From Dyella sp. EPa41 (lineage in GTDB: Bacteria > Pseudomonadota > Gammaproteobacteria > Xanthomonadales > Rhodanobacteraceae): a stretch of 64,000 nucleotides of DNA. The notes beneath the pieces are model-generated. The model was not told the DNA's origin. It worked only from the letters and a program-made list of their open reading frames with translations, and did no database searches. Shown here in pieces: positions 1 through 64,000 of this stretch. How positions within the stretch are numbered: the stretch's first letter is position 1; every line of letters begins with the position of its first letter. The position numbers and the translations under genes were made by a program. The DNA lies in contig NZ_BCPR01000021.1 in assembly GCF_016586165.1 (NCBI RefSeq), positions 1 through 64,000 of the forward strand. Direction: 5' to 3'.

Positions 1-207
1 CCTATCCCCTGTGTGCCTTGAACGCTATGGGGGTTGTGGTGAAGGGCCAGTGGACGTATATCCACGCATACCCACCGTCTCCGGGCAAGCCCAAGTTGGC
101 CGCATGCCCGCACCCAAGGGTCGGTTGAACCGGTCACGACGCCGCCTCGACACGCGTGCCTGCCTTTCGGCCGGCGAGCCCGATCGGCCACCGGGTGCCA
201 TGCCAGC
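1..207. other. Unassigned sequence at the window edge
   Basis: No coding region, RNA or repeat could be supported here. The short open frames have no recognisable domain. The stretch lies directly before a decayed transporter and may hold more of its degraded 5' part, but no residual similarity was visible. Confidence 0.3.
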
Positions 208-660
208 GTAGGCTACGGGGAAACGGCGGTGGCTTCTGCCTGTCGGACATCGTCGGCACGCGGATGGTTGGCGCGATCCATCGACGCCTGCTGACGATGT
301 GGTCGGTGGCAGGCATCGCCGCGCCGCTACTCGTTGTGGCGGTGCATGAAACGCAGCTCAACGCCGGTGTTGCCAGGAACCTGGTCCATGACCGCACGCT
401 TTGCATCCTCGCGGTGCTCCTGCTGATCGCATGCTCTGCAACCTGTTGGTCAAGCCGGTGACGGAGAGTGCCCTGATGACGGACGAGGAACGGGAGCGCG
501 AGCGTTCGCTGCCGCACGAAGCGGCATCGTCTCGACCACCGTCCAGAACGCGGCACGCGGCCGTTTCGGCCTCGTGGGCCTGATGGCCCGGGCGGCGGTT
601 GGCATTCCCTTCCTGATCGGTGTATGGATAACCATTGCCAAGGCTGCCGCACCGTTCTGA
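208..660 (+). pseudogene. Decayed C-terminal part of an OFA-family MFS (formate/oxalate) transporter
   Basis: Three reading frames in succession carry pieces of the C-terminus of an oxalate/formate antiporter-type MFS protein. One frame (about 225-430) reads GGGF, then DIVGTRMVGAIHRRLLTMWS and VAGIAAPLLV, close to the family's loop and helix-11 region. A second frame (about 428-530) reads MLCNLLVKPV and MTDEERERERSLPHE, the usual cytoplasmic tail. A third frame (about 553-660) reads [20 protein letters not shown] and then stops, which resembles the small membrane segment often found after such transporters. At least two frameshifts are needed to join them, and the N-terminal helices are absent. 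The position just upstream of the formate dehydrogenase operon fits a former formate uptake gene. Confidence 0.6.
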
Positions 661-676
661 AGGGATCCACCAAGAC

Positions 677-1177
677 ATGAAACGAGCGATAGACATCGCC
701 GTGCTGCCGGCCATTCCCGAGCACATCCGCGTTGCGGTGCTCGAAGTGACCGCCCGGCTCAAGGACACGCCCGGCGCCCTGTTGCCCATTCTCCACGGGG
801 TGCAGGACGCGCTGGGTCATGTGCCGAAAGAGGCTGTCCCCCTCATCGCGCGCGAGTTGAACCTTTCGCGTGCCGATGTCCACGGCGTAGTCACGTTCTA
901 CCACTACTTCCGGCAACAGCCCGCGGGGCGGCGCGTGATCCATCTCTGCCGCGCGGAATCTTGCCAGGCGATGGGCGCTGTCGCGCTGGAGCAACATGTC
1001 AAGCATCGGCTGGACGTGGACTTCCACGAGACGACGGCCGACGGCGCCTACACGCTGGAGCCGGTCTATTGCCTCGGCAACTGCGCGTGCTCACCCGCCA
1101 TGATGGTGGATGGTGAGCTCAAGGGTCGCATGACGCCTGACCGTTTCGACGCCTGGCTCGAGGCGGAGGCACGATGA
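677..1177 (+). CDS. fdsG: NAD-dependent formate dehydrogenase gamma subunit FdsG
   Basis: 166-residue NuoE-like subunit of the soluble cytoplasmic molybdenum formate dehydrogenase. It carries one [2Fe-2S] cluster that relays electrons near the FMN of FdsB. The four expected cysteines are visible in CRAESC and CLGNC. The ATG at 677 was chosen over an in-frame ATG at 635 because the product then starts at the usual N-terminus (MKRAIDIAV); the extra residues overlap the transporter remnant. It is the first gene of fdsGBACD, and its stop overlaps the fdsB start by 4 bases (ATGA), so translation is probably coupled. Confidence 0.92.
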
Positions 1178-2733
1178 GCATCACCGTCTACGTGCCACGC
1201 GACGCCGGCGCTCTTTCACTGGGCGCCGAAGACGTGGCCACCGCCATCACCGCGGAGGCTTCGCGGCGCCGCCTGGACGTGCGAATCGTACGCAACGGCT
1301 CGCGGGGGCTGTACTGGCTCGAACCTCTGGTGGAGGTCGAGACGTCCGTGGGCCGCATTGCCTATGGCCCCGTGCAGAAGGAAGACGTGGCCTCGTTGTT
1401 CGACGCGGATTTCCTCCGCGGCGGCGGGCACGCGCTCGCACACGGCCCGACCGGCGACATCGGCTACCTCAAGAGCCAGCAGCGCCTCACCTTCGAGCGC
1501 GTCGGCGTGGTCGATCCGCGAAGCCTGGAAGACTATCGCGCGCATGGCGGCTATCGCGGCCTTGCCGCCGCCCTGCACATGAGCGGCGAGGAGATCGTGC
1601 AGACCGTGCTCGATGCCGGCCTGCGCGGGCGTGGCGGCGCGGCGTTCCCGGCAGGCATCAAATGGAAGACCTGCCTCGACGCGCCGGCGTTCCGCAAATA
1701 CGTGGTGTGCAATGCCGACGAGGGCGACTCGGGCACCTTCGCCGATCGCATGATCATGGAAGGCGATCCGTTCGTGCTGATCGAGGGCATGACCATCGCC
1801 GGCCTCGCCGTGGGCGCCACGCAGGGCTATATCTACCTGCGCGTCGAATACCCCCATGCCCAACGCGCGATGGAAGCAGCCATCGCTGCCGCCAAAGCGG
1901 CCGGGCTTCTTGGCGACGATGTCGCCGGCAGCGGCAAAGCCTTCCATCTTGAAGTGCGCATGGGCGGCGGGGCCTATATCTGCGGCGAGGAAACCTCGCT
2001 GCTGGAATCGCTGGAAGGCAAGCGCGGACAGGTACGCTTCAAGCCGCCGCTCCCGGCGGTCGAAGGCCTGTTCGGCAAGCCCACCGTGATCAACAACGTG
2101 GTCACGCTCGCCTCCGTGCCGATCATCCTCGATCGCGGGGCGGGCTATTACCGCGACTATGGCCTGGGCAAGTCGCGCGGCACCCTGCCCATCCAACTGG
2201 CCGGCAATCTCAAGCGGCCCGGGCTGGTGGAGCGCGCGTTCGGCCTCACCCTGCGCGAACTGGTCGAAGACTATGGCGGCGGTACGGCAAGCGGCCGTCC
2301 GATCCGGGCCGTGCAGGTCGGCGGGCCGCTGGGCGCCTATATTCCCGCCTCCCGGCTGGATACGCCCATCGACTACGAAGCGTTCGTCGCCATTGGCGCC
2401 ATGCTGGGCCACGGCGGCGTGGTGGTGTTCGACGACACCGTCGACATGGCGGCGCAGGCGCGCTACGCGATGGAGTTCTGCGCCATCGAGTCGTGCGGCA
2501 AATGCACGCCGTGCCGGATTGGCTCCACGCGCGGCGTCGAGGTGATCGACCGCATGGTGGCGGGCGATGCGCGGCAACGCGAACGCAACGAAGTGCTGCT
2601 GCGCGACCTGTGCCAGACCATGATCGCCGGCTCGCTGTGCGCGCTCGGCGGCATGGCACCTTTCCCGGTGCTCAGCGCGCTCGATCATTTCCACGAAGAT
2701 TTCGCAGGTGCGGCCGGCGAGGCCGGCGCCTGA
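1174..2733 (+). CDS. fdsB: NAD-dependent formate dehydrogenase beta subunit FdsB
   Basis: 519-residue NuoF-like diaphorase subunit that passes electrons from the iron-sulfur chain to FMN and on to NAD+. It has a thioredoxin-like N-terminal region (about 1-110). The glycine-rich FMN/NADH-binding segment [16 protein letters not shown] and the conserved [11 protein letters not shown] follow. The C-terminal [4Fe-4S] motif [16 protein letters not shown] has its distal cysteine in LCALGG. Length and motif order are normal for the family. Its start overlaps the end of fdsG by 4 bases, and fdsA follows after 14 bases. Confidence 0.95.
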
Positions 2734-2747
2734 GGAGGAAGAACGCC

Positions 2748-5700
2748 ATGCTGTCCATCGTCGAAATCGACTACGGCACACCCGAGTCCAAAGCCGAGAG
2801 CCTGGTCGAACTGCATATCGACGGTCGTAGCATCCGCGTGCCCGAAGGCACGTCGGTGATGCGCGCCGCGGCGCAGGCCGGCATCGCCATCCCCAAGCTG
2901 TGCGCCACCGACATGCTCGAAGCCTTCGGCTCGTGCCGGCTATGCCTGGTCGAGATCGACGGGCGCAAGGGCTATCCCGCCTCGTGCACCACGCCAGTGG
3001 CCGACGGCATGCGCGTGCACACGCAGACACCGAAGCTGGCCGAGATCCGTCGCGGCGTGATGGAGCTTTACATCTCGGACCATCCGCTCGACTGCCTCAC
3101 CTGCCCCGCCAACGGGCATTGCGAACTGCAGGACATGGCCGGCGTCGTCGGCCTGCGCGAGGTCCGCTACGGCTACGACGGCGCCAATCATGTCTATGCG
3201 CGCATCCCGGCGCGCGAAGATCAAAAAGCGGCCATCCACGACCGTACTGTTGACTATGCGCGCATCCCGGCGCGCGAAGATCAAAAAGCGGCCATCCACG
3301 ACCGTACTGTTGACTATGCGCGCATCCCGGCGCGCGAAGATCAAAAAGCGGCCATCCATGGCCGCACTGTTGACTATGCGCGCATCCCGGCGCGCGAAGA
3401 TCAAAAAGCGGCCATCCATGGCCGCACTCTTCAGATGGAGCTGAATCCGCTCTTTGCACCGAAGGACGAGTCCAATCCCTACTTTGCCTTCGATCCTTCC
3501 AAGTGCATCGTCTGCTCGCGCTGCGTGCGCGCATGCGAAGAGGTGCAAGGCACCTTCGCACTGACCATCCAGGATCGCGGCTTCGCATCCAAGGTATCGG
3601 CCAGCCAGGATGTACGCTTCCTCGATTCCGAATGCGTGTCGTGCGGCGCCTGCGTACAGGCCTGCCCCACGGCCACGCTGTCGGAGAAGTCGCTGATCGA
3701 CAAGGGCCAGGCCGAGCACAGCGTGGTCACCACCTGCGCCTATTGCGGCGTGGGTTGCAGCTTCCGTGCGGAGATGAAGGGCCAGGACATCGTGCGCATG
3801 GTGCCGGACAAGGACGGCCACGCGAACCACGGGCACTCCTGCGTGAAGGGGCGCTTCGCCATTGGTTATGCCTCGCACCCGGACCGCATCACCACGCCGA
3901 TGGTCCGCGCGAAGGTCTCCGACCCATGGCGCGTGGTGAGCTGGGAGGAAGCCATCGCCCACGTCGCCAGCGAGTTCAAGCGCCTGCAGGCGACCTACGG
4001 CAAGCAAGCCATCGGCGGCATTACATCATCGCGTTGCACCAACGAGGAAACCTACCTGGTGCAGAAGCTGGTACGCGCCGGCTTCGGCAACAACAACGTG
4101 GATACCTGCGCGCGCGTATGCCACTCGCCTACCGGCTACGGCCTGAAATCCACCATCGGCGAATCGGCCGGCACGCAGGATTTCGATTCGATCGAATCCA
4201 CGGACGTGGTGCTGGTGATCGGTGCGAACCCGACGGACGCGCATCCGGTGTTCGGCTCGCAGATGAAGCGCCGGCTGCGCGAAGGCGCGCGGCTGATCGT
4301 GATCGATCCGCGCCGCATCGACCTGGTGCGCACGCCGCACGTGGCGGCGGATTTCCACCTCAAGCTGCGCCCCGGCACCAATGTCGCCATGCTCAACAGC
4401 CTGGCCCACGCCATCGTGACCGAGGGCCTGGTCGATGAGGATTTCGTGGCTCGCCGTTGCGAGCCCGAGGCCTTCGCCAGGTGGCGTTCCTTCGTCGCCC
4501 AGGACAAGTACAGCCCGGAGGCGATGGAAGAGGTGACCGGTGTCCCGGCCGAACTCGTGCGCGGCGCGGCGCGCCTGTATGCCCGCGGCGGCAATGCCGC
4601 GATCTACTACGGCCTGGGCGTCACCGAGCATGCGCAGGGCTCCACCGCCGTGATGGGTATCGCCAATCTCGCCATGGCCACCGGCAACATCGGGCGCGAA
4701 GGCGTGGGCGTCAATCCGTTGCGCGGGCAGAACAACGTGCAGGGTTCGTGCGACATGGGTTCGTTCCCGCACGAGTTCACCGCTTACCGGCACGTGAGCG
4801 ACAACGCTGTACGCCACAGCTTCGAGGAAGCCTGGGGCGTCACCTTGCTGGCCGAACCGGGCTTGCGCATCCCCAACATGTTCGAGGCCGCGCTGGACGG
4901 CACGTTCAAGGGGCTCTACATCGAAGGCGAGGACATCGCCCAGTCCGATCCGGACACGCAGCATGTGACCGCAGCGCTCACCTCGATGGAATGCATCGTG
5001 GTGCAGGATCTGTTCCTCAACGAGACGGCCAAGTTCGCGCACGTGTTTCTGCCGGGCAGTTCCTTCCTCGAGAAGGACGGCACCTTCACCAATGCGGAGC
5101 GGCGCGTGTCGCGCGTCCGCAAGGTGATGGCCCCCAAGGGGGGCTATGCCGACTGGCAAGTCACCCAGTTGCTGGCGCAGGCCATGGGCTATCCAATGCG
5201 CTACACGCATGCCTCGGAAATCATGGACGAGATCGCCCGGCTGACACCCACGTTCCAGGGCATCAGCTTCGCCAAGCTCGACGAGCTTGGCTCGGTGCAG
5301 TGGCCCTGCAACAACGAGCGGCCTTTCGGCACGCCGGTGATGCACGTCGACGAATTCGTTCGCGGCAAGGGCCGCTTCATGCTGACCGAATACGTGCCGA
5401 CCTCCGAAAAGGTCAACGCCGAACACCCGTTGATCCTCACCACGGGCCGCATCCTCAGCCAGTACAACGTGGGGGCGCAGACGCGGCGCACCGCCAACGT
5501 GATGTGGCACGACGAGGACCGCCTGGAGATCCATCCGCACGACGCTGAAGAACGCGGCATCGAGGAAGGCGACTGGGTCGGCATCACCAGCCGCTCGGGA
5601 GAAACCGTATTGCGCGCGCGGATTTCCGAGCGCATGCAGCCGGGCGTGGTCTACACGACGTTCCACTTCCCAGGATCCGGCGCCAACGTGATCACCACGG

Positions 5701-5852
5701 ACAACTCCGACTGGGCCACCAACTGCCCCGAGTACAAGGTAACCGCCGTGCAAGTCACCCGTGTCACCCAACCCTCCGAATGGCAGCGCCGCTACCGTGC
5801 CTTTACCGAGGCCCAGGAAGCCCTGCTCGACCCATCGGTGAAGCCCGCTTGA
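2748..5852 (+). CDS. fdsA: NAD-dependent formate dehydrogenase alpha (catalytic) subunit FdsA with repeat insertion
   Basis: 1034-residue catalytic subunit that oxidises formate to CO2 at a molybdenum bis-MGD centre. The N-terminal NuoG-like part has [2Fe-2S] cysteines near residues 52, 63, 66 and 80, then a His-Cys3 site (HPLDCLTCPANGHC). Two ferredoxin-type [4Fe-4S] motifs follow (SKCIVCSRCVRACE and CVSCGACVQACP). The Mo domain begins at CAYCGVGC and contains the predicted Mo-ligand cysteine in ARVCHSPTGYG. The start at 2748 has a strong AGGAGG site; the open frame extends further upstream only as overlap with fdsB. The oddity is residues 150-229: four copies of a 20-residue unit (YARIPAREDQKAAIH...) between the His-Cys3 site and the ferredoxin motifs. 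From memory, relatives pass there almost directly from NH(L/V) to KDESNPYF. Confidence 0.95.
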   Translation: MLSIVEIDYGTPESKAESLVELHIDGRSIRVPEGTSVMRAAAQAGIAIPKLCATDMLEAFGSCRLCLVEIDGRKGYPASCTTPVADGMRVHTQTPKLAEIRRGVMELYISDHPLDCLTCPANGHCELQDMAGVVGLREVRYGYDGANHVYARIPAREDQKAAIHDRTVDYARIPAREDQKAAIHDRTVDYARIPAREDQKAAIHGRTVDYARIPAREDQKAAIHGRTLQMELNPLFAPKDESNPYFAFDPSKCIVCSRCVRACEEVQGTFALTIQDRGFASKVSASQDVRFLDSECVSCGACVQACPTATLSEKSLIDKGQAEHSVVTTCAYCGVGCSFRAEMKGQDIVRMVPDKDGHANHGHSCVKGRFAIGYASHPDRITTPMVRAKVSDPWRVVSWEEAIAHVASEFKRLQATYGKQAIGGITSSRCTNEETYLVQKLVRAGFGNNNVDTCARVCHSPTGYGLKSTIGESAGTQDFDSIESTDVVLVIGANPTDAHPVFGSQMKRRLREGARLIVIDPRRIDLVRTPHVAADFHLKLRPGTNVAMLNSLAHAIVTEGLVDEDFVARRCEPEAFARWRSFVAQDKYSPEAMEEVTGVPAELVRGAARLYARGGNAAIYYGLGVTEHAQGSTAVMGIANLAMATGNIGREGVGVNPLRGQNNVQGSCDMGSFPHEFTAYRHVSDNAVRHSFEEAWGVTLLAEPGLRIPNMFEAALDGTFKGLYIEGEDIAQSDPDTQHVTAALTSMECIVVQDLFLNETAKFAHVFLPGSSFLEKDGTFTNAERRVSRVRKVMAPKGGYADWQVTQLLAQAMGYPMRYTHASEIMDEIARLTPTFQGISFAKLDELGSVQWPCNNERPFGTPVMHVDEFVRGKGRFMLTEYVPTSEKVNAEHPLILTTGRILSQYNVGAQTRRTANVMWHDEDRLEIHPHDAEERGIEEGDWVGITSRSGETVLRARISERMQPGVVYTTFHFPGSGANVITTDNSDWATNCPEYKVTAVQVTRVTQPSEWQRRYRAFTEAQEALLDPSVKPA
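3194..3433 (+). repeat. Four tandem 60-bp repeats inside fdsA
   Basis: Units lie at 3194-3253, 3254-3313, 3314-3373 and 3374-3433. They differ only in the segment after GCGGCCATCCA. Units 3 and 4 hold an 18-bp hairpin (GCGGCCAT-CC-ATGGCCGC, 3348-3365 and 3408-3425); in units 1 and 2 the right arm has decayed. Sixty bases is a multiple of three, so each unit adds 20 residues without breaking the frame. The palindrome and near-identity suggest a dispersed REP-type element that entered the gene and was amplified in tandem. Confidence 0.95.
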
Positions 5853-6697
5853 GCGCCCCCGAACAAGAGGAACCCGCAAAGGGCTATGTGATCCGGCCGG
5901 TCGACCGGTGGCGGCATGGCGAATCCATGCGCGAGAGCGATTTCATCGCCGAAGAAGTACCCGTGGCCATGGTCTACAACGGCGCCACCTTTGCCGTGAT
6001 GATGGCTACGCCGCATGACCTCGATGATTTCGCGCTGGGCTTCTCGCTCAGCGAAGGGCTGATCAACGATCCTTCGCAGCTGCTGCAGATGGAAAGCCAT
6101 GCGCTGATCGAAGGCATCGAGCTGGCCATCCGCGTCACCGACAACGCTTCCGCTGCGCACCTCGACAAGGAACGCCAGCGCCTGCTGCCGGGCCGCAGCG
6201 GCTGCGGCATCTGCGGCACGCGCGAGCTTGAGCAGGCCATCCGCCATGGCGAGGCGGTCGGTGAGGGCCAGGTCATCGCGCGTGACGCGCTGGAACAGGC
6301 GCTGCAACAGCTCCACTCGCGCCAGCCGATGAACGCCGCCACCGGCGCCGTGCACGCGGCTGCCTGGGCCGATCGCGAGGGCCGGATCCTGCTGGTACGT
6401 GAAGACGTCGGTCGCCACAACGCGCTGGACAAGCTGATCGGCGCGATGCGCCGTGCCGGCTTCGATCCCGGCGACGGCATGGCGCTGGTCACCAGCCGCG
6501 CCAGCTACGAAATGGTGACCAAGGCCACCAGCGCCGGCATCACCGTGCTGGCCGCGATTTCCGCACCCACGGCACTGGCCATCGAACTGGCGCGCAGCGC
6601 CGGCATCACCCTGGTGGGCTTCACTCGGCCAGGCAGCCACAATATCTACACCCATCCCCATCGCCTGCAGCCGCCGGCTCCGCGGGAGACGCCATGA
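5849..6697 (+). CDS. fdhD: Formate dehydrogenase accessory sulfurtransferase FdhD (FdsC)
   Basis: About 282 residues. FdhD proteins transfer sulfur from the cysteine desulfurase to the Mo-bis-MGD cofactor, which is required for formate dehydrogenase activity. The diagnostic cysteine pair is seen in SGCGICGTRELEQAI; VPVAMVYNG near the N-terminus and LVREDVGRHNALDKLIG later are also conserved. The start is uncertain. A TTG at 5849 overlaps the fdsA stop (TTGA) and gives the full N-terminus; a GTG at 5888 is the alternative; an ATG at 5780 would overlap fdsA heavily. Its position between fdsA and fdsD matches the order of other fds operons. Confidence 0.88.
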   Translation: MSAPEQEEPAKGYVIRPVDRWRHGESMRESDFIAEEVPVAMVYNGATFAVMMATPHDLDDFALGFSLSEGLINDPSQLLQMESHALIEGIELAIRVTDNASAAHLDKERQRLLPGRSGCGICGTRELEQAIRHGEAVGEGQVIARDALEQALQQLHSRQPMNAATGAVHAAAWADREGRILLVREDVGRHNALDKLIGAMRRAGFDPGDGMALVTSRASYEMVTKATSAGITVLAAISAPTALAIELARSAGITLVGFTRPGSHNIYTHPHRLQPPAPRETP

Positions 6698-6924
6698 GAA
6701 TCGAACGCCTGGTCACCATGGCCAACGACATCGCCACCTATTTCACCAGCGAGCCCGATCATGACGCTGCCGTGACCAGCGTGCGCGATCATCTCAAGCG
6801 ATTCTGGGACCCCACGATGCGCCGGCAGATCAAGGCTCATCTCGCCCAGGGTGGCGAGGGACTGATGCCGCTGGCCAGGGAAGCCATCGTCGACCTGGAA
6901 GTACCGCCCGTCGACGACGCCTGA
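6694..6924 (+). CDS. fdsD: NAD-dependent formate dehydrogenase delta subunit FdsD
   Basis: 76-residue small subunit found at the end of fds operons, starting MRIERLVTMANDIATYF, with the conserved HLKRFWDPTMRRQI segment in the middle. Work on the family links it to assembly or stability of the enzyme; it has no cofactor motif. Its ATG overlaps the fdhD stop by 4 bases. It ends 7 bases before the stop of the convergent gene on the other strand, and no terminator hairpin is visible between them. Confidence 0.9.
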   Translation: MRIERLVTMANDIATYFTSEPDHDAAVTSVRDHLKRFWDPTMRRQIKAHLAQGGEGLMPLAREAIVDLEVPPVDDA

Positions 6925-6931
6925 GCAAACG

Positions 6932-7462
6932 TCACGGACTCGCCGGCGCCGCCCCATCGACCACGTCGATGAAGGCCACGTTGCGAACCCAGCGCGCGGG
7001 CCGTTTGTCCCCTGGAACCAGCAACCGGTAGGGGCCGTCCTTGTCCAAAGGCTTGCCGTTGCGTTGATCCACCAACAGCACCTGGCTGTGACCAAGCGTC
7101 GGGTCCAGGTCGGACAGGGCAAACACGACCTGATAGCGGTCGGATGCCGTGACGCGGACAAACAACGCCAGGTCCCTGCCCCGCAACGGCTTGTCCAGCG
7201 CAACGCCTGCGCGCAACAGCACGTCCACCAGGGACACGCCCCTCCACGTGCTGGGGGATTCGTCATGCGCCGCGGCAGTGACATCGACATGCGGCATGTC
7301 CGCCAACATGGATGCGCTCAAGGTGGTGACCTTTCCAGTCACGTTGACTCGCATGCCCGGCAACGCATCCGACGCTATGTCGGCCGCGTGAACGGACAGC
7401 ACTGACAGTGCGACAAGACCCATGACCAGGCAACGGCAGAACTTTCCGGATCGGCTCGACAT
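6932..7462 (-). CDS. Exported small molybdopterin-dependent oxidoreductase-type protein
   Basis: 176 residues with an N-terminal signal peptide (hydrophobic LVMGLVALSVLSVHA, likely cut before AD), so the product is probably periplasmic. The body resembles the small sulfite-oxidase-like molybdopterin-binding domain family: W-R-G-V-S-L-V-D-V-L-L near residue 75 and YRLLVPGDKRPARWVRNV near the end. No cysteine is present outside the signal peptide, so the usual Mo-ligand Cys is missing and catalytic competence is doubtful. The start has a GGGAG site (CCAAGGGAGTG). It lies between fds and nap but on the opposite strand; the role is not known. Confidence 0.65.
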   Translation of the reverse strand: MSSRSGKFCRCLVMGLVALSVLSVHAADIASDALPGMRVNVTGKVTTLSASMLADMPHVDVTAAAHDESPSTWRGVSLVDVLLRAGVALDKPLRGRDLALFVRVTASDRYQVVFALSDLDPTLGHSQVLLVDQRNGKPLDKDGPYRLLVPGDKRPARWVRNVAFIDVVDGAAPASP

Positions 7463-7668
7463 TCATCACTCCCTTGGCATGATTTCACGCACCCTTCACT
7501 GCATGGCACAAGCCTGCTGCGTAAACTTGCCGCTGTCCACTTGAGTCGTCCAGTGTAGGCGCGTGCCCATTGTGATGCTGCCCTGACTTGAGTCAGAAGA
7601 TGCAGGGGGCGATGCGCTTAGCTTGAGTGCCGGGAGTAACGCGGAAGCTTCCTGCTTGAGGGGTGTGC
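7463..7668 (+). promoter_or_regulatory. nap promoter region with repeated ACTTGAGTC motif
   Basis: This 206-base divergent gap serves the nap operon and the molybdopterin-type gene. ACTTGAGTC occurs at 7539-7547 and 7586-7594. Further CTTGAG copies lie near 7620 and 7654. The second copy is part of the inverted repeat CTGACT-TG-AGTCAG (7583-7596). The pattern suggests a regulator site, but it does not match the full FNR/ANR consensus, and no regulator is named here. Confidence 0.35.
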
Positions 7669-7830
7669 ATGGAAACGTCACCGAAGGCGGCCTCAAAACG
7701 TCAGGAGAGGAATACGTTCCTCCTGCTTGCCGTTGTCCTCTTCCCCGTAGTGGCCGTGACATTCGTCGCCGGCTACGGATTCGTCGTCTGGTTCTGGCAA
7801 ATGTTCGTCAGCGGCCCGCCCGGCCACTGA
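7669..7830 (+). CDS. napE: Periplasmic nitrate reductase small membrane protein NapE
   Basis: 53-residue single-span membrane protein, shorter than most gene-finder cutoffs. It starts [17 protein letters not shown], followed by a hydrophobic helix ([20 protein letters not shown]) and ends [15 protein letters not shown]. The charged N-terminus and the aromatic motif FVVWFWQM are typical of NapE. Its function within nap operons is not established. GAGGGG lies a few bases upstream as a ribosome site. It is the first gene of napEDABC, and napD follows after 45 bases. Confidence 0.85.
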
Positions 7831-7875
7831 GGCGTGCACGCGCCGTTGGCCAACGCATCCGGCAAAGGGGACATC

Positions 7876-8172
7876 ATGAAGGGCGAACAACACATATCCA
7901 GCCTCGTCGTACTTCACCGGCCCGACAGCGCCTCGATCGTGCGCGGGTTTACCACCACCCACGAGTCGCTGCAGATCGCCGCCGAACGCGACTGCCGCTG
8001 CGTCCTGCTGTGCGAGACGGACAACCAGCGGGCCATCGTCGATCACATCGACGCCCTGTCCCTGCTTCCCGGCGTGATCAACGTCTCACTGGTCTATCAC
8101 CATGTCGAGTCCGCCGACGAGCTCGACCAACCCGCCATGACCATGGCATTGCACCAGGAAACCGACGCATGA
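7876..8172 (+). CDS. napD: NapA maturation chaperone NapD
   Basis: 98-residue ferredoxin-fold cytoplasmic chaperone that binds the Tat signal peptide of NapA and holds back export until the molybdenum cofactor is loaded. The start [10 protein letters not shown] and the middle [22 protein letters not shown] fit the family. The ATG at 7876 was chosen over one at 7834 because the shorter form begins at the usual N-terminus ([12 protein letters not shown]) and has AAAGGGG just upstream. Its stop overlaps the napA start (ATGA). Confidence 0.9.
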
Positions 8173-10670
8173 CAGCCCAGATGACGCGACGCGAGTTTGT
8201 CCGCAACACGGCCGTCGCCATTGCCGCCAACGTCGCCGGCATTGCGCTTCCCGCCAGCGCCACCAACGTACTGCTGGAGGGCGACCTCACGCAGCTCAAA
8301 TGGAGCAAGGCGCCCTGCCGTTTCTGCGGCACGGGCTGCGGCGTGAATGTCGCCGTCAAGAACGGGCGCGTGGTGGCGACGCACGGCGACGTGCACGCGG
8401 AGGTCAATCGCGGCCTCAACTGCATCAAGGGCTATTTCCTCTCCAAGATCATGTACGGCACCGATCGGCTGACGCAGCCGCTGCTGCGCAAGAAGGACGG
8501 TGCCTATGCCAAGGATGGCGACTTCACGCCGGTGTCCTGGGACGAGGCATTCGATGTCATGGCCGCGCAGTTCAAGCGCGTGCTCAAGGAAAAGGGTCCC
8601 GGCTCGGTCGGCATGTTCGGGTCCGGCCAGTGGACCGTCTGGGAAGGCTATGCCGCCAACAAGCTCTACAAGGCGGGCTTCCGCAGCAACAACCTCGACC
8701 CCAACGCGCGCCACTGCATGGCGTCCGCGGTGATGGGCTTCATGCGCACGTTCGGCATGGATGAGCCGATGGGTTGCTACGACGACATCGAGGCCACGGA
8801 TGCGTTCGTGCTGTGGGGCTCGAACATGGCCGAGATGCATCCCATCCTGTGGACGCGCGTCACCGATCGGCGCCTGTCGAACCCACAGGTGAAGGTGGCG
8901 GTGCTGTCGACATTCGAGCATCGCAGCTTCGAGCTGGCCGACATCCCGATCGTCTTCAAGCCGCAGACCGACCTGGTGATCCTCAACTACATCGCCAACC
9001 ACATCATCAAGAGCGGCAAGGTCAACAAGGATTTCGTCAACCAGCACACCACCTTCAAGCGCGGCGTCACCGATATCGGCTACGGCCTTCGCCCCGACGA
9101 TCCGCTGGAGGTGAATGCCAAGAACGCGAAGGACCCGACGGCCAGCGATCCCATCGACTTCGAACAGTTCGCCGCGTTCGTCGCGCCGTACACGCTGGAA
9201 AAAGCCGTCGAGATGACGGGCGTCGAAAAGGGTTGGCTGCAGCAGCTCGCCGAACTCTATGCCGACCCGAAAACCAAGGTCGTTTCCTTCTGGACCATGG
9301 GCTTCAACCAGCACACGCGCGGCGTGTGGGCCAACAACATGGTCTACAACCTGCATCTGCTGACAGGCAAGATCTCCACGCCGGGCAACAGCCCGTTCTC
9401 GCTGACGGGACAGCCCTCCGCCTGCGGCACCGCGCGCGAAGTGGGCACGTTCAGCCATCGCCTTCCCGCTGACATGCTCGTGGCCAATCCCGAGCATCGC
9501 AAGCATGCGGAGGAAATCTGGAACATCCCGCACGGCATCATCCAGCCAAAGCCCGGGTTCCACGCGGTGGAACAGAACCGCAAGCTGCGCGACGGCGTGC
9601 TAAACGCCTACTGGGTGCAGGTCAACAACAACATGCAGGCCGGTGCGAACCTGATGCAGGAGACGTATCCGGGCTACCGCGATCCGCGCAACTTCGTCGT
9701 CGTTTCCGATGCCTACCCCACCGTCACGGCCCAGGCCGCGGACCTCATCCTGCCGGCGGCCATGTGGGTGGAGAAGGAAGGCGCCTATGGCAACGCCGAA
9801 CGGCGTACGCAGTTCTGGCATCAGCTGGTGAAGGCCCCCGGTGATGCGAAGTCGGACCTGTGGCAGCTGATGGAATTCTCCAAGCGCTTCACCACCGATG
9901 AATGCTGGCCGGCGGACATCCTCGCGGCCAATCCGCAATACAAGGGCAAGACCTTGTTCGAGGTCTTGTTCAAGAACGGCAAGGTGGACAAGTTCCCCAC
10001 CTCGCAGATCGAAGCGGGTTATGACAACGACGAATCGGCGGCGTTCGGCTTCTACGTGCAGAAAGGCCTGTTCGAGGAGTACGCCGAGTTCGGTCGCGGC
10101 CATGGCCACGACTTGGCGCCCTTCGACGCCTACCACCAGGCACGCGGCCTGCGCTGGCCGGTGGTGGATGGCCATGAAACGCGGTGGCGTTATCGCGAAG
10201 GCACAGACCCTTACGTCAAGGCCGGCACCGGCTTCCAGTTCTATGGCAACAAGGATGGCCGCGCGGTGATCTGGGCCTTGCCTTACGAACCGCCCGCGGA
10301 AAGCCCCGACAAGGAATTCGACCTGTGGCTGGTGACCGGCCGCGTGCTCGAGCACTGGCACTCCGGCTCGATGACGATGCGCGTGCCCGAGCTCTACCGT
10401 GCGTTTCCGCAGGCCGTGGTGTTCATGAATCCCGATGATGCGAAGGCGCGCGGATTCAAGCGCGGCGATGAGGTCCGCGTGGTGTCACGCCGCGGCGACA
10501 TGCGATCACGCATCGAAACGCGCGGGCGCAACCGCATGCCGCCCGGCGTGGTATTCGTGCCGTGGTTCGATGCGGGCCAGCTGATCAACAAGGTCACGCT
10601 GGACGCCACCGATCCCATCTCCAAGCAGACCGACTACAAGAAGTGCGCGGTCAAGGTCGTGGCCGTCTAA
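8169..10670 (+). CDS. napA: Periplasmic nitrate reductase catalytic subunit NapA
   Basis: 833 residues, close to the usual 830. It reduces nitrate to nitrite in the periplasm at a Mo-bis-MGD centre. The N-terminus is a Tat signal ([19 protein letters not shown]), and the [4Fe-4S] motif CRFCGTGCG follows at about residues 53-61, with its distal cysteine in GLNCIKGYF. The Mo-ligand cysteine is expected in [13 protein letters not shown]. The start overlaps napD, and the frame continues cleanly to the stop. NapB and NapC, its electron donors, follow directly. Confidence 0.96.
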
Positions 10671-10684
10671 AAGGGGACATCGAA

Positions 10685-11272
10685 ATGCGCGACAAGCCTC
10701 TCATCGCCATCGGCCTGCTGGTTGTCATCGTCGTGGCAGCGATTGCCTTCGTGGCGGGCCGGAAGGCAGGCAGTGCCCCGCCACCGGTGGTCGCTACCGC
10801 ATCGACGTCGGCCAACCAGCCGCCGCAGGCTGCCAAACCCGCGACGGAGGAGGCGCCGCAGGGCAGGCAGATCGACGCCATTCGCCGAGGCATACCGATC
10901 GACCTGGAAGGCATGGCGCCTGCGCTTGCCCATGTGGAAAACGCGGACGTCAAGCGCAACCGCGCCTATCCCATGCAACCGCCGACCATTCCGCATTCCA
11001 TCGACAACTACCAGATCGACAAGAACTCCAACCGCTGCCTGCTGTGCCATGCACGCGCGAATGCAGACAAGTTCCAGGCGCCACCGGTCAGCGTGACGCA
11101 CTACATGGACCGCGACGACCAGTTCCTGGCGACCATTTCGCCGCGACGCTATTTCTGCAACCAGTGCCACGTCGTGCAGACCGACGCGCAGCCGCTGGTC
11201 GCCAACAACTTCAAGGATATCGACACCATCCTGTCCGAGCAGTCCGAACAGCCCGAGCACAAGGCGAACTGA
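10685..11272 (+). CDS. napB: Periplasmic nitrate reductase diheme cytochrome NapB
   Basis: 195 residues. NapB accepts electrons from NapC and passes them to NapA. Two c-heme sites are visible (CLLCH and CNQCH), as are the conserved [13 protein letters not shown] segment and NANADKF-like region. The N-terminus is a membrane-type signal ([19 protein letters not shown]) followed by an Ala/Pro-rich linker of about 30 residues that is longer than in many homologues. The start at 10685 follows AAAAGGGGACATCGAA and lies 14 bases after the napA stop. Confidence 0.93.
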
Positions 11273-11274
11273 CC

Positions 11275-11874
11275 ATGTGGACACGGATCAAGTCGTGGGC
11301 CCTCGCCGTCTGGCGGACCATGCGCCGCCCCAGCGTGCATTACAGCCTGGGCTTTCTCACGCTGGGCGGCTTCATCGCCGGCGTGATCTTCTGGGGTGCC
11401 TTCAATACCGCGCTCGAGGCGACCAACACCGAAGCGTTCTGCACCGGTTGCCACGAAATGCGCGACAACGTGTTCCAGGAGCTGAAGACCACGATCCACT
11501 ACACCAATCGCTCGGGCGTGCGCGCCACCTGCCCCAACTGCCATGTGCCGCATGACTGGACCGACAAGATCGCCCGCAAGATGCAGGCTTCCAAGGAGGT
11601 CTGGGGCAAGATCTTCGGAACGATCGACACGCGCGGGAAATTCCTTGATCACCGGCTGGAACTGGCCGAGCACGAATGGGCGCGACTGAAGGCCAACGAC
11701 TCGCTCGAATGCCGCAACTGCCACAACTACCAGTCGATGGACCTCACGCGGCAGTCGAGTCGCGCCGCGGAGATCCACCAGCGCTGGCTGGGATCGGGCG
11801 AAAAGACCTGCATCGATTGCCACAAGGGCATCGCGCATCACCTGCCGGACATGGCGGGAATTCCGCAGGGTTGA
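11275..11874 (+). CDS. napC: Membrane-anchored tetraheme quinol dehydrogenase NapC
   Basis: 199-residue NapC/NirT family protein with one N-terminal transmembrane helix (about residues 24-44) and four CxxCH heme sites: CTGCH, CPNCH, CRNCH and CIDCH. It oxidises membrane quinol and feeds NapB/NapA. Length and heme spacing are normal. It begins two bases after the napB stop. napF, napG and napH are absent, so quinol oxidation here relies on NapC alone. Confidence 0.95.
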
Positions 11875-12039
11875 GCACCGCAAGTTCAAACGAAAACCAT
11901 GCCGTCGGTGACATGGCGGCAAGCTCCTTCACATCGCCTGCACTGTCCGTGTCATCCAGCGACGTAGACTTGTGGCTGGAGTCCGGCGGGAGCACTCGCC
12001 AGGGAACGGCATCGGCCATGAGCCGCCGTTCACCCGGCC

Positions 12040-12921
12040 ATGATTGCTACGACCCGATCGATCGCACGTCATCGATTGCGCAGCCGGCGCAGGGCATGGC
12101 TGCCACCGCTGCTGGGCCTGCTTTGCGCCATGCCGGCGCGCGCCGACGACACCTCGTGGCACCTGCAACTTTCCGGCGAATGGAGTGCGCCGGGTGGATG
12201 GGTGCAGGTCCGCGAAAACGACATCCAGGGCACCCGCCTGCATCTCAGCGACGACCTCGACGTCAACGACATGCAGACCATCCGCCTGCAGGCCTGGAAG
12301 TCGTTCTCCGATGGGGGCGAGTTGCACCTGGGCTTCGCCACCCATCAGCTGCAGGGTCGTTCCAGTACTGACGTGCCCGTGTACTTCAACGGCACCACCG
12401 TCGCGCCGGGGCGGCTCGACACCGCGACGCACTTCCAGGATTTCATCGCCTTCGACGCGTCTTACTGGCACCGTCTCGTCGATGTCGGCCGCGGCGGCAG
12501 CCTGTACGGAAGCGTCGGCGCGACGTATGTGATGCTCAATTTCGTCGTCCACGGCACCCTTGCCGCGGGCAGCGTCGGCAACGAGCTCAAGGAAGATTTT
12601 TACGTTCAGGAGTTGCCGGTACCCATCTTCGGCCTGCATCTTCGCTATCCCCTGGGCGGCCAGCTGCGCTTCACTGCCGATGCCAGCTGGGGGCGCCTGC
12701 CGTGGGTCAACAGCTTTCGCACCGAGGGCGGCGAAGTGAAGACCGCGCAGACCCATTGGGAGGCGGTGCTGGGCCTGGAATACACGCTGTCGCCGCGGTG
12801 GAAACTGGCGGGCTACGTCTTCCACCGCTACTACGCGCAGGACGAAAGCAGCCACGAGGACGGCAACCAGATCAGCCTCGCCACCAACGGCGGCGGCCTT
12901 GGCGTTACCTATCAGTTCTGA
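12040..12921 (+). CDS. Predicted outer-membrane beta-barrel protein
   Basis: 293 residues of unrecognised family. An N-terminal signal is likely (WLPPLLGLLCAMPARA, cut before DD). The mature part alternates amphipathic strands rich in aromatic and glycine residues (for example SLYGSVGATYVMLNF and WKLAGYVFHRYYAQ). It ends in GVTYQF; a terminal phenylalanine after a strand is the usual barrel-insertion signal. It follows napC after 165 bases without an obvious promoter, so a link with nitrate respiration is only positional. Confidence 0.6.
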   Translation: MIATTRSIARHRLRSRRRAWLPPLLGLLCAMPARADDTSWHLQLSGEWSAPGGWVQVRENDIQGTRLHLSDDLDVNDMQTIRLQAWKSFSDGGELHLGFATHQLQGRSSTDVPVYFNGTTVAPGRLDTATHFQDFIAFDASYWHRLVDVGRGGSLYGSVGATYVMLNFVVHGTLAAGSVGNELKEDFYVQELPVPIFGLHLRYPLGGQLRFTADASWGRLPWVNSFRTEGGEVKTAQTHWEAVLGLEYTLSPRWKLAGYVFHRYYAQDESSHEDGNQISLATNGGGLGVTYQF

Positions 12922-12994
12922 GGTGACCATCCTCGTGCGCTAGTGGCAGGCCTCACCCGCTCGGGCCGGCCCACCACGCCATTCCCGCAACGCG

Positions 12995-13288
12995 CTACCC
13001 CACGCGGGTCAATACCCCCTTCATTTCTTCCGATGAGAACGCCCGCAGCGTTTCCGAGCGCGTATTGCCCAATGCGCCGATGCTGAGGCCGAAGGCGTCG
13101 GCGGACTGCTCGTCCTGGCTTTCGATGACCACCACGATGTCGTACTGGCCCAGCGTCCAGCAAATGTCCTTGATCGTCGCGCCGAACTTGCCTGCCAGTG
13201 CCTTGACCGCGTCGGCCCGCTGGGTGGTGTCCTTCACCGCGCGCATGCCCTGGTCGGTCAGGCGGGTCAATGAAATATAGGTCGCCAT
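12995..13288 (-). CDS. GYD domain-containing protein
   Basis: 97-residue protein of the GYD family, starting MATYISLTRLTDQGMRAVKD, with the family's central segment WTLGQYDIVVVIESQDEQSA. Members adopt a ferredoxin-like fold; their function is generally unknown. The ATG at 13288 was preferred over a further upstream start because GAGGAGA precedes it and the family begins at this residue. It is transcribed away from the outer-membrane protein gene and appears monocistronic. Confidence 0.8.
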   Translation of the reverse strand: MATYISLTRLTDQGMRAVKDTTQRADAVKALAGKFGATIKDICWTLGQYDIVVVIESQDEQSADAFGLSIGALGNTRSETLRAFSSEEMKGVLTRVG

Positions 13289-13480
13289 GCTCGCTCTCCT
13301 CGTCGAAACACACGTCAATGGAGGGACCTGGGCGGTAACGACGGTGGCGTCGGTCCCACGGCGCCTGACGGCGAACCCGTGGGCACGGGGCTATTGCCGA
13401 CCGCATGAACGACACGCGGCCGGCGCGACATGATGCGACGATGGGCGCATCCCTTGCGTGAGCGCGCGAGGCGGCCGCCA

Positions 13481-13897
13481 TCAGGCGTGCGGCGGCCCCT
13501 TCAGTTCGACCATGTTGCCCTGGGGGTCGTGCAGGTAGATCGACGGACCTTCACCCAAGGCGCCGTAGCGCGAGCCGACCTCGCCGATGCGCACGCCATG
13601 AGTCTTGAGGTGAGCCACGATGGCCGCCTCGTCATAGGGTTCCACCTGCAGGCACAGGTGGTCCATGTTGTGCCCTTCCGCACCCGGCCCGGCTCCGCCC
13701 AGCCGGCCGAGCTTGCCGTCCAGCGCGACCAGATCGATCAACGAATCGCCGGCGCGCAACTGCACCAGGCCGATCTCGTCCTGCCGGCGCTCCTCGCGGC
13801 AGCCGAGCACCTCGCAATAGAACCGCTGCATGGCGGGCAGGTCGTGCACGCGCAGCACCACATGGTCGATCCGGGCCAGTTGGAAGGGAGGCGTCAT
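13481..13897 (-). CDS. VOC family (glyoxalase-fold) protein
   Basis: 138 residues with the vicinal oxygen chelate fold: [25 protein letters not shown] at the start, [14 protein letters not shown] in the middle and [18 protein letters not shown] at the end. The metal-ligand positions (His in the first strand, Glu near the C-terminus) are present. It resembles small uncharacterised glyoxalase/fosfomycin-resistance relatives, and the substrate cannot be told from sequence. It is divergent from the gcvP leader. Confidence 0.8.
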
Positions 13898-14003
13898 GGC
13901 GCTTGCCGGGAGTGGGGGTGCTCATCTTACGCGGGGTGAGACTCGACCCCCACCGCGACTGAAGCGGCGGCCAGGGAGGGAGGCAAAGCGCGCCCGGGCA
14001 CCC

Positions 14004-14009
14004 TATAAT
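14004..14009 (+). promoter_or_regulatory. Consensus -10 box of the gcvP promoter
   Basis: TATAAT, a perfect -10 hexamer, lies about 10 bases before the first glycine aptamer, so transcription would start at the riboswitch. No good -35 match is seen at 17-base spacing. Confidence 0.6.
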
Positions 14010-14018
14010 CGACGTTTA

Positions 14019-14099
14019 GCGTGTGGTGGGAGAAGCGGTGCGAACCGCTGCCGAAGGCGCAACGCCCGTAATCGCTCAGGCCCCATACCATCACCACGC
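14019..14099 (+). ncRNA. Glycine riboswitch, aptamer 1
   Basis: The first of two tandem aptamers has the conserved GCCGAAGGCGCAA core and CGCTCAGG, closed by pairing of GCGTG-GGTG with CACCACGC. It binds glycine together with aptamer 2 and controls gcvP just downstream. Confidence 0.85.
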
Positions 14100-14104
14100 A
14101 CCAA

Positions 14105-14186
14105 CACTCTGGAGAGACCGGTTGAATCCGGCGCCGAAGGGGCACGAAGCGCAAGCTTCCAAACTCTCAGGCAAAAGGACAGAGGG
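14105..14186 (+). ncRNA. Glycine riboswitch, aptamer 2
   Basis: This is a near-consensus glycine aptamer: GGAGAG, CGCCGAAGGGGCA and CTCTCAGGCAAAAGGACAGA. It follows aptamer 1 after a few bases. About 60 bases separate it from the gcvP start; no intrinsic terminator is obvious there, so control may act on translation or stability. Confidence 0.92.
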
Positions 14187-14246
14187 GCGCTTCACGTGCG
14201 GCGTGCACGTCCGGCCGTCATCGGTCATTTCCGGAAGCCCCTGCCA

Positions 14247-17138
14247 ATGAGTCAGAACGCCCATCCTTCGCTGCGCGACCTCGAGCACCACGACGCCTTC
14301 ATCGAGCGCCACATCGGCCCCAACGACGCGGAAATCGCCACCATGCTCGGCGTGGTCGGCTACGACTCGCTGGAAGCGATGACCGATGCCATCGTGCCGG
14401 GCAAGATCAAGTCGCCGGCCCCGCTGGCCCTGCCCGCCCCGGTCACCGAGGTGGAGGCGCTGGCCAAGATCCGCGCGATCGCCGACAAGAACCAGGTCTT
14501 CAAGAGCTTCATCGGCCAGGGCTACTACGGCACGCATACGCCGAACGTCATCCTGCGCAACATCCTGGAGAACCCGGCGTGGTACACGGCCTATACGCCG
14601 TACCAGGCGGAAATCTCGCAGGGCCGCATGGAAGCGCTGATCAACTTCCAGACCATGTGCGCCGACCTTACCGGCATGGAAATCGCCAACGCGTCCCTGC
14701 TCGATGAAGGCACCGCAGCCGCCGAAGCCATGACCCTGGCCAAGCGCTCGGCCAAGTCCAAGTCCAACGTGTTCTTCGTGTCCAGCGCCGTGCATCCGCA
14801 GACGCTGGAAGTGATCAGGACCCGCGCCGAAACGCTCGGCATCGACCTGCATATCGGCGACGACAGCGAAGCCGCCACGGTCGACAGCTACGGCGTGCTG
14901 CTGCAGTACCCCGACACCTTTGGTCGCATCAACGACTACCAGGCCCTGGCCGACGCGGTGCATGCGCGCCACGGCGTGGTCTGCGTGGCCACCGACCTGC
15001 TCGCGCTCACCCTGATCGCCGCGCCGGGTGAATGGGGCGCCGACATCGTGGTCGGCAACACCCAGCGCTTCGGCGTGCCGTTCGGCTTTGGTGGCCCGCA
15101 CGCGGCCTTCATGGCCTGCCGCGACAGCTACAAGCGCTCGATGCCGGGTCGCCTGATCGGCGTGTCCATCGACGCCGAAGGCAAGCCGGCCTACCGCCTC
15201 ACCCTGCAGACGCGCGAGCAGCACATCCGCCGCGAGAAGGCCACCTCCAACATCTGCACCGCGCAGGTGCTGCTGGCCGTGATGGCCAGCATGTACGCCG
15301 TGTACCACGGCCCGGAAGGCCTCACCCGCATTGCCCGCCGCGTGCATCGCCTGGCCTCGATCCTGTTCGTGGCGCTGCGCCAGGCCGGCGTGACCGCTGG
15401 CGCCGACTTCTTCGACACGCTGCACGTCACCGGCGTGGACGCCGCCGCGCTGCATGCCAAGGCACGCGCCGCCGGCATCAACCTGCGCACGATCGACGCC
15501 AGCAGCGTCGGCGTCAGCCTTGACGAGACCACCACGCGTGCCGACGTGGTTGCGTTGGCCTCCGTGTTCGGCGCCACCATCGCAAACATCGATGCGCTCG
15601 ATGCCGACACGCACGATGCGCTGCCCCGTCATCTGCTGCGCAAGACCAGGTTCCTCACCCACCCGGCCTTCAACACGCACCACAGCGAGCACGAGCTGCT
15701 GCGCTACATGCGCTCGCTGGCCGACAAGGACCTGGCGATGGATCGCACCATGATCCCGCTGGGCAGCTGCACCATGAAGCTCAACGCCACCGCCGAGATG
15801 ATACCGGTGACATGGCCCGAGTTCGCCAACATCCATCCGCTGGCCCCGGCTGAGCAGGCCACCGGCTACAAGCAGCTGATCGACGAGCTGGAAGCGATGC
15901 TGGTGGAGTGCACCGGCTACGACGCGGTGAGCCTGCAGCCGAACTCCGGCGCGCAGGGCGAATACGCCGGCCTGCTGGCGATCCGCGCCTACCACCGCTC
16001 GCGCGGCGAAGGCCATCGCGACATCTGCCTGATCCCCGAGTCGGCGCACGGTACCAACCCGGCGTCCGCGCAGATGGCCGGCATGCAGGTGGTGGTGACC
16101 AAGTGCGACGCGAACGGCAACGTCGATGTCGAGGACATCAAGCGCGCCGCCGAGAAGTTCAGCGATCGTCTCGCCGCGTTGATGATCACCTACCCGTCCA
16201 CGCATGGCGTGTTCGAGGAAGACATCGTCAAGATCTGCGAGATCGTGCATGAGCACGGCGGCCAGGTGTACACCGACGGCGCCAACATGAACGCGCTGGT
16301 CGGCGTGGCCAAGCCCGGCAAGTGGGGCTCGGACGTCTCGCACCTCAACCTGCACAAGACCTTCTGTATCCCGCACGGTGGTGGCGGCCCGGGCGTGGGC
16401 CCCTGCGCGGTGAAGTCGCACCTCGCCCCGTTCCTGCCCAGGACCTACGGCGCCGAAGGCAGCGTAGGCATGGTCTCCGCCGCCAGCTTCGGCAGCGCCA
16501 GCATCCTGCCGATCAGCTGGATGTACATCACCATGATGGGCGCCGCCGGCCTGCGCCGCGCCACCCAGGTGGCCCTGCTCAACGCCAACTACATCGCCAA
16601 GCGCCTGGCGCCGCACTACGAGACGCTCTACACCGGCCGCAACGGCCTGGTGGCGCATGAGTGCATCCTCGACCTGCGCCCGCTCAAGGACGCCACCGGC
16701 ATCGGTGCGGAAGACGTGGCCAAGCGCCTCATCGACTTCGGCTTCCATGCACCGACGCTGAGCTTCCCGGTGTCTGGCACGCTGATGGTCGAGCCGACCG
16801 AGAGCGAATCGCAGTACGAACTGGATCGCTTCATCGACGCGATGATCCAGATCCGCGACGAGATCCGCGCCATCGAAAGCGGCAAGCTCGACCGCGAAGA
16901 CAACCCGCTCAAGCACGCGCCGCATACCGCGGTGATGGTGTCGGCTTCGGAATGGACGCACGCCTACACCCGCGAGCTGGCCGCCTTCCCGCTGCCCAGC
17001 CTGAAGTTCCAGAAGTACTGGTCGCCGGTGGCCCGCGTGGACAACGTCTACGGCGACAAGAACGTGTTCTGCAGCTGCGTGCCGGTGGAAGCGTTCAAGG
17101 GCGAGATCGAGGCCTTCAGCGAGCCGAACGTCGCGTAA
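14247..17138 (+). CDS. gcvP: Glycine dehydrogenase (decarboxylating), P protein
   Basis: 963 residues, the full-length single-chain P protein of the glycine cleavage system. It decarboxylates glycine with pyridoxal phosphate and passes the aminomethyl group to lipoyl-GcvH. The PLP lysine is residue 704 in [20 protein letters not shown]. The N-terminus [17 protein letters not shown] and the [12 protein letters not shown] segment are typical. The start at 14247 directly follows the riboswitch leader. gcvT and gcvH are not in this window, so gcvP forms its own transcription unit, closed by a strong terminator at 17161-17192. Confidence 0.97.
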
Positions 17139-17160
17139 CGCATCGCACATCGCAGTAACC

Positions 17161-17192
17161 AAAAAGGGCTCCGTTCGCGGAGCCCTTTTTTT
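17161..17192 (+). terminator. Rho-independent terminator of gcvP
   Basis: A hairpin GGGCTCCG-TTCG-CGGAGCCC is followed by seven T residues; the A-run on the left would also allow weak function on the minus strand. Confidence 0.95.
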
Positions 17193-17218
17193 GTGGCCGG
17201 TGATGGCGCCCTCCCTCA

Positions 17219-17306
17219 GCTGTAGGAGCGCACCCAGTGCGCGACCGCAGAGGTACCGCGCCACCGCTCCGCAGGCTTTTCGCGCACTGGGTGCGCTCCT
17301 ACAGGA
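17219..17306. repeat. REP pair (inverted copies)
   Basis: TGTAGGAGCGCACCCAGTGC and its reverse complement face each other across about 35 bases. Each copy itself contains the hairpin GCGCAC-CCA-GTGCGC. The same pair occurs at 22120, 22342, 22565 and 42879. Confidence 0.9.
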
Positions 17307-17317
17307 GAGCCAATGCA

Positions 17318-17329
17318 GACAACGTTGTC
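17318..17329. promoter_or_regulatory. LacI-type palindrome, upstream copy
   Basis: GACAACGTTGTC is a perfect 12-bp palindrome with a central CG, as in LacI-family operators. The same palindrome recurs at 17538-17549 nearer the chitinase gene. A GlcNAc-responsive repressor is a plausible ligand by context. Confidence 0.5.
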
Positions 17330-17537
17330 ACGGCGAGGAAAACGGATCGTTTCGGTAGTCCGCACCTCTGATCGCGACGCAGCACCGACCGCGCGGCAAT
17401 TTATTAGTCAATCACTGAGAAAATCGCTGCAAAGCAACAGAATCCTGCTGCGCCGCGGGACATAACCAGACGTCCATGAGCCCCTACTGCTTCGCTCAAT
17501 TTCACGGCACCCGTCACAGTTCCGTGGAGTCATTGAG

Positions 17538-17549
17538 GACAACGTTGTC
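17538..17549. promoter_or_regulatory. LacI-type palindrome, promoter-proximal copy
   Basis: A second GACAACGTTGTC in the context GGACAACGTTGTCATTCC, 220 bases after the first and 155 bases before the chitinase ATG. Two identical operators at this distance could support DNA looping. Confidence 0.55.
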
Positions 17550-17703
17550 ATTCCGGGGACACAAGACGACATCGCTCCAGCCATGGCGCACGCCAGGCCG
17601 GTATGGACATCGGAACGATCGGACCCGGTTGGCCGGCGGGACACGGCCAGTCGCCGCAACAGCTTCATCCTGGCATTGCACTTTTCACCCAAGGAGAAAC
17701 CCT

Positions 17704-19257
17704 ATGCGTGTAAAGCAATCGGTGATGTGGTTTCGCACGGCCCTCCATGCGCTCGGCAGCACCGCCGGCGGCGTGATGGCCATGAGCCTGATGACGATGG
17801 CGCCCGTGCAGACGGCGCAGGCCCAGAGCACGCCCGCCTGCGCGGCCGCGTGGAGCGCCAGCACCGCCTACAACGGTGGCGCCGTGGTCAGCGAGAACGG
17901 CAGCAATTACGTCGCCAACTGGTGGACCCAGGGCAATGACCCGGCCACCAACAACGGCGGCAGCGGCTCGGGCCAGCCGTGGACCTCGCAAGGAGCTTGT
18001 GGTGGCTCAGGCGGCGGTACGGGTGGCGGTGGCGGCACGGGCTCGGGCGGAACGTGTGCGGCCGCGTGGGTTTCAAGCCAGGTCTATACCGGGGGCCAGG
18101 TCGCCAGCGAAAACGGCATCAACTACGTCGCCAACTGGTGGACCCAGGGCAATGATCCCGCGACGAACAATGGCCCCACCGGCTCCGCACAGCCGTGGAC
18201 ATCCCAAGGCTCGTGCACCGGCGGCGGCAGCGGAGGCGGCACGGGTGGCGGTGGTACGGGAGGCGGCGGCACAGGCGGTGGCGGCACGACCAACCCGCCG
18301 GGCACGGGCGCCAACCTGCTGTTCAGTCCCTACAAGGACATCACGATCAATCTCAACTGGAACACCAACGTGATGCAGACGGCGACGGCCACGGGCTCGG
18401 CGATTCCGGTCGTCGGCAGCGGCAGCCTGAAGTCGAACTACGTCACCAACCTCAGCGCCATCACCCTCGCCTTCGCCACTGGCGAATGCGGCAGCGAGAA
18501 CTGGGGCGGCGTACCGGGCGCCAGTTTCGCCAGCGCCAACATCAGCGCGCTCTCCAATGCCGGCCTGCCCTACGTGGTATCCACCGGTGGCCAGGCGGGC
18601 ACGTTCACCTGCGGCAGCACGGCGAACTTCGCCACCTTCCTCTCGCGCTACATGTCGCCGCAGATGGTGGGCGTGGATTTCGACATCGAGGGTGGCCAGT
18701 CGCAACAGGGCATCAACAACCTCGTGGCCGCCGCCGTGTATGGCCAGTCGCTGTACCCCAACCTGCGTTTCTCCTTCACGCTCGCCACGCTGGGTGCGTC
18801 GGACGGTAGCTATGGCGGCGTGAACAGCCTGGGCGACATGGTGGTGAAGGCGATCAAGGCCTCATCGCTGACCAACTACACCATCAACCTGATGGTGATG
18901 GATTTCGGCGGACCGAGCGCCGGCGTATGCGTGGTGTCGGGCGGCGTGTGCGACATGGGCCAGTCGGCCATCCAGGCGGTGACCAACCTGCAGCACACCT
19001 ATGGCATCCCGGCCAGCAAGATCGAGTTGACGCCGATGATCGGCGTCAACGACGTATCCAACGAGAACTTCTCGGTGGCCAACGCCGACGCCATCACCAG
19101 CTACGCCGTGAGCAACGGCCTCGCCGGCCTGCACTTCTGGTCGCTCGATCGCGACAACCCGTGCAACCAGAGCACGGCCTCGCCCACCTGCAACTCGGTA
19201 CCCTCCAGCACGAACCTGCAGTTCACCAAGCGCTTCCTCAGCGACCTGGGAAGATAA
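17704..19257 (+). CDS. Secreted GH18 chitinase with two chitin-binding modules
   Basis: 517 residues. A signal peptide (about 1-40) is followed by two CBM5/12-type modules at about 46-98 and 118-171, each with an A-W-x-S start, NYVANWWTQGNDPATNNG and QPWTSQG. Gly/Thr/Ser-rich linkers join them to a C-terminal GH18 catalytic domain (about 200-517). The catalytic DxDxE is seen as VDFDIEG, with Glu329 the predicted acid/base. The ATG at 17704 follows AAGGAGA. The enzyme would hydrolyse chitin outside the cell. It stands alone, with palindromic operators upstream and a shared terminator downstream. Confidence 0.92.
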   Translation: MRVKQSVMWFRTALHALGSTAGGVMAMSLMTMAPVQTAQAQSTPACAAAWSASTAYNGGAVVSENGSNYVANWWTQGNDPATNNGGSGSGQPWTSQGACGGSGGGTGGGGGTGSGGTCAAAWVSSQVYTGGQVASENGINYVANWWTQGNDPATNNGPTGSAQPWTSQGSCTGGGSGGGTGGGGTGGGGTGGGGTTNPPGTGANLLFSPYKDITINLNWNTNVMQTATATGSAIPVVGSGSLKSNYVTNLSAITLAFATGECGSENWGGVPGASFASANISALSNAGLPYVVSTGGQAGTFTCGSTANFATFLSRYMSPQMVGVDFDIEGGQSQQGINNLVAAAVYGQSLYPNLRFSFTLATLGASDGSYGGVNSLGDMVVKAIKASSLTNYTINLMVMDFGGPSAGVCVVSGGVCDMGQSAIQAVTNLQHTYGIPASKIELTPMIGVNDVSNENFSVANADAITSYAVSNGLAGLHFWSLDRDNPCNQSTASPTCNSVPSSTNLQFTKRFLSDLGR

Positions 19258-19287
19258 ACGCCATCGATCCAGGGGGACATCCAAAAA

Positions 19288-19316
19288 GAGAGGGCCCCGT
19301 CAAACCGGGCCCTCTG
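19288..19316. terminator. Bidirectional terminator between chitinase and aminopeptidase
   Basis: The inverted repeat GAGGGCCC-GTCAAACC-GGGCCCTC lies between two convergent genes. The T-run is better on the minus strand (CTCTCTTTTTGG), so it should serve the aminopeptidase most strongly. Confidence 0.8.
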
Positions 19317-19344
19317 TTTACCACATGCTGAAGACCGCTTTCGG

Positions 19345-21993
<2,649 letters not shown>

Positions 21994-22218
21994 GTTGTAT
22001 CCCCTCGTTGGTGGGCCAAGCGGGCGGCCCTGAAATGGTGCAAAACAGGTCGATCGTCGCGCATGCGGGCGCCAGCCGACATGGCCGGAAGTCATGGTGG
22101 GCCGGCACCGCGTCCTTTCTGTAGGAGCGCACCCAGTGCGCGAAAAGCCTACGGAGCGATGACGCCGTGACTCCGCGGTCGCGCACTGGGTGCGCTCCTA
22201 CAAAGGGGGCCTGCACGT

Positions 22219-22292
22219 CACGATGGTGTCCTCGCGGCCGGCGCCGGTGACGACGAGCGAGATCTTGCGGCCGGAGAGCTCCTCCACCGCGC
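22219..22292 (-). pseudogene. Duplicated fragment of the purA 3' end (copy A)
   Basis: 74 bases matching the purA coding end at 22747-22820 with about 5 differences. It lacks any start and is flanked by REP pairs, so it is a dead fragment. Confidence 0.85.
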
Positions 22293-22441
22293 ATCACGGT
22301 GGGCACCGCGCCACGCCCTTTCTGCAGGACCGCGCCCTGTGCTGTAGGATCGCACCCAGTGCGCGAAAAGCCTACGGAGCGATAACGCCGTGACTCCGCG
22401 GTCGCGCACTGGGTGCGCTCCTACAAAGGGGGCCTGCACGT

Positions 22442-22515
22442 CACGATGGTGTCCTCGCGGCCGGCGCCGGTGGCGACGAGCGAGAGCTTGTGGCCGGAGA
22501 GCTCCTCCAACGCGC
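22442..22515 (-). pseudogene. Duplicated fragment of the purA 3' end (copy B)
   Basis: A second 74-base match to 22747-22820, again with about 5 differences. Copies A and B share changes absent from purA (for example CGCGGCCGG and AGCTCCTCC), so they probably arose from one duplicated fragment that was then copied. Confidence 0.85.
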
Positions 22516-22673
22516 GTCATGGTGGGCACCGCACCACGCCCTTTCTGCAGGACCGCGCCCTGTGCTGTAGGAGCGCACCCAGTGCGCGAAAAGCCTACGG
22601 AGCGATGACGCCGTGATTCCGCGGTCGCGCACAGGGTGCGCTCCTACAAGGAAGGGCGTGTGCGTGGCGCAAC

Positions 22674-22700
22674 AAAAAGCCCCGCCATGCGGGGCTTTTT
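22674..22700 (-). terminator. Rho-independent terminator of purA
   Basis: A hairpin GCCCCGC-AT-GCGGGGC has A5 on one side and T5 on the other, placed 26 bases after the purA stop on the minus strand. Confidence 0.93.
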
Positions 22701-22725
22701 GGGTTCTGCACGTGAGGTCGCTCGA

Positions 22726-24165
<1,440 letters not shown>

Positions 24166-24351
24166 TCAATGCACCAACTGCAACGCGACCAGTCCAATGC
24201 CGACCGCCACCGCGCCGAACACGCGCAGCGTGCGCGGATTCAGCTTCACCGCCTCGCGCATCGTGGCCTGCCAGCCGCGCGGCGCGGCAAACAGCACCAG
24301 CCCTTCGATCACCAGCACGAGACACAGCGCGGCCAGCAGTTCACGCGACAT
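24166..24351 (-). CDS. yjeT: DUF2065 small membrane protein (YjeT-like)
   Basis: 61 residues with two hydrophobic helices (LLAALCLVLVIEGLVLFAAP and FGAVAVGIGLVALQLVH). DUF2065 proteins are typically found between hflC and purA, as here. The function is unknown. It starts 13 bases after the hflC stop and is probably cotranscribed with hflKC. Confidence 0.85.
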   Translation of the reverse strand: MSRELLAALCLVLVIEGLVLFAAPRGWQATMREAVKLNPRTLRVFGAVAVGIGLVALQLVH

Positions 24352-24364
24352 CGCCTTCCACCAC

Positions 24365-25234
24365 TCAGTGCCTGGACGATGCGCCGTCGTTGAAGTACCT
24401 CAGGAACTCCGAGTCAGGCTTGAGCACCAGCACGCCCTTGCCGTCCTGGAACGACTTACGGTACGCCGCCAGGCTTCGATAAAACGCGAAGAACTCCGGA
24501 TCCTGCCCGTAGGCCTGTGCATAGATGGCGGCGGCCTGGGCGTCGCCTTCGCCACGCACCTTCGCGGCATCGCGCTCGGCTTCGGCCTTGATGATCTGGG
24601 CCTGGCGATCGGCGTCGGCCTTGATCGTCTCGGCCGCCTGCTGGCCGGTGTAGCGCAGCTCGTTGGCGAGCTGGGCGCGTTCGGCGCGCATGCGCTTGTA
24701 TACCGACTCGCTCACTTCGTCCGGCAGGTCGATGCGCTTGATGCGCACGTCGACCACGGCGATGCCGAGGTTCTTGCGGGCGGCGATATCGGTCTGCTTG
24801 CGCACGCGCTCGGTGACGTCCTTGCGGCCGGCCGAGACCAGCTCCTGCAGGGTGCGGCCGTTGAACTCGAAGCGCAGCGCGTCCTTCACGATCGGCGTGA
24901 GGCGGTTGGCGGCCTGCAGCTCGTCGCCGGCGGTGGCGCGGTAATAGGCGGCGTTGTCGGCGATGCGCCACTTCACGTAGAAGTCGACGTTGACGCTCTT
25001 CTTCTCGGAGGTGAAGTAGCGCTCCGGCTGCGCTTCCAGGGTGAGGATGCGGTTGTCGAAGGTCATCACCTGCTGCACGAACGGCATCTTCACGTGCAGG
25101 CCCGGCGTGTCGCCGGTGCGCACGATGCGGCCGAACTGCAGTACCAGGGCAGTCTGGCCCTCGTGCACCACGAACAGGCTGTTGAAGCCGAGCAGCACGA
25201 GCAGCACGGCGACGATGGCGGAGGCGAACTTCAT
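24365..25234 (-). CDS. hflC: Membrane protease regulator HflC
   Basis: 289 residues with an N-terminal membrane anchor (ASAIVAVLLVLLGFNSLFVV) followed by an SPFH/band 7 domain in the periplasm. HflC pairs with HflK in the complex that surrounds FtsH and modulates its proteolysis. Typical segments include VVHEGQTALVLQFGRIV and the alanine/glutamate-rich coiled-coil near AEAERDAAKVRGEGDA. Its ATG overlaps the hflK stop by 4 bases, so the two are translationally coupled. Confidence 0.95.
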   Translation of the reverse strand: MKFASAIVAVLLVLLGFNSLFVVHEGQTALVLQFGRIVRTGDTPGLHVKMPFVQQVMTFDNRILTLEAQPERYFTSEKKSVNVDFYVKWRIADNAAYYRATAGDELQAANRLTPIVKDALRFEFNGRTLQELVSAGRKDVTERVRKQTDIAARKNLGIAVVDVRIKRIDLPDEVSESVYKRMRAERAQLANELRYTGQQAAETIKADADRQAQIIKAEAERDAAKVRGEGDAQAAAIYAQAYGQDPEFFAFYRSLAAYRKSFQDGKGVLVLKPDSEFLRYFNDGASSRH

Positions 25235-26391
25235 GGCTGCTTCTCCTTGCCGGCCATCGCATCGCTGGCTGCGGACTGCATCACCGCGCCCACGCCCGGC
25301 ACGTCCTTGCCGGTGGCGCGGTCGAGCGGCAGGTAGATCATGTTGCGGCCGCCGGAACCGTCCAGCACCTTGGGATTGTTGGACATCACGTCCTCGACCG
25401 TTTCCAGCCACAGACGGCGCCGGGTCACCTCGGGCGCGCCCTTGTATTCCTTGAGGATCAGGTTGAAGCGGGCCGCGTCACCCGTGGCGACTGCCACGCG
25501 CTGCGCGTTGTATCCCTGCGCCTCGGCCAGGATGCGCGCAGCGTCGCCGCGCGCCACCGGTACCACCTGGCTCGCATAGGCGCGGGCGTTGTTCTCGGTA
25601 CCCTGCTTGTCTTCGCGGGCGGCGTTGACGTCGTCGAAGGCGTCCTTCACTTCCTGCGGCGGCGCCACGTTCTGGAAGCTCACGTCAGTAACCAGCAGGC
25701 CTGCGTCGTATTCGTTCAACGTAGCCTGCAGGATTTCGCGGGTCTGCTGCTGCAGCGTGTCGCGCACCGCGGCCGCCGGCGTCGCAGGCACCACGGGCGC
25801 GGCGACCGTCGCCGCCGTGCTGGCGGTGGCCGGCATGGCGGCCGTGCCCTGCTCGTTGCCCTGGCTGGTGAGGACGTTGTCCATGATGTTGGCGCCGACC
25901 ACCGTGCGCACGGCAGCCTCGGCCGCCTGGCGCAGCGTGTCCTCCGGCGGGCCGCTCAGCGAGAACAGGTATTTGCGGGCGTCGGACACTTGGTACTGCA
26001 CGTTGAAGTCGACCGAGATGATGTTCTCGTCGCTGGTGAGCATGCGCACCTTGTCCGACACCGAGCGGATCTCGGTGGTGCCGACCTTGGTCACGGTTTC
26101 CAGCGGCCGCGGGAACTTCAGGTGGAAGCCCGGCTGCAGCGTGCGCGAGTACTTGCCAAAGCGCAGCACCACGCCAGCCTGGCGGGCATCGACGATGGTG
26201 TAGCTGCTCATCACCACCCACACGATGACGAAGGCCAGCAGGATGACGAAGATGCCGCCGGCGCCGCCGCCGAGCTTGCCGAAGCGGTCGCGAAGCTGCT
26301 TGAGGATGTCGTCCAGCCCCGGCTTGTTGCCGGTCGGTCGATTCTTGCCCCAGGGATCACGTTGCCCGTTGCCGGGTTCGTTCCAGGCCAT
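25231..26391 (-). CDS. hflK: Membrane protease regulator HflK
   Basis: 386 residues. A glycine/proline-rich cytoplasmic N-terminus (MAWNEPGNGQRDPWG) precedes one transmembrane helix (about 46-62) and an SPFH domain. It partners HflC around FtsH. An Ala/Thr/Pro/Val-rich insert of about 27 residues (182-208) interrupts the SPFH domain before VRDTLQQQTREILQ; I recall no such segment in the E. coli protein. AAGGAGA precedes the ATG at 26391. Confidence 0.95.
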   Translation of the reverse strand: MAWNEPGNGQRDPWGKNRPTGNKPGLDDILKQLRDRFGKLGGGAGGIFVILLAFVIVWVVMSSYTIVDARQAGVVLRFGKYSRTLQPGFHLKFPRPLETVTKVGTTEIRSVSDKVRMLTSDENIISVDFNVQYQVSDARKYLFSLSGPPEDTLRQAAEAAVRTVVGANIMDNVLTSQGNEQGTAAMPATASTAATVAAPVVPATPAAAVRDTLQQQTREILQATLNEYDAGLLVTDVSFQNVAPPQEVKDAFDDVNAAREDKQGTENNARAYASQVVPVARGDAARILAEAQGYNAQRVAVATGDAARFNLILKEYKGAPEVTRRRLWLETVEDVMSNNPKVLDGSGGRNMIYLPLDRATGKDVPGVGAVMQSAASDAMAGKEKQP

Positions 26392-26577
26392 GGTCAGTCT
26401 CCTTGAGGCCGCTGGGAGGCCGGCTGCATTGGCCGGGAAACGCGTTGAACGGGTTTTGGCATGGTCTCGGGTGCTTGTCGTGACAAGTGTGCCGCCCGGG
26501 CCCGGATGGCCGCACAAACACCGACCATTCTACCAGAGCCGGGCGGGGATTCCTCCCCGTTGCCGGTGGCGACCGGA

Positions 26578-27894
26578 TTACAGGGATTCCTGCTCTTCCA
26601 CGCTGCCCAGGATGTCGCGCAACAGGGCGGCCTCGGCGGCGCTGCCACCGCTGAGCGGGGCGATCACGCTGCGCGGGGCGTCGATGCTCAGGCGCCAGCC
26701 CTGCTCGTCCACTTCTTCGCCGGCGATGGCACCCGCCGCCTTGAGGCGGGCATGCAGGCGACCGGCGGAGTGCGGCAGGCGTAGTTCCGACTGCACGCGG
26801 TCGCCGCCCAGCAGTTCGCCCAGCGCCTGCTTCAGCAGGTCCACGCCCGCGCCGGTGGCAGCCGACAGCCATACGGTGGTGGGTCGGCCTTCCGCGTCGC
26901 GGTCGATGCGCGGCTCGAGGCCGGCGAGGTCGATCTTGTTCATCACGCGAAGCTGCGGCAGGTCGCCCGCGTCGATTTCCTCCAGCACGCTGTCGACCAC
27001 CTTGGCCAGGCGCTCGCGCTCCTCGTCGGCGGCGTCGCTCACGTGCAGCAACAGGTCGGCATCGCGCGCCTCGGCGAGGGTGCCGCGGAAGGCGGCGACC
27101 AGGTCGTGCGGCAGCTCGCGCACGAAACCCACCGTATCGGCCAGCACCGCCGGCCCGCAGGACAACCCGTCGAGCTTGCGCACGGTGGGGTCCAGCGTGG
27201 CGAACAGCAGGTTGGCGGCGAACACCTCGCCCTCGGTCAGCACATTGAACAGGGTGGACTTGCCGGCATTGGTGTAGCCCACCAGCGCCACGCGCGGCAC
27301 CGTGTTGCGCAGGCGCGCACGACGCTGCTGCACGCGCTGGGTCTGCACCTTCTCCAGGCGCTTGGTGAGCATCTTCACCCGCTCGGCAAGCAATCGGCGG
27401 TCGGTTTCCAGCTGGGTTTCGCCGGGACCGCGGTTGCCGATGGCACCGCCGCGCTGGGCGTCCAGGTGGGTCCAGCCACGCACCAGGCGCGTGGCCAGGT
27501 GCTTGAGCTGGGCCAGCTCCACTTCCAGCTTGCCTTCGTGCGACCGGGCGCGCTGGGCGAAGATGTCCAGGATCAGGCCCGCGCGATCGACCACGCGGAT
27601 GTTGAGCAGCTTCTCGAGGTTGCGCTCCTGCACCGGCGTGAGGAGATGGTCGACCAGCACCAGGTCGGCCTCGAGCGCACGCGCCGCCTCCGCGATCTCG
27701 TCGGCCTTGCCGGTGCCGATGTAATAACGCGGATTGGGCACGTCGACGCGCGCGCTGATGGTGCCGAGGATGTCGGCACCCGCGGATTTGGTGAGCTCGG
27801 CGAATTCTTCGGCACGCCGCACTGCATCCCCTTCCCCGCGCGAATGCGGGAGGACCAGGAGGGCGCGCTCGCCTTTCTTTTGACGATCAAACAC
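26578..27894 (-). CDS. hflX: Ribosome-associated GTPase HflX
   Basis: About 438 residues. HflX is a GTPase that splits stalled or heat-damaged ribosomes. It shows the N-terminal HflX domain with DVPNPRYYIGTGKADEI, the glycine-rich linker RGGAIGNRGPGETQLETDRR, and the G domain with GYTNAGKSTLFN, DTVGF and NKIDL. The start is uncertain: a GTG at 27894 gives VFDRQKKGERALLV, the usual N-terminus, while a TTG at 27924 would add ten residues. The gene sits between hfq and hflK, as in E. coli. Confidence 0.93.
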   Translation of the reverse strand: MFDRQKKGERALLVLPHSRGEGDAVRRAEEFAELTKSAGADILGTISARVDVPNPRYYIGTGKADEIAEAARALEADLVLVDHLLTPVQERNLEKLLNIRVVDRAGLILDIFAQRARSHEGKLEVELAQLKHLATRLVRGWTHLDAQRGGAIGNRGPGETQLETDRRLLAERVKMLTKRLEKVQTQRVQQRRARLRNTVPRVALVGYTNAGKSTLFNVLTEGEVFAANLLFATLDPTVRKLDGLSCGPAVLADTVGFVRELPHDLVAAFRGTLAEARDADLLLHVSDAADEERERLAKVVDSVLEEIDAGDLPQLRVMNKIDLAGLEPRIDRDAEGRPTTVWLSAATGAGVDLLKQALGELLGGDRVQSELRLPHSAGRLHARLKAAGAIAGEEVDEQGWRLSIDAPRSVIAPLSGGSAAEAALLRDILGSVEEQESL

Positions 27895-28045
27895 GGATAG
27901 GGACGGACCTGTGGGAAGGCGCAACGCCGCGGGCTAGGCCCACGGCGCCAGGCAGGAATGGAAGTGTATGTCGGCGCACCGCCAGATCCCACTGCGGGTC
28001 CGGCCGGGTGCCCTCTCACTCACATGGGTCGACAGGTCCGCCGAA

Positions 28046-28312
28046 TCAACCTTCGGTATCGGCCGTGGCCGTGGCGGCTTCGTGACCCTCGTGGCCATTG
28101 CCGACGCGCACGTTGCGGCTCGGCACCACGGTGGAGATCGCGTGCTTGTAGACCATCTGGCTGACCTGGTTGCGCAGCAGCACGACGAACTGGTCGAAGG
28201 ATTCGATGGTCCCCTGCAGCTTGATGCCGTTGACCAGGTAGATCGCCACCGGGACGCGCTCCCGGCGCAGTGCGTTCAGAAACGGATCTTGCAGTGATTG
28301 CCCTTTGGACAT
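28046..28312 (-). CDS. hfq: RNA chaperone Hfq
   Basis: 88 residues. Hfq is a hexameric Sm-like protein that promotes sRNA-mRNA pairing. [20 protein letters not shown] starts the Sm1 motif, and the Sm2 motif reads [13 protein letters not shown]. The C-terminal tail ([18 protein letters not shown]) is short and disordered. The ATG at 28312 was chosen by family N-terminus, and GAGGGGAG lies upstream. It lies between miaA and hflX. Confidence 0.97.
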
Positions 28313-28386
28313 TTCTTGTTCTCCCCTCGCAAAACGGACGGGCCGGAGAAAAAGACGCACGCCGCGTCCCGGCCCAAGACTGAGGA

Positions 28387-28415
28387 ATATTAACCACTTT
28401 TAAATCGTTGATGAA
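28387..28415 (-). promoter_or_regulatory. Putative hfq promoter
   Basis: On the minus strand TTCATC (28415-28410) and TAATAT (28392-28387) are separated by 17 bases in an AT-rich patch between miaA and hfq, about 75 bases before the hfq start. Confidence 0.4.
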
Positions 28416-28487
28416 AGACCGGAAGTGAGTCGATTGGATGTGTGAAGAAGACGTTTAGAAAACACGCCGCAAGATGTGTCCGGCGTC

Positions 28488-29426
28488 TCAGAGAAACAGC
28501 GCCAGGGCATCCACGGCGCGCGCCTGCAGGCCGGGTTTGTCCGGGTCGAGCACGCGGGCGTCGAGCTCGCCGCGCAACCAGGTGATCTGCCGCTTGGCGA
28601 GCTGGCGCGTGGCGAAGATGCCTTTGTCGCGAAACTCGCTCGCGCTCGTTTGGCCGTCCAGATGCTCCCACGCCTGGCGGTAGCCGACGGCGCGGATGGC
28701 CGGCAGGTCGGCATGCAGGTCCTTGCGTTCGCGAAGCGCCCGCACTTCGTCGAGGAAGCCGTCGGCAAGCATGGCGTCGAAGCGGTCGGCGATGCGCGCG
28801 TGCAGCGGCGCACGATCAGCCGGCAACAGCGCCAGCTTCAGCACCCGCCACGGGAACCGCTCGCCGCTGCCGCCCTGCTGCTGCTCGGACAAAGGCCTGC
28901 CGGTGAGCTCGATCACCTCCAGCGCGCGCTGGATGCGCTGGGCGTCATGGGGCCCGATGCGCGCGGCCGCCGCCGCGTCGAGGCTTTGCAATCGGGCGTG
29001 CAAGGTCGGCCATCCCGCTTCAGCGGCCTCCGCGGCAAGGCGTTCGCGGATGGACGCGTCAGCCTCCGGCAATCGCGACAGCCCCTGCTGCAGCGCGCGA
29101 AAATAGAGCCCGGTACCGCCGACCAGCAAGGGCACCCTGCCCCTGGCCGTGATGTCCCGCATGGCCGCCATGGCGTCGCCGCGAAAATCAGCCGCCGAGT
29201 ACGGCTCGGCAGGATCGCGGATATCGATCAGGCGATGCGGGTACGCCGCCAGCATCGCCGCATCCGGCTTGGCCGTGCCGATATCCATGCCGCGATACAC
29301 CAGCGCCGAATCGACGCTCACCAGCTCCACCGGAAAGCGTTCGCTCAAGGCGCAGGCAAGCGCCGTCTTGCCCGACGCGGTCGGGCCCATCAGGAACACG
29401 GCGAGCGGGCGCTGATCGATCGGCAT
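28488..29426 (-). CDS. miaA: tRNA dimethylallyltransferase MiaA
   Basis: 312 residues. MiaA adds a dimethylallyl group to A37 of tRNAs that read UNN codons. The P-loop [11 protein letters not shown], the [18 protein letters not shown] segment with the catalytic aspartate, and [14 protein letters not shown] are all present. The ATG at 29426 ([14 protein letters not shown]) was preferred to an upstream frame with no ribosome site. It opens the miaA-hfq-hflX-hflK-hflC-yjeT-purA string. Confidence 0.96.
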
Positions 29427-29474
29427 CCAGCCATTGTACGGTGCCGCGCCAGCGCGCTCACAGGCCAACGCCGC

Positions 29475-30227
29475 TCAGGAATAGAACTCCACCTTGCCAC
29501 CCGCCAGCTGATACATCGAGCCGACGAGCTTGATCTTGCCGTCCTTCTCCAGGCCAGCGAGCACGTCGCTGCGACGGCGGATCTCCTCGATGGTGTGCTG
29601 CACGTTGGTCGCGGCCACCGCATCGACAAAGGCGTCATTCTTGCTGCTGCGCTCGCCGTCGAACCGGGTCGCTTCCACGGCCGGCTTGATCTTCTCCAGC
29701 AGGCCGGTGAGGTTGCCGAGCTTCGCGCCATCGATGGCGCCCTTGATGGCCCCGCACGACGTGTGCCCCATGACCAGCACCAGCTTGGCGCCCGCCACGG
29801 CGCAGGCGAATTCCATGCTGCCCAGCAGGTCATCGTTGGCGATGTTGCCGGCCACGCGCGCGTTGAAGGTATCGCCGATGCCGGCATCGCAGATGATCTC
29901 GGCGGGCGCGCGCGAGTCGATGCAGCTGAGGATGACCGCCGCAGGATATTGCCCGGACGCGCTGGCGCGTTTCTGCGCGAGATAATCGTGGGTGTCGAGC
30001 TTGCCGGCGCGAAAGCGCTCATTGCCCTGCTTGAGCAAGGCGACCACCTGGTCGGGTGTCATCGCATCGCGTTGTGCCTTGGTCAACGCGGCGGCCTCGG
30101 CGAGCCGGGGCAGCAGCAACGGCGTGACGCCCATTGCCCCCAACGCGGCCAACCCCAGGGCCGACTTGAGCACGGTGCGCCGACCCGGATGGACGCCTGC
30201 GCAACAAGCCTCTTCATGCATGTCCAT
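29475..30227 (-). CDS. Tat-exported beta-class carbonic anhydrase
   Basis: 250 residues. The enzyme interconverts CO2 and bicarbonate using zinc. Ligand motifs are SCIDSRAPAE (Cys plus the Asp-Arg pair) and MGHTSCGAIKGA (His and Cys). The N-terminus GRRTVLKSALGLAALGAMG has a twin-arginine motif and hydrophobic stretch, so the protein should be exported folded to the periplasm. It ends 48 bases before miaA on the same strand. Confidence 0.9.
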   Translation of the reverse strand: MDMHEEACCAGVHPGRRTVLKSALGLAALGAMGVTPLLLPRLAEAAALTKAQRDAMTPDQVVALLKQGNERFRAGKLDTHDYLAQKRASASGQYPAAVILSCIDSRAPAEIICDAGIGDTFNARVAGNIANDDLLGSMEFACAVAGAKLVLVMGHTSCGAIKGAIDGAKLGNLTGLLEKIKPAVEATRFDGERSSKNDAFVDAVAATNVQHTIEEIRRRSDVLAGLEKDGKIKLVGSMYQLAGGKVEFYS

Positions 30228-30363
30228 GACGCCCTCCTCCCGGAGCGAATGAACACTTACTCCACGCCCAGTGCAATGAAACCGGTGTGAACCGGATGGT
30301 GCACGCCCGGGAGACGACGGTGCCGTGCTGGCAGCCGCCGGGGCATGCCAGCCGAGCCAAGGA

Positions 30364-32526
30364 TCAGGGCGCGGCGTGGGCCGGCACGCCGAGTTCCTTC
30401 AACAACTGCGGCGCCGGGTACACCTTGTCCATCAGCCAGCGCATGTAGCGCAGGTCCACGTGGATGGCGCGCTTGTAGCGTGGGTCGAACATCCAGCTGG
30501 CGCTCACCGCCTCCCAGTTGCTGTCGAAGTTGAGGCCGACCAGTTCGCCCTTGGCGTTGAGCACCGGCGAACCGGAGTTGCCTCCGGTGGTGTCGAGGTT
30601 GCTGAGGAAATCCACCGGCATGGCGCCGGTCCTGGCGTCGGCGTAGCCGGCATAGTCGCCGCGCGCGATCGCATCGAGCAGTGGCTTGGGCGCGTCGAAC
30701 GGTTCCACGCCGGTGTTCTTCTCCACGATGCCCGCCGTCGTGGTCAGCGGGTGATAGATCACCGCATCGCGCGCTTCCAGCGGCGTGACCTTGCCGTAGC
30801 TCACGCGCAACGTGGAGTTGGCGTCGGGATAGACCGCGCGCCCCTGCTTCTCGCGGTACGCGATCAGCGCATCCATGTACGCCGGCCGCAGGCGCAGCAG
30901 GTCACCCTCGCGCGCCTTGCGTTCTTCTTCCATGCGCAGCAAGGCCGGCTGCAACCTCGCGGCCAGCACCAGCAGGGCGTCGTCCGACGTGGCCAGCTCC
31001 GCCGGCCCGGCCTTCAGCCAGTGCAGGCGCTGCGCCTCGTCGCCGAGGCGGGTGGCGGCGTAGATCTTGTCCAACGCGGCCATCAGTTCGGCCGGCGTGC
31101 GCCCGAAGGCGGCATCGAACTCGGCCAGTCGCTGGGCCTCGGGCAGCTTCTGATAGCGCGCCAGCAGCGACGCCAGCAGTTGCTTCTCCACCTTCGGATC
31201 GTAACGGCGCTGCACCTGGCGCAGCATGCCGGCGGTGAGATCCTCGTCGCGCTGCTGGTAGCCGGTTTCGCGTTGCGCATCCGGCTTGGCGCGCTCATGG
31301 GCGAGGCGCTGCAGGGTCAGCGCCGAACGCATCAGCTGCGTCTGCGCCTGCATCACGGCGACCAGCAGGTCACGCTCGCGCGTGGCATTGCCGGCGGCGA
31401 TCAGCTGCGCTACTTCGTCGATCTGCGGCCGCAGCGTGGCCGCCGCGGGTTGCGTCGCCAACCAGGCCATCATCACGTCCTCGTCCTTGCGGCGGATGGC
31501 GACGGCGTTGCTGCGCTTGAGGCCATCCAGCTCGCCGCTGAAACGCTTGATGCTGTTTTTCAGCGATTGCAGCTGCGAGGCATAGCGGATGGTCGCCTGG
31601 CGGTCGGTGTGACCGACCTCCTCGATCACGTCCTGCAACTGGCGCAGTACATCCACCGTGGCCGGCAGGCGCCATTGCACCTGATCGGCGAACTCGGCAG
31701 CCGTGCGATGTCGATAAGTCACGCCCGGGTAACCCGCCAGCATCACGAAGTCGCCCTCGCGCACGCCCTGCGACGCGATCTGCAGATGCGCCGGCGGGTG
31801 ATAGGGCACGTTGCCCTTGGCGTAGTCCGCGGGCTTGCCGTCCGGCCCCACGTAGGCGCGCAGGATGGTGAAGTCGCCGGAGTGGCGTGGCCACACGAAG
31901 TTGTCCACCTCGTCGCCATAGTTGCCGATCGCGCGCGGCGGCGCGTACACCAGGCGAACGTCGCGCAGTTCCAACTGCTTCACCAGGTAGAAATCGCGGC
32001 CATAGAACATGTTGACCACGCTGCAGCGCACGCCGGGCTCGCGCTCGCATTCGGTCACCAGCGCCTTGCTCGCGGCATCGACGGCGTCGTAGTACGAACG
32101 CCCTGTCTTGCCCTTGGCCGCGCCGAGCACCTTGTCGGTGACCTTGTCGAAACCGGTGGTGACGCGCAGGCGGAAATCCGGATTGGCCGGCAGTTCCTCC
32201 GAGCGGTCGTGCGAGACGAAACCGTTCTGGATGAGATCACGCTGGGCGTTGCTGTTGTACTGGATGACGCCGAACGCCACGTGGTGGTTCGTCAGCACCA
32301 GGCCGTCGCTGCTGACGAAGGAACCGGTGGCGCCACCCACCTTCACCACTGCACTCAAGGGCGCCTTGGTGAGATCGGCGAGATCGGCGGGATTGCCCTG
32401 GAAGCCCGCGGCACGCAGCTGCTTGCCGATGCCGGGCAACTGCGACGGCATCCACATGCCTTCATCAGCGTGTGCCGTCGTGGCAAGCACCATGGCCATG
32501 ACCCACCCCATCTTTCTCAAACGCAT
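30364..32526 (-). CDS. S46 family dipeptidyl-peptidase
   Basis: 720 residues with a signal peptide (WVMAMVLATTAHA). S46 enzymes (DPP7/DPP11) remove N-terminal dipeptides in the periplasm. The catalytic histidine is in LTNHHVAFG and the serine in GGNSGSPVLN. By alignment from memory, the residue that sets P1 preference (Arg in DPP11, Gly in DPP7) falls at Ser in NFDSNWEA, which argues against Asp/Glu specificity; this is an inference. GAGGAA precedes the ATG at 32526. A longer upstream frame was rejected as it has no ribosome site and precedes the signal peptide. Confidence 0.92.
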   Translation of the reverse strand: MRLRKMGWVMAMVLATTAHADEGMWMPSQLPGIGKQLRAAGFQGNPADLADLTKAPLSAVVKVGGATGSFVSSDGLVLTNHHVAFGVIQYNSNAQRDLIQNGFVSHDRSEELPANPDFRLRVTTGFDKVTDKVLGAAKGKTGRSYYDAVDAASKALVTECEREPGVRCSVVNMFYGRDFYLVKQLELRDVRLVYAPPRAIGNYGDEVDNFVWPRHSGDFTILRAYVGPDGKPADYAKGNVPYHPPAHLQIASQGVREGDFVMLAGYPGVTYRHRTAAEFADQVQWRLPATVDVLRQLQDVIEEVGHTDRQATIRYASQLQSLKNSIKRFSGELDGLKRSNAVAIRRKDEDVMMAWLATQPAAATLRPQIDEVAQLIAAGNATRERDLLVAVMQAQTQLMRSALTLQRLAHERAKPDAQRETGYQQRDEDLTAGMLRQVQRRYDPKVEKQLLASLLARYQKLPEAQRLAEFDAAFGRTPAELMAALDKIYAATRLGDEAQRLHWLKAGPAELATSDDALLVLAARLQPALLRMEEERKAREGDLLRLRPAYMDALIAYREKQGRAVYPDANSTLRVSYGKVTPLEARDAVIYHPLTTTAGIVEKNTGVEPFDAPKPLLDAIARGDYAGYADARTGAMPVDFLSNLDTTGGNSGSPVLNAKGELVGLNFDSNWEAVSASWMFDPRYKRAIHVDLRYMRWLMDKVYPAPQLLKELGVPAHAAP

Positions 32527-32675
32527 GCCTGTTCCTCGGGCGATTCGCAATAACTTGCGACCATAGAACGAATCACCCGCGCGGGTAACGCTGCATTGCA
32601 CACCGCGAGCGAGGAAGGACCGTCGCTGGCCGTGGCAAACCGACGCCCGCCATGAGCCGCGGGCGTCGACATCGA

Positions 32676-34787
32676 TCAACGGCAGGACAGCCCCGCGGGC
32701 GCCGGCAGCGCCAGGAACACCGTGCTCCACAGTTGCGCGGCGTTGGATTCGTCCTCGTGCGCGCCTTCCGCGCCGAACGGCTGGATGCGGTACTGGCCAT
32801 TGGCGTAGGACCACGACCACAACTCGGAGGTACGCACCGCCTGCGCCGCACAGATTGCATGCCAAAGCCCCGCCTGGGCCGCTTCAAGATGCTGGCGCGT
32901 CGTCGCCGGCAGATCGCTGCGGGCCAGCTGGCGCTTCAGGCCCGCGGCCATGATCGCCTGCTGCCAGGCCCAGACCACGGTGCCGTGGTAGGCGTTGTTG
33001 CCAAAACGCGACCACACGTCGTGATCGGCGTAGGCGGGATTGGCGACCAGCATGCCCACGTCCGTCATCAGGCCGGCCGGGAATGGCCGCATCAGGTTGC
33101 CGACATTGCGATCCAGCACCGCCGCATCCGGCTTGCCGAACAGCAGCTGGAAACCCTCGTCGGAGTTCAGCACCGGGATCGGCTTGCCCTGCGCGTCCAG
33201 CGCGATCGCGGGGAACTCGACGGGAGAGGCATCCACCGCTTTCAGCGCAGCGGCGTCCGACACACCGATCTGCCTGGCGTAGTCGCGAACCTGCTCGCTG
33301 GCACGTTCGTTCGAAACGCGCACGGCAAACAGCGCGCTGGCATGGCGCTCCCATGCATCGGCGCTGGTCGCCGCCGCGCGCAGGCGCTCGCGCTGCACGG
33401 GCGTGGTGTAGTCGTCCAGCAGTCCGGCATCGAGGAACTGACCGATCGCACGCAACGCGGACGGCATCCAGACGGCGTTGACGTCATAGGGATAACGGCC
33501 GCGGCCGATGCCCTCGTTGCTGTCGCGCCACTGGCCCACCTTGGCGTTGGGCTTGAGCGCGATCAGGTTGGAATACACCGGCTGGCGCGCGAACGCCTCG
33601 CTGCTGTTGGCGACGAACAACAGGTTGCGCACCAGCGCATCACCCTGCCGCCCCGCTCCCAGCTTGCCGGCGAGAAAGGCGCGTGCGCCATGGCGGCCAC
33701 GCGGGTCATCCAGCAGCCAAGCCGCCGCCACCGGCGGGAGCATGACATTGCTGTCGACCATGACGTAGTCGTAGATCGGCTCTGCCGAGGGTTTGCCGTC
33801 TTCCTTGAGGTGCTGCATCACCGCGAACTCGCCGATGCCTTCCTCGTGCGCGACCTGTCCGTCGGGCGAGAGGCGCGCCAGCACCGAGGCGATGCCGGCA
33901 TCGACCGCCGCGGGCTGCAGCACTGGCATCAGCAGGCGCAGCGACATCATCGTGTCGCGCCCGAAATAGGTGTCGAAGCGCCACGAGCCGGCAAGGAACT
34001 TCTCGCGGTAGCTGAGGAACTGCAAGGCCTCGCGGCTGCGTTCATCCGGCTGCGCATGGTCGTTGAGCAGGTGGGTGAACGGGGTCAGCGGGGTTTCGCC
34101 GGTGCTGGCTTCGATGTGCAGGCGCATCGCCTCGCCCGCGCGCTGCGGACGCAGCACGAGGTGCCCGTCCTCGCGGGTGAAGCGGCCGTTGTCCGTGCTC
34201 AGCGCGATGGCATAGCCCGGTGCGCCATCCAGTCGCTCGCGCTGCCAACTGACCGAGCGCTCGGTGAGCTGCGGCGTGGCGGCTACCTTCGGTGTGGCCG
34301 CGAGCTGGGCGGCGTAGCCCTGGCCTTGCTGGTAATCGCGCAGCATGCGGATGCTGCCCAGCACGGCATCCTTCAGCACCAGCCGGTCCGCGGTGACGCT
34401 GGCATCGGCGGCGATGCCGTTCCAGGCATGGCCATCGACGGTGCGACGCTGGCCCGTCACCTGGCCCAGGGACCAGTGCACCGGCTTGTCGGTCGGCTCG
34501 AACCACAGGCCCGCCCCGCTGTTGCCGGCCGGGAAGGCCACCAGCACGCGCGGCTTCTCGCCGGAGCTGAGCAGCAGATGGGCGGCGACGCTGCCGTCCT
34601 GGAAAAACGCGTTCTCGATGTTTCCTTCGGTGATGCGGAATTGCAGGGGCGCCCTGGAGCCCTGCTCCGGCGCCGCCCAGGCCGGCGACAGCGCCAGGCC
34701 CGCGACCCATGCCAGTGTAGCCGCGACCGGCCACCCTCCCAGCTTCCGCCTCGCCAAAACCGGACTCCCCATCGTGCTCAAACGCAT
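32676..34787 (-). CDS. Secreted six-hairpin glycosidase, amylo-alpha-1,6-glucosidase-like
   Basis: About 703 residues with a signal peptide (PVAATLAWVAGLALSPAWA). The C-terminal two thirds look like the (alpha/alpha)6 barrel of glycogen-debranching and related hydrolases: YFGRDTMMSLRLLMPVL, YDYVMVDSNVMLPPVAAAW and SNEGIGRGRYPYDVNAVWMP. The N-terminal part is a beta-rich domain of unknown type. The substrate cannot be assigned. Starts at 34787 or 34772 both keep the signal peptide. It is transcribed toward the S46 peptidase gene, 149 bases away. Confidence 0.7.
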   Translation of the reverse strand: MRLSTMGSPVLARRKLGGWPVAATLAWVAGLALSPAWAAPEQGSRAPLQFRITEGNIENAFFQDGSVAAHLLLSSGEKPRVLVAFPAGNSGAGLWFEPTDKPVHWSLGQVTGQRRTVDGHAWNGIAADASVTADRLVLKDAVLGSIRMLRDYQQGQGYAAQLAATPKVAATPQLTERSVSWQRERLDGAPGYAIALSTDNGRFTREDGHLVLRPQRAGEAMRLHIEASTGETPLTPFTHLLNDHAQPDERSREALQFLSYREKFLAGSWRFDTYFGRDTMMSLRLLMPVLQPAAVDAGIASVLARLSPDGQVAHEEGIGEFAVMQHLKEDGKPSAEPIYDYVMVDSNVMLPPVAAAWLLDDPRGRHGARAFLAGKLGAGRQGDALVRNLLFVANSSEAFARQPVYSNLIALKPNAKVGQWRDSNEGIGRGRYPYDVNAVWMPSALRAIGQFLDAGLLDDYTTPVQRERLRAAATSADAWERHASALFAVRVSNERASEQVRDYARQIGVSDAAALKAVDASPVEFPAIALDAQGKPIPVLNSDEGFQLLFGKPDAAVLDRNVGNLMRPFPAGLMTDVGMLVANPAYADHDVWSRFGNNAYHGTVVWAWQQAIMAAGLKRQLARSDLPATTRQHLEAAQAGLWHAICAAQAVRTSELWSWSYANGQYRIQPFGAEGAHEDESNAAQLWSTVFLALPAPAGLSCR

Positions 34788-35136
34788 TCGCCCGCTCCGT
34801 TCAGTGACGCACAGTCTTGCGACAGTAAGGCAACATTGACTCAGTATCGTCGCTGTCACCAGCCCTGTCTGTTCGCAGGCCACAGGGGCGTCGGCGCCGG
34901 CAGCCTGGCTGGCCGCGGAGACGACGGACCGAATGGATGCGTACAGACCGGGCTGGCCCCAACCGGTTGAAAATCAAAGAATGGGGTGATGCCTGGAAAG
35001 CGTCATGGCGAGGACGATACTGAGCCGATGTTGCCTTAAAGCATGGGCCCGGCACCACAACGTTGCAGTGCATGAAGCCGGCAACCCGGTGGCCTTCTAT
35101 AATGTCGGTTTTCCCGTCCTTCCCCACGGAAATCCC
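34788..35136. other. Divergent intergenic region between glycosidase gene and tdh
   Basis: Apart from a TATAAT at 35098-35103, which could be the tdh -10 box, no repeat, hairpin or small gene could be supported in this stretch. Confidence 0.5.
35098..35103 (+). promoter_or_regulatory. Consensus -10 box upstream of tdh
   Basis: TATAAT lies 33 bases before the tdh ATG. No matching -35 element is seen at normal spacing. Confidence 0.5.
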
Positions 35137-36171
35137 ATGCCTCAGACGATGAAAGCCCTGGTCAAGCGCAAGCCCGAACAGGGCATCTGGATGGAAGAAG
35201 TGCCCGTCCCCGAGGTCGGCCCCAACGAGGTGCTGATCAAGATGGAAAAGACCGCGATCTGCGGCACCGACCTGCACATCTACAAGTGGGACGACTGGTC
35301 CCAGCGCACCATCAAGCCCGGCCTGACCATCGGCCACGAGTTCGTCGGCCGCATCGTGGAAATCGGCCCGGGCGTCACCGGCTACAAGGTCGGCGACCGC
35401 GTCTCGGCCGAAGGCCACATCGTGTGCGGCCACTGCCGCAACTGTCGCGCCGGTCGCCAGCACCTGTGCCCGAACACCGTGGGTATCGGCGTGAACCGCA
35501 ACGGCGCGTTCGCTGAATACATGACCATGCCGGCCTCGAACTTGTGGCCGATCCCCGACCAGATTCCGTCCGAGCTGGCCGCCTTCTTCGATCCTTATGG
35601 CAACGCCGCGCACTGCGCGCTGGAATTTGACATGATCGGCGAGGACGTGCTGATCACCGGCGCGGGCCCGATCGGCATCATCGCCGCCGGCATCGCCAAG
35701 CACGTGGGCGCACGCAACGTCGTGGTCACGGACATCAACGACTACCGCCTCAAGCTGGCGGCGGACATGGGCGCCACCCGCGTCGTGAACGTGGCCAACC
35801 AGTCGCTGAAGGACGTGATGAAAGACCTGCACATGGAGGGCTTCGACGTGGGCCTGGAAATGAGCGGCAACCCGCGCGCCTTCAACGACATGCTCGAATG
35901 CATGTACCACGGCGGCAAGATCGCCATGCTCGGCATCATGCCGCGCGGCGCGGGCATCGACTGGGACAAGGTGATCTTCAAGGGCCTCACCCTGCAGGGC
36001 ATCTACGGCCGTCGCATGTACGAGACCTGGTACAAGATGACCCAGATGGTGCTGACGGGTTTCCCGCTGCAGAAGGTGCTCACGCACCAGATCCACATCG
36101 ACGACTTCCAGAAAGGTTTCGACCTGATGGATGCGGGCAAGTGCGGCAAGGTCGTGTGCTCCTGGAGCTGA
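35137..36171 (+). CDS. tdh: L-threonine 3-dehydrogenase
   Basis: 344 residues, zinc-dependent medium-chain dehydrogenase that oxidises threonine to 2-amino-3-ketobutyrate with NAD+. Catalytic zinc ligands are in [13 protein letters not shown] and GHEFVG; the structural zinc cysteines are in [15 protein letters not shown]. The NAD-binding motif reads [15 protein letters not shown]. The product is the substrate of Kbl, encoded 4.2 kb downstream. In E. coli the two genes are adjacent; here the DUF748 gene lies between them. Confidence 0.97.
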
Positions 36172-36361
36172 GCTTCCACGAAACCATCACATAATCGAAC
36201 ATCCCGCCGGTGCATCCGGCGGAAAAACCGATGCTTCAGACTCGGCCGCCCTAGTACACTTCCCGCCTAGGGCGCGCCGACAGCATGACCGGGATTGGGA
36301 CGTTGCCAGGTCGACGTGGCCTGGCATGGTCGGCTCGCGATGACCTTGGAGCATCGTCGGC
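36172..36361. other. tdh to DUF748 spacer with two inverted repeats
   Basis: Two hairpins are visible: CCGCCGG-TGCAT-CCGGCGG (36204-36222) and GCCCTAG/CTAGGGC (36248-36273). Neither is followed by a T-run, so they are not clear terminators. Confidence 0.5.
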
Positions 36362-39300
36362 ATGGCTGAGCTGTTCGGCAATCCCCGTCTGGCCGCAGGA
36401 CGCGACCGCGCCCTCGCCGTTTACCATTCGCACCGCGTCCGCAAGTGGAGCCTGATCGCTGTCATCGCGATCGTGGTGTTCGGATTGCTCGGCTTCCTCG
36501 CCGCGCCGTACATCATCCGCAGCCAGATCGAGAAGCGCGCCAGCGTCGCGCTGCAGCGCCAGGTCACCCTGGGCGCCGTGCACCTGAATCCCTATACGTT
36601 GCGCCTGCAGTTGGACCAGCTGCATATCGCCGACGGCGACGGCAAATCGCCCTTCGTCGACATCGACCAGGCGGTGATCAACGCCTCGTGGGGTTCGCTG
36701 TTCCGCCTGAAGCCGGTGCTGGACGAACTCTCCCTGCGGCGTCCGCGCATCCATATCGCGCGCACGGGCGACCAGCGCTTCAATTTCAGCGACATCATCG
36801 ATCGCTTCAATGCGACGCCGTCGGACCCGAATGCGCCGCCCACGCGCTTCGCGCTGTCCAACATCAGCGTGCACAACGGCGACATCCAGTTCCAGGACGA
36901 GGCGCTGAAAACCAGCCATCACGTCGAGAACCTCGAGCTGGGCATCCCCTTCATCGCCAACCTGCCCAGCGACACCGACATCTTCGTGCAGCCCCTGCTG
37001 TCGATGAAGGTGGATGGCAGCCCGTTGCGCATGGATGGCCACACCAAGCCCTTCGCGGACAATCGCGAATCGACCATCGATTTCCGGCTCGACCGGCTCG
37101 ATCTCGCGCGCTACATCGGCTATGCGCCGACGACGCTGCCCGTCGCGATCCCGAAGGGCCTGCTGAGCGGCGACCTCACCCTGCATTTCGTGCAGGCCAA
37201 GCCCGAGCCCCAACTGCAGCTCACCGGCAAGCTGCAACTGGACGACTTCGCGCTCAACAGCAGCGACGGCCAGGCGATCCTGGGCCTTGGCAGGGGTACC
37301 GTCGACCTGTCCGATGTGCAGCCGCTGCAATCGCGCTATGTGATCGGCGCACTCGCGCTCGAACAGGCACAGCTCTATTACACCGCCACCGCGGACGGAC
37401 GCAGCAATTTCGATACGTTGACGGCGGCGCCCGCGAAACCGGCCACCGATGCGAAGACCCGGCCGATGGATCTGCGCATCGCCGCGATGACGCTCGCCAA
37501 CAGCGGCATCCACTACGCCAATGCCACCGGCAAGATCGATCTCGGCAACCTGCACGGCGGCATCCAGGGCTTGAGCATGCAGGCCGCCCCGGCAGCGAAA
37601 CTGGATGTGACGGCGCAGTTCTTTGGCGGCGAGCTTTCCATGAAAGGCACGGTGGATCTCGCCAAGAGCAAGTTCGTTGCCGCGCTCAACCTCAAGCGGG
37701 TCGACATGGCACCGCTGCAGGCAGCCACCTACCAGGGCCTGGCTGCGCGCCTGACCAACGGCAAGCTGGATGCCAGCGGTCAGTTGCAGGTCGATTGGGG
37801 CACGCCCTTCAACGTTCACTTGTCCGATGCCCACGCCACCGTCACCGACTTCGCGATGGAGCCGCAGTACAAGGGCCACGATTCGCCGGTAGCCTGGAAG
37901 GTGCTGGAGGCGGAGGTCACCCAGATCGACCTGGCCTCGCAACAGGCACAGCTCGGCACCGTCAAGGCGACGGGCCTGGGCCTGGACGTGCAGCGCAACA
38001 GCAACAAGTACATCAGTCTCGTCGACCTGTTCGCCGCCAAGGGAGCACCGGCGAAGAAAGCCGAGGCCAACAGCACGCCATGGCACTGGAGCATTGCTCA
38101 CCTGGTGTTCGACAACGCCGCCGTCGCCTTCACCGACCTGGCGGCCGGCAGCGACAAGCCCGTCAAGATCAAGATCAGCGCGCTCAGCGGCGGCATGGAC
38201 AACCTGAGCGACAAGCTCAACGAGCCGCGCGACATGAAATTGTCGGGCACCATCGACAAGGGCAGCTTCACGGCCAGCGGCAAGGTCCAGCCGATGCCGA
38301 CGCTCGCCGACATCCAGCTCGACACGAAGCGCCTGGATATCTCCAGCTTCCAGCCGTACATCAGCGTGCCGCTGAACGTGACCATCTCCAGCGCGCGCAT
38401 CACCAGCAACGGCAAGCTGCATTACGACGGGCGCGGCGCCGAGCCCAAGATGACCTACAAGGGCAACGCCGCGCTGGAGCAGGTGCGCATCCAGGACAAG
38501 CTCACGGGCGATGACTTCCTGCGCTGGCGCACGCTGAGCGGCAACCAGCTCGATGTCTCCTACGGCGTCGGCGCTCCGCGCATGCACGTGGCCAGCCTCG
38601 CGCTCAGTTCGTTCTACGCGCGCATGATCGTCAACTCGAACGGCACGCTGAACTTGTCCGAGGTGGTGGCGAACCCCGAAGCGGCGCCGGTGTCGGTGAC
38701 GCGCGGCGAGAACGAGCAGCCCGTCGCCGGCGCCAAGCCGGCCCCAGCGCCTCCCGCGAAGGCACCGCCCTCCGCACCGGCTCCGGCCGCCGCCTCGACG
38801 GCAAAAGCGCAAACCGCTGCCGCGGCGCCGGCGCCCTCTTCTTCCGCACCCGCGGCACCGGCCGCTGACATCCGCATCGGCGGCATCACGCTGATCAACG
38901 GCCAGCTCAACTACACCGACAACTTCATCAAGCCCAACTACACGGCCAACATGACCAAGGTCACCGGCAAGATCGGCGCCTTTGGCACCACGCCGGGCGA
39001 TCCGCCGGCGGACCTGTCGGTGCAGGCCGCGCTGAATGACAACTCGCCCATCGATATCGACGGCACCATCAATCCGCTGCAGCCCGTGGCCTTCCTCGAC
39101 ATCAAGGGCAAGGCGAACGAAGTGGAGCTGACCGGCCTGAGCGCGTATTCCACCAAGTACACGGGCTATCCCATCACCGGCGGCAAGCTGACGATGGACG
39201 TCCATTACATGCTGGACCAGCGCAAGCTCAATGCGGACAACCACATCTTCATCACCCAGCTGACCTTCGGCGACCGCGACGAAAGCCCGGGCATCCAGCA

Positions 39301-40075
39301 TCTTCCGGTGAAGCTGGCGGTGGCGCTGCTGAAGGACACCGAAGGCAACATCGACGTCAACGTGCCCGTGTCCGGCTCGCTGGACGATCCGCAGTTCAGC
39401 ATGGGCGGCCTTATCTGGCGCGCCATCGGCAACCTGATCGCCAAGGCGGTCACGGCGCCGTTCCGGCTGCTCGGCGCCGCCTTTGCCGGCGGCAACCACG
39501 AGGATCTTGGCTATGTCGAGTTCGATGCGGGTTCCGCCGTGCTCGACAAGAATGCGCAGGATCGCCTGGGCAAGGTCGTGGCCATGCTCAACCAGAAGAC
39601 CTCGCTGAATCTCGACGTCACCGGCCGCGTCGATCCGTCGAAGGACCAGGACGGCCTGCGCAAGGTCACGGTGGACACCATGGTGCGCCGCCAGAAGGCG
39701 CTGGACCAGGACGGCAAGAACGCCGACACCTCCGATGCCGCGCTCGCCGCGGTCAACGTCACGCCGGACGAGTACGAGAAGTACCTCAGGCGCGCCTACA
39801 AGGACGACGATTTCAAGGGCAAGCCGAAGAACTTCATCGGCCTCAAGAAGTCGCTCGATCCCGACGAGATGCGCAGCTTGATGGAAACCAATGTCGCGGT
39901 CGACGAATCCGCCATGCGCGACCTCGCCCAGCGCCGCGCCGCCGCCGTGCAGGCGTGGCTGAAGGGCAAGCTGGACGACAAGCGTGTATCGCTGAAATCG
40001 CCCGTACTGGATACCAAGGGCATCGACGACAAGGGCAAGACGACCCGCGTGGAGTTTGGCCTGCACCAGGGGTGA
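36362..40075 (+). CDS. DUF748/AsmA-like giant envelope protein
   Basis: 1237 residues. One N-terminal transmembrane helix (about 30-50, SLIAVIAIVVFGLLGFLAAP) is followed by a long beta-rich AsmA/DUF748-type region in the periplasm. An Ala/Pro/Ser-rich linker lies at about 790-835. A C-terminal region (about 1050-1120) contains YVEFDAGSAVLDKNAQDRL, which resembles an OmpA-like peptidoglycan-binding start. AsmA-like proteins are linked to lipid transport between membranes. TTGGAG upstream gives a plausible ribosome site. The gene splits tdh from kbl. Confidence 0.8.
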   Translation: MAELFGNPRLAAGRDRALAVYHSHRVRKWSLIAVIAIVVFGLLGFLAAPYIIRSQIEKRASVALQRQVTLGAVHLNPYTLRLQLDQLHIADGDGKSPFVDIDQAVINASWGSLFRLKPVLDELSLRRPRIHIARTGDQRFNFSDIIDRFNATPSDPNAPPTRFALSNISVHNGDIQFQDEALKTSHHVENLELGIPFIANLPSDTDIFVQPLLSMKVDGSPLRMDGHTKPFADNRESTIDFRLDRLDLARYIGYAPTTLPVAIPKGLLSGDLTLHFVQAKPEPQLQLTGKLQLDDFALNSSDGQAILGLGRGTVDLSDVQPLQSRYVIGALALEQAQLYYTATADGRSNFDTLTAAPAKPATDAKTRPMDLRIAAMTLANSGIHYANATGKIDLGNLHGGIQGLSMQAAPAAKLDVTAQFFGGELSMKGTVDLAKSKFVAALNLKRVDMAPLQAATYQGLAARLTNGKLDASGQLQVDWGTPFNVHLSDAHATVTDFAMEPQYKGHDSPVAWKVLEAEVTQIDLASQQAQLGTVKATGLGLDVQRNSNKYISLVDLFAAKGAPAKKAEANSTPWHWSIAHLVFDNAAVAFTDLAAGSDKPVKIKISALSGGMDNLSDKLNEPRDMKLSGTIDKGSFTASGKVQPMPTLADIQLDTKRLDISSFQPYISVPLNVTISSARITSNGKLHYDGRGAEPKMTYKGNAALEQVRIQDKLTGDDFLRWRTLSGNQLDVSYGVGAPRMHVASLALSSFYARMIVNSNGTLNLSEVVANPEAAPVSVTRGENEQPVAGAKPAPAPPAKAPPSAPAPAAASTAKAQTAAAAPAPSSSAPAAPAADIRIGGITLINGQLNYTDNFIKPNYTANMTKVTGKIGAFGTTPGDPPADLSVQAALNDNSPIDIDGTINPLQPVAFLDIKGKANEVELTGLSAYSTKYTGYPITGGKLTMDVHYMLDQRKLNADNHIFITQLTFGDRDESPGIQHLPVKLAVALLKDTEGNIDVNVPVSGSLDDPQFSMGGLIWRAIGNLIAKAVTAPFRLLGAAFAGGNHEDLGYVEFDAGSAVLDKNAQDRLGKVVAMLNQKTSLNLDVTGRVDPSKDQDGLRKVTVDTMVRRQKALDQDGKNADTSDAALAAVNVTPDEYEKYLRRAYKDDDFKGKPKNFIGLKKSLDPDEMRSLMETNVAVDESAMRDLAQRRAAAVQAWLKGKLDDKRVSLKSPVLDTKGIDDKGKTTRVEFGLHQG

Positions 40076-40101
40076 GGTGGCTACACCGCCTCGCCCTTCA
40101 A

Positions 40102-40292
40102 CGCCGTCATTCCGGCGCAGGCCGGACAAGCGCGCAGCGCGCAGAACGCCCGTAGGGCGGCCCCGAAGGGCGAGCGTAGCGAGTCATCCAGCAGCGACAT
40201 GGCTCGATTGTCGCCATAAGCCTTGCTCGTTGCCCGTCGCGAAAAAACCGGCGCTACCGGCACTGGATTCCGGCCTGCGCCGGAATGACGGC
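40102..40292. repeat. Inverted GTCATTCCGGC-type repeat pair
   Basis: GTCATTCCGGCGCAGGCCGG at the left end is exactly matched by its reverse complement near 40270-40289. The pair flanks about 140 bases without coding signal between the DUF748 gene and kbl. This is a different sequence family from the TGTAGGAGCGCACC repeats. Confidence 0.85.
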
Positions 40293-40377
40293 AGGAGGGG
40301 CTGCCGCCCTGCCGCCTTCCTTCACAGCCCGCCCCTGAGGGGTCAAAATAGCTCTTTGCCCCAGCGGACCCTTCCCC

Positions 40378-41571
40378 ATGAGCTACCCCGGCCAGTCGCG
40401 CTTCGCCGCCGAACTCGAATCCATCCGTGAGCAGGGCCTGTTCAAGGCCGAGCGCATCATCGTCTCGCCGCAATCGGCGAAGATCCGCCTCGACAGCGGC
40501 AAGGAAGTGCTCAACTTCTGCGCCAACAACTATCTGGGTCTCGCCGACCATCCCGACGTGATCCAGGCCGCCAAGGAAGCGCTGGACACCCACGGCTTCG
40601 GCATGGCCTCCGTGCGCTTCATCTGCGGCACGCAGGACCTGCACAAGCAGCTGGAGCAGAAGATCGCCGAGTTCTTCGGCACCGAGGACACCATCCTTTA
40701 CGCCGCCTGCTTCGACGCCAATGGCGGCCTGTTCGAGCCGCTGCTGGGCGAAGAGGACGCGATCATCTCCGACGCGCTCAACCACGCCTCCATCATCGAC
40801 GGCATCCGCCTGTGCAAGGCCAAGCGCTTCCGCTATGCCAACTGCGACATGGCCGACCTGGAGAAGCAGCTGCAGGCCGCCGACGCCGCCGGCGCGCGCA
40901 CCAAGCTGATCACCACCGATGGCGCGTTCTCGATGGACGGCTTCATCGCGCCGCTGGACGAGATCACCGCGCTGGCCGAGAAGTACAACGCGCTCGTGCA
41001 CATCGACGAATGCCATTGCACCGGCTTCCTCGGCGACACGGGTCGTGGCTCGGCTGAAGTCAAAGGCGTGCTCCACAAGATCAACATCATCACCGGCACG
41101 CTGGGCAAGGCGCTCGGCGGCGCGCTGGGTGGCTTCACCACCGGCCCGCGCGAAGTGATCGAGATGCTGCGCCAGCGCTCACGTCCCTACCTGTTCTCCA
41201 ACTCGCTGCCTCCACACGTGGTCGCCGCCGGCATCAAGGTATTCGACATGCTCGCCGCCGCCGGGGAACTGCGTGACCGGGTCAAGGCCAACACCGCCTA
41301 CTTCCGCGAGCAAATGGCCAAGGCCGGCTTCGACATCAAGCCGGGCGTGCATCCGATCGTCCCGGTGATGATCTACGACGCAAAGAAGGCGCAGTCCATG
41401 GCCGCCGAGCTTCTGGAGGAAGGCATCTACGTCACCGGCTTCTTCTACCCCGTGGTGCCGCAAGGCCAGGCCCGTATCCGCACGCAGATGAGCGCGGCGC
41501 ATACGCGCGAACACCTGGACCAGGCGATTGCCGCGTTTACCAAGGTGGGCAAGAAGTTGGGTGTGATCTAA
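40378..41571 (+). CDS. kbl: 2-amino-3-ketobutyrate CoA ligase (glycine C-acetyltransferase)
   Basis: 397 residues, PLP-dependent alpha-oxoamine synthase. It cleaves 2-amino-3-ketobutyrate with CoA to glycine and acetyl-CoA, completing threonine breakdown begun by Tdh. Conserved segments are [14 protein letters not shown] near the start, [17 protein letters not shown], and the PLP lysine in [16 protein letters not shown]. Glycine made here could feed the glycine cleavage system (gcvP at 14247). A weak inverted repeat (GAAGAGGG/CCCTCTTC, 41586-41613) follows the stop. Confidence 0.97.
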
Positions 41572-42046
41572 CTAGGCAACACAACGAAGAGGGTGTCGCC
41601 TTGAGCCCTCTTCGCCACCTCGCCTTAAGTCTTCTGTGCATCGACGCGTTGCGGTGTAGCCATTCCGTTCGCGGGAGCAGCAAGCGCATTCCGGCTGGCC
41701 CCGGTCGGCCGACGCTTCTATTTCAGGTGCTGCTATGGACGTTGGCGCGGCACCCCAGCGAAAGGCAACCACCCGAACTCGAAAGAGCAACAGCCCTGCG
41801 GACCGGCGCGAAAGGCTGTCGCGCACTGGGTGCGCTCCCACAAAAAGGGCAGCGATTTTGCGGGGACCGCGGCGGAGGGCTGTCGCGCACTGGGTGTGCT
41901 CCTACAAAAGGGGCAGCGATTTTGCGGGGACCGCGGCGGAGGGCTGTCGCGCGCTGGGTGCGCTCCTGCAGTTAGTAGCCATAGCCGTTGGCGAGTGGTA
42001 ACAAAAGCCGTTGGCAAGGACATGGAACGGCCCTCGCCGGGAATGC
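41572..42046. other. Gene-free spacer with half-REP array
   Basis: Apart from the weak hairpin at 41586-41613 and the tandem REP-derived repeats at 41815-41972, no gene or RNA was supported. Short frames here are shadows of the repeats. Confidence 0.6.
41815..41972. repeat. Three tandem half-REP repeats
   Basis: Units begin at about 41815, 41878 and 41942 (63-64 base period). Each has GGCTGTCGCGC(A/G)CTGGGTG(C/T)GCTCC followed by a spacer with GGGCAGCGATTTTGCGGGGA. Unlike the other sites, the REP halves all point the same way. Confidence 0.88.
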
Positions 42047-42805
42047 TTACGGCTGGGACAATGCCCGCACCTCAGCGTCACTGAGGTGGCGCCACTGCCC
42101 TTTGGCCAGCTCGCCAAGCGCCAGCGACCCGATCGCCACCCGGATCAACCGCAGCACCGAAACATCGTGCGCCGCCAGCAATCGTCGGATATGCCGGTTG
42201 CGCCCCTCGTCCAGCACGATCTCCAGCCACGCATGCTTCTCACCCTGGCGCAGCAACACCGCACGGCGCGCGGCGAGCCGCTCGCCCTGCTCCACCACGC
42301 CTTCCACCAGCGCATCCAGCAAGGCCTGACCGGGAATGCTGTCGACCTGCACGTGATAGGTCTTGTCGACGTGATGCTTCGGCTCGGTGAGCCCCGCGGC
42401 CCATACGCTGTCGTTGCTCAACAGCAGCAAGCCCTCGCTCGCCTTGTCCAGCCGCCCCACCGGCCCCAGCCACGGCAATCCTGCGCTCTTCAACAGGTCA
42501 TAGACGGTGTCGCGGCCGCGCTCATCCGCTGCACTCACCACGATGCCACGCGGTTTGTTGAGCGCGATGTAGACGCGTTCGCTTGCCACCACGGCTTCGC
42601 CGTCAAGCGTAATGCGTTGCCGCTGCGCATCGGCGGGACGCTCGGGATCGAGCACGACCTTGCCGTCCACGCGCACCCTGCCCTCGCGCACGGCTTTCTC
42701 CGCCTGGCTGCGCGAACACACACCCAGCTTGCTGAGCACGCGCGCCAGGCCATGCCGGGGCGTCGACGGCGCAGGTATTCGCGGCTTGGGATGGGATGGA
42801 CGCAT
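42047..42805 (-). CDS. RNA pseudouridine synthase, RsuA/RluB/RluE/RluF family
   Basis: 252 residues. An N-terminal S4 RNA-binding domain (LARVLSKLGVCSRSQAEKAV) precedes the synthase domain with the catalytic aspartate in VGRLDKASEGLLLLSND and the family motif EGRNRHIRRLL. It isomerises a uridine in rRNA; the exact subfamily cannot be fixed from sequence alone. The ATG at 42805 was chosen; a longer frame upstream runs through a REP pair and is not credible. Confidence 0.9.
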   Translation of the reverse strand: MRPSHPKPRIPAPSTPRHGLARVLSKLGVCSRSQAEKAVREGRVRVDGKVVLDPERPADAQRQRITLDGEAVVASERVYIALNKPRGIVVSAADERGRDTVYDLLKSAGLPWLGPVGRLDKASEGLLLLSNDSVWAAGLTEPKHHVDKTYHVQVDSIPGQALLDALVEGVVEQGERLAARRAVLLRQGEKHAWLEIVLDEGRNRHIRRLLAAHDVSVLRLIRVAIGSLALGELAKGQWRHLSDAEVRALSQP

Positions 42806-42878
42806 GAGGGCACTCGAAGACCGGCAAGTACGACACGGCGATGGTAGGCGATCCGCACGGCATGCGTGCTCCTCCACC

Positions 42879-42962
42879 TGTAGGAGCGCACCCAGTGCGC
42901 GACCGCGGAGCCCCGTCGTTATCGCTCCGCATTCATGTCGCGCACTGGGTGCGCTCCTACAA
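42879..42962. repeat. REP pair
   Basis: CTGTAGGAGCGCACCCAGTG faces its reverse complement across about 30 bases, upstream of the pseudouridine synthase gene. It is the same family as at 17219 and 22120. Confidence 0.9.
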
Positions 42963-42985
42963 AAAAAGCGTTCGTGCCGCAAAAG

Positions 42986-43011
42986 AAAAGCCCGGCTTGC
43001 GCCGGGCTTTT
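42986..43011 (-). terminator. Terminator of ompA-like gene 1
   Basis: A hairpin GCCCGGC-TTGC-GCCGGGC is flanked by A4 and T4, 24 bases after the stop on the minus strand. The identical sequence ends the neighbouring paralogue. Confidence 0.93.
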
Positions 43012-43034
43012 CGGTACTGCGTTTACAGGTCCGA

Positions 43035-44132
43035 TTACTGCTGGACCTGCAGCTCCGTACGACGGTTCTGGGCGCGGCCAGCGTCCGTGTCGTTGCTGCC
43101 AATCGGATCGTTCTTGCCGTGACCGACCGGGCCTTCCAGACGGCTGGCGGCGATGCCGTGAGCGGTCAGGTAGTCGAACACGATCTGGGCGCGACGCTCG
43201 GACAGATCCTGGTTGTAGGCGTCCTTACCGACCGAGTCGGTGTAGCCGGCAACGTTGACCTTGACCTGCGGGTAGCGCTGCAGGGTGTCCACAGCCTGGT
43301 CGAGGATGGCGATCGAGTCGGTGGTCGGCTCAGCCAGCGCCTTCTTGATGTCCTTCTCGCCCTTCTTCGGACGATCGAACTTGAAGTTGACGCCGCGCAG
43401 GTCGATCACGACCTTCTGCGGGCAGCCGTCCGGACCAACGATGGTGCCAGCCGCGGTGTTCGGGCACTTGTCGTCGCAATCGTTGACGCCGTCACCGTCG
43501 CTGTCGAGCTTCGAGCAGTCCGGAGCGGCCGGCGGCGGGGTGGCAGCCACCGGGGCAGCAGCCGGCTCGCCGAAGCGCGACACGATGCTGAAGCCCAGGA
43601 ACCAGTCGCCGTAACCGTTCTTCGCCGGCTGGGTCTTGTCGTCCCAGTCGTAGCGATAGCCGGCTTCGATGCGGATGTCGGTGCTGTCGGTGACGGTCTT
43701 GGACACACCAGCGCCGAGCTCGGCAGCCGGCGACCAACCATTGTCGACGGCATTCTGGTGGTAGCTGCCCATCACGCCGGCCAGCAGGTACGGACGCCAT
43801 GCGTTCCAGTCGCCGTAGTAGAAGCGGGCGGCCACGCCGAAGTTGTTGTTCGCCCAACGGCCGCCGGCATCGGCGTCACGCTTGGTGCGATCCACGAACA
43901 GGTCGATCGAGGTGTTCGGGGCAATGAAGCGACCGAAGCCCAGGCCGTAATAGACCTGACGGCTGTTGGTGTTGCGATCGGTGTCGTTGTAGTAGCCGCC
44001 CACGGTCGGAGCGATGTACCAACGGCCGTCGTAGCTCGGCGTGGTCGCACCGGCAGTGTTGTCTTGCGCGTGAACGGCACCTACGCCGCCCAGGGCCAGG
44101 GCAATCAGGAAATACAAGCCCTTACGATTCAT
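43035..44132 (-). CDS. OmpA family outer-membrane protein, paralogue 1
   Basis: 365 residues. A signal peptide (LIALALGGVGAVHA) precedes an eight-stranded type barrel (about 30-195, starting GRWYIAPTVGGYYND). A proline-rich hinge and thrombospondin type 3 calcium motif follow (DSDGDGVNDCDDKCPN), then a C-terminal OmpA peptidoglycan-binding domain with GYTDSVGKDAYNQDLSERRA. It links the outer membrane to the cell wall. It lies 371 bases downstream of a close paralogue on the same strand. Confidence 0.95.
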   Translation of the reverse strand: MNRKGLYFLIALALGGVGAVHAQDNTAGATTPSYDGRWYIAPTVGGYYNDTDRNTNSRQVYYGLGFGRFIAPNTSIDLFVDRTKRDADAGGRWANNNFGVAARFYYGDWNAWRPYLLAGVMGSYHQNAVDNGWSPAAELGAGVSKTVTDSTDIRIEAGYRYDWDDKTQPAKNGYGDWFLGFSIVSRFGEPAAAPVAATPPPAAPDCSKLDSDGDGVNDCDDKCPNTAAGTIVGPDGCPQKVVIDLRGVNFKFDRPKKGEKDIKKALAEPTTDSIAILDQAVDTLQRYPQVKVNVAGYTDSVGKDAYNQDLSERRAQIVFDYLTAHGIAASRLEGPVGHGKNDPIGSNDTDAGRAQNRRTELQVQQ

Positions 44133-44278
44133 CAGGTGTCTCCTTGTTTATTGGTATTCGCGTCCGCTCCACCCCAGACGGAAAACGCGCGTCACTGACT
44201 TCTACATCCAGGGGACTTACTTCCGCCCCCTTGCTTTGCGTCCCGATCAATTTGGTGTCAAAGATCAAAGCGGGGCGA

Positions 44279-44284
44279 AGTGTA
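44279..44284 (-). promoter_or_regulatory. Putative -10 of ompA-like gene 1
   Basis: TACACT on the minus strand is preceded by TTAACGGTTTTGC. Paralogue 2 has the related TTAACTTTTGC before TAAGCT, so both promoters probably descend from one. Confidence 0.4.
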
Positions 44285-44454
44285 GCAAAACCGTTAAGCG
44301 CATCGCACGCCTACGGAGACGCCGTTGGTGAAGCGCTGTTCAGACAACGCGCATTTGCTGCGCGCGAGGACTGCAATGCGTGCGACAAGATGTCGCGCTT
44401 CGGCCTCATCGATCGATGCGCCTACACGGGAGCCGCCTGCAGCTGCACCAAAAG

Positions 44455-44480
44455 AAAAGCCCGGCTTGCGCCGGGCTTTT
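44455..44480 (-). terminator. Terminator of ompA-like gene 2
   Basis: The hairpin GCCCGGC-TTGC-GCCGGGC with A4/T4 flanks is identical to the terminator at 42986-43011, 24 bases after the stop. Confidence 0.93.
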
Positions 44481-44503
44481 CGATGCTGCGGTCAAATGTC
44501 CGA

Positions 44504-45634
44504 TTACTGCTGAACCTGCAACTCCGTGCGGCGATTGCGCGCACGACCGGCATCCGTGTCGTTGGTATCGATCGGGTCGTTCTTGCCATGACCGACCGGG
44601 CCTTCGAGACGGCTTGCATCGACGCCATGGGCGAGCAGGTAGTCGTACACGATCTTCGCACGACGCTCCGACAGACCCTGGTTGTACTGGTCCGTACCCA
44701 CGCTGTCGGTGTAACCGGCCACCATGACCTTGACCTGCGGATAACGCTGCAGGGTGTCGACGGCCTGGTCGAGGACCGCGATCGAATCCTTGCTCGGTTC
44801 GGCCAGCGACTTGCTGATGTCCTTCTCGCCCTTCTTCGGGCGATCGAACTTGAAGTTGACGCCGCGCAGGTCGATCACGACCTTCTGCGGGCAACCATCC
44901 GGACCGACGATCGTGCCGGCCGGCGTGTTCGGGCACTTGTCGTCGCAATCGTTGACGCCATCGCCGTCGCTGTCGAGCTTCGAGCAATCCGGCGGCGGCG
45001 GCGGCGGTGCCACGACCGGCGCGGCAGCGGGTTCGCCGAAGCGGGACACGATGCTGAAGCCCAGGAACCAGTCGCCATAACCGCTCTTGTTCGACTGGGT
45101 CTTGTCGTCCCAGTCATAGCGATAACCCGCTTCGATGCGGATATCCGAACTGTCGGTAACGGTCTTGGACACGCCGAGGCCGGCTTCAACGGCGGGATCC
45201 CAACCGTTGTCGTTGCTGTTCTGGTGGTAGCTGCCGATCACGCCGCCCAACAGGTACGGACGCCAGGCGGTCCATTCGCCGAAGTAGTAACGCGCGGCGA
45301 CGCCCCAGTTGTTGTTCGCCCACTTGCCGCCACTGGTGGTGAGGCCATTGACGTAGGTGTCGCGATCACGCTTGGTGCGATCGAAGAAGAAATCCAACGA
45401 GAAGTTCGGCGAGAAGAACCGGCCGACACCCAGGCCATAGTAGAACTGGCGGCTGTTGGTATTGCGGTCGGTGTCGTTGTAGTACCCGCCAACGGTCGGG
45501 GCGATGTACCAACGGCCGTCATAGCTTGGCGTTGTGGTCGGAGCCGGAGCGGAAGAAGTGTTGTCCTGCGCGTGAACGGCGCCTGCGCCGCCCAGGGCGA
45601 GGGCAATGAGCATGTACAAGCCCTTACGTTTCAT
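44504..45634 (-). CDS. OmpA family outer-membrane protein, paralogue 2
   Basis: 376 residues, the same architecture as paralogue 1: signal peptide (LIALALGGAGAVHA), barrel, proline hinge, thrombospondin type 3 motif and OmpA domain (GYTDSVGTDQYNQGLSERRA). The C-terminal halves are nearly identical between the two. Differences concentrate in barrel loops, where paralogue 2 has an extra segment around RDTYVNGLTTSGGKWA. Gene, leader and terminator seem to have been duplicated as a unit. Confidence 0.95.
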   Translation of the reverse strand: MKRKGLYMLIALALGGAGAVHAQDNTSSAPAPTTTPSYDGRWYIAPTVGGYYNDTDRNTNSRQFYYGLGVGRFFSPNFSLDFFFDRTKRDRDTYVNGLTTSGGKWANNNWGVAARYYFGEWTAWRPYLLGGVIGSYHQNSNDNGWDPAVEAGLGVSKTVTDSSDIRIEAGYRYDWDDKTQSNKSGYGDWFLGFSIVSRFGEPAAAPVVAPPPPPPDCSKLDSDGDGVNDCDDKCPNTPAGTIVGPDGCPQKVVIDLRGVNFKFDRPKKGEKDISKSLAEPSKDSIAVLDQAVDTLQRYPQVKVMVAGYTDSVGTDQYNQGLSERRAKIVYDYLLAHGVDASRLEGPVGHGKNDPIDTNDTDAGRARNRRTELQVQQ

Positions 45635-45773
45635 CAGGTGTCTCCTCGTTTATTGGTGTACGCGTCCGTTCACCCCAGACGGGAATAACATCAGTCGTGG
45701 ATTCGTGTTCCTATGAAGCCGCCGACCTACCTCAGAACCTCGATGCTTGGTTTACCCGAAACGGGCGCGGAGT

Positions 45774-45802
45774 AGCTTAGCAAAAGTTAAACAATTGCAA
45801 AT
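45774..45802 (-). promoter_or_regulatory. Putative promoter of ompA-like gene 2
   Basis: On the minus strand ATTTGC (45802-45797) is followed after 17 bases by TAAGCT (45779-45774) in an AT-rich stretch, with a leader of about 130 bases before the ATG. Confidence 0.4.
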
Positions 45803-45841
45803 CGACCCCAAACGCCCGTTCATTTTCTGCTAACGCCGTCT

Positions 45842-47293
45842 TTACAGCGTGAAGAGACCCAGGAAATCCTGGATCGGCATGGCATCCAGCCTGGCTGAGT
45901 CCGTGGTGGCCTCCAGGATGGCCTTGACCCGGTGGGCTGGCAAGTGGCCCCGGATCGCCTCCTCGAACTTCTCCAACAGCAGCGGAATGCCCTCCCCACG
46001 CCGCTTGCGGTGGCCGATCGGGTAGTCGATGGACACCTTGTCCGTGCGGGTCCCGTCCGTGAAGAAAACCTGCACCGAGTTGCCTATATAGCGCTTTCCG
46101 GGGTCGAAATAGTCCCTGGTAAATTGCGGGTCCTCACTGACCACCGTCCTGGCGCGCAAGGCATCGATGCGCGGATCGGCCGCCACGTCGTCGTTGTAGT
46201 CCTCGGCGGTGAGGCGCCCGAAGATCAGCGGCACCGCCACCATGTACTGGATGCAATGGTCGCGGTCGGCGTAATTGGCCAGCGGGCCGGTCTTGTCGAT
46301 GATGCGGGTGGCCGCCTCCTGCGTTTCGATCACCACCCGCTCGACCTGGTCCAGCCTGCCCGCGACGGCGCCGTGAAGCTTCATGGCGCACTCGACGGCG
46401 GTCTGGGCGTGGAATTCGGCCGGGAAGCTGATCTTGAACAGCACGTTCTCCATCACGTAGCTGCCGAACGGGCGCTCGAACTGGAATGCATTGCCCTTGA
46501 AGGCCACGTCGTAATAGCCCCAGGTCCTGGCCGTCAATGCCGAGGGATAACCCACCACGCCCCGGTACACGGCGTTGATGGCGTGCGTGACGGCGCGGCG
46601 GCAGGCATCGCCCGCCGCCCAGCTCTTGCGCGGACCGGTATTGGGGGCATGGCGGTAGGTGCGCAGCGAGCCGTTGTCGATCCAGCTGTGGGAGAGGGCG
46701 GTGACGATCTCTTCCTTGCCGCCGCCCAGCATGGCCGTGGCGACGGCCGTGGAGGCCAGGCGCACCAGGATCACGTGGTCCTGCCCGATGCGATTGAAGC
46801 TGTTCCTGAGGGCGTAGCAGCCCTGGATCTCATGGGCCTTGATGGCGTAGGTGAGCACATCGCGCACCGTCATCGGCGTGCCGCCCTCGCGCGCGGCCTT
46901 GCGGCCCAGGTAGTCGGCCACCGCCAGGATGGCGCCGAGGTTGTCCGAGGGATGGCCCCACTCGGCGGCCAGCCAGGTGTCGTTGAAATCCAGCCAGCGG
47001 ATCTGCGTGCCGATGGCGAACGCGGCCTGCACGGGATCCAGCTCGTGGCTGGTGCCCGGCACGCGCGCGCCGCCTGGCAAGGTGGCGCCCGGCACCACCG
47101 GCCCCAGGTGCTTGACGCACTCGGGGAACCGCATCGCCAGCATCGACGTGCCCAGCGAGTCGAGCAGCATATGGCGCGCGGTGTCGTAAGCCTCCGCGGA
47201 GTCGATCGTGTAGTCGAGCACATAGTCGGCGACGTCGACCATCGGCTGGTCGGGGTCGGGGCGCTTGGCGGAACGAAGATCAGGCTCGCTCAT
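45842..47293 (-). CDS. prpD: 2-methylcitrate dehydratase
   Basis: 483 residues of the MmgE/PrpD family, matching the usual PrpD length. It dehydrates 2-methylcitrate to 2-methyl-cis-aconitate in propionate breakdown. Recognisable segments are MLLDSLGTSMLAMRFPEC, RWLDFNDTWLAAEWGHPSDN and the C-terminal GYPIGHRKRRGEG-like region. It lies alone, about 6.5 kb from prpC and prpB; no acnD or prpF is in the window. Confidence 0.93.
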   Translation of the reverse strand: MSEPDLRSAKRPDPDQPMVDVADYVLDYTIDSAEAYDTARHMLLDSLGTSMLAMRFPECVKHLGPVVPGATLPGGARVPGTSHELDPVQAAFAIGTQIRWLDFNDTWLAAEWGHPSDNLGAILAVADYLGRKAAREGGTPMTVRDVLTYAIKAHEIQGCYALRNSFNRIGQDHVILVRLASTAVATAMLGGGKEEIVTALSHSWIDNGSLRTYRHAPNTGPRKSWAAGDACRRAVTHAINAVYRGVVGYPSALTARTWGYYDVAFKGNAFQFERPFGSYVMENVLFKISFPAEFHAQTAVECAMKLHGAVAGRLDQVERVVIETQEAATRIIDKTGPLANYADRDHCIQYMVAVPLIFGRLTAEDYNDDVAADPRIDALRARTVVSEDPQFTRDYFDPGKRYIGNSVQVFFTDGTRTDKVSIDYPIGHRKRRGEGIPLLLEKFEEAIRGHLPAHRVKAILEATTDSARLDAMPIQDFLGLFTL

Positions 47294-47411
47294 CCGGTGG
47301 TTCCCGTGGCGGCAAGGGAGGGTCGATGGTAGCCCGGCGACCTCTCCGGCTTAAGTGTCCCCGCTTGACCACCCGGCCTGCCCGCACGGACAATGCCTGG
47401 ATACTTATCCC

Positions 47412-47530
47412 AAAAGGGAGTAGTTCCGGACACCGGCTCTTCGAGTGTCCTTGCGGTCGTCGTCACCACGGGCAGTGCCCTGCCCCGGTTACCGCAGCGG
47501 CTTTGCCGTGAACGAGACTTTTGCGGTAAC
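47412..47530 (+). ncRNA. yybP-ykoY (manganese) riboswitch upstream of terC-family gene
   Basis: The leader begins AAAAGGGAGTAG, the hallmark 5' strand of this class. It continues with GTCGTCACCACG and ends in a hairpin GTTACCGCA/TGCGGTAAC enclosing CGGCTTTGCCGTGAACGAGA. TerC/Alx-type membrane proteins are common targets. The hairpin AACGACGG/CCGTCGTT (47528-47554) overlaps the last stem, giving a plausible switching platform before the gene at 47587. Confidence 0.72.
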
Positions 47531-47586
47531 GACGGGCTGCGCGTGTCCGTCGTTGCTGCATTGGTCCCACGCGCAGAGACACCTGC

Positions 47587-48273
47587 ATGGAACTCACTGG
47601 TACCGACTTCCTCTCCGGCCTGCTGGCCATCGTGCTGCTGGACCTGGTGCTCGCGGGCGACAACGCCATCGTGATCGCGCTGGCGGCACGCAATCTTCCG
47701 CGCCAGATCCAGAAGAAGGCCGTGCTGTGGGGCACCGTGGGCGCCATCCTGGTGCGCCTGTTGATGACGGGCATCGTGGTCTATCTGCTCAAGCTGCCCG
47801 GCCTGATGCTGGCAGGTGGCCTGCTGTTGCTGCCGATCGCGTGGAAGCTGCTGCAACAGGAGCCCGAGCCCGCGCATGAAGTCGACGCCGCCTCCAGCTT
47901 CTGGACGGCGATGCGCACCATCATCGTCGCCGATGCCCTGATGGGACTCGACAACGTGCTGGCGATCGCCGGTGCCTCGAAGGGACACATGCCGCTGGTG
48001 GTCATCGGCCTGGCGATCAGCGTGCCGCTGGTGGTATGGGGCTCCACGCTGATCCTGCGCCTGATCGAACGCTTCCCCGTCATCGTGTACATCGGCGCGG
48101 CCGCCATCGCCTGGACGTCGGCGCGCATGATCGCCCACGACCATTGGTTGTCGCCTTGGTTCGACGCGCGTGCGTGGTCGCGCTACGCGCTCGATGCCTT
48201 GCTCGTGGTGGGCGTCTGCCTGGGCGGCTGGCTGATGCAGCGCCGACGCCTGCGCCTTGGCGCAAAGGCTTGA
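47587..48273 (+). CDS. TerC family integral membrane protein (YjbE-like)
   Basis: 228 residues with about seven transmembrane helices. Two conserved acidic motifs are seen: LDLVLAGDNAIVIALAARN and ADALMGLDNVLAIAGASKG, each with the metal-binding type D-N pair. Relatives such as Alx, MeeF/MeeY and YjbE are linked to manganese or other metal efflux. The leader carries a manganese-type riboswitch, which supports that role. Confidence 0.9.
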   Translation: MELTGTDFLSGLLAIVLLDLVLAGDNAIVIALAARNLPRQIQKKAVLWGTVGAILVRLLMTGIVVYLLKLPGLMLAGGLLLLPIAWKLLQQEPEPAHEVDAASSFWTAMRTIIVADALMGLDNVLAIAGASKGHMPLVVIGLAISVPLVVWGSTLILRLIERFPVIVYIGAAAIAWTSARMIAHDHWLSPWFDARAWSRYALDALLVVGVCLGGWLMQRRRLRLGAKA

Positions 48274-48330
48274 GGTAAGCGGGCGGCGCAAGCCACACTG
48301 CGTGGTTTCCGCTGCCCTAGGACCGCTTGC

Positions 48331-48942
48331 ATGAAGTTGTACTACCTGCCCGGCGCCTGTTCGCTTGCCGACCACATCGTGCTCGAATGGATCGGCCGCC
48401 CCTATGAAACCTATCGGGTCGCGCGCGAAGAACTCGGCACGCCGGACTACCTGCGGATCCATCCGTCGGGCGCGGTGCCTGCGCTGCAGGACGACGATGG
48501 CTGGGTGCTTACCGAGAACGCCGCCATCCTCAACTACCTTGCCGACCTGAATCCGGAAGCGAAGCTGGGGGGTGATGGTTCGCCGCGAGGTCGTGCCGAG
48601 GCGAATCGCTGGCTCGCCTTCATCAACTCCGATCTGCATCCGCTGTTCCGGCCGGTATTCCGCCCCGAGCGGTTCATAGACGACGAGGCCGCCCAGGAAG
48701 CGCTGCGCGCCAAATCGATCGCGCGGCTGCGCGGCTATTACGAGCGCCTCGACGCGCAGCTCGACGGCAAGGATTGGCTCACGGGCTCGCGCTCGTTCGC
48801 CGATCCCTACCTCTTCGTGGTGCTGCGCTGGGCGATGGCCAGGGGCGTGGACCTTGGCGGCCTGGACAATCTCGCGCGCTTCCACCAGCGCATGCTTGAA
48901 GACGCCGGCGTGAAGGCGGCCATGCGGCAGGAAGGCCTGTAG
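48331..48942 (+). CDS. Glutathione S-transferase family protein
   Basis: 203 residues. The thioredoxin-like N-terminal domain starts MKLYYLPGACSLADHI, with a cysteine at position 10 as in beta-class bacterial transferases; SGAVPALQDDDGWVLTENAAIL carries the cis-proline and glutathione-binding glutamate. The helical C-terminal domain is complete. The substrate is unknown. It follows terC after 57 bases on the same strand and may be read through from it. Confidence 0.92.
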   Translation: MKLYYLPGACSLADHIVLEWIGRPYETYRVAREELGTPDYLRIHPSGAVPALQDDDGWVLTENAAILNYLADLNPEAKLGGDGSPRGRAEANRWLAFINSDLHPLFRPVFRPERFIDDEAAQEALRAKSIARLRGYYERLDAQLDGKDWLTGSRSFADPYLFVVLRWAMARGVDLGGLDNLARFHQRMLEDAGVKAAMRQEGL

Positions 48943-48960
48943 CGCGCGCACGCGCGTGTT

Positions 48961-50427
48961 CTAGTACATCATCGGCACGCGCACGGTCACCGTCGCGTCG
49001 GGTGTGTCGCGGGTGACGCCCACACCGACCGTGAAGTTGAGCGTGCGCTTGTCGTTGAAGCGCCATGAGCCGCCGATCAGGAGCGTGCCGAGCACGATCT
49101 TGGTCGACCCCGGCACGCGCTGCCCGTTCTGCTTGGTGGGCCCGACGAAGGCCTGCTCGTAGCCGATGCTCATCGACGCCTTCTCGTTGAGCGAAAGGCC
49201 CATGCCAAGGCTGAGGTCGACGATGTCACCGGGCTTGACCTTGCCGAGCTGCTCGGTGCCACCCAGCAGGATGTGCCGCGTGACGTTGTCGCGCGGCACG
49301 TTGTAGAGATAGCTGACATTGCCGAACAGCACGATCGGGTCGGTGGGATACAGCCAGGTGACGCCAGGCTGCAGCGACCAGAAGCCGGTGCCCGAGGGTT
49401 GATGCAGCGGCAGCCCGGTGCCGGTCACCGACAACGGAACCTCCGACAGCACGTTCTCGACGCAGCGCTGGATGCAATCGGTGGTGACCTCGAACGGGTC
49501 CTTGCCCGTGTTGGATTTCACGCGGAACCAGCCGACGTAGAACGCCTTGTCAGGGCCGCCGATATTGAGCTGGTAGCGGATGGTCGCTTCGATATCGCCC
49601 AGGCCGTTGCCGCTCGAGCCGAAGGCATTGTCGGTCGCGGTGCCGGTGAAGATCTCGCGGCTGACGGTGTCCTGGTGCGTCCACACATAAGGCACGCGCA
49701 GCTCCACTTCCATGCGGTCGGTGATGCCATAGCGCCCGGTGAGCCAGCCTATCTGCGTGGTGGTCTTCACCTGCCGCGCATCGATCAGGCCGATCAGGAT
49801 CGCCGGAATCACCGTATAGCCCACCAGTGCCACGCGGTCGACCGACGAATAGCCGAACTGGTAGGCCGGCTCGATGACGAACCTGCCCTTGGGCGTGAGC
49901 ACGCCAGGCTGCTGGAAGATGGGCGCCACTTCCGGCGGGCGCGTATCGGGCTTCGGCGCTTCGCCCACGGGTTGCTGCTGCGGTGCCGGCGCGACGGCCG
50001 CCACCGAATCGGCGGCAGGCATGGGCAAGGCCGAGGCGCCCGCCCCTCCCGCGGCGATGTTGCCAGCGCGCTGCTTGTCCAGCACGTCGATGCCTACCGC
50101 GTGGCGCAATGACTGGTAGTCGGCCTCCTGCTCCGCCAGCGCGCGCTTCATCGCATCAAGCTGGGCCATCTGCGCACTGATCTGGCTGCGCATCGCCTCG
50201 ATGCGCTCGCCCTGCTCCGCGACCTTCTTGCGGATCTCATTCGAATCGGTGGATGCCGACGCCGCGGAAGGGGCGGACGGAATGGGATTGGACGCCACGG
50301 GCGGCGGCACGCCGGCCACCTCGCCCGCCGGTGCTCCAGCCTGCTGGGCCGCGACCGGCAGGCCCAGCATCACCAGGCCCGCGCATCCTGCCGACCATAC
50401 ATATCGCCACGTTGAGTGTCGCATCAT
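48961..50427 (-). CDS. FapF-like outer-membrane amyloid secretion channel
   Basis: 488 residues. The order is a signal peptide (about 1-27), a proline/alanine-rich stretch, a coiled coil (about 62-112, NEIRKKVAEQGERIEAMRSQ), a second Ala/Pro linker, then a transmembrane beta-barrel (about 180-488) ending in strand residues TVRVPMMY. This layout matches FapF, the channel that exports Fap amyloid subunits in Pseudomonas. It is the last gene of a five-gene operon whose order parallels fap. Two adjacent ATG codons (50427 and 50424) follow an AGGAAG site. An ordinary outer-membrane porin of the MetA-pathway type is a weaker alternative. Confidence 0.7.
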   Translation of the reverse strand: MMRHSTWRYVWSAGCAGLVMLGLPVAAQQAGAPAGEVAGVPPPVASNPIPSAPSAASASTDSNEIRKKVAEQGERIEAMRSQISAQMAQLDAMKRALAEQEADYQSLRHAVGIDVLDKQRAGNIAAGGAGASALPMPAADSVAAVAPAPQQQPVGEAPKPDTRPPEVAPIFQQPGVLTPKGRFVIEPAYQFGYSSVDRVALVGYTVIPAILIGLIDARQVKTTTQIGWLTGRYGITDRMEVELRVPYVWTHQDTVSREIFTGTATDNAFGSSGNGLGDIEATIRYQLNIGGPDKAFYVGWFRVKSNTGKDPFEVTTDCIQRCVENVLSEVPLSVTGTGLPLHQPSGTGFWSLQPGVTWLYPTDPIVLFGNVSYLYNVPRDNVTRHILLGGTEQLGKVKPGDIVDLSLGMGLSLNEKASMSIGYEQAFVGPTKQNGQRVPGSTKIVLGTLLIGGSWRFNDKRTLNFTVGVGVTRDTPDATVTVRVPMMY

Positions 50428-50531
50428 GCTTCCTCATGAGCCGGGTTCAGGATCCTGCTGGCGAAGACGCCGCGACGATCGACGGCGACGGCTTCACGTG
50501 TGGATACGACGGTGGCGTGGCGCATCTCATG

Positions 50532-51122
50532 TCAGTGCCCGATGGCCTGCAGCTGCGCCTGTTGCAACGCATCCTGGAAATTCGCCTGGCGGAATGCGTT
50601 GAGCGTGTTGACCGATGTGTTGATCGTGGTGATGCTCTGGATGTGCTGGCCGTTAAGCGTGTTCTGGATGACCGTTGCGCCCGCGTTCTGCCCGATCGAT
50701 GAAGGGTCGAACGTGTTGTTCGGTCCCACCTGGGTCACCGTGACGGTGTTGAGCGCGGTCTGCATGGCGGTCGCCTGCGCCGGCGTCATGTGCCCGATGT
50801 CCGGCACGTTGAAGCTCGTCGAGGTAACGAGGTTGCCGTTGACGTAGACCGCGCGATCGATGCCGAACGACGCCATCAGTCCATTGCCCAGGTCATAGCC
50901 GCCACGCGCTTCGTCCAGCGTTTCCGGGCTCACCGGCGTCCAGTCGGCCAGATCACCGGACGTGGGAATGCCGCTCACGACATGGGCAAGTGCGGCGGGT
51001 CCGGCCGCGACGGGGGCGGGCATGGGCGCCGTGCCGTCCTGGGCCTGCGCGCCCACCACCCACGGGCCGCAAGCGAGGAGCAGCGTGCCAAGTCCAACGA
51101 TGCGTGCGACGGATTTCATCAT
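50532..51122 (-). CDS. FapE-like secreted protein of the amyloid operon
   Basis: 196 residues with a signal peptide (LGTLLLACGPWVVGAQA). The C-terminal half is rich in Asn, Gln, Thr and Val and contains SIGQNAGATVIQNTLNGQ, an amyloid-like motif shared with the two small proteins upstream. The helix-like tail ends FQDALQQAQLQAIGH. Its position between the C39 protease and the channel is the position of fapE. The start at 51122 has an AGGGAG site, 6 bases after the protease stop. The family assignment is by context and composition. Confidence 0.55.
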   Translation of the reverse strand: MMKSVARIVGLGTLLLACGPWVVGAQAQDGTAPMPAPVAAGPAALAHVVSGIPTSGDLADWTPVSPETLDEARGGYDLGNGLMASFGIDRAVYVNGNLVTSTSFNVPDIGHMTPAQATAMQTALNTVTVTQVGPNNTFDPSSIGQNAGATVIQNTLNGQHIQSITTINTSVNTLNAFRQANFQDALQQAQLQAIGH

Positions 51123-51128
51123 CGCTCC

Positions 51129-51812
51129 CTAGAGATCGTCCGGCCCTTTCTTGGGCATCACTAAGTTGTAGAGGCCATTGCGGTCGATGACATTGCTGAC
51201 GGGCGCGCCCGGCGCGACCTTCCAATCATTCGCACTGTTGAACACCGCCAGGTTGCGACGGTTGTGGATGACGAAGACCAGGCCGTTCTTCCACATCGAC
51301 ATGAACTTCGTCTCGGACAGCACGCGCGTGCCACGCGCCGGATCCCCAACCAGCACGCGCCCGCTGCGCATGCCCTTGACCACCACGAAATGGTGGTAGC
51401 CCTTTTCGTCGATCAGCACGATGGCCGGCAGGTTCTCCTGGGCAAGCTTGTCGAGCGGCACCCTGTAGCCGTCCGCCTGGAAACCGTTCGCTTCGAGAAA
51501 GCGCTTGATGTCCAGCAGCGAGAAACCTTCGCGGTTGATCTTGGCCTGGTCGCCATGCGTGTACATCTGCTCGAACGCGACCTGCTCGTCGACGGGATAG
51601 CCGTACTGGTAGGTCAGCAATGTCGCCACCGCGGCCGAGCCGCAGCTGAAGTCGTACTTCTGGTGGATCGTGGCCTTGTAGCGTGCTTCCTTCACGCTGG
51701 TCAGGTGCACGGTGTAAAGGCCCGCGCCACCCGACACGGCGACCGGCGTGGTGGCGTGTCCTTCCAGCGGCAGCGCCGCGATCAGGATCCACAGCGCCGC
51801 CCGCTTGTTCAT
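51129..51812 (-). CDS. FapD-like C39-type cysteine peptidase
   Basis: 227 residues with a signal peptide (LWILIAALPLEGHA). Peptidase C39 residues are visible: Gln51 and Cys57 in HQKYDFSCGSA, His140 or His141 in GYHHFVVVKG, and Asp157 in VLVGDPARG. Unlike ABC-exporter C39 domains it stands alone, as FapD does. FapD-type proteases act in the periplasm on amyloid export. Its ATG overlaps the stop of the preceding small gene by 4 bases. Confidence 0.82.
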   Translation of the reverse strand: MNKRAALWILIAALPLEGHATTPVAVSGGAGLYTVHLTSVKEARYKATIHQKYDFSCGSAAVATLLTYQYGYPVDEQVAFEQMYTHGDQAKINREGFSLLDIKRFLEANGFQADGYRVPLDKLAQENLPAIVLIDEKGYHHFVVVKGMRSGRVLVGDPARGTRVLSETKFMSMWKNGLVFVIHNRRNLAVFNSANDWKVAPGAPVSNVIDRNGLYNLVMPKKGPDDL

Positions 51813-52228
51813 GGCTGGAACTGGACGTTGAGGACGGTGGCGTTCTGGATCAGCACGCTGTTGCCAGAATTCTGGATCACCGTCGGAAAGCCGGTGGCGC
51901 CGCTCAGGGAGTTGCCCGTGATGATGTTGTCGCCCGTCACCACGTGATCGACATTGTTGTCGGACATCGTGCCGGTGAGATTGGTGTCCTGCCAGATCAA
52001 CGTGCCGCCGCTGAGATCGGCAAGGGTGGCGTTGTCCACGCTCGCCCCCAGGTCGTCCACCACGCTCCGGTGGTCTACGCGGGTCGCGGCGACATAGACG
52101 GCTATCGGCGATTCGGAGCCATCGGAGAGGTACGCAGGAGGAATCTGCGCGTCTTTCGCGCAAAGCACTGCAGGTGCCGCCAAGGCACAACATGCAGTGA
52201 CAGCAAGCATCCACTTGAAGGATCGCAC
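51809..52228 (-). CDS. Small secreted protein with amyloid-like C-terminus (FapA/B-position)
   Basis: 139 residues from a GTG start at 52228, preceded by GGGAG. The signal peptide is LAVTACCALAAPAVLCA. The mature protein ends FPTVIQNSGNSVLIQNATVL and NVQFQP, closely resembling the end of the glycine-rich protein encoded just upstream. It overlaps the protease gene by 4 bases. It may be a minor subunit, nucleator or chaperone of the fibre; no firm orthology can be claimed. Confidence 0.6.
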   Translation of the reverse strand: MRSFKWMLAVTACCALAAPAVLCAKDAQIPPAYLSDGSESPIAVYVAATRVDHRSVVDDLGASVDNATLADLSGGTLIWQDTNLTGTMSDNNVDHVVTGDNIITGNSLSGATGFPTVIQNSGNSVLIQNATVLNVQFQP

Positions 52229-52314
52229 GGCACAATCTCCCAGGGCGCGCGGGCACCCATTCGATCGAAGCTCGCATCAATCAGTCGTCCCTGGAGACGG
52301 CCGCCTTGCAGCAC

Positions 52315-52348
52315 CACGCACGGTGGGACAGGCGCCCCACCGTGCGTG
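52315..52348 (-). terminator. Strong hairpin between the amyloid gene and the rest of the operon
   Basis: A perfect 13-bp stem (CACGCACGGTGGG / CCCACCGTGCGTG) with an 8-base loop starts 12 bases after the amyloid stop. There is no T-run, so it may act as a partial terminator or mRNA-stabilising end that makes the first gene the most abundant product. Confidence 0.6.
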
Positions 52349-52360
52349 GACTCCTCACAC

Positions 52361-53344
52361 TTAGTGACTGAAGTTCAGGTTGGCCTGAACGTTCACGCTC
52401 TGCTGTACCAGCGAAGCTGCACCGCTGTTCTGGGCAAGAATCGACACGCCTGCCGCTGCGGAAGCCGAGCCATTCATCTGGTTCGACATGTCGAACGCGC
52501 CCGTGGTGGCATAAGCCGTGCCGCCTGCGCCAGCCGCGCCGCCTGCGCCGCCCGCACCACCCATGCCCGCACCGCCGGTTCCGCCGGTGCCCGCGCCGCC
52601 TGCGCCGCCGGCACCTGCCGTGCTCGACGAGCTACCGCTGCTGCCGCCGGTCGCCGAGGCGCTGCCGCTGGTTCCAGTGCCTGCACCTGCCGTGGCGGAA
52701 CCGCCGGCCCACGAGCCGTTACCGCCGGTCGAGGTGTTGGTGTTGGTGCCCGCGCCGCGTGCGCGCGAATGAGCGCTGGCGTAGTTGTCGCCATCACTGC
52801 TTCCACCACCGGCCAGCGACGCACCGCCGGCATCACCGCTGGACGCGCCGCTGCCGCCCGCGCGACCGCTTGCGGAGAGGGCATCACCACCGGATCCGCC
52901 ACGGCCGCCGTTGCCGCCAACGGCCTTGCCGCCGTCACCGCTGCCACCGCGTCCGCCGCTTCCGCCACGACCGCCATTGGCGTTGCCGTTGTTGGTGGCG
53001 TAGTTGCCGATGTTGCTTACGCTCACGTCACTGACGGTGCCGCTCAGATCGCTGCTGGCAACGGCCGTGCTGCTGTTGAACGCATCGGAGAACGACGCTG
53101 TAGCGGTTCCGCCATTGTTGGCGGCCGCAGTACCCGCACCGGCAGAAGCTGCGTCGCCCGAGTTGAACGCATCCGTGAAGGTCTTGGTGTGCGTGCTCGA
53201 GTTGGTATTGGAGTGAGTGCTTGAGTTCGTACTGGTACTGGTGATTGCGCCTGAATTGCCTGAGTTGTCCGTGTTATCCGCGAAGGCGGGAAGTGCCAAT
53301 CCCAATCCCAGCACGATCGCGGTCGCAATTAGAGTCTTACGCAT
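52361..53344 (-). CDS. Glycine-rich candidate functional amyloid (FapC/FapB-like position)
   Basis: 327 residues. After a signal peptide (IATAIVLGLGLALPAFA) come a Ser/Thr/Asn-rich region, two related units (KTFTDAFNSGD at about 54 and ASFSDAFNSST at about 83), and a long Gly/Ala/Ser tract (about 122-277). The last 45 residues include VSILAQNSGAASLVQQSVNV, the amyloid-like motif shared with the next gene. There is no cysteine, unlike the CxxC I recall for Pseudomonas FapB/FapC. The ATG at 53344 is 8 bases from AGGAG; an ATG at 53350 is too close. It leads the operon, below a sigma-54 promoter. Confidence 0.65.
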   Translation of the reverse strand: MRKTLIATAIVLGLGLALPAFADNTDNSGNSGAITSTSTNSSTHSNTNSSTHTKTFTDAFNSGDAASAGAGTAAANNGGTATASFSDAFNSSTAVASSDLSGTVSDVSVSNIGNYATNNGNANGGRGGSGGRGGSGDGGKAVGGNGGRGGSGGDALSASGRAGGSGASSGDAGGASLAGGGSSDGDNYASAHSRARGAGTNTNTSTGGNGSWAGGSATAGAGTGTSGSASATGGSSGSSSSTAGAGGAGGAGTGGTGGAGMGGAGGAGGAAGAGGTAYATTGAFDMSNQMNGSASAAAGVSILAQNSGAASLVQQSVNVQANLNFSH

Positions 53345-53415
53345 GGTCATTACTCCTGGAACGATGCGGTGACCCCCTGTATTGCTGGTGTTGCAGAATC
53401 CAGCACGTGGTAGAC

Positions 53416-53430
53416 GCAACATGCGTGCCA
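53416..53430 (-). promoter_or_regulatory. Sigma-54 promoter of the amyloid operon
   Basis: The minus strand reads TGGCAC-GCATG-TTGC, an exact -24/-12 core with correct spacing. Transcription would start near 53404, giving a leader of about 60 bases before the ATG at 53344. Confidence 0.7.
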
Positions 53431-53486
53431 TGTATTGCCCGCGCTTGTTCATGCTCGGGAGCCCCATGAAATCAGGCGTTTGAAGA

Positions 53487-53505
53487 GACTCATTTCCACT
53501 GAGTC
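53487..53505. promoter_or_regulatory. Inverted repeat, candidate activator site
   Basis: GACTCA-TTTCCAC-TGAGTC lies about 60-75 bases upstream of the sigma-54 -24 element, a place where an enhancer-binding protein could sit. Confidence 0.4.
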
Positions 53506-53744
53506 GCGAAGCCGGTCAGCTTCCCGGAGGCGAAGCTGCTTCATGGTTGTTACATGCGATGGGAAGCCGGGTATAGAGCGGGCGCGCGCGCCTCGCGGCC
53601 ATCCATCGAAGAATCAGCGTGTTGCGGTGATTTCCGCGGCCAAGGCTGCACTCCGCGGCCGCTGTATCAGTGGCTTTACACCCATACACACAAAACGATA
53701 GCAATGTCGTACAGGGTCCTGAACCGCAACGAAAGTTAAGGAAA
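53506..53744. other. Rest of the amyloid operon upstream region
   Basis: No gene was supported. The stretch becomes AT-rich toward 53680-53744 and may hold further activator sites. A short plus-strand frame here has no recognisable domain. Confidence 0.4.
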
Positions 53745-53774
53745 AAAGAAGGGAGCCAGCTGGCTCCCTTCTTT
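53745..53774 (-). terminator. Rho-independent terminator of prpC
   Basis: A perfect palindrome of 14 bp per arm (GAAGGGAGCCAG / CTGGCTCCCTTC) is followed on the minus strand by six T residues, 20 bases after the prpC stop. Confidence 0.95.
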
Positions 53775-53794
53775 CATGACAAGCGCGTGGCGAC

Positions 53795-54940
53795 TCAGCG
53801 CTTTTCGATCGGCACGTAGGCCTGGTCCTCGGGACCGGTGTAGTTGGCGCTGGGACGGATGATCTTTCCGTCGATGCGCTGCTCGATCACGTGCGCGCTC
53901 CAGCCGGAGGTGCGGGCGATGACGAACAGTGGGGTGAACATGGCGGTCGGCACGCCCATCATGTGATACGCGCTTGCCGAGAACCAATCCAGGTTCGGGA
54001 ACATCTTCTTCTGTTCCCACATCAGCTTCTCGATCTTCTCCGACACGTCGAACAAGGTCGGGTTGCCACCCTCGGTGCACAGCTTGCGCGAGACTTCCTT
54101 GATGATCTCGTTGCGCGGATCGGACACGGTATACACCGGGTGGCCGAAGCCGATGATGATTTCCTTGCGCTCGACGCGGGCGCGGATATCCGCTTCCGCC
54201 TCGGCCGCGTTGCGGTAGCGCGCGATGATCTCCATCGCCACTTCGTTGGCGCCGCCATGCTTGGGACCGCGCAGCGCGCCGATGGCGCCGGTGATGGCCG
54301 AGTACATGTCCGAACCGGTGCCGGCGATGACGCGGGCGGTGAAGGTCGACGCGTTGAACTCATGCTCGGCGTACAGCACCAGCGACTTGTCCAGCGAGTG
54401 CGCGTGCAGTTCGCTCGGCTTCCTGCCGTGCAGCAGGTGCAGGAAATGGCCGGCGATCGAATCGTCGTCGGTTTCCGTCTCGATGCGCTTGCCGTTGTGG
54501 CTGAAGTGGAACCAGTACAGCAGGATCGAACCGAAGCTGGCCATCAGGCGGTCGGCAATGTCGCGCGCGCCGGTGATGTTGTGGTCGTCCTTCTCCGGCA
54601 GCACGGTGCCCAGCACCGAGCAGCCCGTGCGCATCACGTCCATCGGATGCGTGGCGGCGGGCAGCAGTTCCAGCGCGCTCTTCACCGGCGCGGGCAGGCC
54701 GCGCAGGCGCTTGAGCTTGGCGCGGTAGGCATTGAGCTCCGCCCAGTTCGGCAGCACGCCGTGCACCAGCAGGTAGGCCACCTCCTCGAAGCAGCCCTTG
54801 GCCGCCAGATCGTGGATGTCGTAGCCGCGGTAATGCAGATCGTTGCCGCTGCGTCCCACCGTGCACAGCGCGGTGTTGCCCGCGGCCACGCCCGACAGCG
54901 CGACGGATTTCTTGGGCTTGGGAAGGGTTTGCTCGCTCAT
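53795..54940 (-). CDS. prpC: 2-methylcitrate synthase
   Basis: 381 residues of the citrate synthase family. It condenses propionyl-CoA with oxaloacetate. Catalytic residues are in [28 protein letters not shown] and [14 protein letters not shown]. The short length and the N-terminus lacking the extra domain of GltA point to PrpC. GAGGAG precedes the ATG at 54940; an upstream ATG at 54979 lacks such a site. It is second in the prpBC operon, 72 bases after prpB. Confidence 0.95.
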
Positions 54941-55012
54941 CGGATACGTCTCCTCAATGCATACGATCTTGCCGGCCACCGCGTCATCGTGGCCCGGCGA
55001 ATGGGGTGGCCG

Positions 55013-55903
55013 TCAGGCCTTCTTCTGGTTCGCGAACAGGCTGTCGAGCTTGTCCTCGTAGGCGTGGTAGCCGAGGAAGTCGTACAGGTCCGCGCGCGTC
55101 TGCAACGTGTCGATGATGTTCTTCTGCGTGCCTTCGCGGCGCACCGTCTCGTAGAAGTTGAGCGCGGCCTTGTTCATGGCGCGATAGGCGCCGCAGCAAT
55201 ACAGCGCGATGTCCACGTTGGCGTTACGCAGTTCGTCGGTGGTGAAGAACGGCGTGGAGCCGAACTCGGTAAGATTGGCCAGGATCGGCACCTTCACCGC
55301 GTCGCGGAAGCGACGATAGTCGTCCAGCGTCTTCATCGCTTCGGGGAAGATCATGTCGGCGCCCGCCTCGACATAGGCGCAGGCGCGATCGATCGCCGCG
55401 TCGATGCCTTCCATGGCGGCCGCGTCGGTACGCGCCATGATCACGAAACCGGCATCGGTGCGGGCGTCCACGGCGGCTTTCACGCGGTCGACCATCTCTT
55501 CCTTGGACACCACTTCCTTGCCCGGGCGATGGCCGCAACGCTTCTGGCCGACCTGGTCCTCGATATGCACGGCCGCCACGCCCACGTTGATGAACGAGCG
55601 GATGGTGCGACCGATGTTGAACGCCCCGCCCCAGCCGGTATCGATGTCGACCAGCAGTGGCATCTGCGTGGCATCCACGATGCGGCGGGCGTCGGTGAGC
55701 ACGTCTTCCATGGTGGAGATGCCCAGGTCCGGCATGCCCAGCGAATTGGCGGCGACGCCGCCGCCGGAGAGGTATAGCGCCTTGTAGCCCACGCGCTTGG
55801 CCATCAGGCCGGCATAGGCGGTGATCGCGCCCATGACCTGGAGGGGACTTTCGGCGGCAACGGCGGCGCGGAAGCGCGCGCCGGCAGATTCGGGATGGGA
55901 CAT
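55013..55903 (-). CDS. prpB: 2-methylisocitrate lyase
   Basis: 296 residues. It splits 2-methylisocitrate into pyruvate and succinate. The catalytic loop reads [11 protein letters not shown], where E. coli has KKCGHR; metal-binding acids are in [12 protein letters not shown]. The ATG at 55903 follows GGAGAA. A -10 like box (TAGAAT, 55930-55925 on the minus strand) lies just upstream, without a good -35, which suggests activator dependence. Confidence 0.96.
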
Positions 55904-56007
55904 GGTGGTTCTCCGAAACCTCATATTCTAGGCGATGCGATGGCTGCACCGCGCCGCGCCGCAGCAGGCGCCGGGGCGCGGCAGACACTCTGTCATCGGG
56001 CGATGTA

Positions 56008-56034
56008 TTGATCAATCTTGATCCAAAGGATCAA
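56008..56034. promoter_or_regulatory. Operator-like TTGATC repeats between prpB and its regulator
   Basis: TTGATCAA (56008-56015) is followed by TTGATCC-AAA-GGATCAA (56018-56034). These sites end 9 bases before the regulator ATG and lie about 80 bases upstream of the prpB -10, so one protein could repress its own gene and control prpBC. Confidence 0.55.
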
Positions 56035-56043
56035 TATGTCGGC

Positions 56044-57258
56044 ATGCGAGCCGATTATCTTTCCGCCCAGGAAGCCGCCACGCGCCTCGGCGTGAGCTCC
56101 GCCACGCTCTACGCCTACGTGAGCCGCGGCAAGATCGATTCGCGACCCGGCGCCGACGGACGCAGCCGCGAGTATCTGGCTGACGATATCGAGCGGTTGA
56201 TCGAACGCCGCCAGGCGGGCCGCGGTGCTGCAAAGGCAGCCGCGCGCAGCCTCACCTGGGGCCTGCCGGTGCTGGAGACGCGCATCTCGCTGATACGGCC
56301 GCACGGCCACTATTACCGCGGCGAATCGGCCATTGCGCTGGCGACGCGGGGCGCGACCCTGGAAGACGTGGCGCGGTTGCTGTGGGGCGGTGACGGCGAT
56401 CCGTTCGCCGCCATGCCGCCCCGCAACTGGCCAGGAGCCGTGGCCCTGCTCATGCGCCGCGACGATGTGCCGCCACAGGAACGCACGGCAGCCGCGCTGC
56501 CGCTGATCGCACTGACCTCGCCCTACACCCACAGCCTGGACCCGCAGCAGCGGCGCGAGTGCGCGGCACGCCTGCTCCGGGAGACGGCCGCCCTGCTGTG
56601 CGGGACGCGTCCCAGTCATCACCCGATCCATCGCGTGATGGCGGAGAACTGGCGTGCCGGCGACGAGGGTCTCGCCGAGATCGTGCGCAGCACCCTGGTG
56701 TTGTGCGCGGACCACGAACTCAACGCGTCCGCCTTTGCCACGCGCGTGGCCGCCTCCACCGGCGCCAGCCTGCACTCGTCGGTGAGCGCGGGATTGGCGG
56801 CGCTGTCCGGGCCGCAACATGGTGGTGCCGCCGCCCGCGCCTACGCGCTGATCCAGGAAGCGCAGCGCGATCGGCGTCCCGCCGACCACGTGCGCGAGCG
56901 CCTGCGTCGCGGCGACGAACTGCCCGCCTTCGGGCATCCGCTTTATCCCGATGGCGATCCGCGCGCCGCCTTGCTGTTGCGCATGCTCGACGACACGCGT
57001 CCGCGCCTGGGCGGGCTGGTGCGCATCCGGCAGCTGGTCGATGCCGTGCACGACAGCGTCGGACGCCAGCCCAGCCTCGATTTCGCGCTGGCCGCCATCG
57101 CTACGCTGTACGGGCTCGGCCCGCATGCCGCGCTGTCGCTGTTCGCGGCAGGACGCATGGCCGGCTGGCTTGCGCATGCGCTGGAGCAGCAGGACCACGG
57201 CGGACTGATCCGCCCCCGCGCCAACTACGCCGGCACCCTGCCCGGCCGGCGTGACTGA
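56044..57258 (+). CDS. HTH-citrate synthase fusion, probable propionate regulator
   Basis: 404 residues. The first 60 form a MerR-like helix-turn-helix (YLSAQEAATRLGVSSATLYA), and the rest is a citrate synthase fold. The catalytic-type residues are kept: CADHELNASAFATRV, LSGPQHGGAAARA, AFGHPLYPDGDPRA and a late SLDFALA aspartate. It is divergent from prpBC, so it probably senses a methylcitrate-cycle intermediate through the synthase-like domain. Whether it also has enzyme activity is unknown. The ATG at 56044 was preferred to a TTG at 56008, which falls in the operator repeats. Confidence 0.8.
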   Translation: MRADYLSAQEAATRLGVSSATLYAYVSRGKIDSRPGADGRSREYLADDIERLIERRQAGRGAAKAAARSLTWGLPVLETRISLIRPHGHYYRGESAIALATRGATLEDVARLLWGGDGDPFAAMPPRNWPGAVALLMRRDDVPPQERTAAALPLIALTSPYTHSLDPQQRRECAARLLRETAALLCGTRPSHHPIHRVMAENWRAGDEGLAEIVRSTLVLCADHELNASAFATRVAASTGASLHSSVSAGLAALSGPQHGGAAARAYALIQEAQRDRRPADHVRERLRRGDELPAFGHPLYPDGDPRAALLLRMLDDTRPRLGGLVRIRQLVDAVHDSVGRQPSLDFALAAIATLYGLGPHAALSLFAAGRMAGWLAHALEQQDHGGLIRPRANYAGTLPGRRD

Positions 57259-57275
57259 GGCCCAAGCGCGCAGCG

Positions 57276-59165
57276 TCAGGCGTCGGAGCCACGCTCCAGC
57301 GCGCGCCGCACTTCTTCCAGCGCATGGGGGTCATCCAGCGTCGACAGGTCGCCCGGATCGGTGTGCTGCACCAGAGCCTGCAGCGACCGGCGCAGCAGCT
57401 TGCCCGAACGCGTCTTGGGCAGGGCGTTGACCACATACACGCGCGCCGGCTTGGCCACGCCGCCCAGCTGGGACACCACGCGCTGCTGCATGGCGCGGGC
57501 GACGTCGGCCGACGGTTCGGAAACGCCCTGCTTGAGCGTGGCGAACACCACGGGCACCTGCCCTTTCAGTTCGTCCTGCACGCCCACCACGGCCGCTTCC
57601 GCGCACGCCGGATGCGTGGATACCGATTCCTCGATCTCGCGCGTGCCCAGGCGATGACCGGCCACGTTGATCACGTCGTCGGTGCGGCCGAGGATGGTGG
57701 TATAGCCGTGCTCGTCGCGTATCGCCCAGTCCAGCGAGCTGTAGAGCAGCTCGTTGAAATGGCTGAAATAGCTGTTGACGTAACGCTCGTCGTCGCCCCA
57801 CACGGTGGTGAGGCAGCCCGGCGGCAGCGGCGGCACGAACACCAGCACGCCCTTCTGGTGCGGTGGCAATTCTTCGCCGGTGCCTTCGTCGATCACCTTC
57901 ATGCGATAACCGGGGCTCGGCAATCCCGGCGAGCCGAATTTCACCGGCTTGAGGTCGAGCCCCGGCATCAGCGTGATGGCCGGCCAGCCGGTTTCGGTCT
58001 GCCAGTAGTTGTCGATCACCGGTACGCCGAGGCCTTCGGTGATCCAGTGCGCGGTCGGCTCATCCAGCGGTTCGCCGGCAAGGAACAGCCACTTCAGCTT
58101 GGACAGGTCGTATTTCTTCAGCCAGCTGGCGTCTTGCTTCTTCAGCACGCGGATGCCGGTGGGCGAGGAGAACATGGTGCGCACGCCGTAGCGCTCGCAC
58201 AGCTGCCACCAGATGCCCGGGTCGGGATGCGTGGGAAGCCCTTCGTAAAGCAGCGAGGTGGCGCCGCCGATCAGCGGACCGTATACGTTGTACGAGTGAC
58301 CCACGGCCCAGCCCACGTCCGACGTGGAGAACATCACCTGTCCCGGCGCGATGTCGAACACCGTGCGGATCGACAAGGCCATCGCGACCGCATAGCCGCC
58401 CACGTCACGCTGGATGCCCTTGGGCTTGCCGGTGGTGCCGGACGTATACAGCAGGTAGCTGGGCTCGTTCGATTCCAGCCAGGCGACCGGCACTTCGGCA
58501 CCTTCGTACGACGCGCGCAAGCTGGCGTAGTCGAGATCGCGACCGGCCACGCGCGTCATCTGCGGATCGAGGCCGCGGTCGACGATCAGCACGCGCGGCG
58601 GCTTGTTGCTTGCCTCTTCCAGCGCCGCGTCCACCAGCGGCTTGTAGGGAATCACCTTGCCGCCGCGCATGCCGGCATCGGCGGCGATCAGCAACTTGGG
58701 CTGCGCGTCATCGATGCGCAACGCCAGGTTGTGCGACGCGAACCCGCCGAACACCACCGAGTGGATCGCACCGATGCGCGCGCAGGCCAGCATCGCGAAC
58801 ACCGCCTCGGCGATGTTGGGCATGTAGATCACCACGCGATCACCCTTGCCCACGTCCAGCGAAGCGAGCACGGCGGCAAAGGTGTTCACTTCACGATGGA
58901 GATCGCGGTAGGTGAGCTCGCGCGTGATGTTGGTTTCGGTGGAAATCGCCACCAGCGCCAGCTGGCCACCGCGTTCTTCCAGGTGGCGGTCGATCGCGTT
59001 GTAGCAGAGATTGGTGGTGCCGCCGACGAACCAGCGGCGGAACGGCAGTCGCGAGGTATCGAGGATCTGCTCGGGCGGCGTGTGCCAGTGGATGCGCTTG
59101 GCCTGTTCGGCCCAGAAGGCTTCGGGTTCGTCCACCGAACGCTGGTAGAAATCCTCGTAGCGCAT
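57276..59165 (-). CDS. prpE: Propionyl-CoA synthetase
   Basis: 629 residues of the acyl-CoA synthetase (AMP-forming) family, most like PrpE. It activates propionate for the methylcitrate cycle. The nucleotide loop YTSGTTGKPKGIQRD, the Y-W-Q-T-E-T-G-W motif and the C-terminal catalytic lysine in PKTRSGKLLRRS are present. The start MRYEDFYQRSVDEPEAFWAEQA is typical. It converges with the HTH-citrate synthase gene and completes the propionate set with prpB, C and D. Confidence 0.92.
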   Translation of the reverse strand: MRYEDFYQRSVDEPEAFWAEQAKRIHWHTPPEQILDTSRLPFRRWFVGGTTNLCYNAIDRHLEERGGQLALVAISTETNITRELTYRDLHREVNTFAAVLASLDVGKGDRVVIYMPNIAEAVFAMLACARIGAIHSVVFGGFASHNLALRIDDAQPKLLIAADAGMRGGKVIPYKPLVDAALEEASNKPPRVLIVDRGLDPQMTRVAGRDLDYASLRASYEGAEVPVAWLESNEPSYLLYTSGTTGKPKGIQRDVGGYAVAMALSIRTVFDIAPGQVMFSTSDVGWAVGHSYNVYGPLIGGATSLLYEGLPTHPDPGIWWQLCERYGVRTMFSSPTGIRVLKKQDASWLKKYDLSKLKWLFLAGEPLDEPTAHWITEGLGVPVIDNYWQTETGWPAITLMPGLDLKPVKFGSPGLPSPGYRMKVIDEGTGEELPPHQKGVLVFVPPLPPGCLTTVWGDDERYVNSYFSHFNELLYSSLDWAIRDEHGYTTILGRTDDVINVAGHRLGTREIEESVSTHPACAEAAVVGVQDELKGQVPVVFATLKQGVSEPSADVARAMQQRVVSQLGGVAKPARVYVVNALPKTRSGKLLRRSLQALVQHTDPGDLSTLDDPHALEEVRRALERGSDA

Positions 59166-59294
59166 CGCTCGTACCCCGACTGAAGTCTGCTGACCCGATC
59201 TAGCCTAGATCAGCAGCGTGAAACGGGCCTTGCGACCTTGGTCGAGTCGTGCCCTGCATGACCGTCGCTGGCGACGGTCATGCAGCCGTGTCCA

Positions 59295-59636
59295 TCAGAG
59301 GCAGGAAACCGCCGCGTCGCGATAGGCGGAGTTGTATTCCTTCTTGACGTCCTGGGTTTCGTACATCATCACCTGCGCCCCCGTGCCATCGGCCGTCACC
59401 TCGACCAGCTCGTGCGCGCCCGCCTTGTCATTGGCCGACACCGTGCCCGACTGGTCCTTGTGCGAGGCGCTGGCCTCGGCCGTCTCGGCCCACTTGGCGC
59501 GCACGCATTCCAGGTAGGTCGGGATGTCTTTGTTGGTGCGGCTGCTCATTTTCGGCGTGGTGTCACGCAGGCCGTGGGTACCGCCGCAGGCGGTCAGCAG
59601 GGCGCAGCAGGCGGCGATCGCAAAGAGTTGCTTCAT
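59295..59636 (-). CDS. Small predicted lipoprotein
   Basis: 113 residues with a lipoprotein signal: hydrophobic IAACCALLTAC with the lipobox L-T-A-C and Cys17 as the expected lipidated residue. The mature part (KDIPTYLECVRAKWAETA and later VMMYETQDVKKEYNSAYRDA) matches no family I recognise. It is divergent from the MerR-type gene, 117 bases away. Confidence 0.7.
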   Translation of the reverse strand: MKQLFAIAACCALLTACGGTHGLRDTTPKMSSRTNKDIPTYLECVRAKWAETAEASASHKDQSGTVSANDKAGAHELVEVTADGTGAQVMMYETQDVKKEYNSAYRDAAVSCL

Positions 59637-59696
59637 GTCGGTGTTCCAGTCGAGGATCGTCAGATTTAACCATGAAGCGCCACCCGACGGAGAGGC

Positions 59697-59727
59697 TTGA
59701 CCCTCACGTCGCGTGAGCCCCCAGAGT
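59697..59727 (+). promoter_or_regulatory. MerR-type promoter and operator
   Basis: TTGACC (59697-59702) and CAGAGT (59722-59727) are 19 bases apart, and CTCACG-TCG-CGTGAG (59703-59717) sits between them. The over-long spacer with a central palindrome is the classic MerR arrangement and implies autoregulation. Confidence 0.65.
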
Positions 59728-59753
59728 GCCCGGCACGCAACGAGGACATCACC

Positions 59754-60776
59754 ATGGAACTGACGGTCGGCGAATTGGCCAAGCGCAGCGGACTCACCGT
59801 CCGCACGCTGCATCACTACGACGCCATCGGCCTGCTGGTGCCCTCGCTGCGCTCCGCTGCCGGCTACCGGCTGTACGACCGGGCCAATATCGAGCGCCTG
59901 CACCGTATCCAGGCCCTGCGCCAGCTGGGCCTGCCGCTGGCCGACATCGGAACCGCCCTGTCCGGGCCGCAAGCTCCCCTCGCCGAGGTGATCGATCGCC
60001 AGATCGCCCAGCTCGACCACGAGATCGCCAATGCCAGCCGCCTGCGCAGCCAATTGGGACGCCTGCGCGCCCAGCTGGACACCGGACAGGCCCCCGACCT
60101 TGCCGATTGGCTGGAGACCCTGGAAACCATGTCGCTTTACGAAAAGTACTTTTCACCCGAGGAACTGAAGGCACTGCCGCTGCACACCGACCCGGATGTG
60201 CTGCCGCAATGGAGCGCGCTGGTCACTGCCGTGCAGTCCGCGATGGACCGCGGAGCGACCGTCGATGATGCGGATGTCCATCTACTCGCCCTGCAATGGA
60301 TGGCCATGCTCGAACGCGGCACGGGCAACAACCCCGCGTTCCTGCTGCGGCTGCATGCGATCAACGAGCAGGAGCCGCAGATGCGCGAGCTCAGTCGCAT
60401 TTCCAAGGAGCTGGAGCGCTTCGTGGAACAGGCCGTGATATCTGCGCGGCTGGCCATCTTCGCGCGCTATCTGGACGAGCACGAGATGCAACGCGTACGC
60501 GCCAACTATGGCCGGGAAATGTACAACTGGCCCGCCTTGATCGTTGACCTGCGCAAGGCCATGTCGGACCAACGCCCGCCCGACGATCCGCACGTGCAGG
60601 CGCTGGCGCGGCGCTGGATGACCTTGTTCCGCGCCTATGCCGGCGACGATCCGGCCACGCATGAACGCATCCGCGAAGCCTATGCCAAGGAACCGGACCT
60701 GCGTCGCGGCAGCGCGGTGGACGAAGCGCTGATGGGTTATCTGCGCAAGGCATGGGCTCACCAGCCACAGCCGTAA
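59754..60776 (+). CDS. MerR family regulator with TipAS-like effector domain
   Basis: 340 residues. The N-terminal MerR helix-turn-helix reads TVGELAKRSGLTVRTLHHYDAIGLL, followed by the dimer coiled coil (about 80-120). The C-terminal part (about 130-340) holds helical repeats resembling TipAS drug-binding domains. No metal-type cysteines are seen, which favours an organic ligand. The ATG at 59754 follows GAGGA. Confidence 0.82.
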   Translation: MELTVGELAKRSGLTVRTLHHYDAIGLLVPSLRSAAGYRLYDRANIERLHRIQALRQLGLPLADIGTALSGPQAPLAEVIDRQIAQLDHEIANASRLRSQLGRLRAQLDTGQAPDLADWLETLETMSLYEKYFSPEELKALPLHTDPDVLPQWSALVTAVQSAMDRGATVDDADVHLLALQWMAMLERGTGNNPAFLLRLHAINEQEPQMRELSRISKELERFVEQAVISARLAIFARYLDEHEMQRVRANYGREMYNWPALIVDLRKAMSDQRPPDDPHVQALARRWMTLFRAYAGDDPATHERIREAYAKEPDLRRGSAVDEALMGYLRKAWAHQPQP

Positions 60777-60847
60777 GCCTCAGGCGCCGCCCCGTCCCTG
60801 CCGACGTGCTAGGTTGGGGCGCGCCTTCATTCACGCGAGGGGACAAC

Positions 60848-61321
60848 ATGCAGCAGCGGAAACTTTCACGGCTGGGCGGATGGATGCTGGCGGTGGCGCT
60901 GGCCATCGCCGCGCCGGCGACACGCAGCGCCACGGACGATGCGGCGCAGATTCGCCAGATCATGACCGACCAGCAATCGGCGTGGAATCGCGGCGATATC
61001 GACGCCTTCATGCGGCCCTACAAGGATGCGCCGGACACGACCTTCATCGGCTCCAAGATCCGCAAGGGCTATCGCCCCATCCTGGAGAACTACAGGAAGA
61101 ACTACGCGTCGAAGGAACAGATGGGCGTGCTTTCGTACTCGGACATCGACGTCCGTTTGCTGCCCTGTGCCGATGGCCAGGCCGCGTATGCGATGGTCAC
61201 CGGTCGTTTCCACCTGGATCGCAGCGCCCACGGCAGTGCGGCCAAGGATGATGGCGTGTACTCGCTGCTGTGGGAGCGCACGCCGGCCGGCTGGAAGATC
61301 GTGCTCGATCACAGCAGCTGA
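60848..61321 (+). CDS. Exported SnoaL-like/NTF2-fold protein
   Basis: 157 residues with a signal peptide (MLAVALAIAAPATRSA). The mature part DDAAQIRQIMTDQQSAWNRGDIDAF is the typical start of the NTF2-like/SnoaL family, and WERTPAGWKIVLDHSS the typical end. No catalytic role can be assigned. It follows the MerR-type gene after 71 bases and may belong to the same unit. Confidence 0.78.
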   Translation: MQQRKLSRLGGWMLAVALAIAAPATRSATDDAAQIRQIMTDQQSAWNRGDIDAFMRPYKDAPDTTFIGSKIRKGYRPILENYRKNYASKEQMGVLSYSDIDVRLLPCADGQAAYAMVTGRFHLDRSAHGSAAKDDGVYSLLWERTPAGWKIVLDHSS

Positions 61322-61368
61322 ACCCCTCATTCCACCGCACGGCACCGGGCGACCGGCGATTGCACGAA

Positions 61369-61394
61369 AAAAGGGCGGCCAAGGCCGCCCTTTT
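61369..61394. terminator. Bidirectional terminator
   Basis: The palindrome AAAAGGGCGGCC-AA-GGCCGCCCTTTT lies between the convergent SnoaL-like and mdh genes; the T-run is longer on the minus strand, where it ends mdh. Confidence 0.95.
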
Positions 61395-61415
61395 CCGCAC
61401 CGGATGCAGGCCGGC

Positions 61416-62402
61416 TTACTTCTTGGCGAACAGGTGCTCGACGCCGGCGCGCTCTTCGCGCAGTTCCTTGTCGGTGGCATCCATGCGGGCGCGCGAGAAG
61501 TCGTTGATCTCCAGGCCCTGCACGATGTCGTACTTGCCGTTCTTCACGGTCACCGGGTAGCCGTAGATCACGCCCGGCTTGATACCGTACGAACCATCGG
61601 ACGGAATGCCCATCGAAGCCCAGTCACCTTCGGCGGTGCCCAGCGCCCAGGTGCGCATGTGGTCGACGGCGGCCGACGCAGCCGAAGCGGCCGACGAAGC
61701 GCCACGCGCCTTGATGATGGCCGCGCCGCGCTGCTGCACGGTCGGGATGAAATCGCTCTCGTACCAGGCCTGGTCGACCAGCGACAGCGCCGGCTTGCCG
61801 CCCACGGTGGCGTGGTACAGGTCCGGGTACTGCGTGGAGCTGTGGTTGCCCCAGATGGTCATCTTCTTGATGTCGGTGCTGTGCTTGCCGGTTTTCTCGG
61901 CCAGCTGCGACAGCGCGCGATTGTGGTCCAGGCGGACCATCGCGGTGAAGCACTTCGGATCGAGGTCCGGGGCGTTCTGCTGGGCGATCAGCGCGTTGGT
62001 GTTGGCCGGGTTGCCGACCACCAGCACGCGCACGTCACGCTTGGCGTGGTCGTTCAACGCCTTGCCCTGCGGGCCGAAGATGGCGCCGTTGGCTTCGAGC
62101 AGGTCCTTGCGCTCCATGCCCGGGCCGCGCGGGCGCGCGCCGACCAGCAGTGCGTAGTCCACGTCCTTGAAGGCGACGTTGACGTCGTCGGTGGCGACCA
62201 CGCCGGCCAGCGTCGGGAACGCGCAGTCGTTGAGTTCCATCACCACGCCCTGCAGCGCGGGCAGCGCCGGGGTGATTTCCAGCAGGTGCAGGATCACCGG
62301 CTGGTCCGGACCCAGCATGTCGCCCGCGGCGATGCGGAACAGCAGGGCGTAACCGATCTGGCCGGCAGCGCCGGTAACGGCAACACGAACGGGGGCTTTC
62401 AT
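61416..62402 (-). CDS. mdh: Malate dehydrogenase
   Basis: 328 residues, cytoplasmic NAD-dependent malate dehydrogenase of the MalDH type 2 group. The NAD motif reads [17 protein letters not shown], the substrate loop [15 protein letters not shown], and the catalytic histidine is in [19 protein letters not shown] precedes the ATG at 62402. It would supply oxaloacetate for both citrate and methylcitrate synthesis. Confidence 0.97.
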
Positions 62403-62477
62403 CGGGGAAACTCCTTCAACTTGGCTAGTGCTTGCAAAAGACAAGGCCCGCGCCAGACGGCACGGGCCCCAAAATCA

Positions 62478-63677
62478 TCAGGTCAGTTCAGCAAAGAACG
62501 CCTGGATACGTTCCAGCCCGGGCTGCAATTGTGCGGTCGGGCAGGTATAGGAAATGCGCATGGCGCGCGGCTCGCCGAAGGCCGAGCCCGGCACGCAGGC
62601 CACGCCCTTGGCTTCCAGCAGGGCGGCGCAGAAGTCCACGTCGCTCTCGATGCGCACGCCGTCGTGGCTCTTGCCGAACGCCACGGAGATATCCGGAAAC
62701 GCGTAGAACGCGCCCTGCGGCGTCGGGCACACCACGCCGGGAATCGCGCGCAACGCATTCACCACCAGGTCGCGCTTGCCGGCGAATTCCTTGCACTTCG
62801 CCGCGGGCACGTCCTGCGGGCCGCCGAACGCGGCGACCGCGGCGGCCGTGATCACTTCCGGCACGCTGGTGATGTGGTTGGAATTGAGCGTGGTGATCGC
62901 CTTGGCCACGTTCTCGGGGCCCGCGATGAGTCCCACGCGCCAGCCCGGCATGCCGTACGTCTTGGACACCGAGTCGACGAAGACCAGGCGATCCTTCAGC
63001 TCCGGCTTCACGTGCACGAAGTTGTGGTAGCCGATGCCATCGAACACCATCGAGTTGTAGATGTCGTCGGTGACGATCCAGGTGTCAGGATGCTTCACCA
63101 GCACCTCGGCCAGCGCGGCGATTTCATCGCGCGTGTACACCATGCCCGTCGGGTTGGACGGGTTGTTGAACAAGAACACTTTCGGCTTGCGCGCCAGCGC
63201 GGCGTCGAGCTGCGCGGGCACGAGCTTGTAGTTCTGGTCCGGGCCGCAATGCATCACGTTGACCTTGGCGCCCACGATGTCGGCGATATCGCGGTAGGTG
63301 GTCCAGTACGGCGCGGCAAAGGCGATCTCGTCGCCTTCGTCCATCAATGCCTCGGCCAGGTTGTACAGCACCTGCTTGGCGCCGATGCCGATCGACAGGT
63401 TCAGGCGGCCATAGCCCTTGAAGCCCAGCTTTTCGATATGTACCAGGAAGGCATCGAGCAGCGCGTCGGCGCCGCGGTTGCTGCCGTACTGGCCGGAGTC
63501 GTGCTGAAGCGCTTCGCGTGCGGCGGCATACACATGCTCGCCAGGAAGGAAGTTCGGTACGCCGATGGAGAAGCTGATGATGTCGCGGCCGGCGGCCTTG
63601 AGCTGCTTGGCCTTCTCGGCGATGACCATGATCGCGCTGGGTTTGGCGCGGCCGACACGCTGGGCGAGCTGGGGCAT
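62478..63677 (-). CDS. Class I/II PLP-dependent aminotransferase (aspartate type)
   Basis: 399 residues. It shows the fold-type I pattern: SFSIGVPNFLPGEHV near the start, NNPSNPTGMVYTRDE, and the PLP lysine in VDSVSKTYGMPGWRVG, with the carboxylate-binding arginine in RAMRISYTCP. This is the usual form of bacterial aspartate aminotransferase of the Xanthomonadales type, but substrate choice cannot be read with certainty. It ends 76 bases before mdh, which it precedes on the same strand. Confidence 0.88.
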   Translation of the reverse strand: MPQLAQRVGRAKPSAIMVIAEKAKQLKAAGRDIISFSIGVPNFLPGEHVYAAAREALQHDSGQYGSNRGADALLDAFLVHIEKLGFKGYGRLNLSIGIGAKQVLYNLAEALMDEGDEIAFAAPYWTTYRDIADIVGAKVNVMHCGPDQNYKLVPAQLDAALARKPKVFLFNNPSNPTGMVYTRDEIAALAEVLVKHPDTWIVTDDIYNSMVFDGIGYHNFVHVKPELKDRLVFVDSVSKTYGMPGWRVGLIAGPENVAKAITTLNSNHITSVPEVITAAAVAAFGGPQDVPAAKCKEFAGKRDLVVNALRAIPGVVCPTPQGAFYAFPDISVAFGKSHDGVRIESDVDFCAALLEAKGVACVPGSAFGEPRAMRISYTCPTAQLQPGLERIQAFFAELT

Positions 63678-63688
63678 GACTTCCTCTT

Positions 63689-63956
63689 AGAGCCTGTTCA
63701 ATGTTTCCACGTGGCCCGCGCCGGGATCTGTTTGCGCGCCAGCCAAGGAAGAACGAAGGAGTGTATGTCGATACACGACTGAGTGATGACGCCGGATGGT
63801 GGGCAAACAGACCCGGCCCGAAGGGTTGGGCACCGATAGCCCCCTGCGAGCGGCCCGCGACTTGACCTGACCACCAGTCAGGCGCTGCGTCAGGGACCGC
63901 TCGCAGGGGGCTATCGGTGCCCAACGCGTGCTATGTGGAAACATTGAACAGGCTCT
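63689..63956. mobile_element. Nested inverted repeat resembling a MITE
   Basis: Outer 22-base arms are perfect inverted copies (63689-63710 and 63935-63956; AGAGCCTGTTCAATGTTTCC at the left end). Inner 28-base arms are also perfect (63826-63853 and 63897-63924), and a small CCTGAC-CACCA-GTCAGG hairpin is near the centre. No transposase frame is present. The element sits 12 bases upstream of the aminotransferase start, so it probably influences or carries that gene's promoter. No clear target-site duplication was found. Confidence 0.75.
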
Positions 63957-64000
63957 TGAGGACGAAGACAGCAAACCCGGCGATTTTAGCATGCGGCGGC

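Follow-up and report, generated by a model that had tools for sequence, protein, structure and literature searches.

Among described systems, the canonical Fap operon (fapABCDEF) is one of the closest comparisons for the locus reported here: its subunits FapB and FapC nearly always carry three repeats (PMC12822426), and a CxxC motif is described for FapC (PMC6173800). In Pseudomonas, FapD is a periplasmic C39-like protease whose active-site Cys is required for secretion and whose target is described as unclear; no peptides were detected from the first ~70 residues of FapE (PMC5557850), and a 2025 review words the processing of FapE by FapD as "thought" to occur (PMC12822426). Three further systems share components with Fap or with this locus: (i) the Neisseria nap island, which according to its description unites the C39 peptidase NapP, the FapF homologue NapF and small, cationic, bacteriocin-like peptides with a GG motif, a periplasmic cut being proposed (PMC11798529); (ii) the Fil "putative pilus", with a C39 protease and a FapF-related channel; and (iii) the C39 proteases of ABC exporters, represented by LahT150, whose groove binds leader positions -12, -7 and -4 (PMC6363468). 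Co-located fapD and fapF homologues were already noted in five further phyla in a 2018 review, section 6 of which holds no description of operons of the present type (PMC6173800).

The window analyzed, a stretch of 64,000 nucleotides from the soil bacterium Dyella sp. EPa41, carries a Fap-like operon on the minus strand at 48961-53344 (Table 1). A prior sequence-only reading had proposed five genes in the order glycine-rich secreted protein, small secreted protein, C39 peptidase, FapE-like protein and channel; all five were confirmed as open frames in that order, as was the tight coupling of two gene pairs through a 4-base overlap (51809-51812) and a 6-base gap (51123-51128). Two features escaped that reading: a double-glycine leader in each of genes 2 and 4, and a hairpin with a 16-bp stem that lies between gene 1 and gene 2. 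Gene 1 may alternatively start two codons upstream (MTMRK), and the start codon of gene 2 is GTG. Since the five-gene order is kept in 16/16 named relatives (15 of them Dyella), the block is not a chance assembly. An orthologue of gene 1 occupies the same place in every one of these 16 loci, across which the lowest identities are 51% for gene 1, 34% for gene 2, 59% for the C39 peptidase, 51% for gene 4 and 61% for the channel; the nearest named record, Dyella jiangningensis, has a channel 95% identical. Upstream of gene 1, as far as the next operon at 53795, no second repeat-bearing gene was found.

Table 1. Features of the Fap-like operon, in coordinates of the window
Feature	Position	Strand	Attributes
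Gene 1, putative major subunit	52361..53344	-	327 aa; Sec-type signal peptide, Gly/Ser/Asn-rich middle, no cysteine
Single Fap-like repeat, gene-1 C-terminus, ~residues 288-324	52373..52483	-	hhalign against tandem repeats of loci L140 and L147
Hairpin after gene-1 stop codon	52314..52349	-	16-bp stem, no T-run behind; covariation on 11/22 loci
Gene 2, putative minor subunit	51809..52228	-	signal peptide, then prosegment and double-glycine leader; acidic mature part of 64 aa containing one repeat
Gene-2 double-glycine leader, residues 60-75	52004..52051	-	LGASVDNATLADLSGG; all 17 rows share V64, L69, S73, G74, G75
Fap-like repeat of gene 2, residues 101-135	51824..51928	-	matched to tandem repeats and FapB/C repeats
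Gene 3, stand-alone C39 peptidase, FapD homologue	51129..51812	-	signal peptide; Q51, C57, H141, D157 conserved
Gene 4, FapE-position protein	50532..51122	-	signal peptide, then prosegment and double-glycine leader; mature part of 121 aa
Gene-4 double-glycine leader, residues 60-75	50898..50945	-	DWTPVSPETLDEARGG; all 17 rows share V64, L69, R73, G74, G75
Gene 5, FapF-type outer-membrane channel	48961..50427	-	signal peptide, coiled coil (~62-111), linker, C-terminal barrel

Profile-profile comparison matched gene 3 to FapD at 99.95% and the channel to FapF at 99.92%. With the NCBIfam FapD profile (NF058616) gene 3 scored 144.4 bits (3e-42), below a cut-off of 330 that canonical Xanthomonadales Fap likewise misses (253-261 bits); with the FapF profile (NF058560) the channel scored 137.5 bits (5.3e-40), below a curated cut-off of 700 that is non-discriminating, because none of the 369 sampled genomes attains it. 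FapF was the sole PDB match of the channel profile (3.5e-27), and the best PDB match of the protease was LahT150. By these comparisons the protease and channel are homologues of FapD and FapF, and the outcome that the sequence-only reading had named as refuting, with both proteins lying clearly outside these families, did not occur. Proteins of the window also match the NCBIfam FilB and FilC profiles (128.7 and 36 bits), but less well than those of FapD and FapF. AlphaFold2 models of the channel (mean pLDDT 39.5) and of gene 2 (mean pLDDT 48.4), each built from an alignment of 17 close relatives, were too poor for use; the low-confidence channel model, excluded from evidence, placed a coiled coil before many strands, in FapF-like order.

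In the C39 tree, 45 loci of the present type grouped on a branch of their own (100/99), separate from the 12 canonical Fap rows (83/45). This type had been assigned beforehand to every locus neither canonical Fap nor Fil-like, among them three (L130, L139, L143) without a model match to gene 2 or gene 4. A channel tree made by a quick method grouped 48 rows of the present type at 99 and 12 Fap rows at 97; one locus with the C39 gene alone (L126) is absent from both trees. Fil-like loci, which were labelled by gene content and whose Fil identity is inferred from the gene pair, fell outside the present branch as seven rows not forming one branch of their own, and a model search found no gene-2 or gene-4 relatives in them. 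What had been called a divergent Fap system does share FapD and FapF homology, but these trees place the operon on a well-supported branch separate from canonical Fap, not among divergent copies of it. Within the class the sampled loci represent 17 families, with one further family outside it, and in the class-wide sample the lineage is about as frequent as canonical Fap. Among the matches listed from the open-licence literature, no description of the lineage was found.

Canonical Fap and the present operon share a homologous periplasmic C39 protease, a trimer-type channel of coiled coil and barrel, and the gene order subunit, protease, FapE-position gene and channel, together with a related subunit repeat, the hydrophobic leader positions of the FapE-position protein and a hairpin after the major-subunit gene. 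The present operon differs in that the fapA and fapB positions are empty, each subunit has a single repeat against three in FapB and FapC, a further protein with a double-glycine leader (gene 2) is encoded between the subunit and protease genes, and gene 1 contains no cysteine to correspond to the CxxC of FapC. The FapE-position leader reads RGG[FY] here as against RG[RK][FY] in canonical Fap, and the mature FapE domain is not recognizable.

In both gene 2 and gene 4 the leader lies behind a Sec-type signal peptide and comprises a hydrophobic residue at -12, Leu at -7 and the GG pair, so that V-x4-L-x3-[S/R]-GG is invariant in two proteins of the same operon. When 17 lineage representatives, hand-picked from 42, were anchored on RGG[FY], the fraction of V/I/L/M/F was 0.88 at -12, 1.00 at -7 and 0.71 at -4, against only 0-0.06 at -11 to -8, -6 and -5; as background, with every G of the protease and channel sequences taken as anchor, the -12/-7 hydrophobic pair occurs at a rate of 35 of 1539. 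Earlier site counts are informative at -12 and -4 only, because the pattern preset L or M at -7. At -4 the window has Leu in gene 2 and Ala in gene 4, and V/I/L/M/F occupies this position in 23/40 gene-4 relatives. The gene-4 rows lacking a site were a pattern miss (L146, where RGG[FY] anchoring recovers MAALRGG) and a 60-aa fragment (L132), and the site assigned to L141 lies in the wrong frame; L132 is also the gene-2 row lacking one. The products of genes 2 and 4 thus bear double-glycine leaders of the C39 type and are predicted to be exported. The protease shares with those of ABC exporters its fold family, catalytic residues and the -12, -7, -4 and GG leader positions, but stands alone with its own signal peptide, and its predicted substrates carry a Sec-type signal peptide before the leader. 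Cutting would therefore be periplasmic and uncoupled from an ABC exporter.

The leader might instead serve as a docking or sorting tag by which the C39 protein, as a chaperone, hands leader-bearing proteins uncut to the channel. Some C39-like domains are described as merely binding their substrates (PMC5557850), and the hydrophobic positions persist where GG does not: in canonical FapE this leader ends in GR or GK (14 sequences with a site), and GG is replaced (GR, AK, GM, GQ, AM) in 12/42 gene-2 relatives with a site, under a pattern that permitted several dipeptides. The catalytic Q, C, H and D are nevertheless intact in 22/22 C39 rows, GG itself is retained as RGG[FY] in 40/42 gene-4 relatives, and the requirement for the FapD catalytic Cys in Pseudomonas argues in the same direction; we regard a tag without cleavage as distinctly improbable.

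The products released after GG could also be secreted as free peptides that act in signalling or autolysis or like bacteriocins, with no fibre made, as the composition of the nap island and the small size of the predicted mature gene-2 product (64 aa, 6.7 kDa) might suggest. Against the cationic character of the Nap peptides, however, the gene-2 and gene-4 products after GG are acidic, with net charges of -4 and -3, and rich in Q/N, at 22% each, Fap-like repeats occur here, and the largest product, that of gene 1, has no GG leader and corresponds in two relatives (L140, L147) to a protein of four tandem amyloid-type repeats. Export of free peptides appears rather unlikely on this evidence.

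Gene 4 had been termed FapE-like, a description that holds for its position and leader and not for its mature part. Compared without signal peptides, gene 4 and FapE aligned at 83.7% (40-row set, 31 columns) or 54.5% (narrower set), the similarity deriving wholly from the leader and ~15 residues; the mature parts gave no detectable alignment (0.33% and 1.85%). An initial match of 89.5%, inflated by the signal peptides, was dropped.

The terminal motif said to be common to genes 1 and 2 was verified as AQNSGxxSLVQQ and VIQNSGNxVLIQN, respectively. By hhalign, the clade-wide gene-1 C-terminus matched the tandem repeats of L140 and L147 at 97.1% (reversed control 0.65%) and the FapB/C repeats directly at just 3.4%, while the gene-2 repeat matched the tandem repeats at 95.4% and the FapB/C repeats at 83.8% (reversed controls 1.6% and 0.14%); the four-repeat relatives themselves aligned with the FapB/C repeat at 93.8% (reversed 0.36%). 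Direct searches with an HMM built from 18 FapB/C repeats of six canonical loci gave gene 2 of the window 3.4 bits, which is not significant (best shuffle 6.2), and a best real match of 9.2 bits (gene 2 of L043). With the tandem-repeat model, gene 1 of the window scored 6.1 bits, equal to its best shuffle; scores of shuffled gene-4 proteins rose to 8.8 bits, close to the best true FapB/C (8.9). The proposed link to the FapB/C repeat draws on profile-profile comparison and the tandem-repeat relatives, single-direction searches being weak. The fibre subunits, earlier supposed to have been replaced, would on these comparisons not simply be so: genes 1 and 2 each keep one Fap-like repeat, which indicates subunits remodelled rather than unrelated to FapB/C.

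The low repeat number also bears on whether the glycine-rich protein might make up a disordered or polyglycine-type layer, serving as surface coat or adhesin, that the terminal repeats merely anchor, with no amyloid. Gene 1 has 26% Gly after the signal peptide and a single repeat, where canonical FapB and FapC nearly always have three, and the corresponding proteins elsewhere are of low complexity, rich in D/N/S and furnished with the same terminal motif. The alignment of the four-repeat relatives with the FapB/C repeat speaks against a coat of this kind, which we consider very improbable.

The best reading of the sequences is a sister lineage of Fap in which a periplasmic C39 protease would mature two subunits at GG, and the operon probably assembles a fibre outside the cell along a Fap-type route to which this maturation step is added. 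From the homology of protease and channel, the leaders, the catalytic residues, the repeats and their conservation, we infer the following course of cleavage, export and amyloid formation. The products of genes 1, 2 and 4 would enter the periplasm through Sec and remain unfolded; the C39 protease would recognize the amphipathic leader (hydrophobic at -12, -7 and -4) of the gene-2 and gene-4 proteins and cut after GG, releasing products of 64 and 121 aa; and both cut products, together with the uncut gene-1 protein, would be exported through the trimeric FapF-type channel, whose coiled coil would lie in the periplasm. Outside the cell, the short C-terminal repeats may stack into an amyloid-like core, with gene 1 supplying the major subunit, gene 2 a nucleator or minor subunit and gene 4 a starter or anchor. 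A surplus of major subunit relative to the machinery may be set by the hairpin that follows gene 1.

A broader proposal, which we hold in even balance, is that a widespread Fap sister lineage, about as frequent as canonical Fap, has its amyloid assembly licensed by a periplasmic GG cut of two dedicated proteins, and that canonical FapE is a derived or variant substrate that FapD would cut at its RG[RK] leader end. The recognition signal present in two proteins of the lineage, its hydrophobic half common to canonical FapE, provides a concrete candidate cleavage site for both systems. Published genome-wide searches for Fap that demand FapB/C repeats in the vicinity of other fap genes (PMC12392863, PMC12822426) would miss such a lineage.

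The hairpin is single copy in its own genome. An intrinsic terminator was rejected, there being no T-run, no Rfam match identified it as a known RNA, and no promoter-like site was found. In shuffle tests, 3/22 hairpins failed to beat all 40 shuffles, and specificity was not absolute, z < -3 also occurring after gene 4 in 3/10 loci. In canonical Fap, a hairpin follows the major-subunit gene in nine of the 11 loci tested (z <= -2.3).

The sequence-only reading had placed a divergent Fap operon of five minus-strand genes in the window, and its reading frames and their couplings were confirmed on the sequence. They encode a glycine-rich putative major subunit (gene 1), a small putative minor subunit (gene 2), a C39 protease (gene 3), a protein in the FapE position (gene 4) and a channel (gene 5). 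This five-gene order is kept in all 16 named loci, 15 of them from Dyella; the closest named record is that of Dyella jiangningensis (channel, 95%). Among 151 genomes of Xanthomonadales, 25 contain a channel match (E up to 1e-5), 13 at 53-100% identity (the window type) and 12 at 26-34%. Since one genome (G001) carries both kinds on a single contig, about 88 kb apart, they are separate systems rather than allelic forms of one. In the genome of Dyella sp. EPa41 the window channel is the only one with a full-length FapF match, one other place weakly matching the coiled-coil part (22 bits); another three C39 domains are found in reading frames 714-764 aa long, which are probably ABC exporters. 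The frames on both sides of the operon resemble what we presume to be propionate/methylcitrate-cycle genes, as if the operon lay inside a prp cluster, and two closely similar tandem frames nearby are presumably of OmpA type. Coordinates of these and other features are collected in the table.

Coordinates of the operon, its neighbors and features of sampled loci
Sequence	Position	Strand	Feature
Window	43035-44132		tandem frame, presumably OmpA-type
Window	44504-45634		tandem frame, presumably OmpA-type
Window	45842-47293		frames, presumably propionate/methylcitrate cycle
Window	48961-53344	minus	five-gene operon
Window	53795-59165		frames, presumably propionate/methylcitrate cycle
L048	9648-10205		short protein in fapA position
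L050	2917-3612		short protein in fapA position
L120 (G636:C11:1024000-1037000)	3931-9370		duplicated gene set
L126 (G750:C130:3000-15000)	3896-6322		C39 protease and adjoining gene
L147 (G320:C1:53000-65000)	1234-2163		four-repeat putative amyloid subunit
L147 (G320:C1:53000-65000)	4655-5644		four-repeat putative amyloid subunit

Against NCBIfam, the protease scored best with FapD (144.4 bits, 3.1e-42; next FilB, 128.7) and the channel with FapF (137.5 bits, 5.3e-40; next FilC, 36), both below the curated cut-offs of 330 and 700, respectively. These shortfalls are not telling, because none of 369 gammaproteobacterial genomes meets the FapF cut-off and canonical Fap loci of the same order reach only 253-261 bits with FapD. 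Profile-profile comparison of 22 loci with six canonical Fap loci gave 99.95% for the C39 protein and 99.92% for the channel. The channel profile retrieved only FapF from the PDB (5o67, 5o65 and 5o68; four distinct sequences; best 3.5e-27), and the top match of the protease there was the double-glycine protease LahT150 (6mpz; 5.6e-9). Gln51, Cys57, His141 and Asp157 of the window-type protease are conserved in all 22 rows. Beyond these matches, Pfam and NCBIfam gave nothing informative for genes 1-5.

Models of the five proteins served to sort the genes of further loci, which had been gathered by FapF and FapD searches of 369 genomes of the class and 398 of the phylum. For 64 proteases, a careful maximum-likelihood analysis placed 45 window-type loci on one side of a branch supported at 100/99, and the canonical Fap loci, 12 in number, grouped weakly (83/45); in a quick tree of 67 channels, 48 window-type and 12 canonical loci were supported at 99 and 97. 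The 48 loci span 17 families of Gammaproteobacteria plus one locus outside the class (L123, a long branch). A FapF match of at least 300 bits occurs in 16 genomes of the class sample; canonical FapE was confirmed in four (G001, G013, G023, G281), and the remaining 12 are presumably canonical, going by score. Matches of 110-171 bits occur in 18 genomes, G001 belonging to both groups, and of the 17 examined (all except G513) 16 fall in the new branch and one (G303) outside it, so that the branch is about as frequent in this sample as canonical Fap. Channel and protease stand on opposite strands in 15 of 26 branch loci beyond Xanthomonadales (the L143 contig stops short of the protease). Open-licence literature yielded no paper on this lineage among the matches listed. 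A contig titled Candidatus Eremiobacteraeota (L040) is nested in the Dyella group in both trees and is probably a mis-binned Dyella-like contig. In L120, genes 1 and 2, the C39 gene and gene 4 are tandemly duplicated beside one channel on the other strand. Seven loci (L121, L134, L135, L136, L137, L138, L152) hold a third kind of C39 and FapF-like channel pair, lack relatives of genes 2 and 4, and are Fil-like by gene content.

Aligned separately (17 loci each), the products of genes 2 and 4 share invariant V64, L69, S73 or R73, G74 and G75 at equal distance from the start, within N-terminal halves that are otherwise variable. Numbered with the last Gly as -1, they occupy positions -12, -7, -3, -2 and -1. 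According to an excerpt of the crystallographic and mutational work on LahT150 (PMC6363468), the leader lies with residues -4, -7 and -12 in a hydrophobic groove; cutting is impaired when -7 or -12 is altered, and Thr is tolerated at -4 but not Lys or Asp. At -4 the window has Leu (gene 2) and Ala (gene 4). The sequence RGG[FY] occurs in 40 of 42 gene-4 relatives, beyond the order as well, and in two gene-4 loci that the model had missed (L130, L151). When 17 representatives were anchored on RGG[FY] alone, the frequency of V/I/L/M/F was 0.88 at -12, 1.00 at -7 and 0.71 at -4, and 0-0.06 at -11 to -8, -6 and -5; as background, the -12/-7 pair precedes Gly in 35 of 1539 cases in proteases and channels. 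Among 42 gene-2 relatives with the site, 30 have GG and the others GR, AK, GM, GQ or AM.

Canonical FapE carries a variant of this leader. The site is present in 14 of 17 FapE rows (those of L020 and L023 are truncated, and one row lacks it). All 14 have V/I/L/M/F at -12, and 12 of them also at -4; the leader ends in RGR in 11 rows, RGK in one and TGK in L157, and the full-length proteins of L020 and L023 read MRGRY. The FapD paper, in the part available (PMC5557850), describes Pseudomonas Fap proteins as without canonical C39 sequences, notes GG and GA motifs in FapE, and reports no peptides from its first ~70 residues. We propose the end of the FapE leader as the FapD site, at which FapE would be cut. 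In the canonical loci L048 and L050, the short protein in the fapA position, ahead of FapB, contains a leader-like segment (MTDEDFATMSSG, LSDEDFARLDAA) whose pattern resembles that of the FapE leader.

Genes 1 and 2 have a C-terminal motif in common, of which the major subunits of L140 and L147 comprise four imperfect repeats. In profile comparison, 11 of these tandem repeats matched 18 FapB/C repeats at 93.8%, in register across 33 columns (reversed control, 0.36%). The clade-wide gene-1 C-terminus and gene 2 matched the tandem repeats at 97.1% and 95.4% (reversed, 0.65% and 1.6%); against FapB/C repeats directly, gene 2 reached 83.8% (reversed, 0.14%) and gene 1 only 3.4%. The window's own proteins were not significant in plain HMM searches with the repeats. 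The profile comparisons therefore support a chain from window subunits through tandem repeats to FapB/C repeats, in which each window subunit contains one repeat. Genes 2 and 4 are themselves related (96.8% with signal peptides, 95.5% without), and gene 4 is related to FapE in the leader only. The two four-repeat putative amyloid subunits of L147 are near-identical and stand either side of one protease and gene-4 set.

A strong hairpin lies past the gene-1 stop codon in 22 of 22 loci, better than all 40 dinucleotide shuffles in 19. Across the 11 that could be aligned, 98.7% of cells pair and two-sided changes affect eight of 14 pairs (mean after shuffling, 3.8). Even allowing up to two mismatches, the genome contains no second copy of the window hairpin. 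Outside Xanthomonadales a hairpin is present in 14 of 16 loci (z of -2.8 or lower; L124 and L129 are without it), and canonical Fap has one behind fapC in nine of 11 loci; at a control position behind gene 4, z was below -3 in three of 10. The hairpin may set an excess of subunit.

The operon is best read as an assembly line of Fap type that includes a double-glycine cut in the periplasm; cutting by the C39 protease, export and amyloid formation are putative steps. The combination of a C39 protease, a FapF homologue and GG peptides is not unprecedented, since it occurs in the Neisseria nap island, where, in the published portion consulted (PMC11798529), it can serve a non-fibre function. The window products differ from the Nap peptides in charge, and they carry repeats. 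In L126, a C39 protease adjoins a protein that has a signal peptide, a leader-like SEMDEVRGRF and, after it, a glycine-zipper-like segment; a barrel-like secreted protein is encoded upstream, and the arrangement suggests a unit of Nap type, not Fap.
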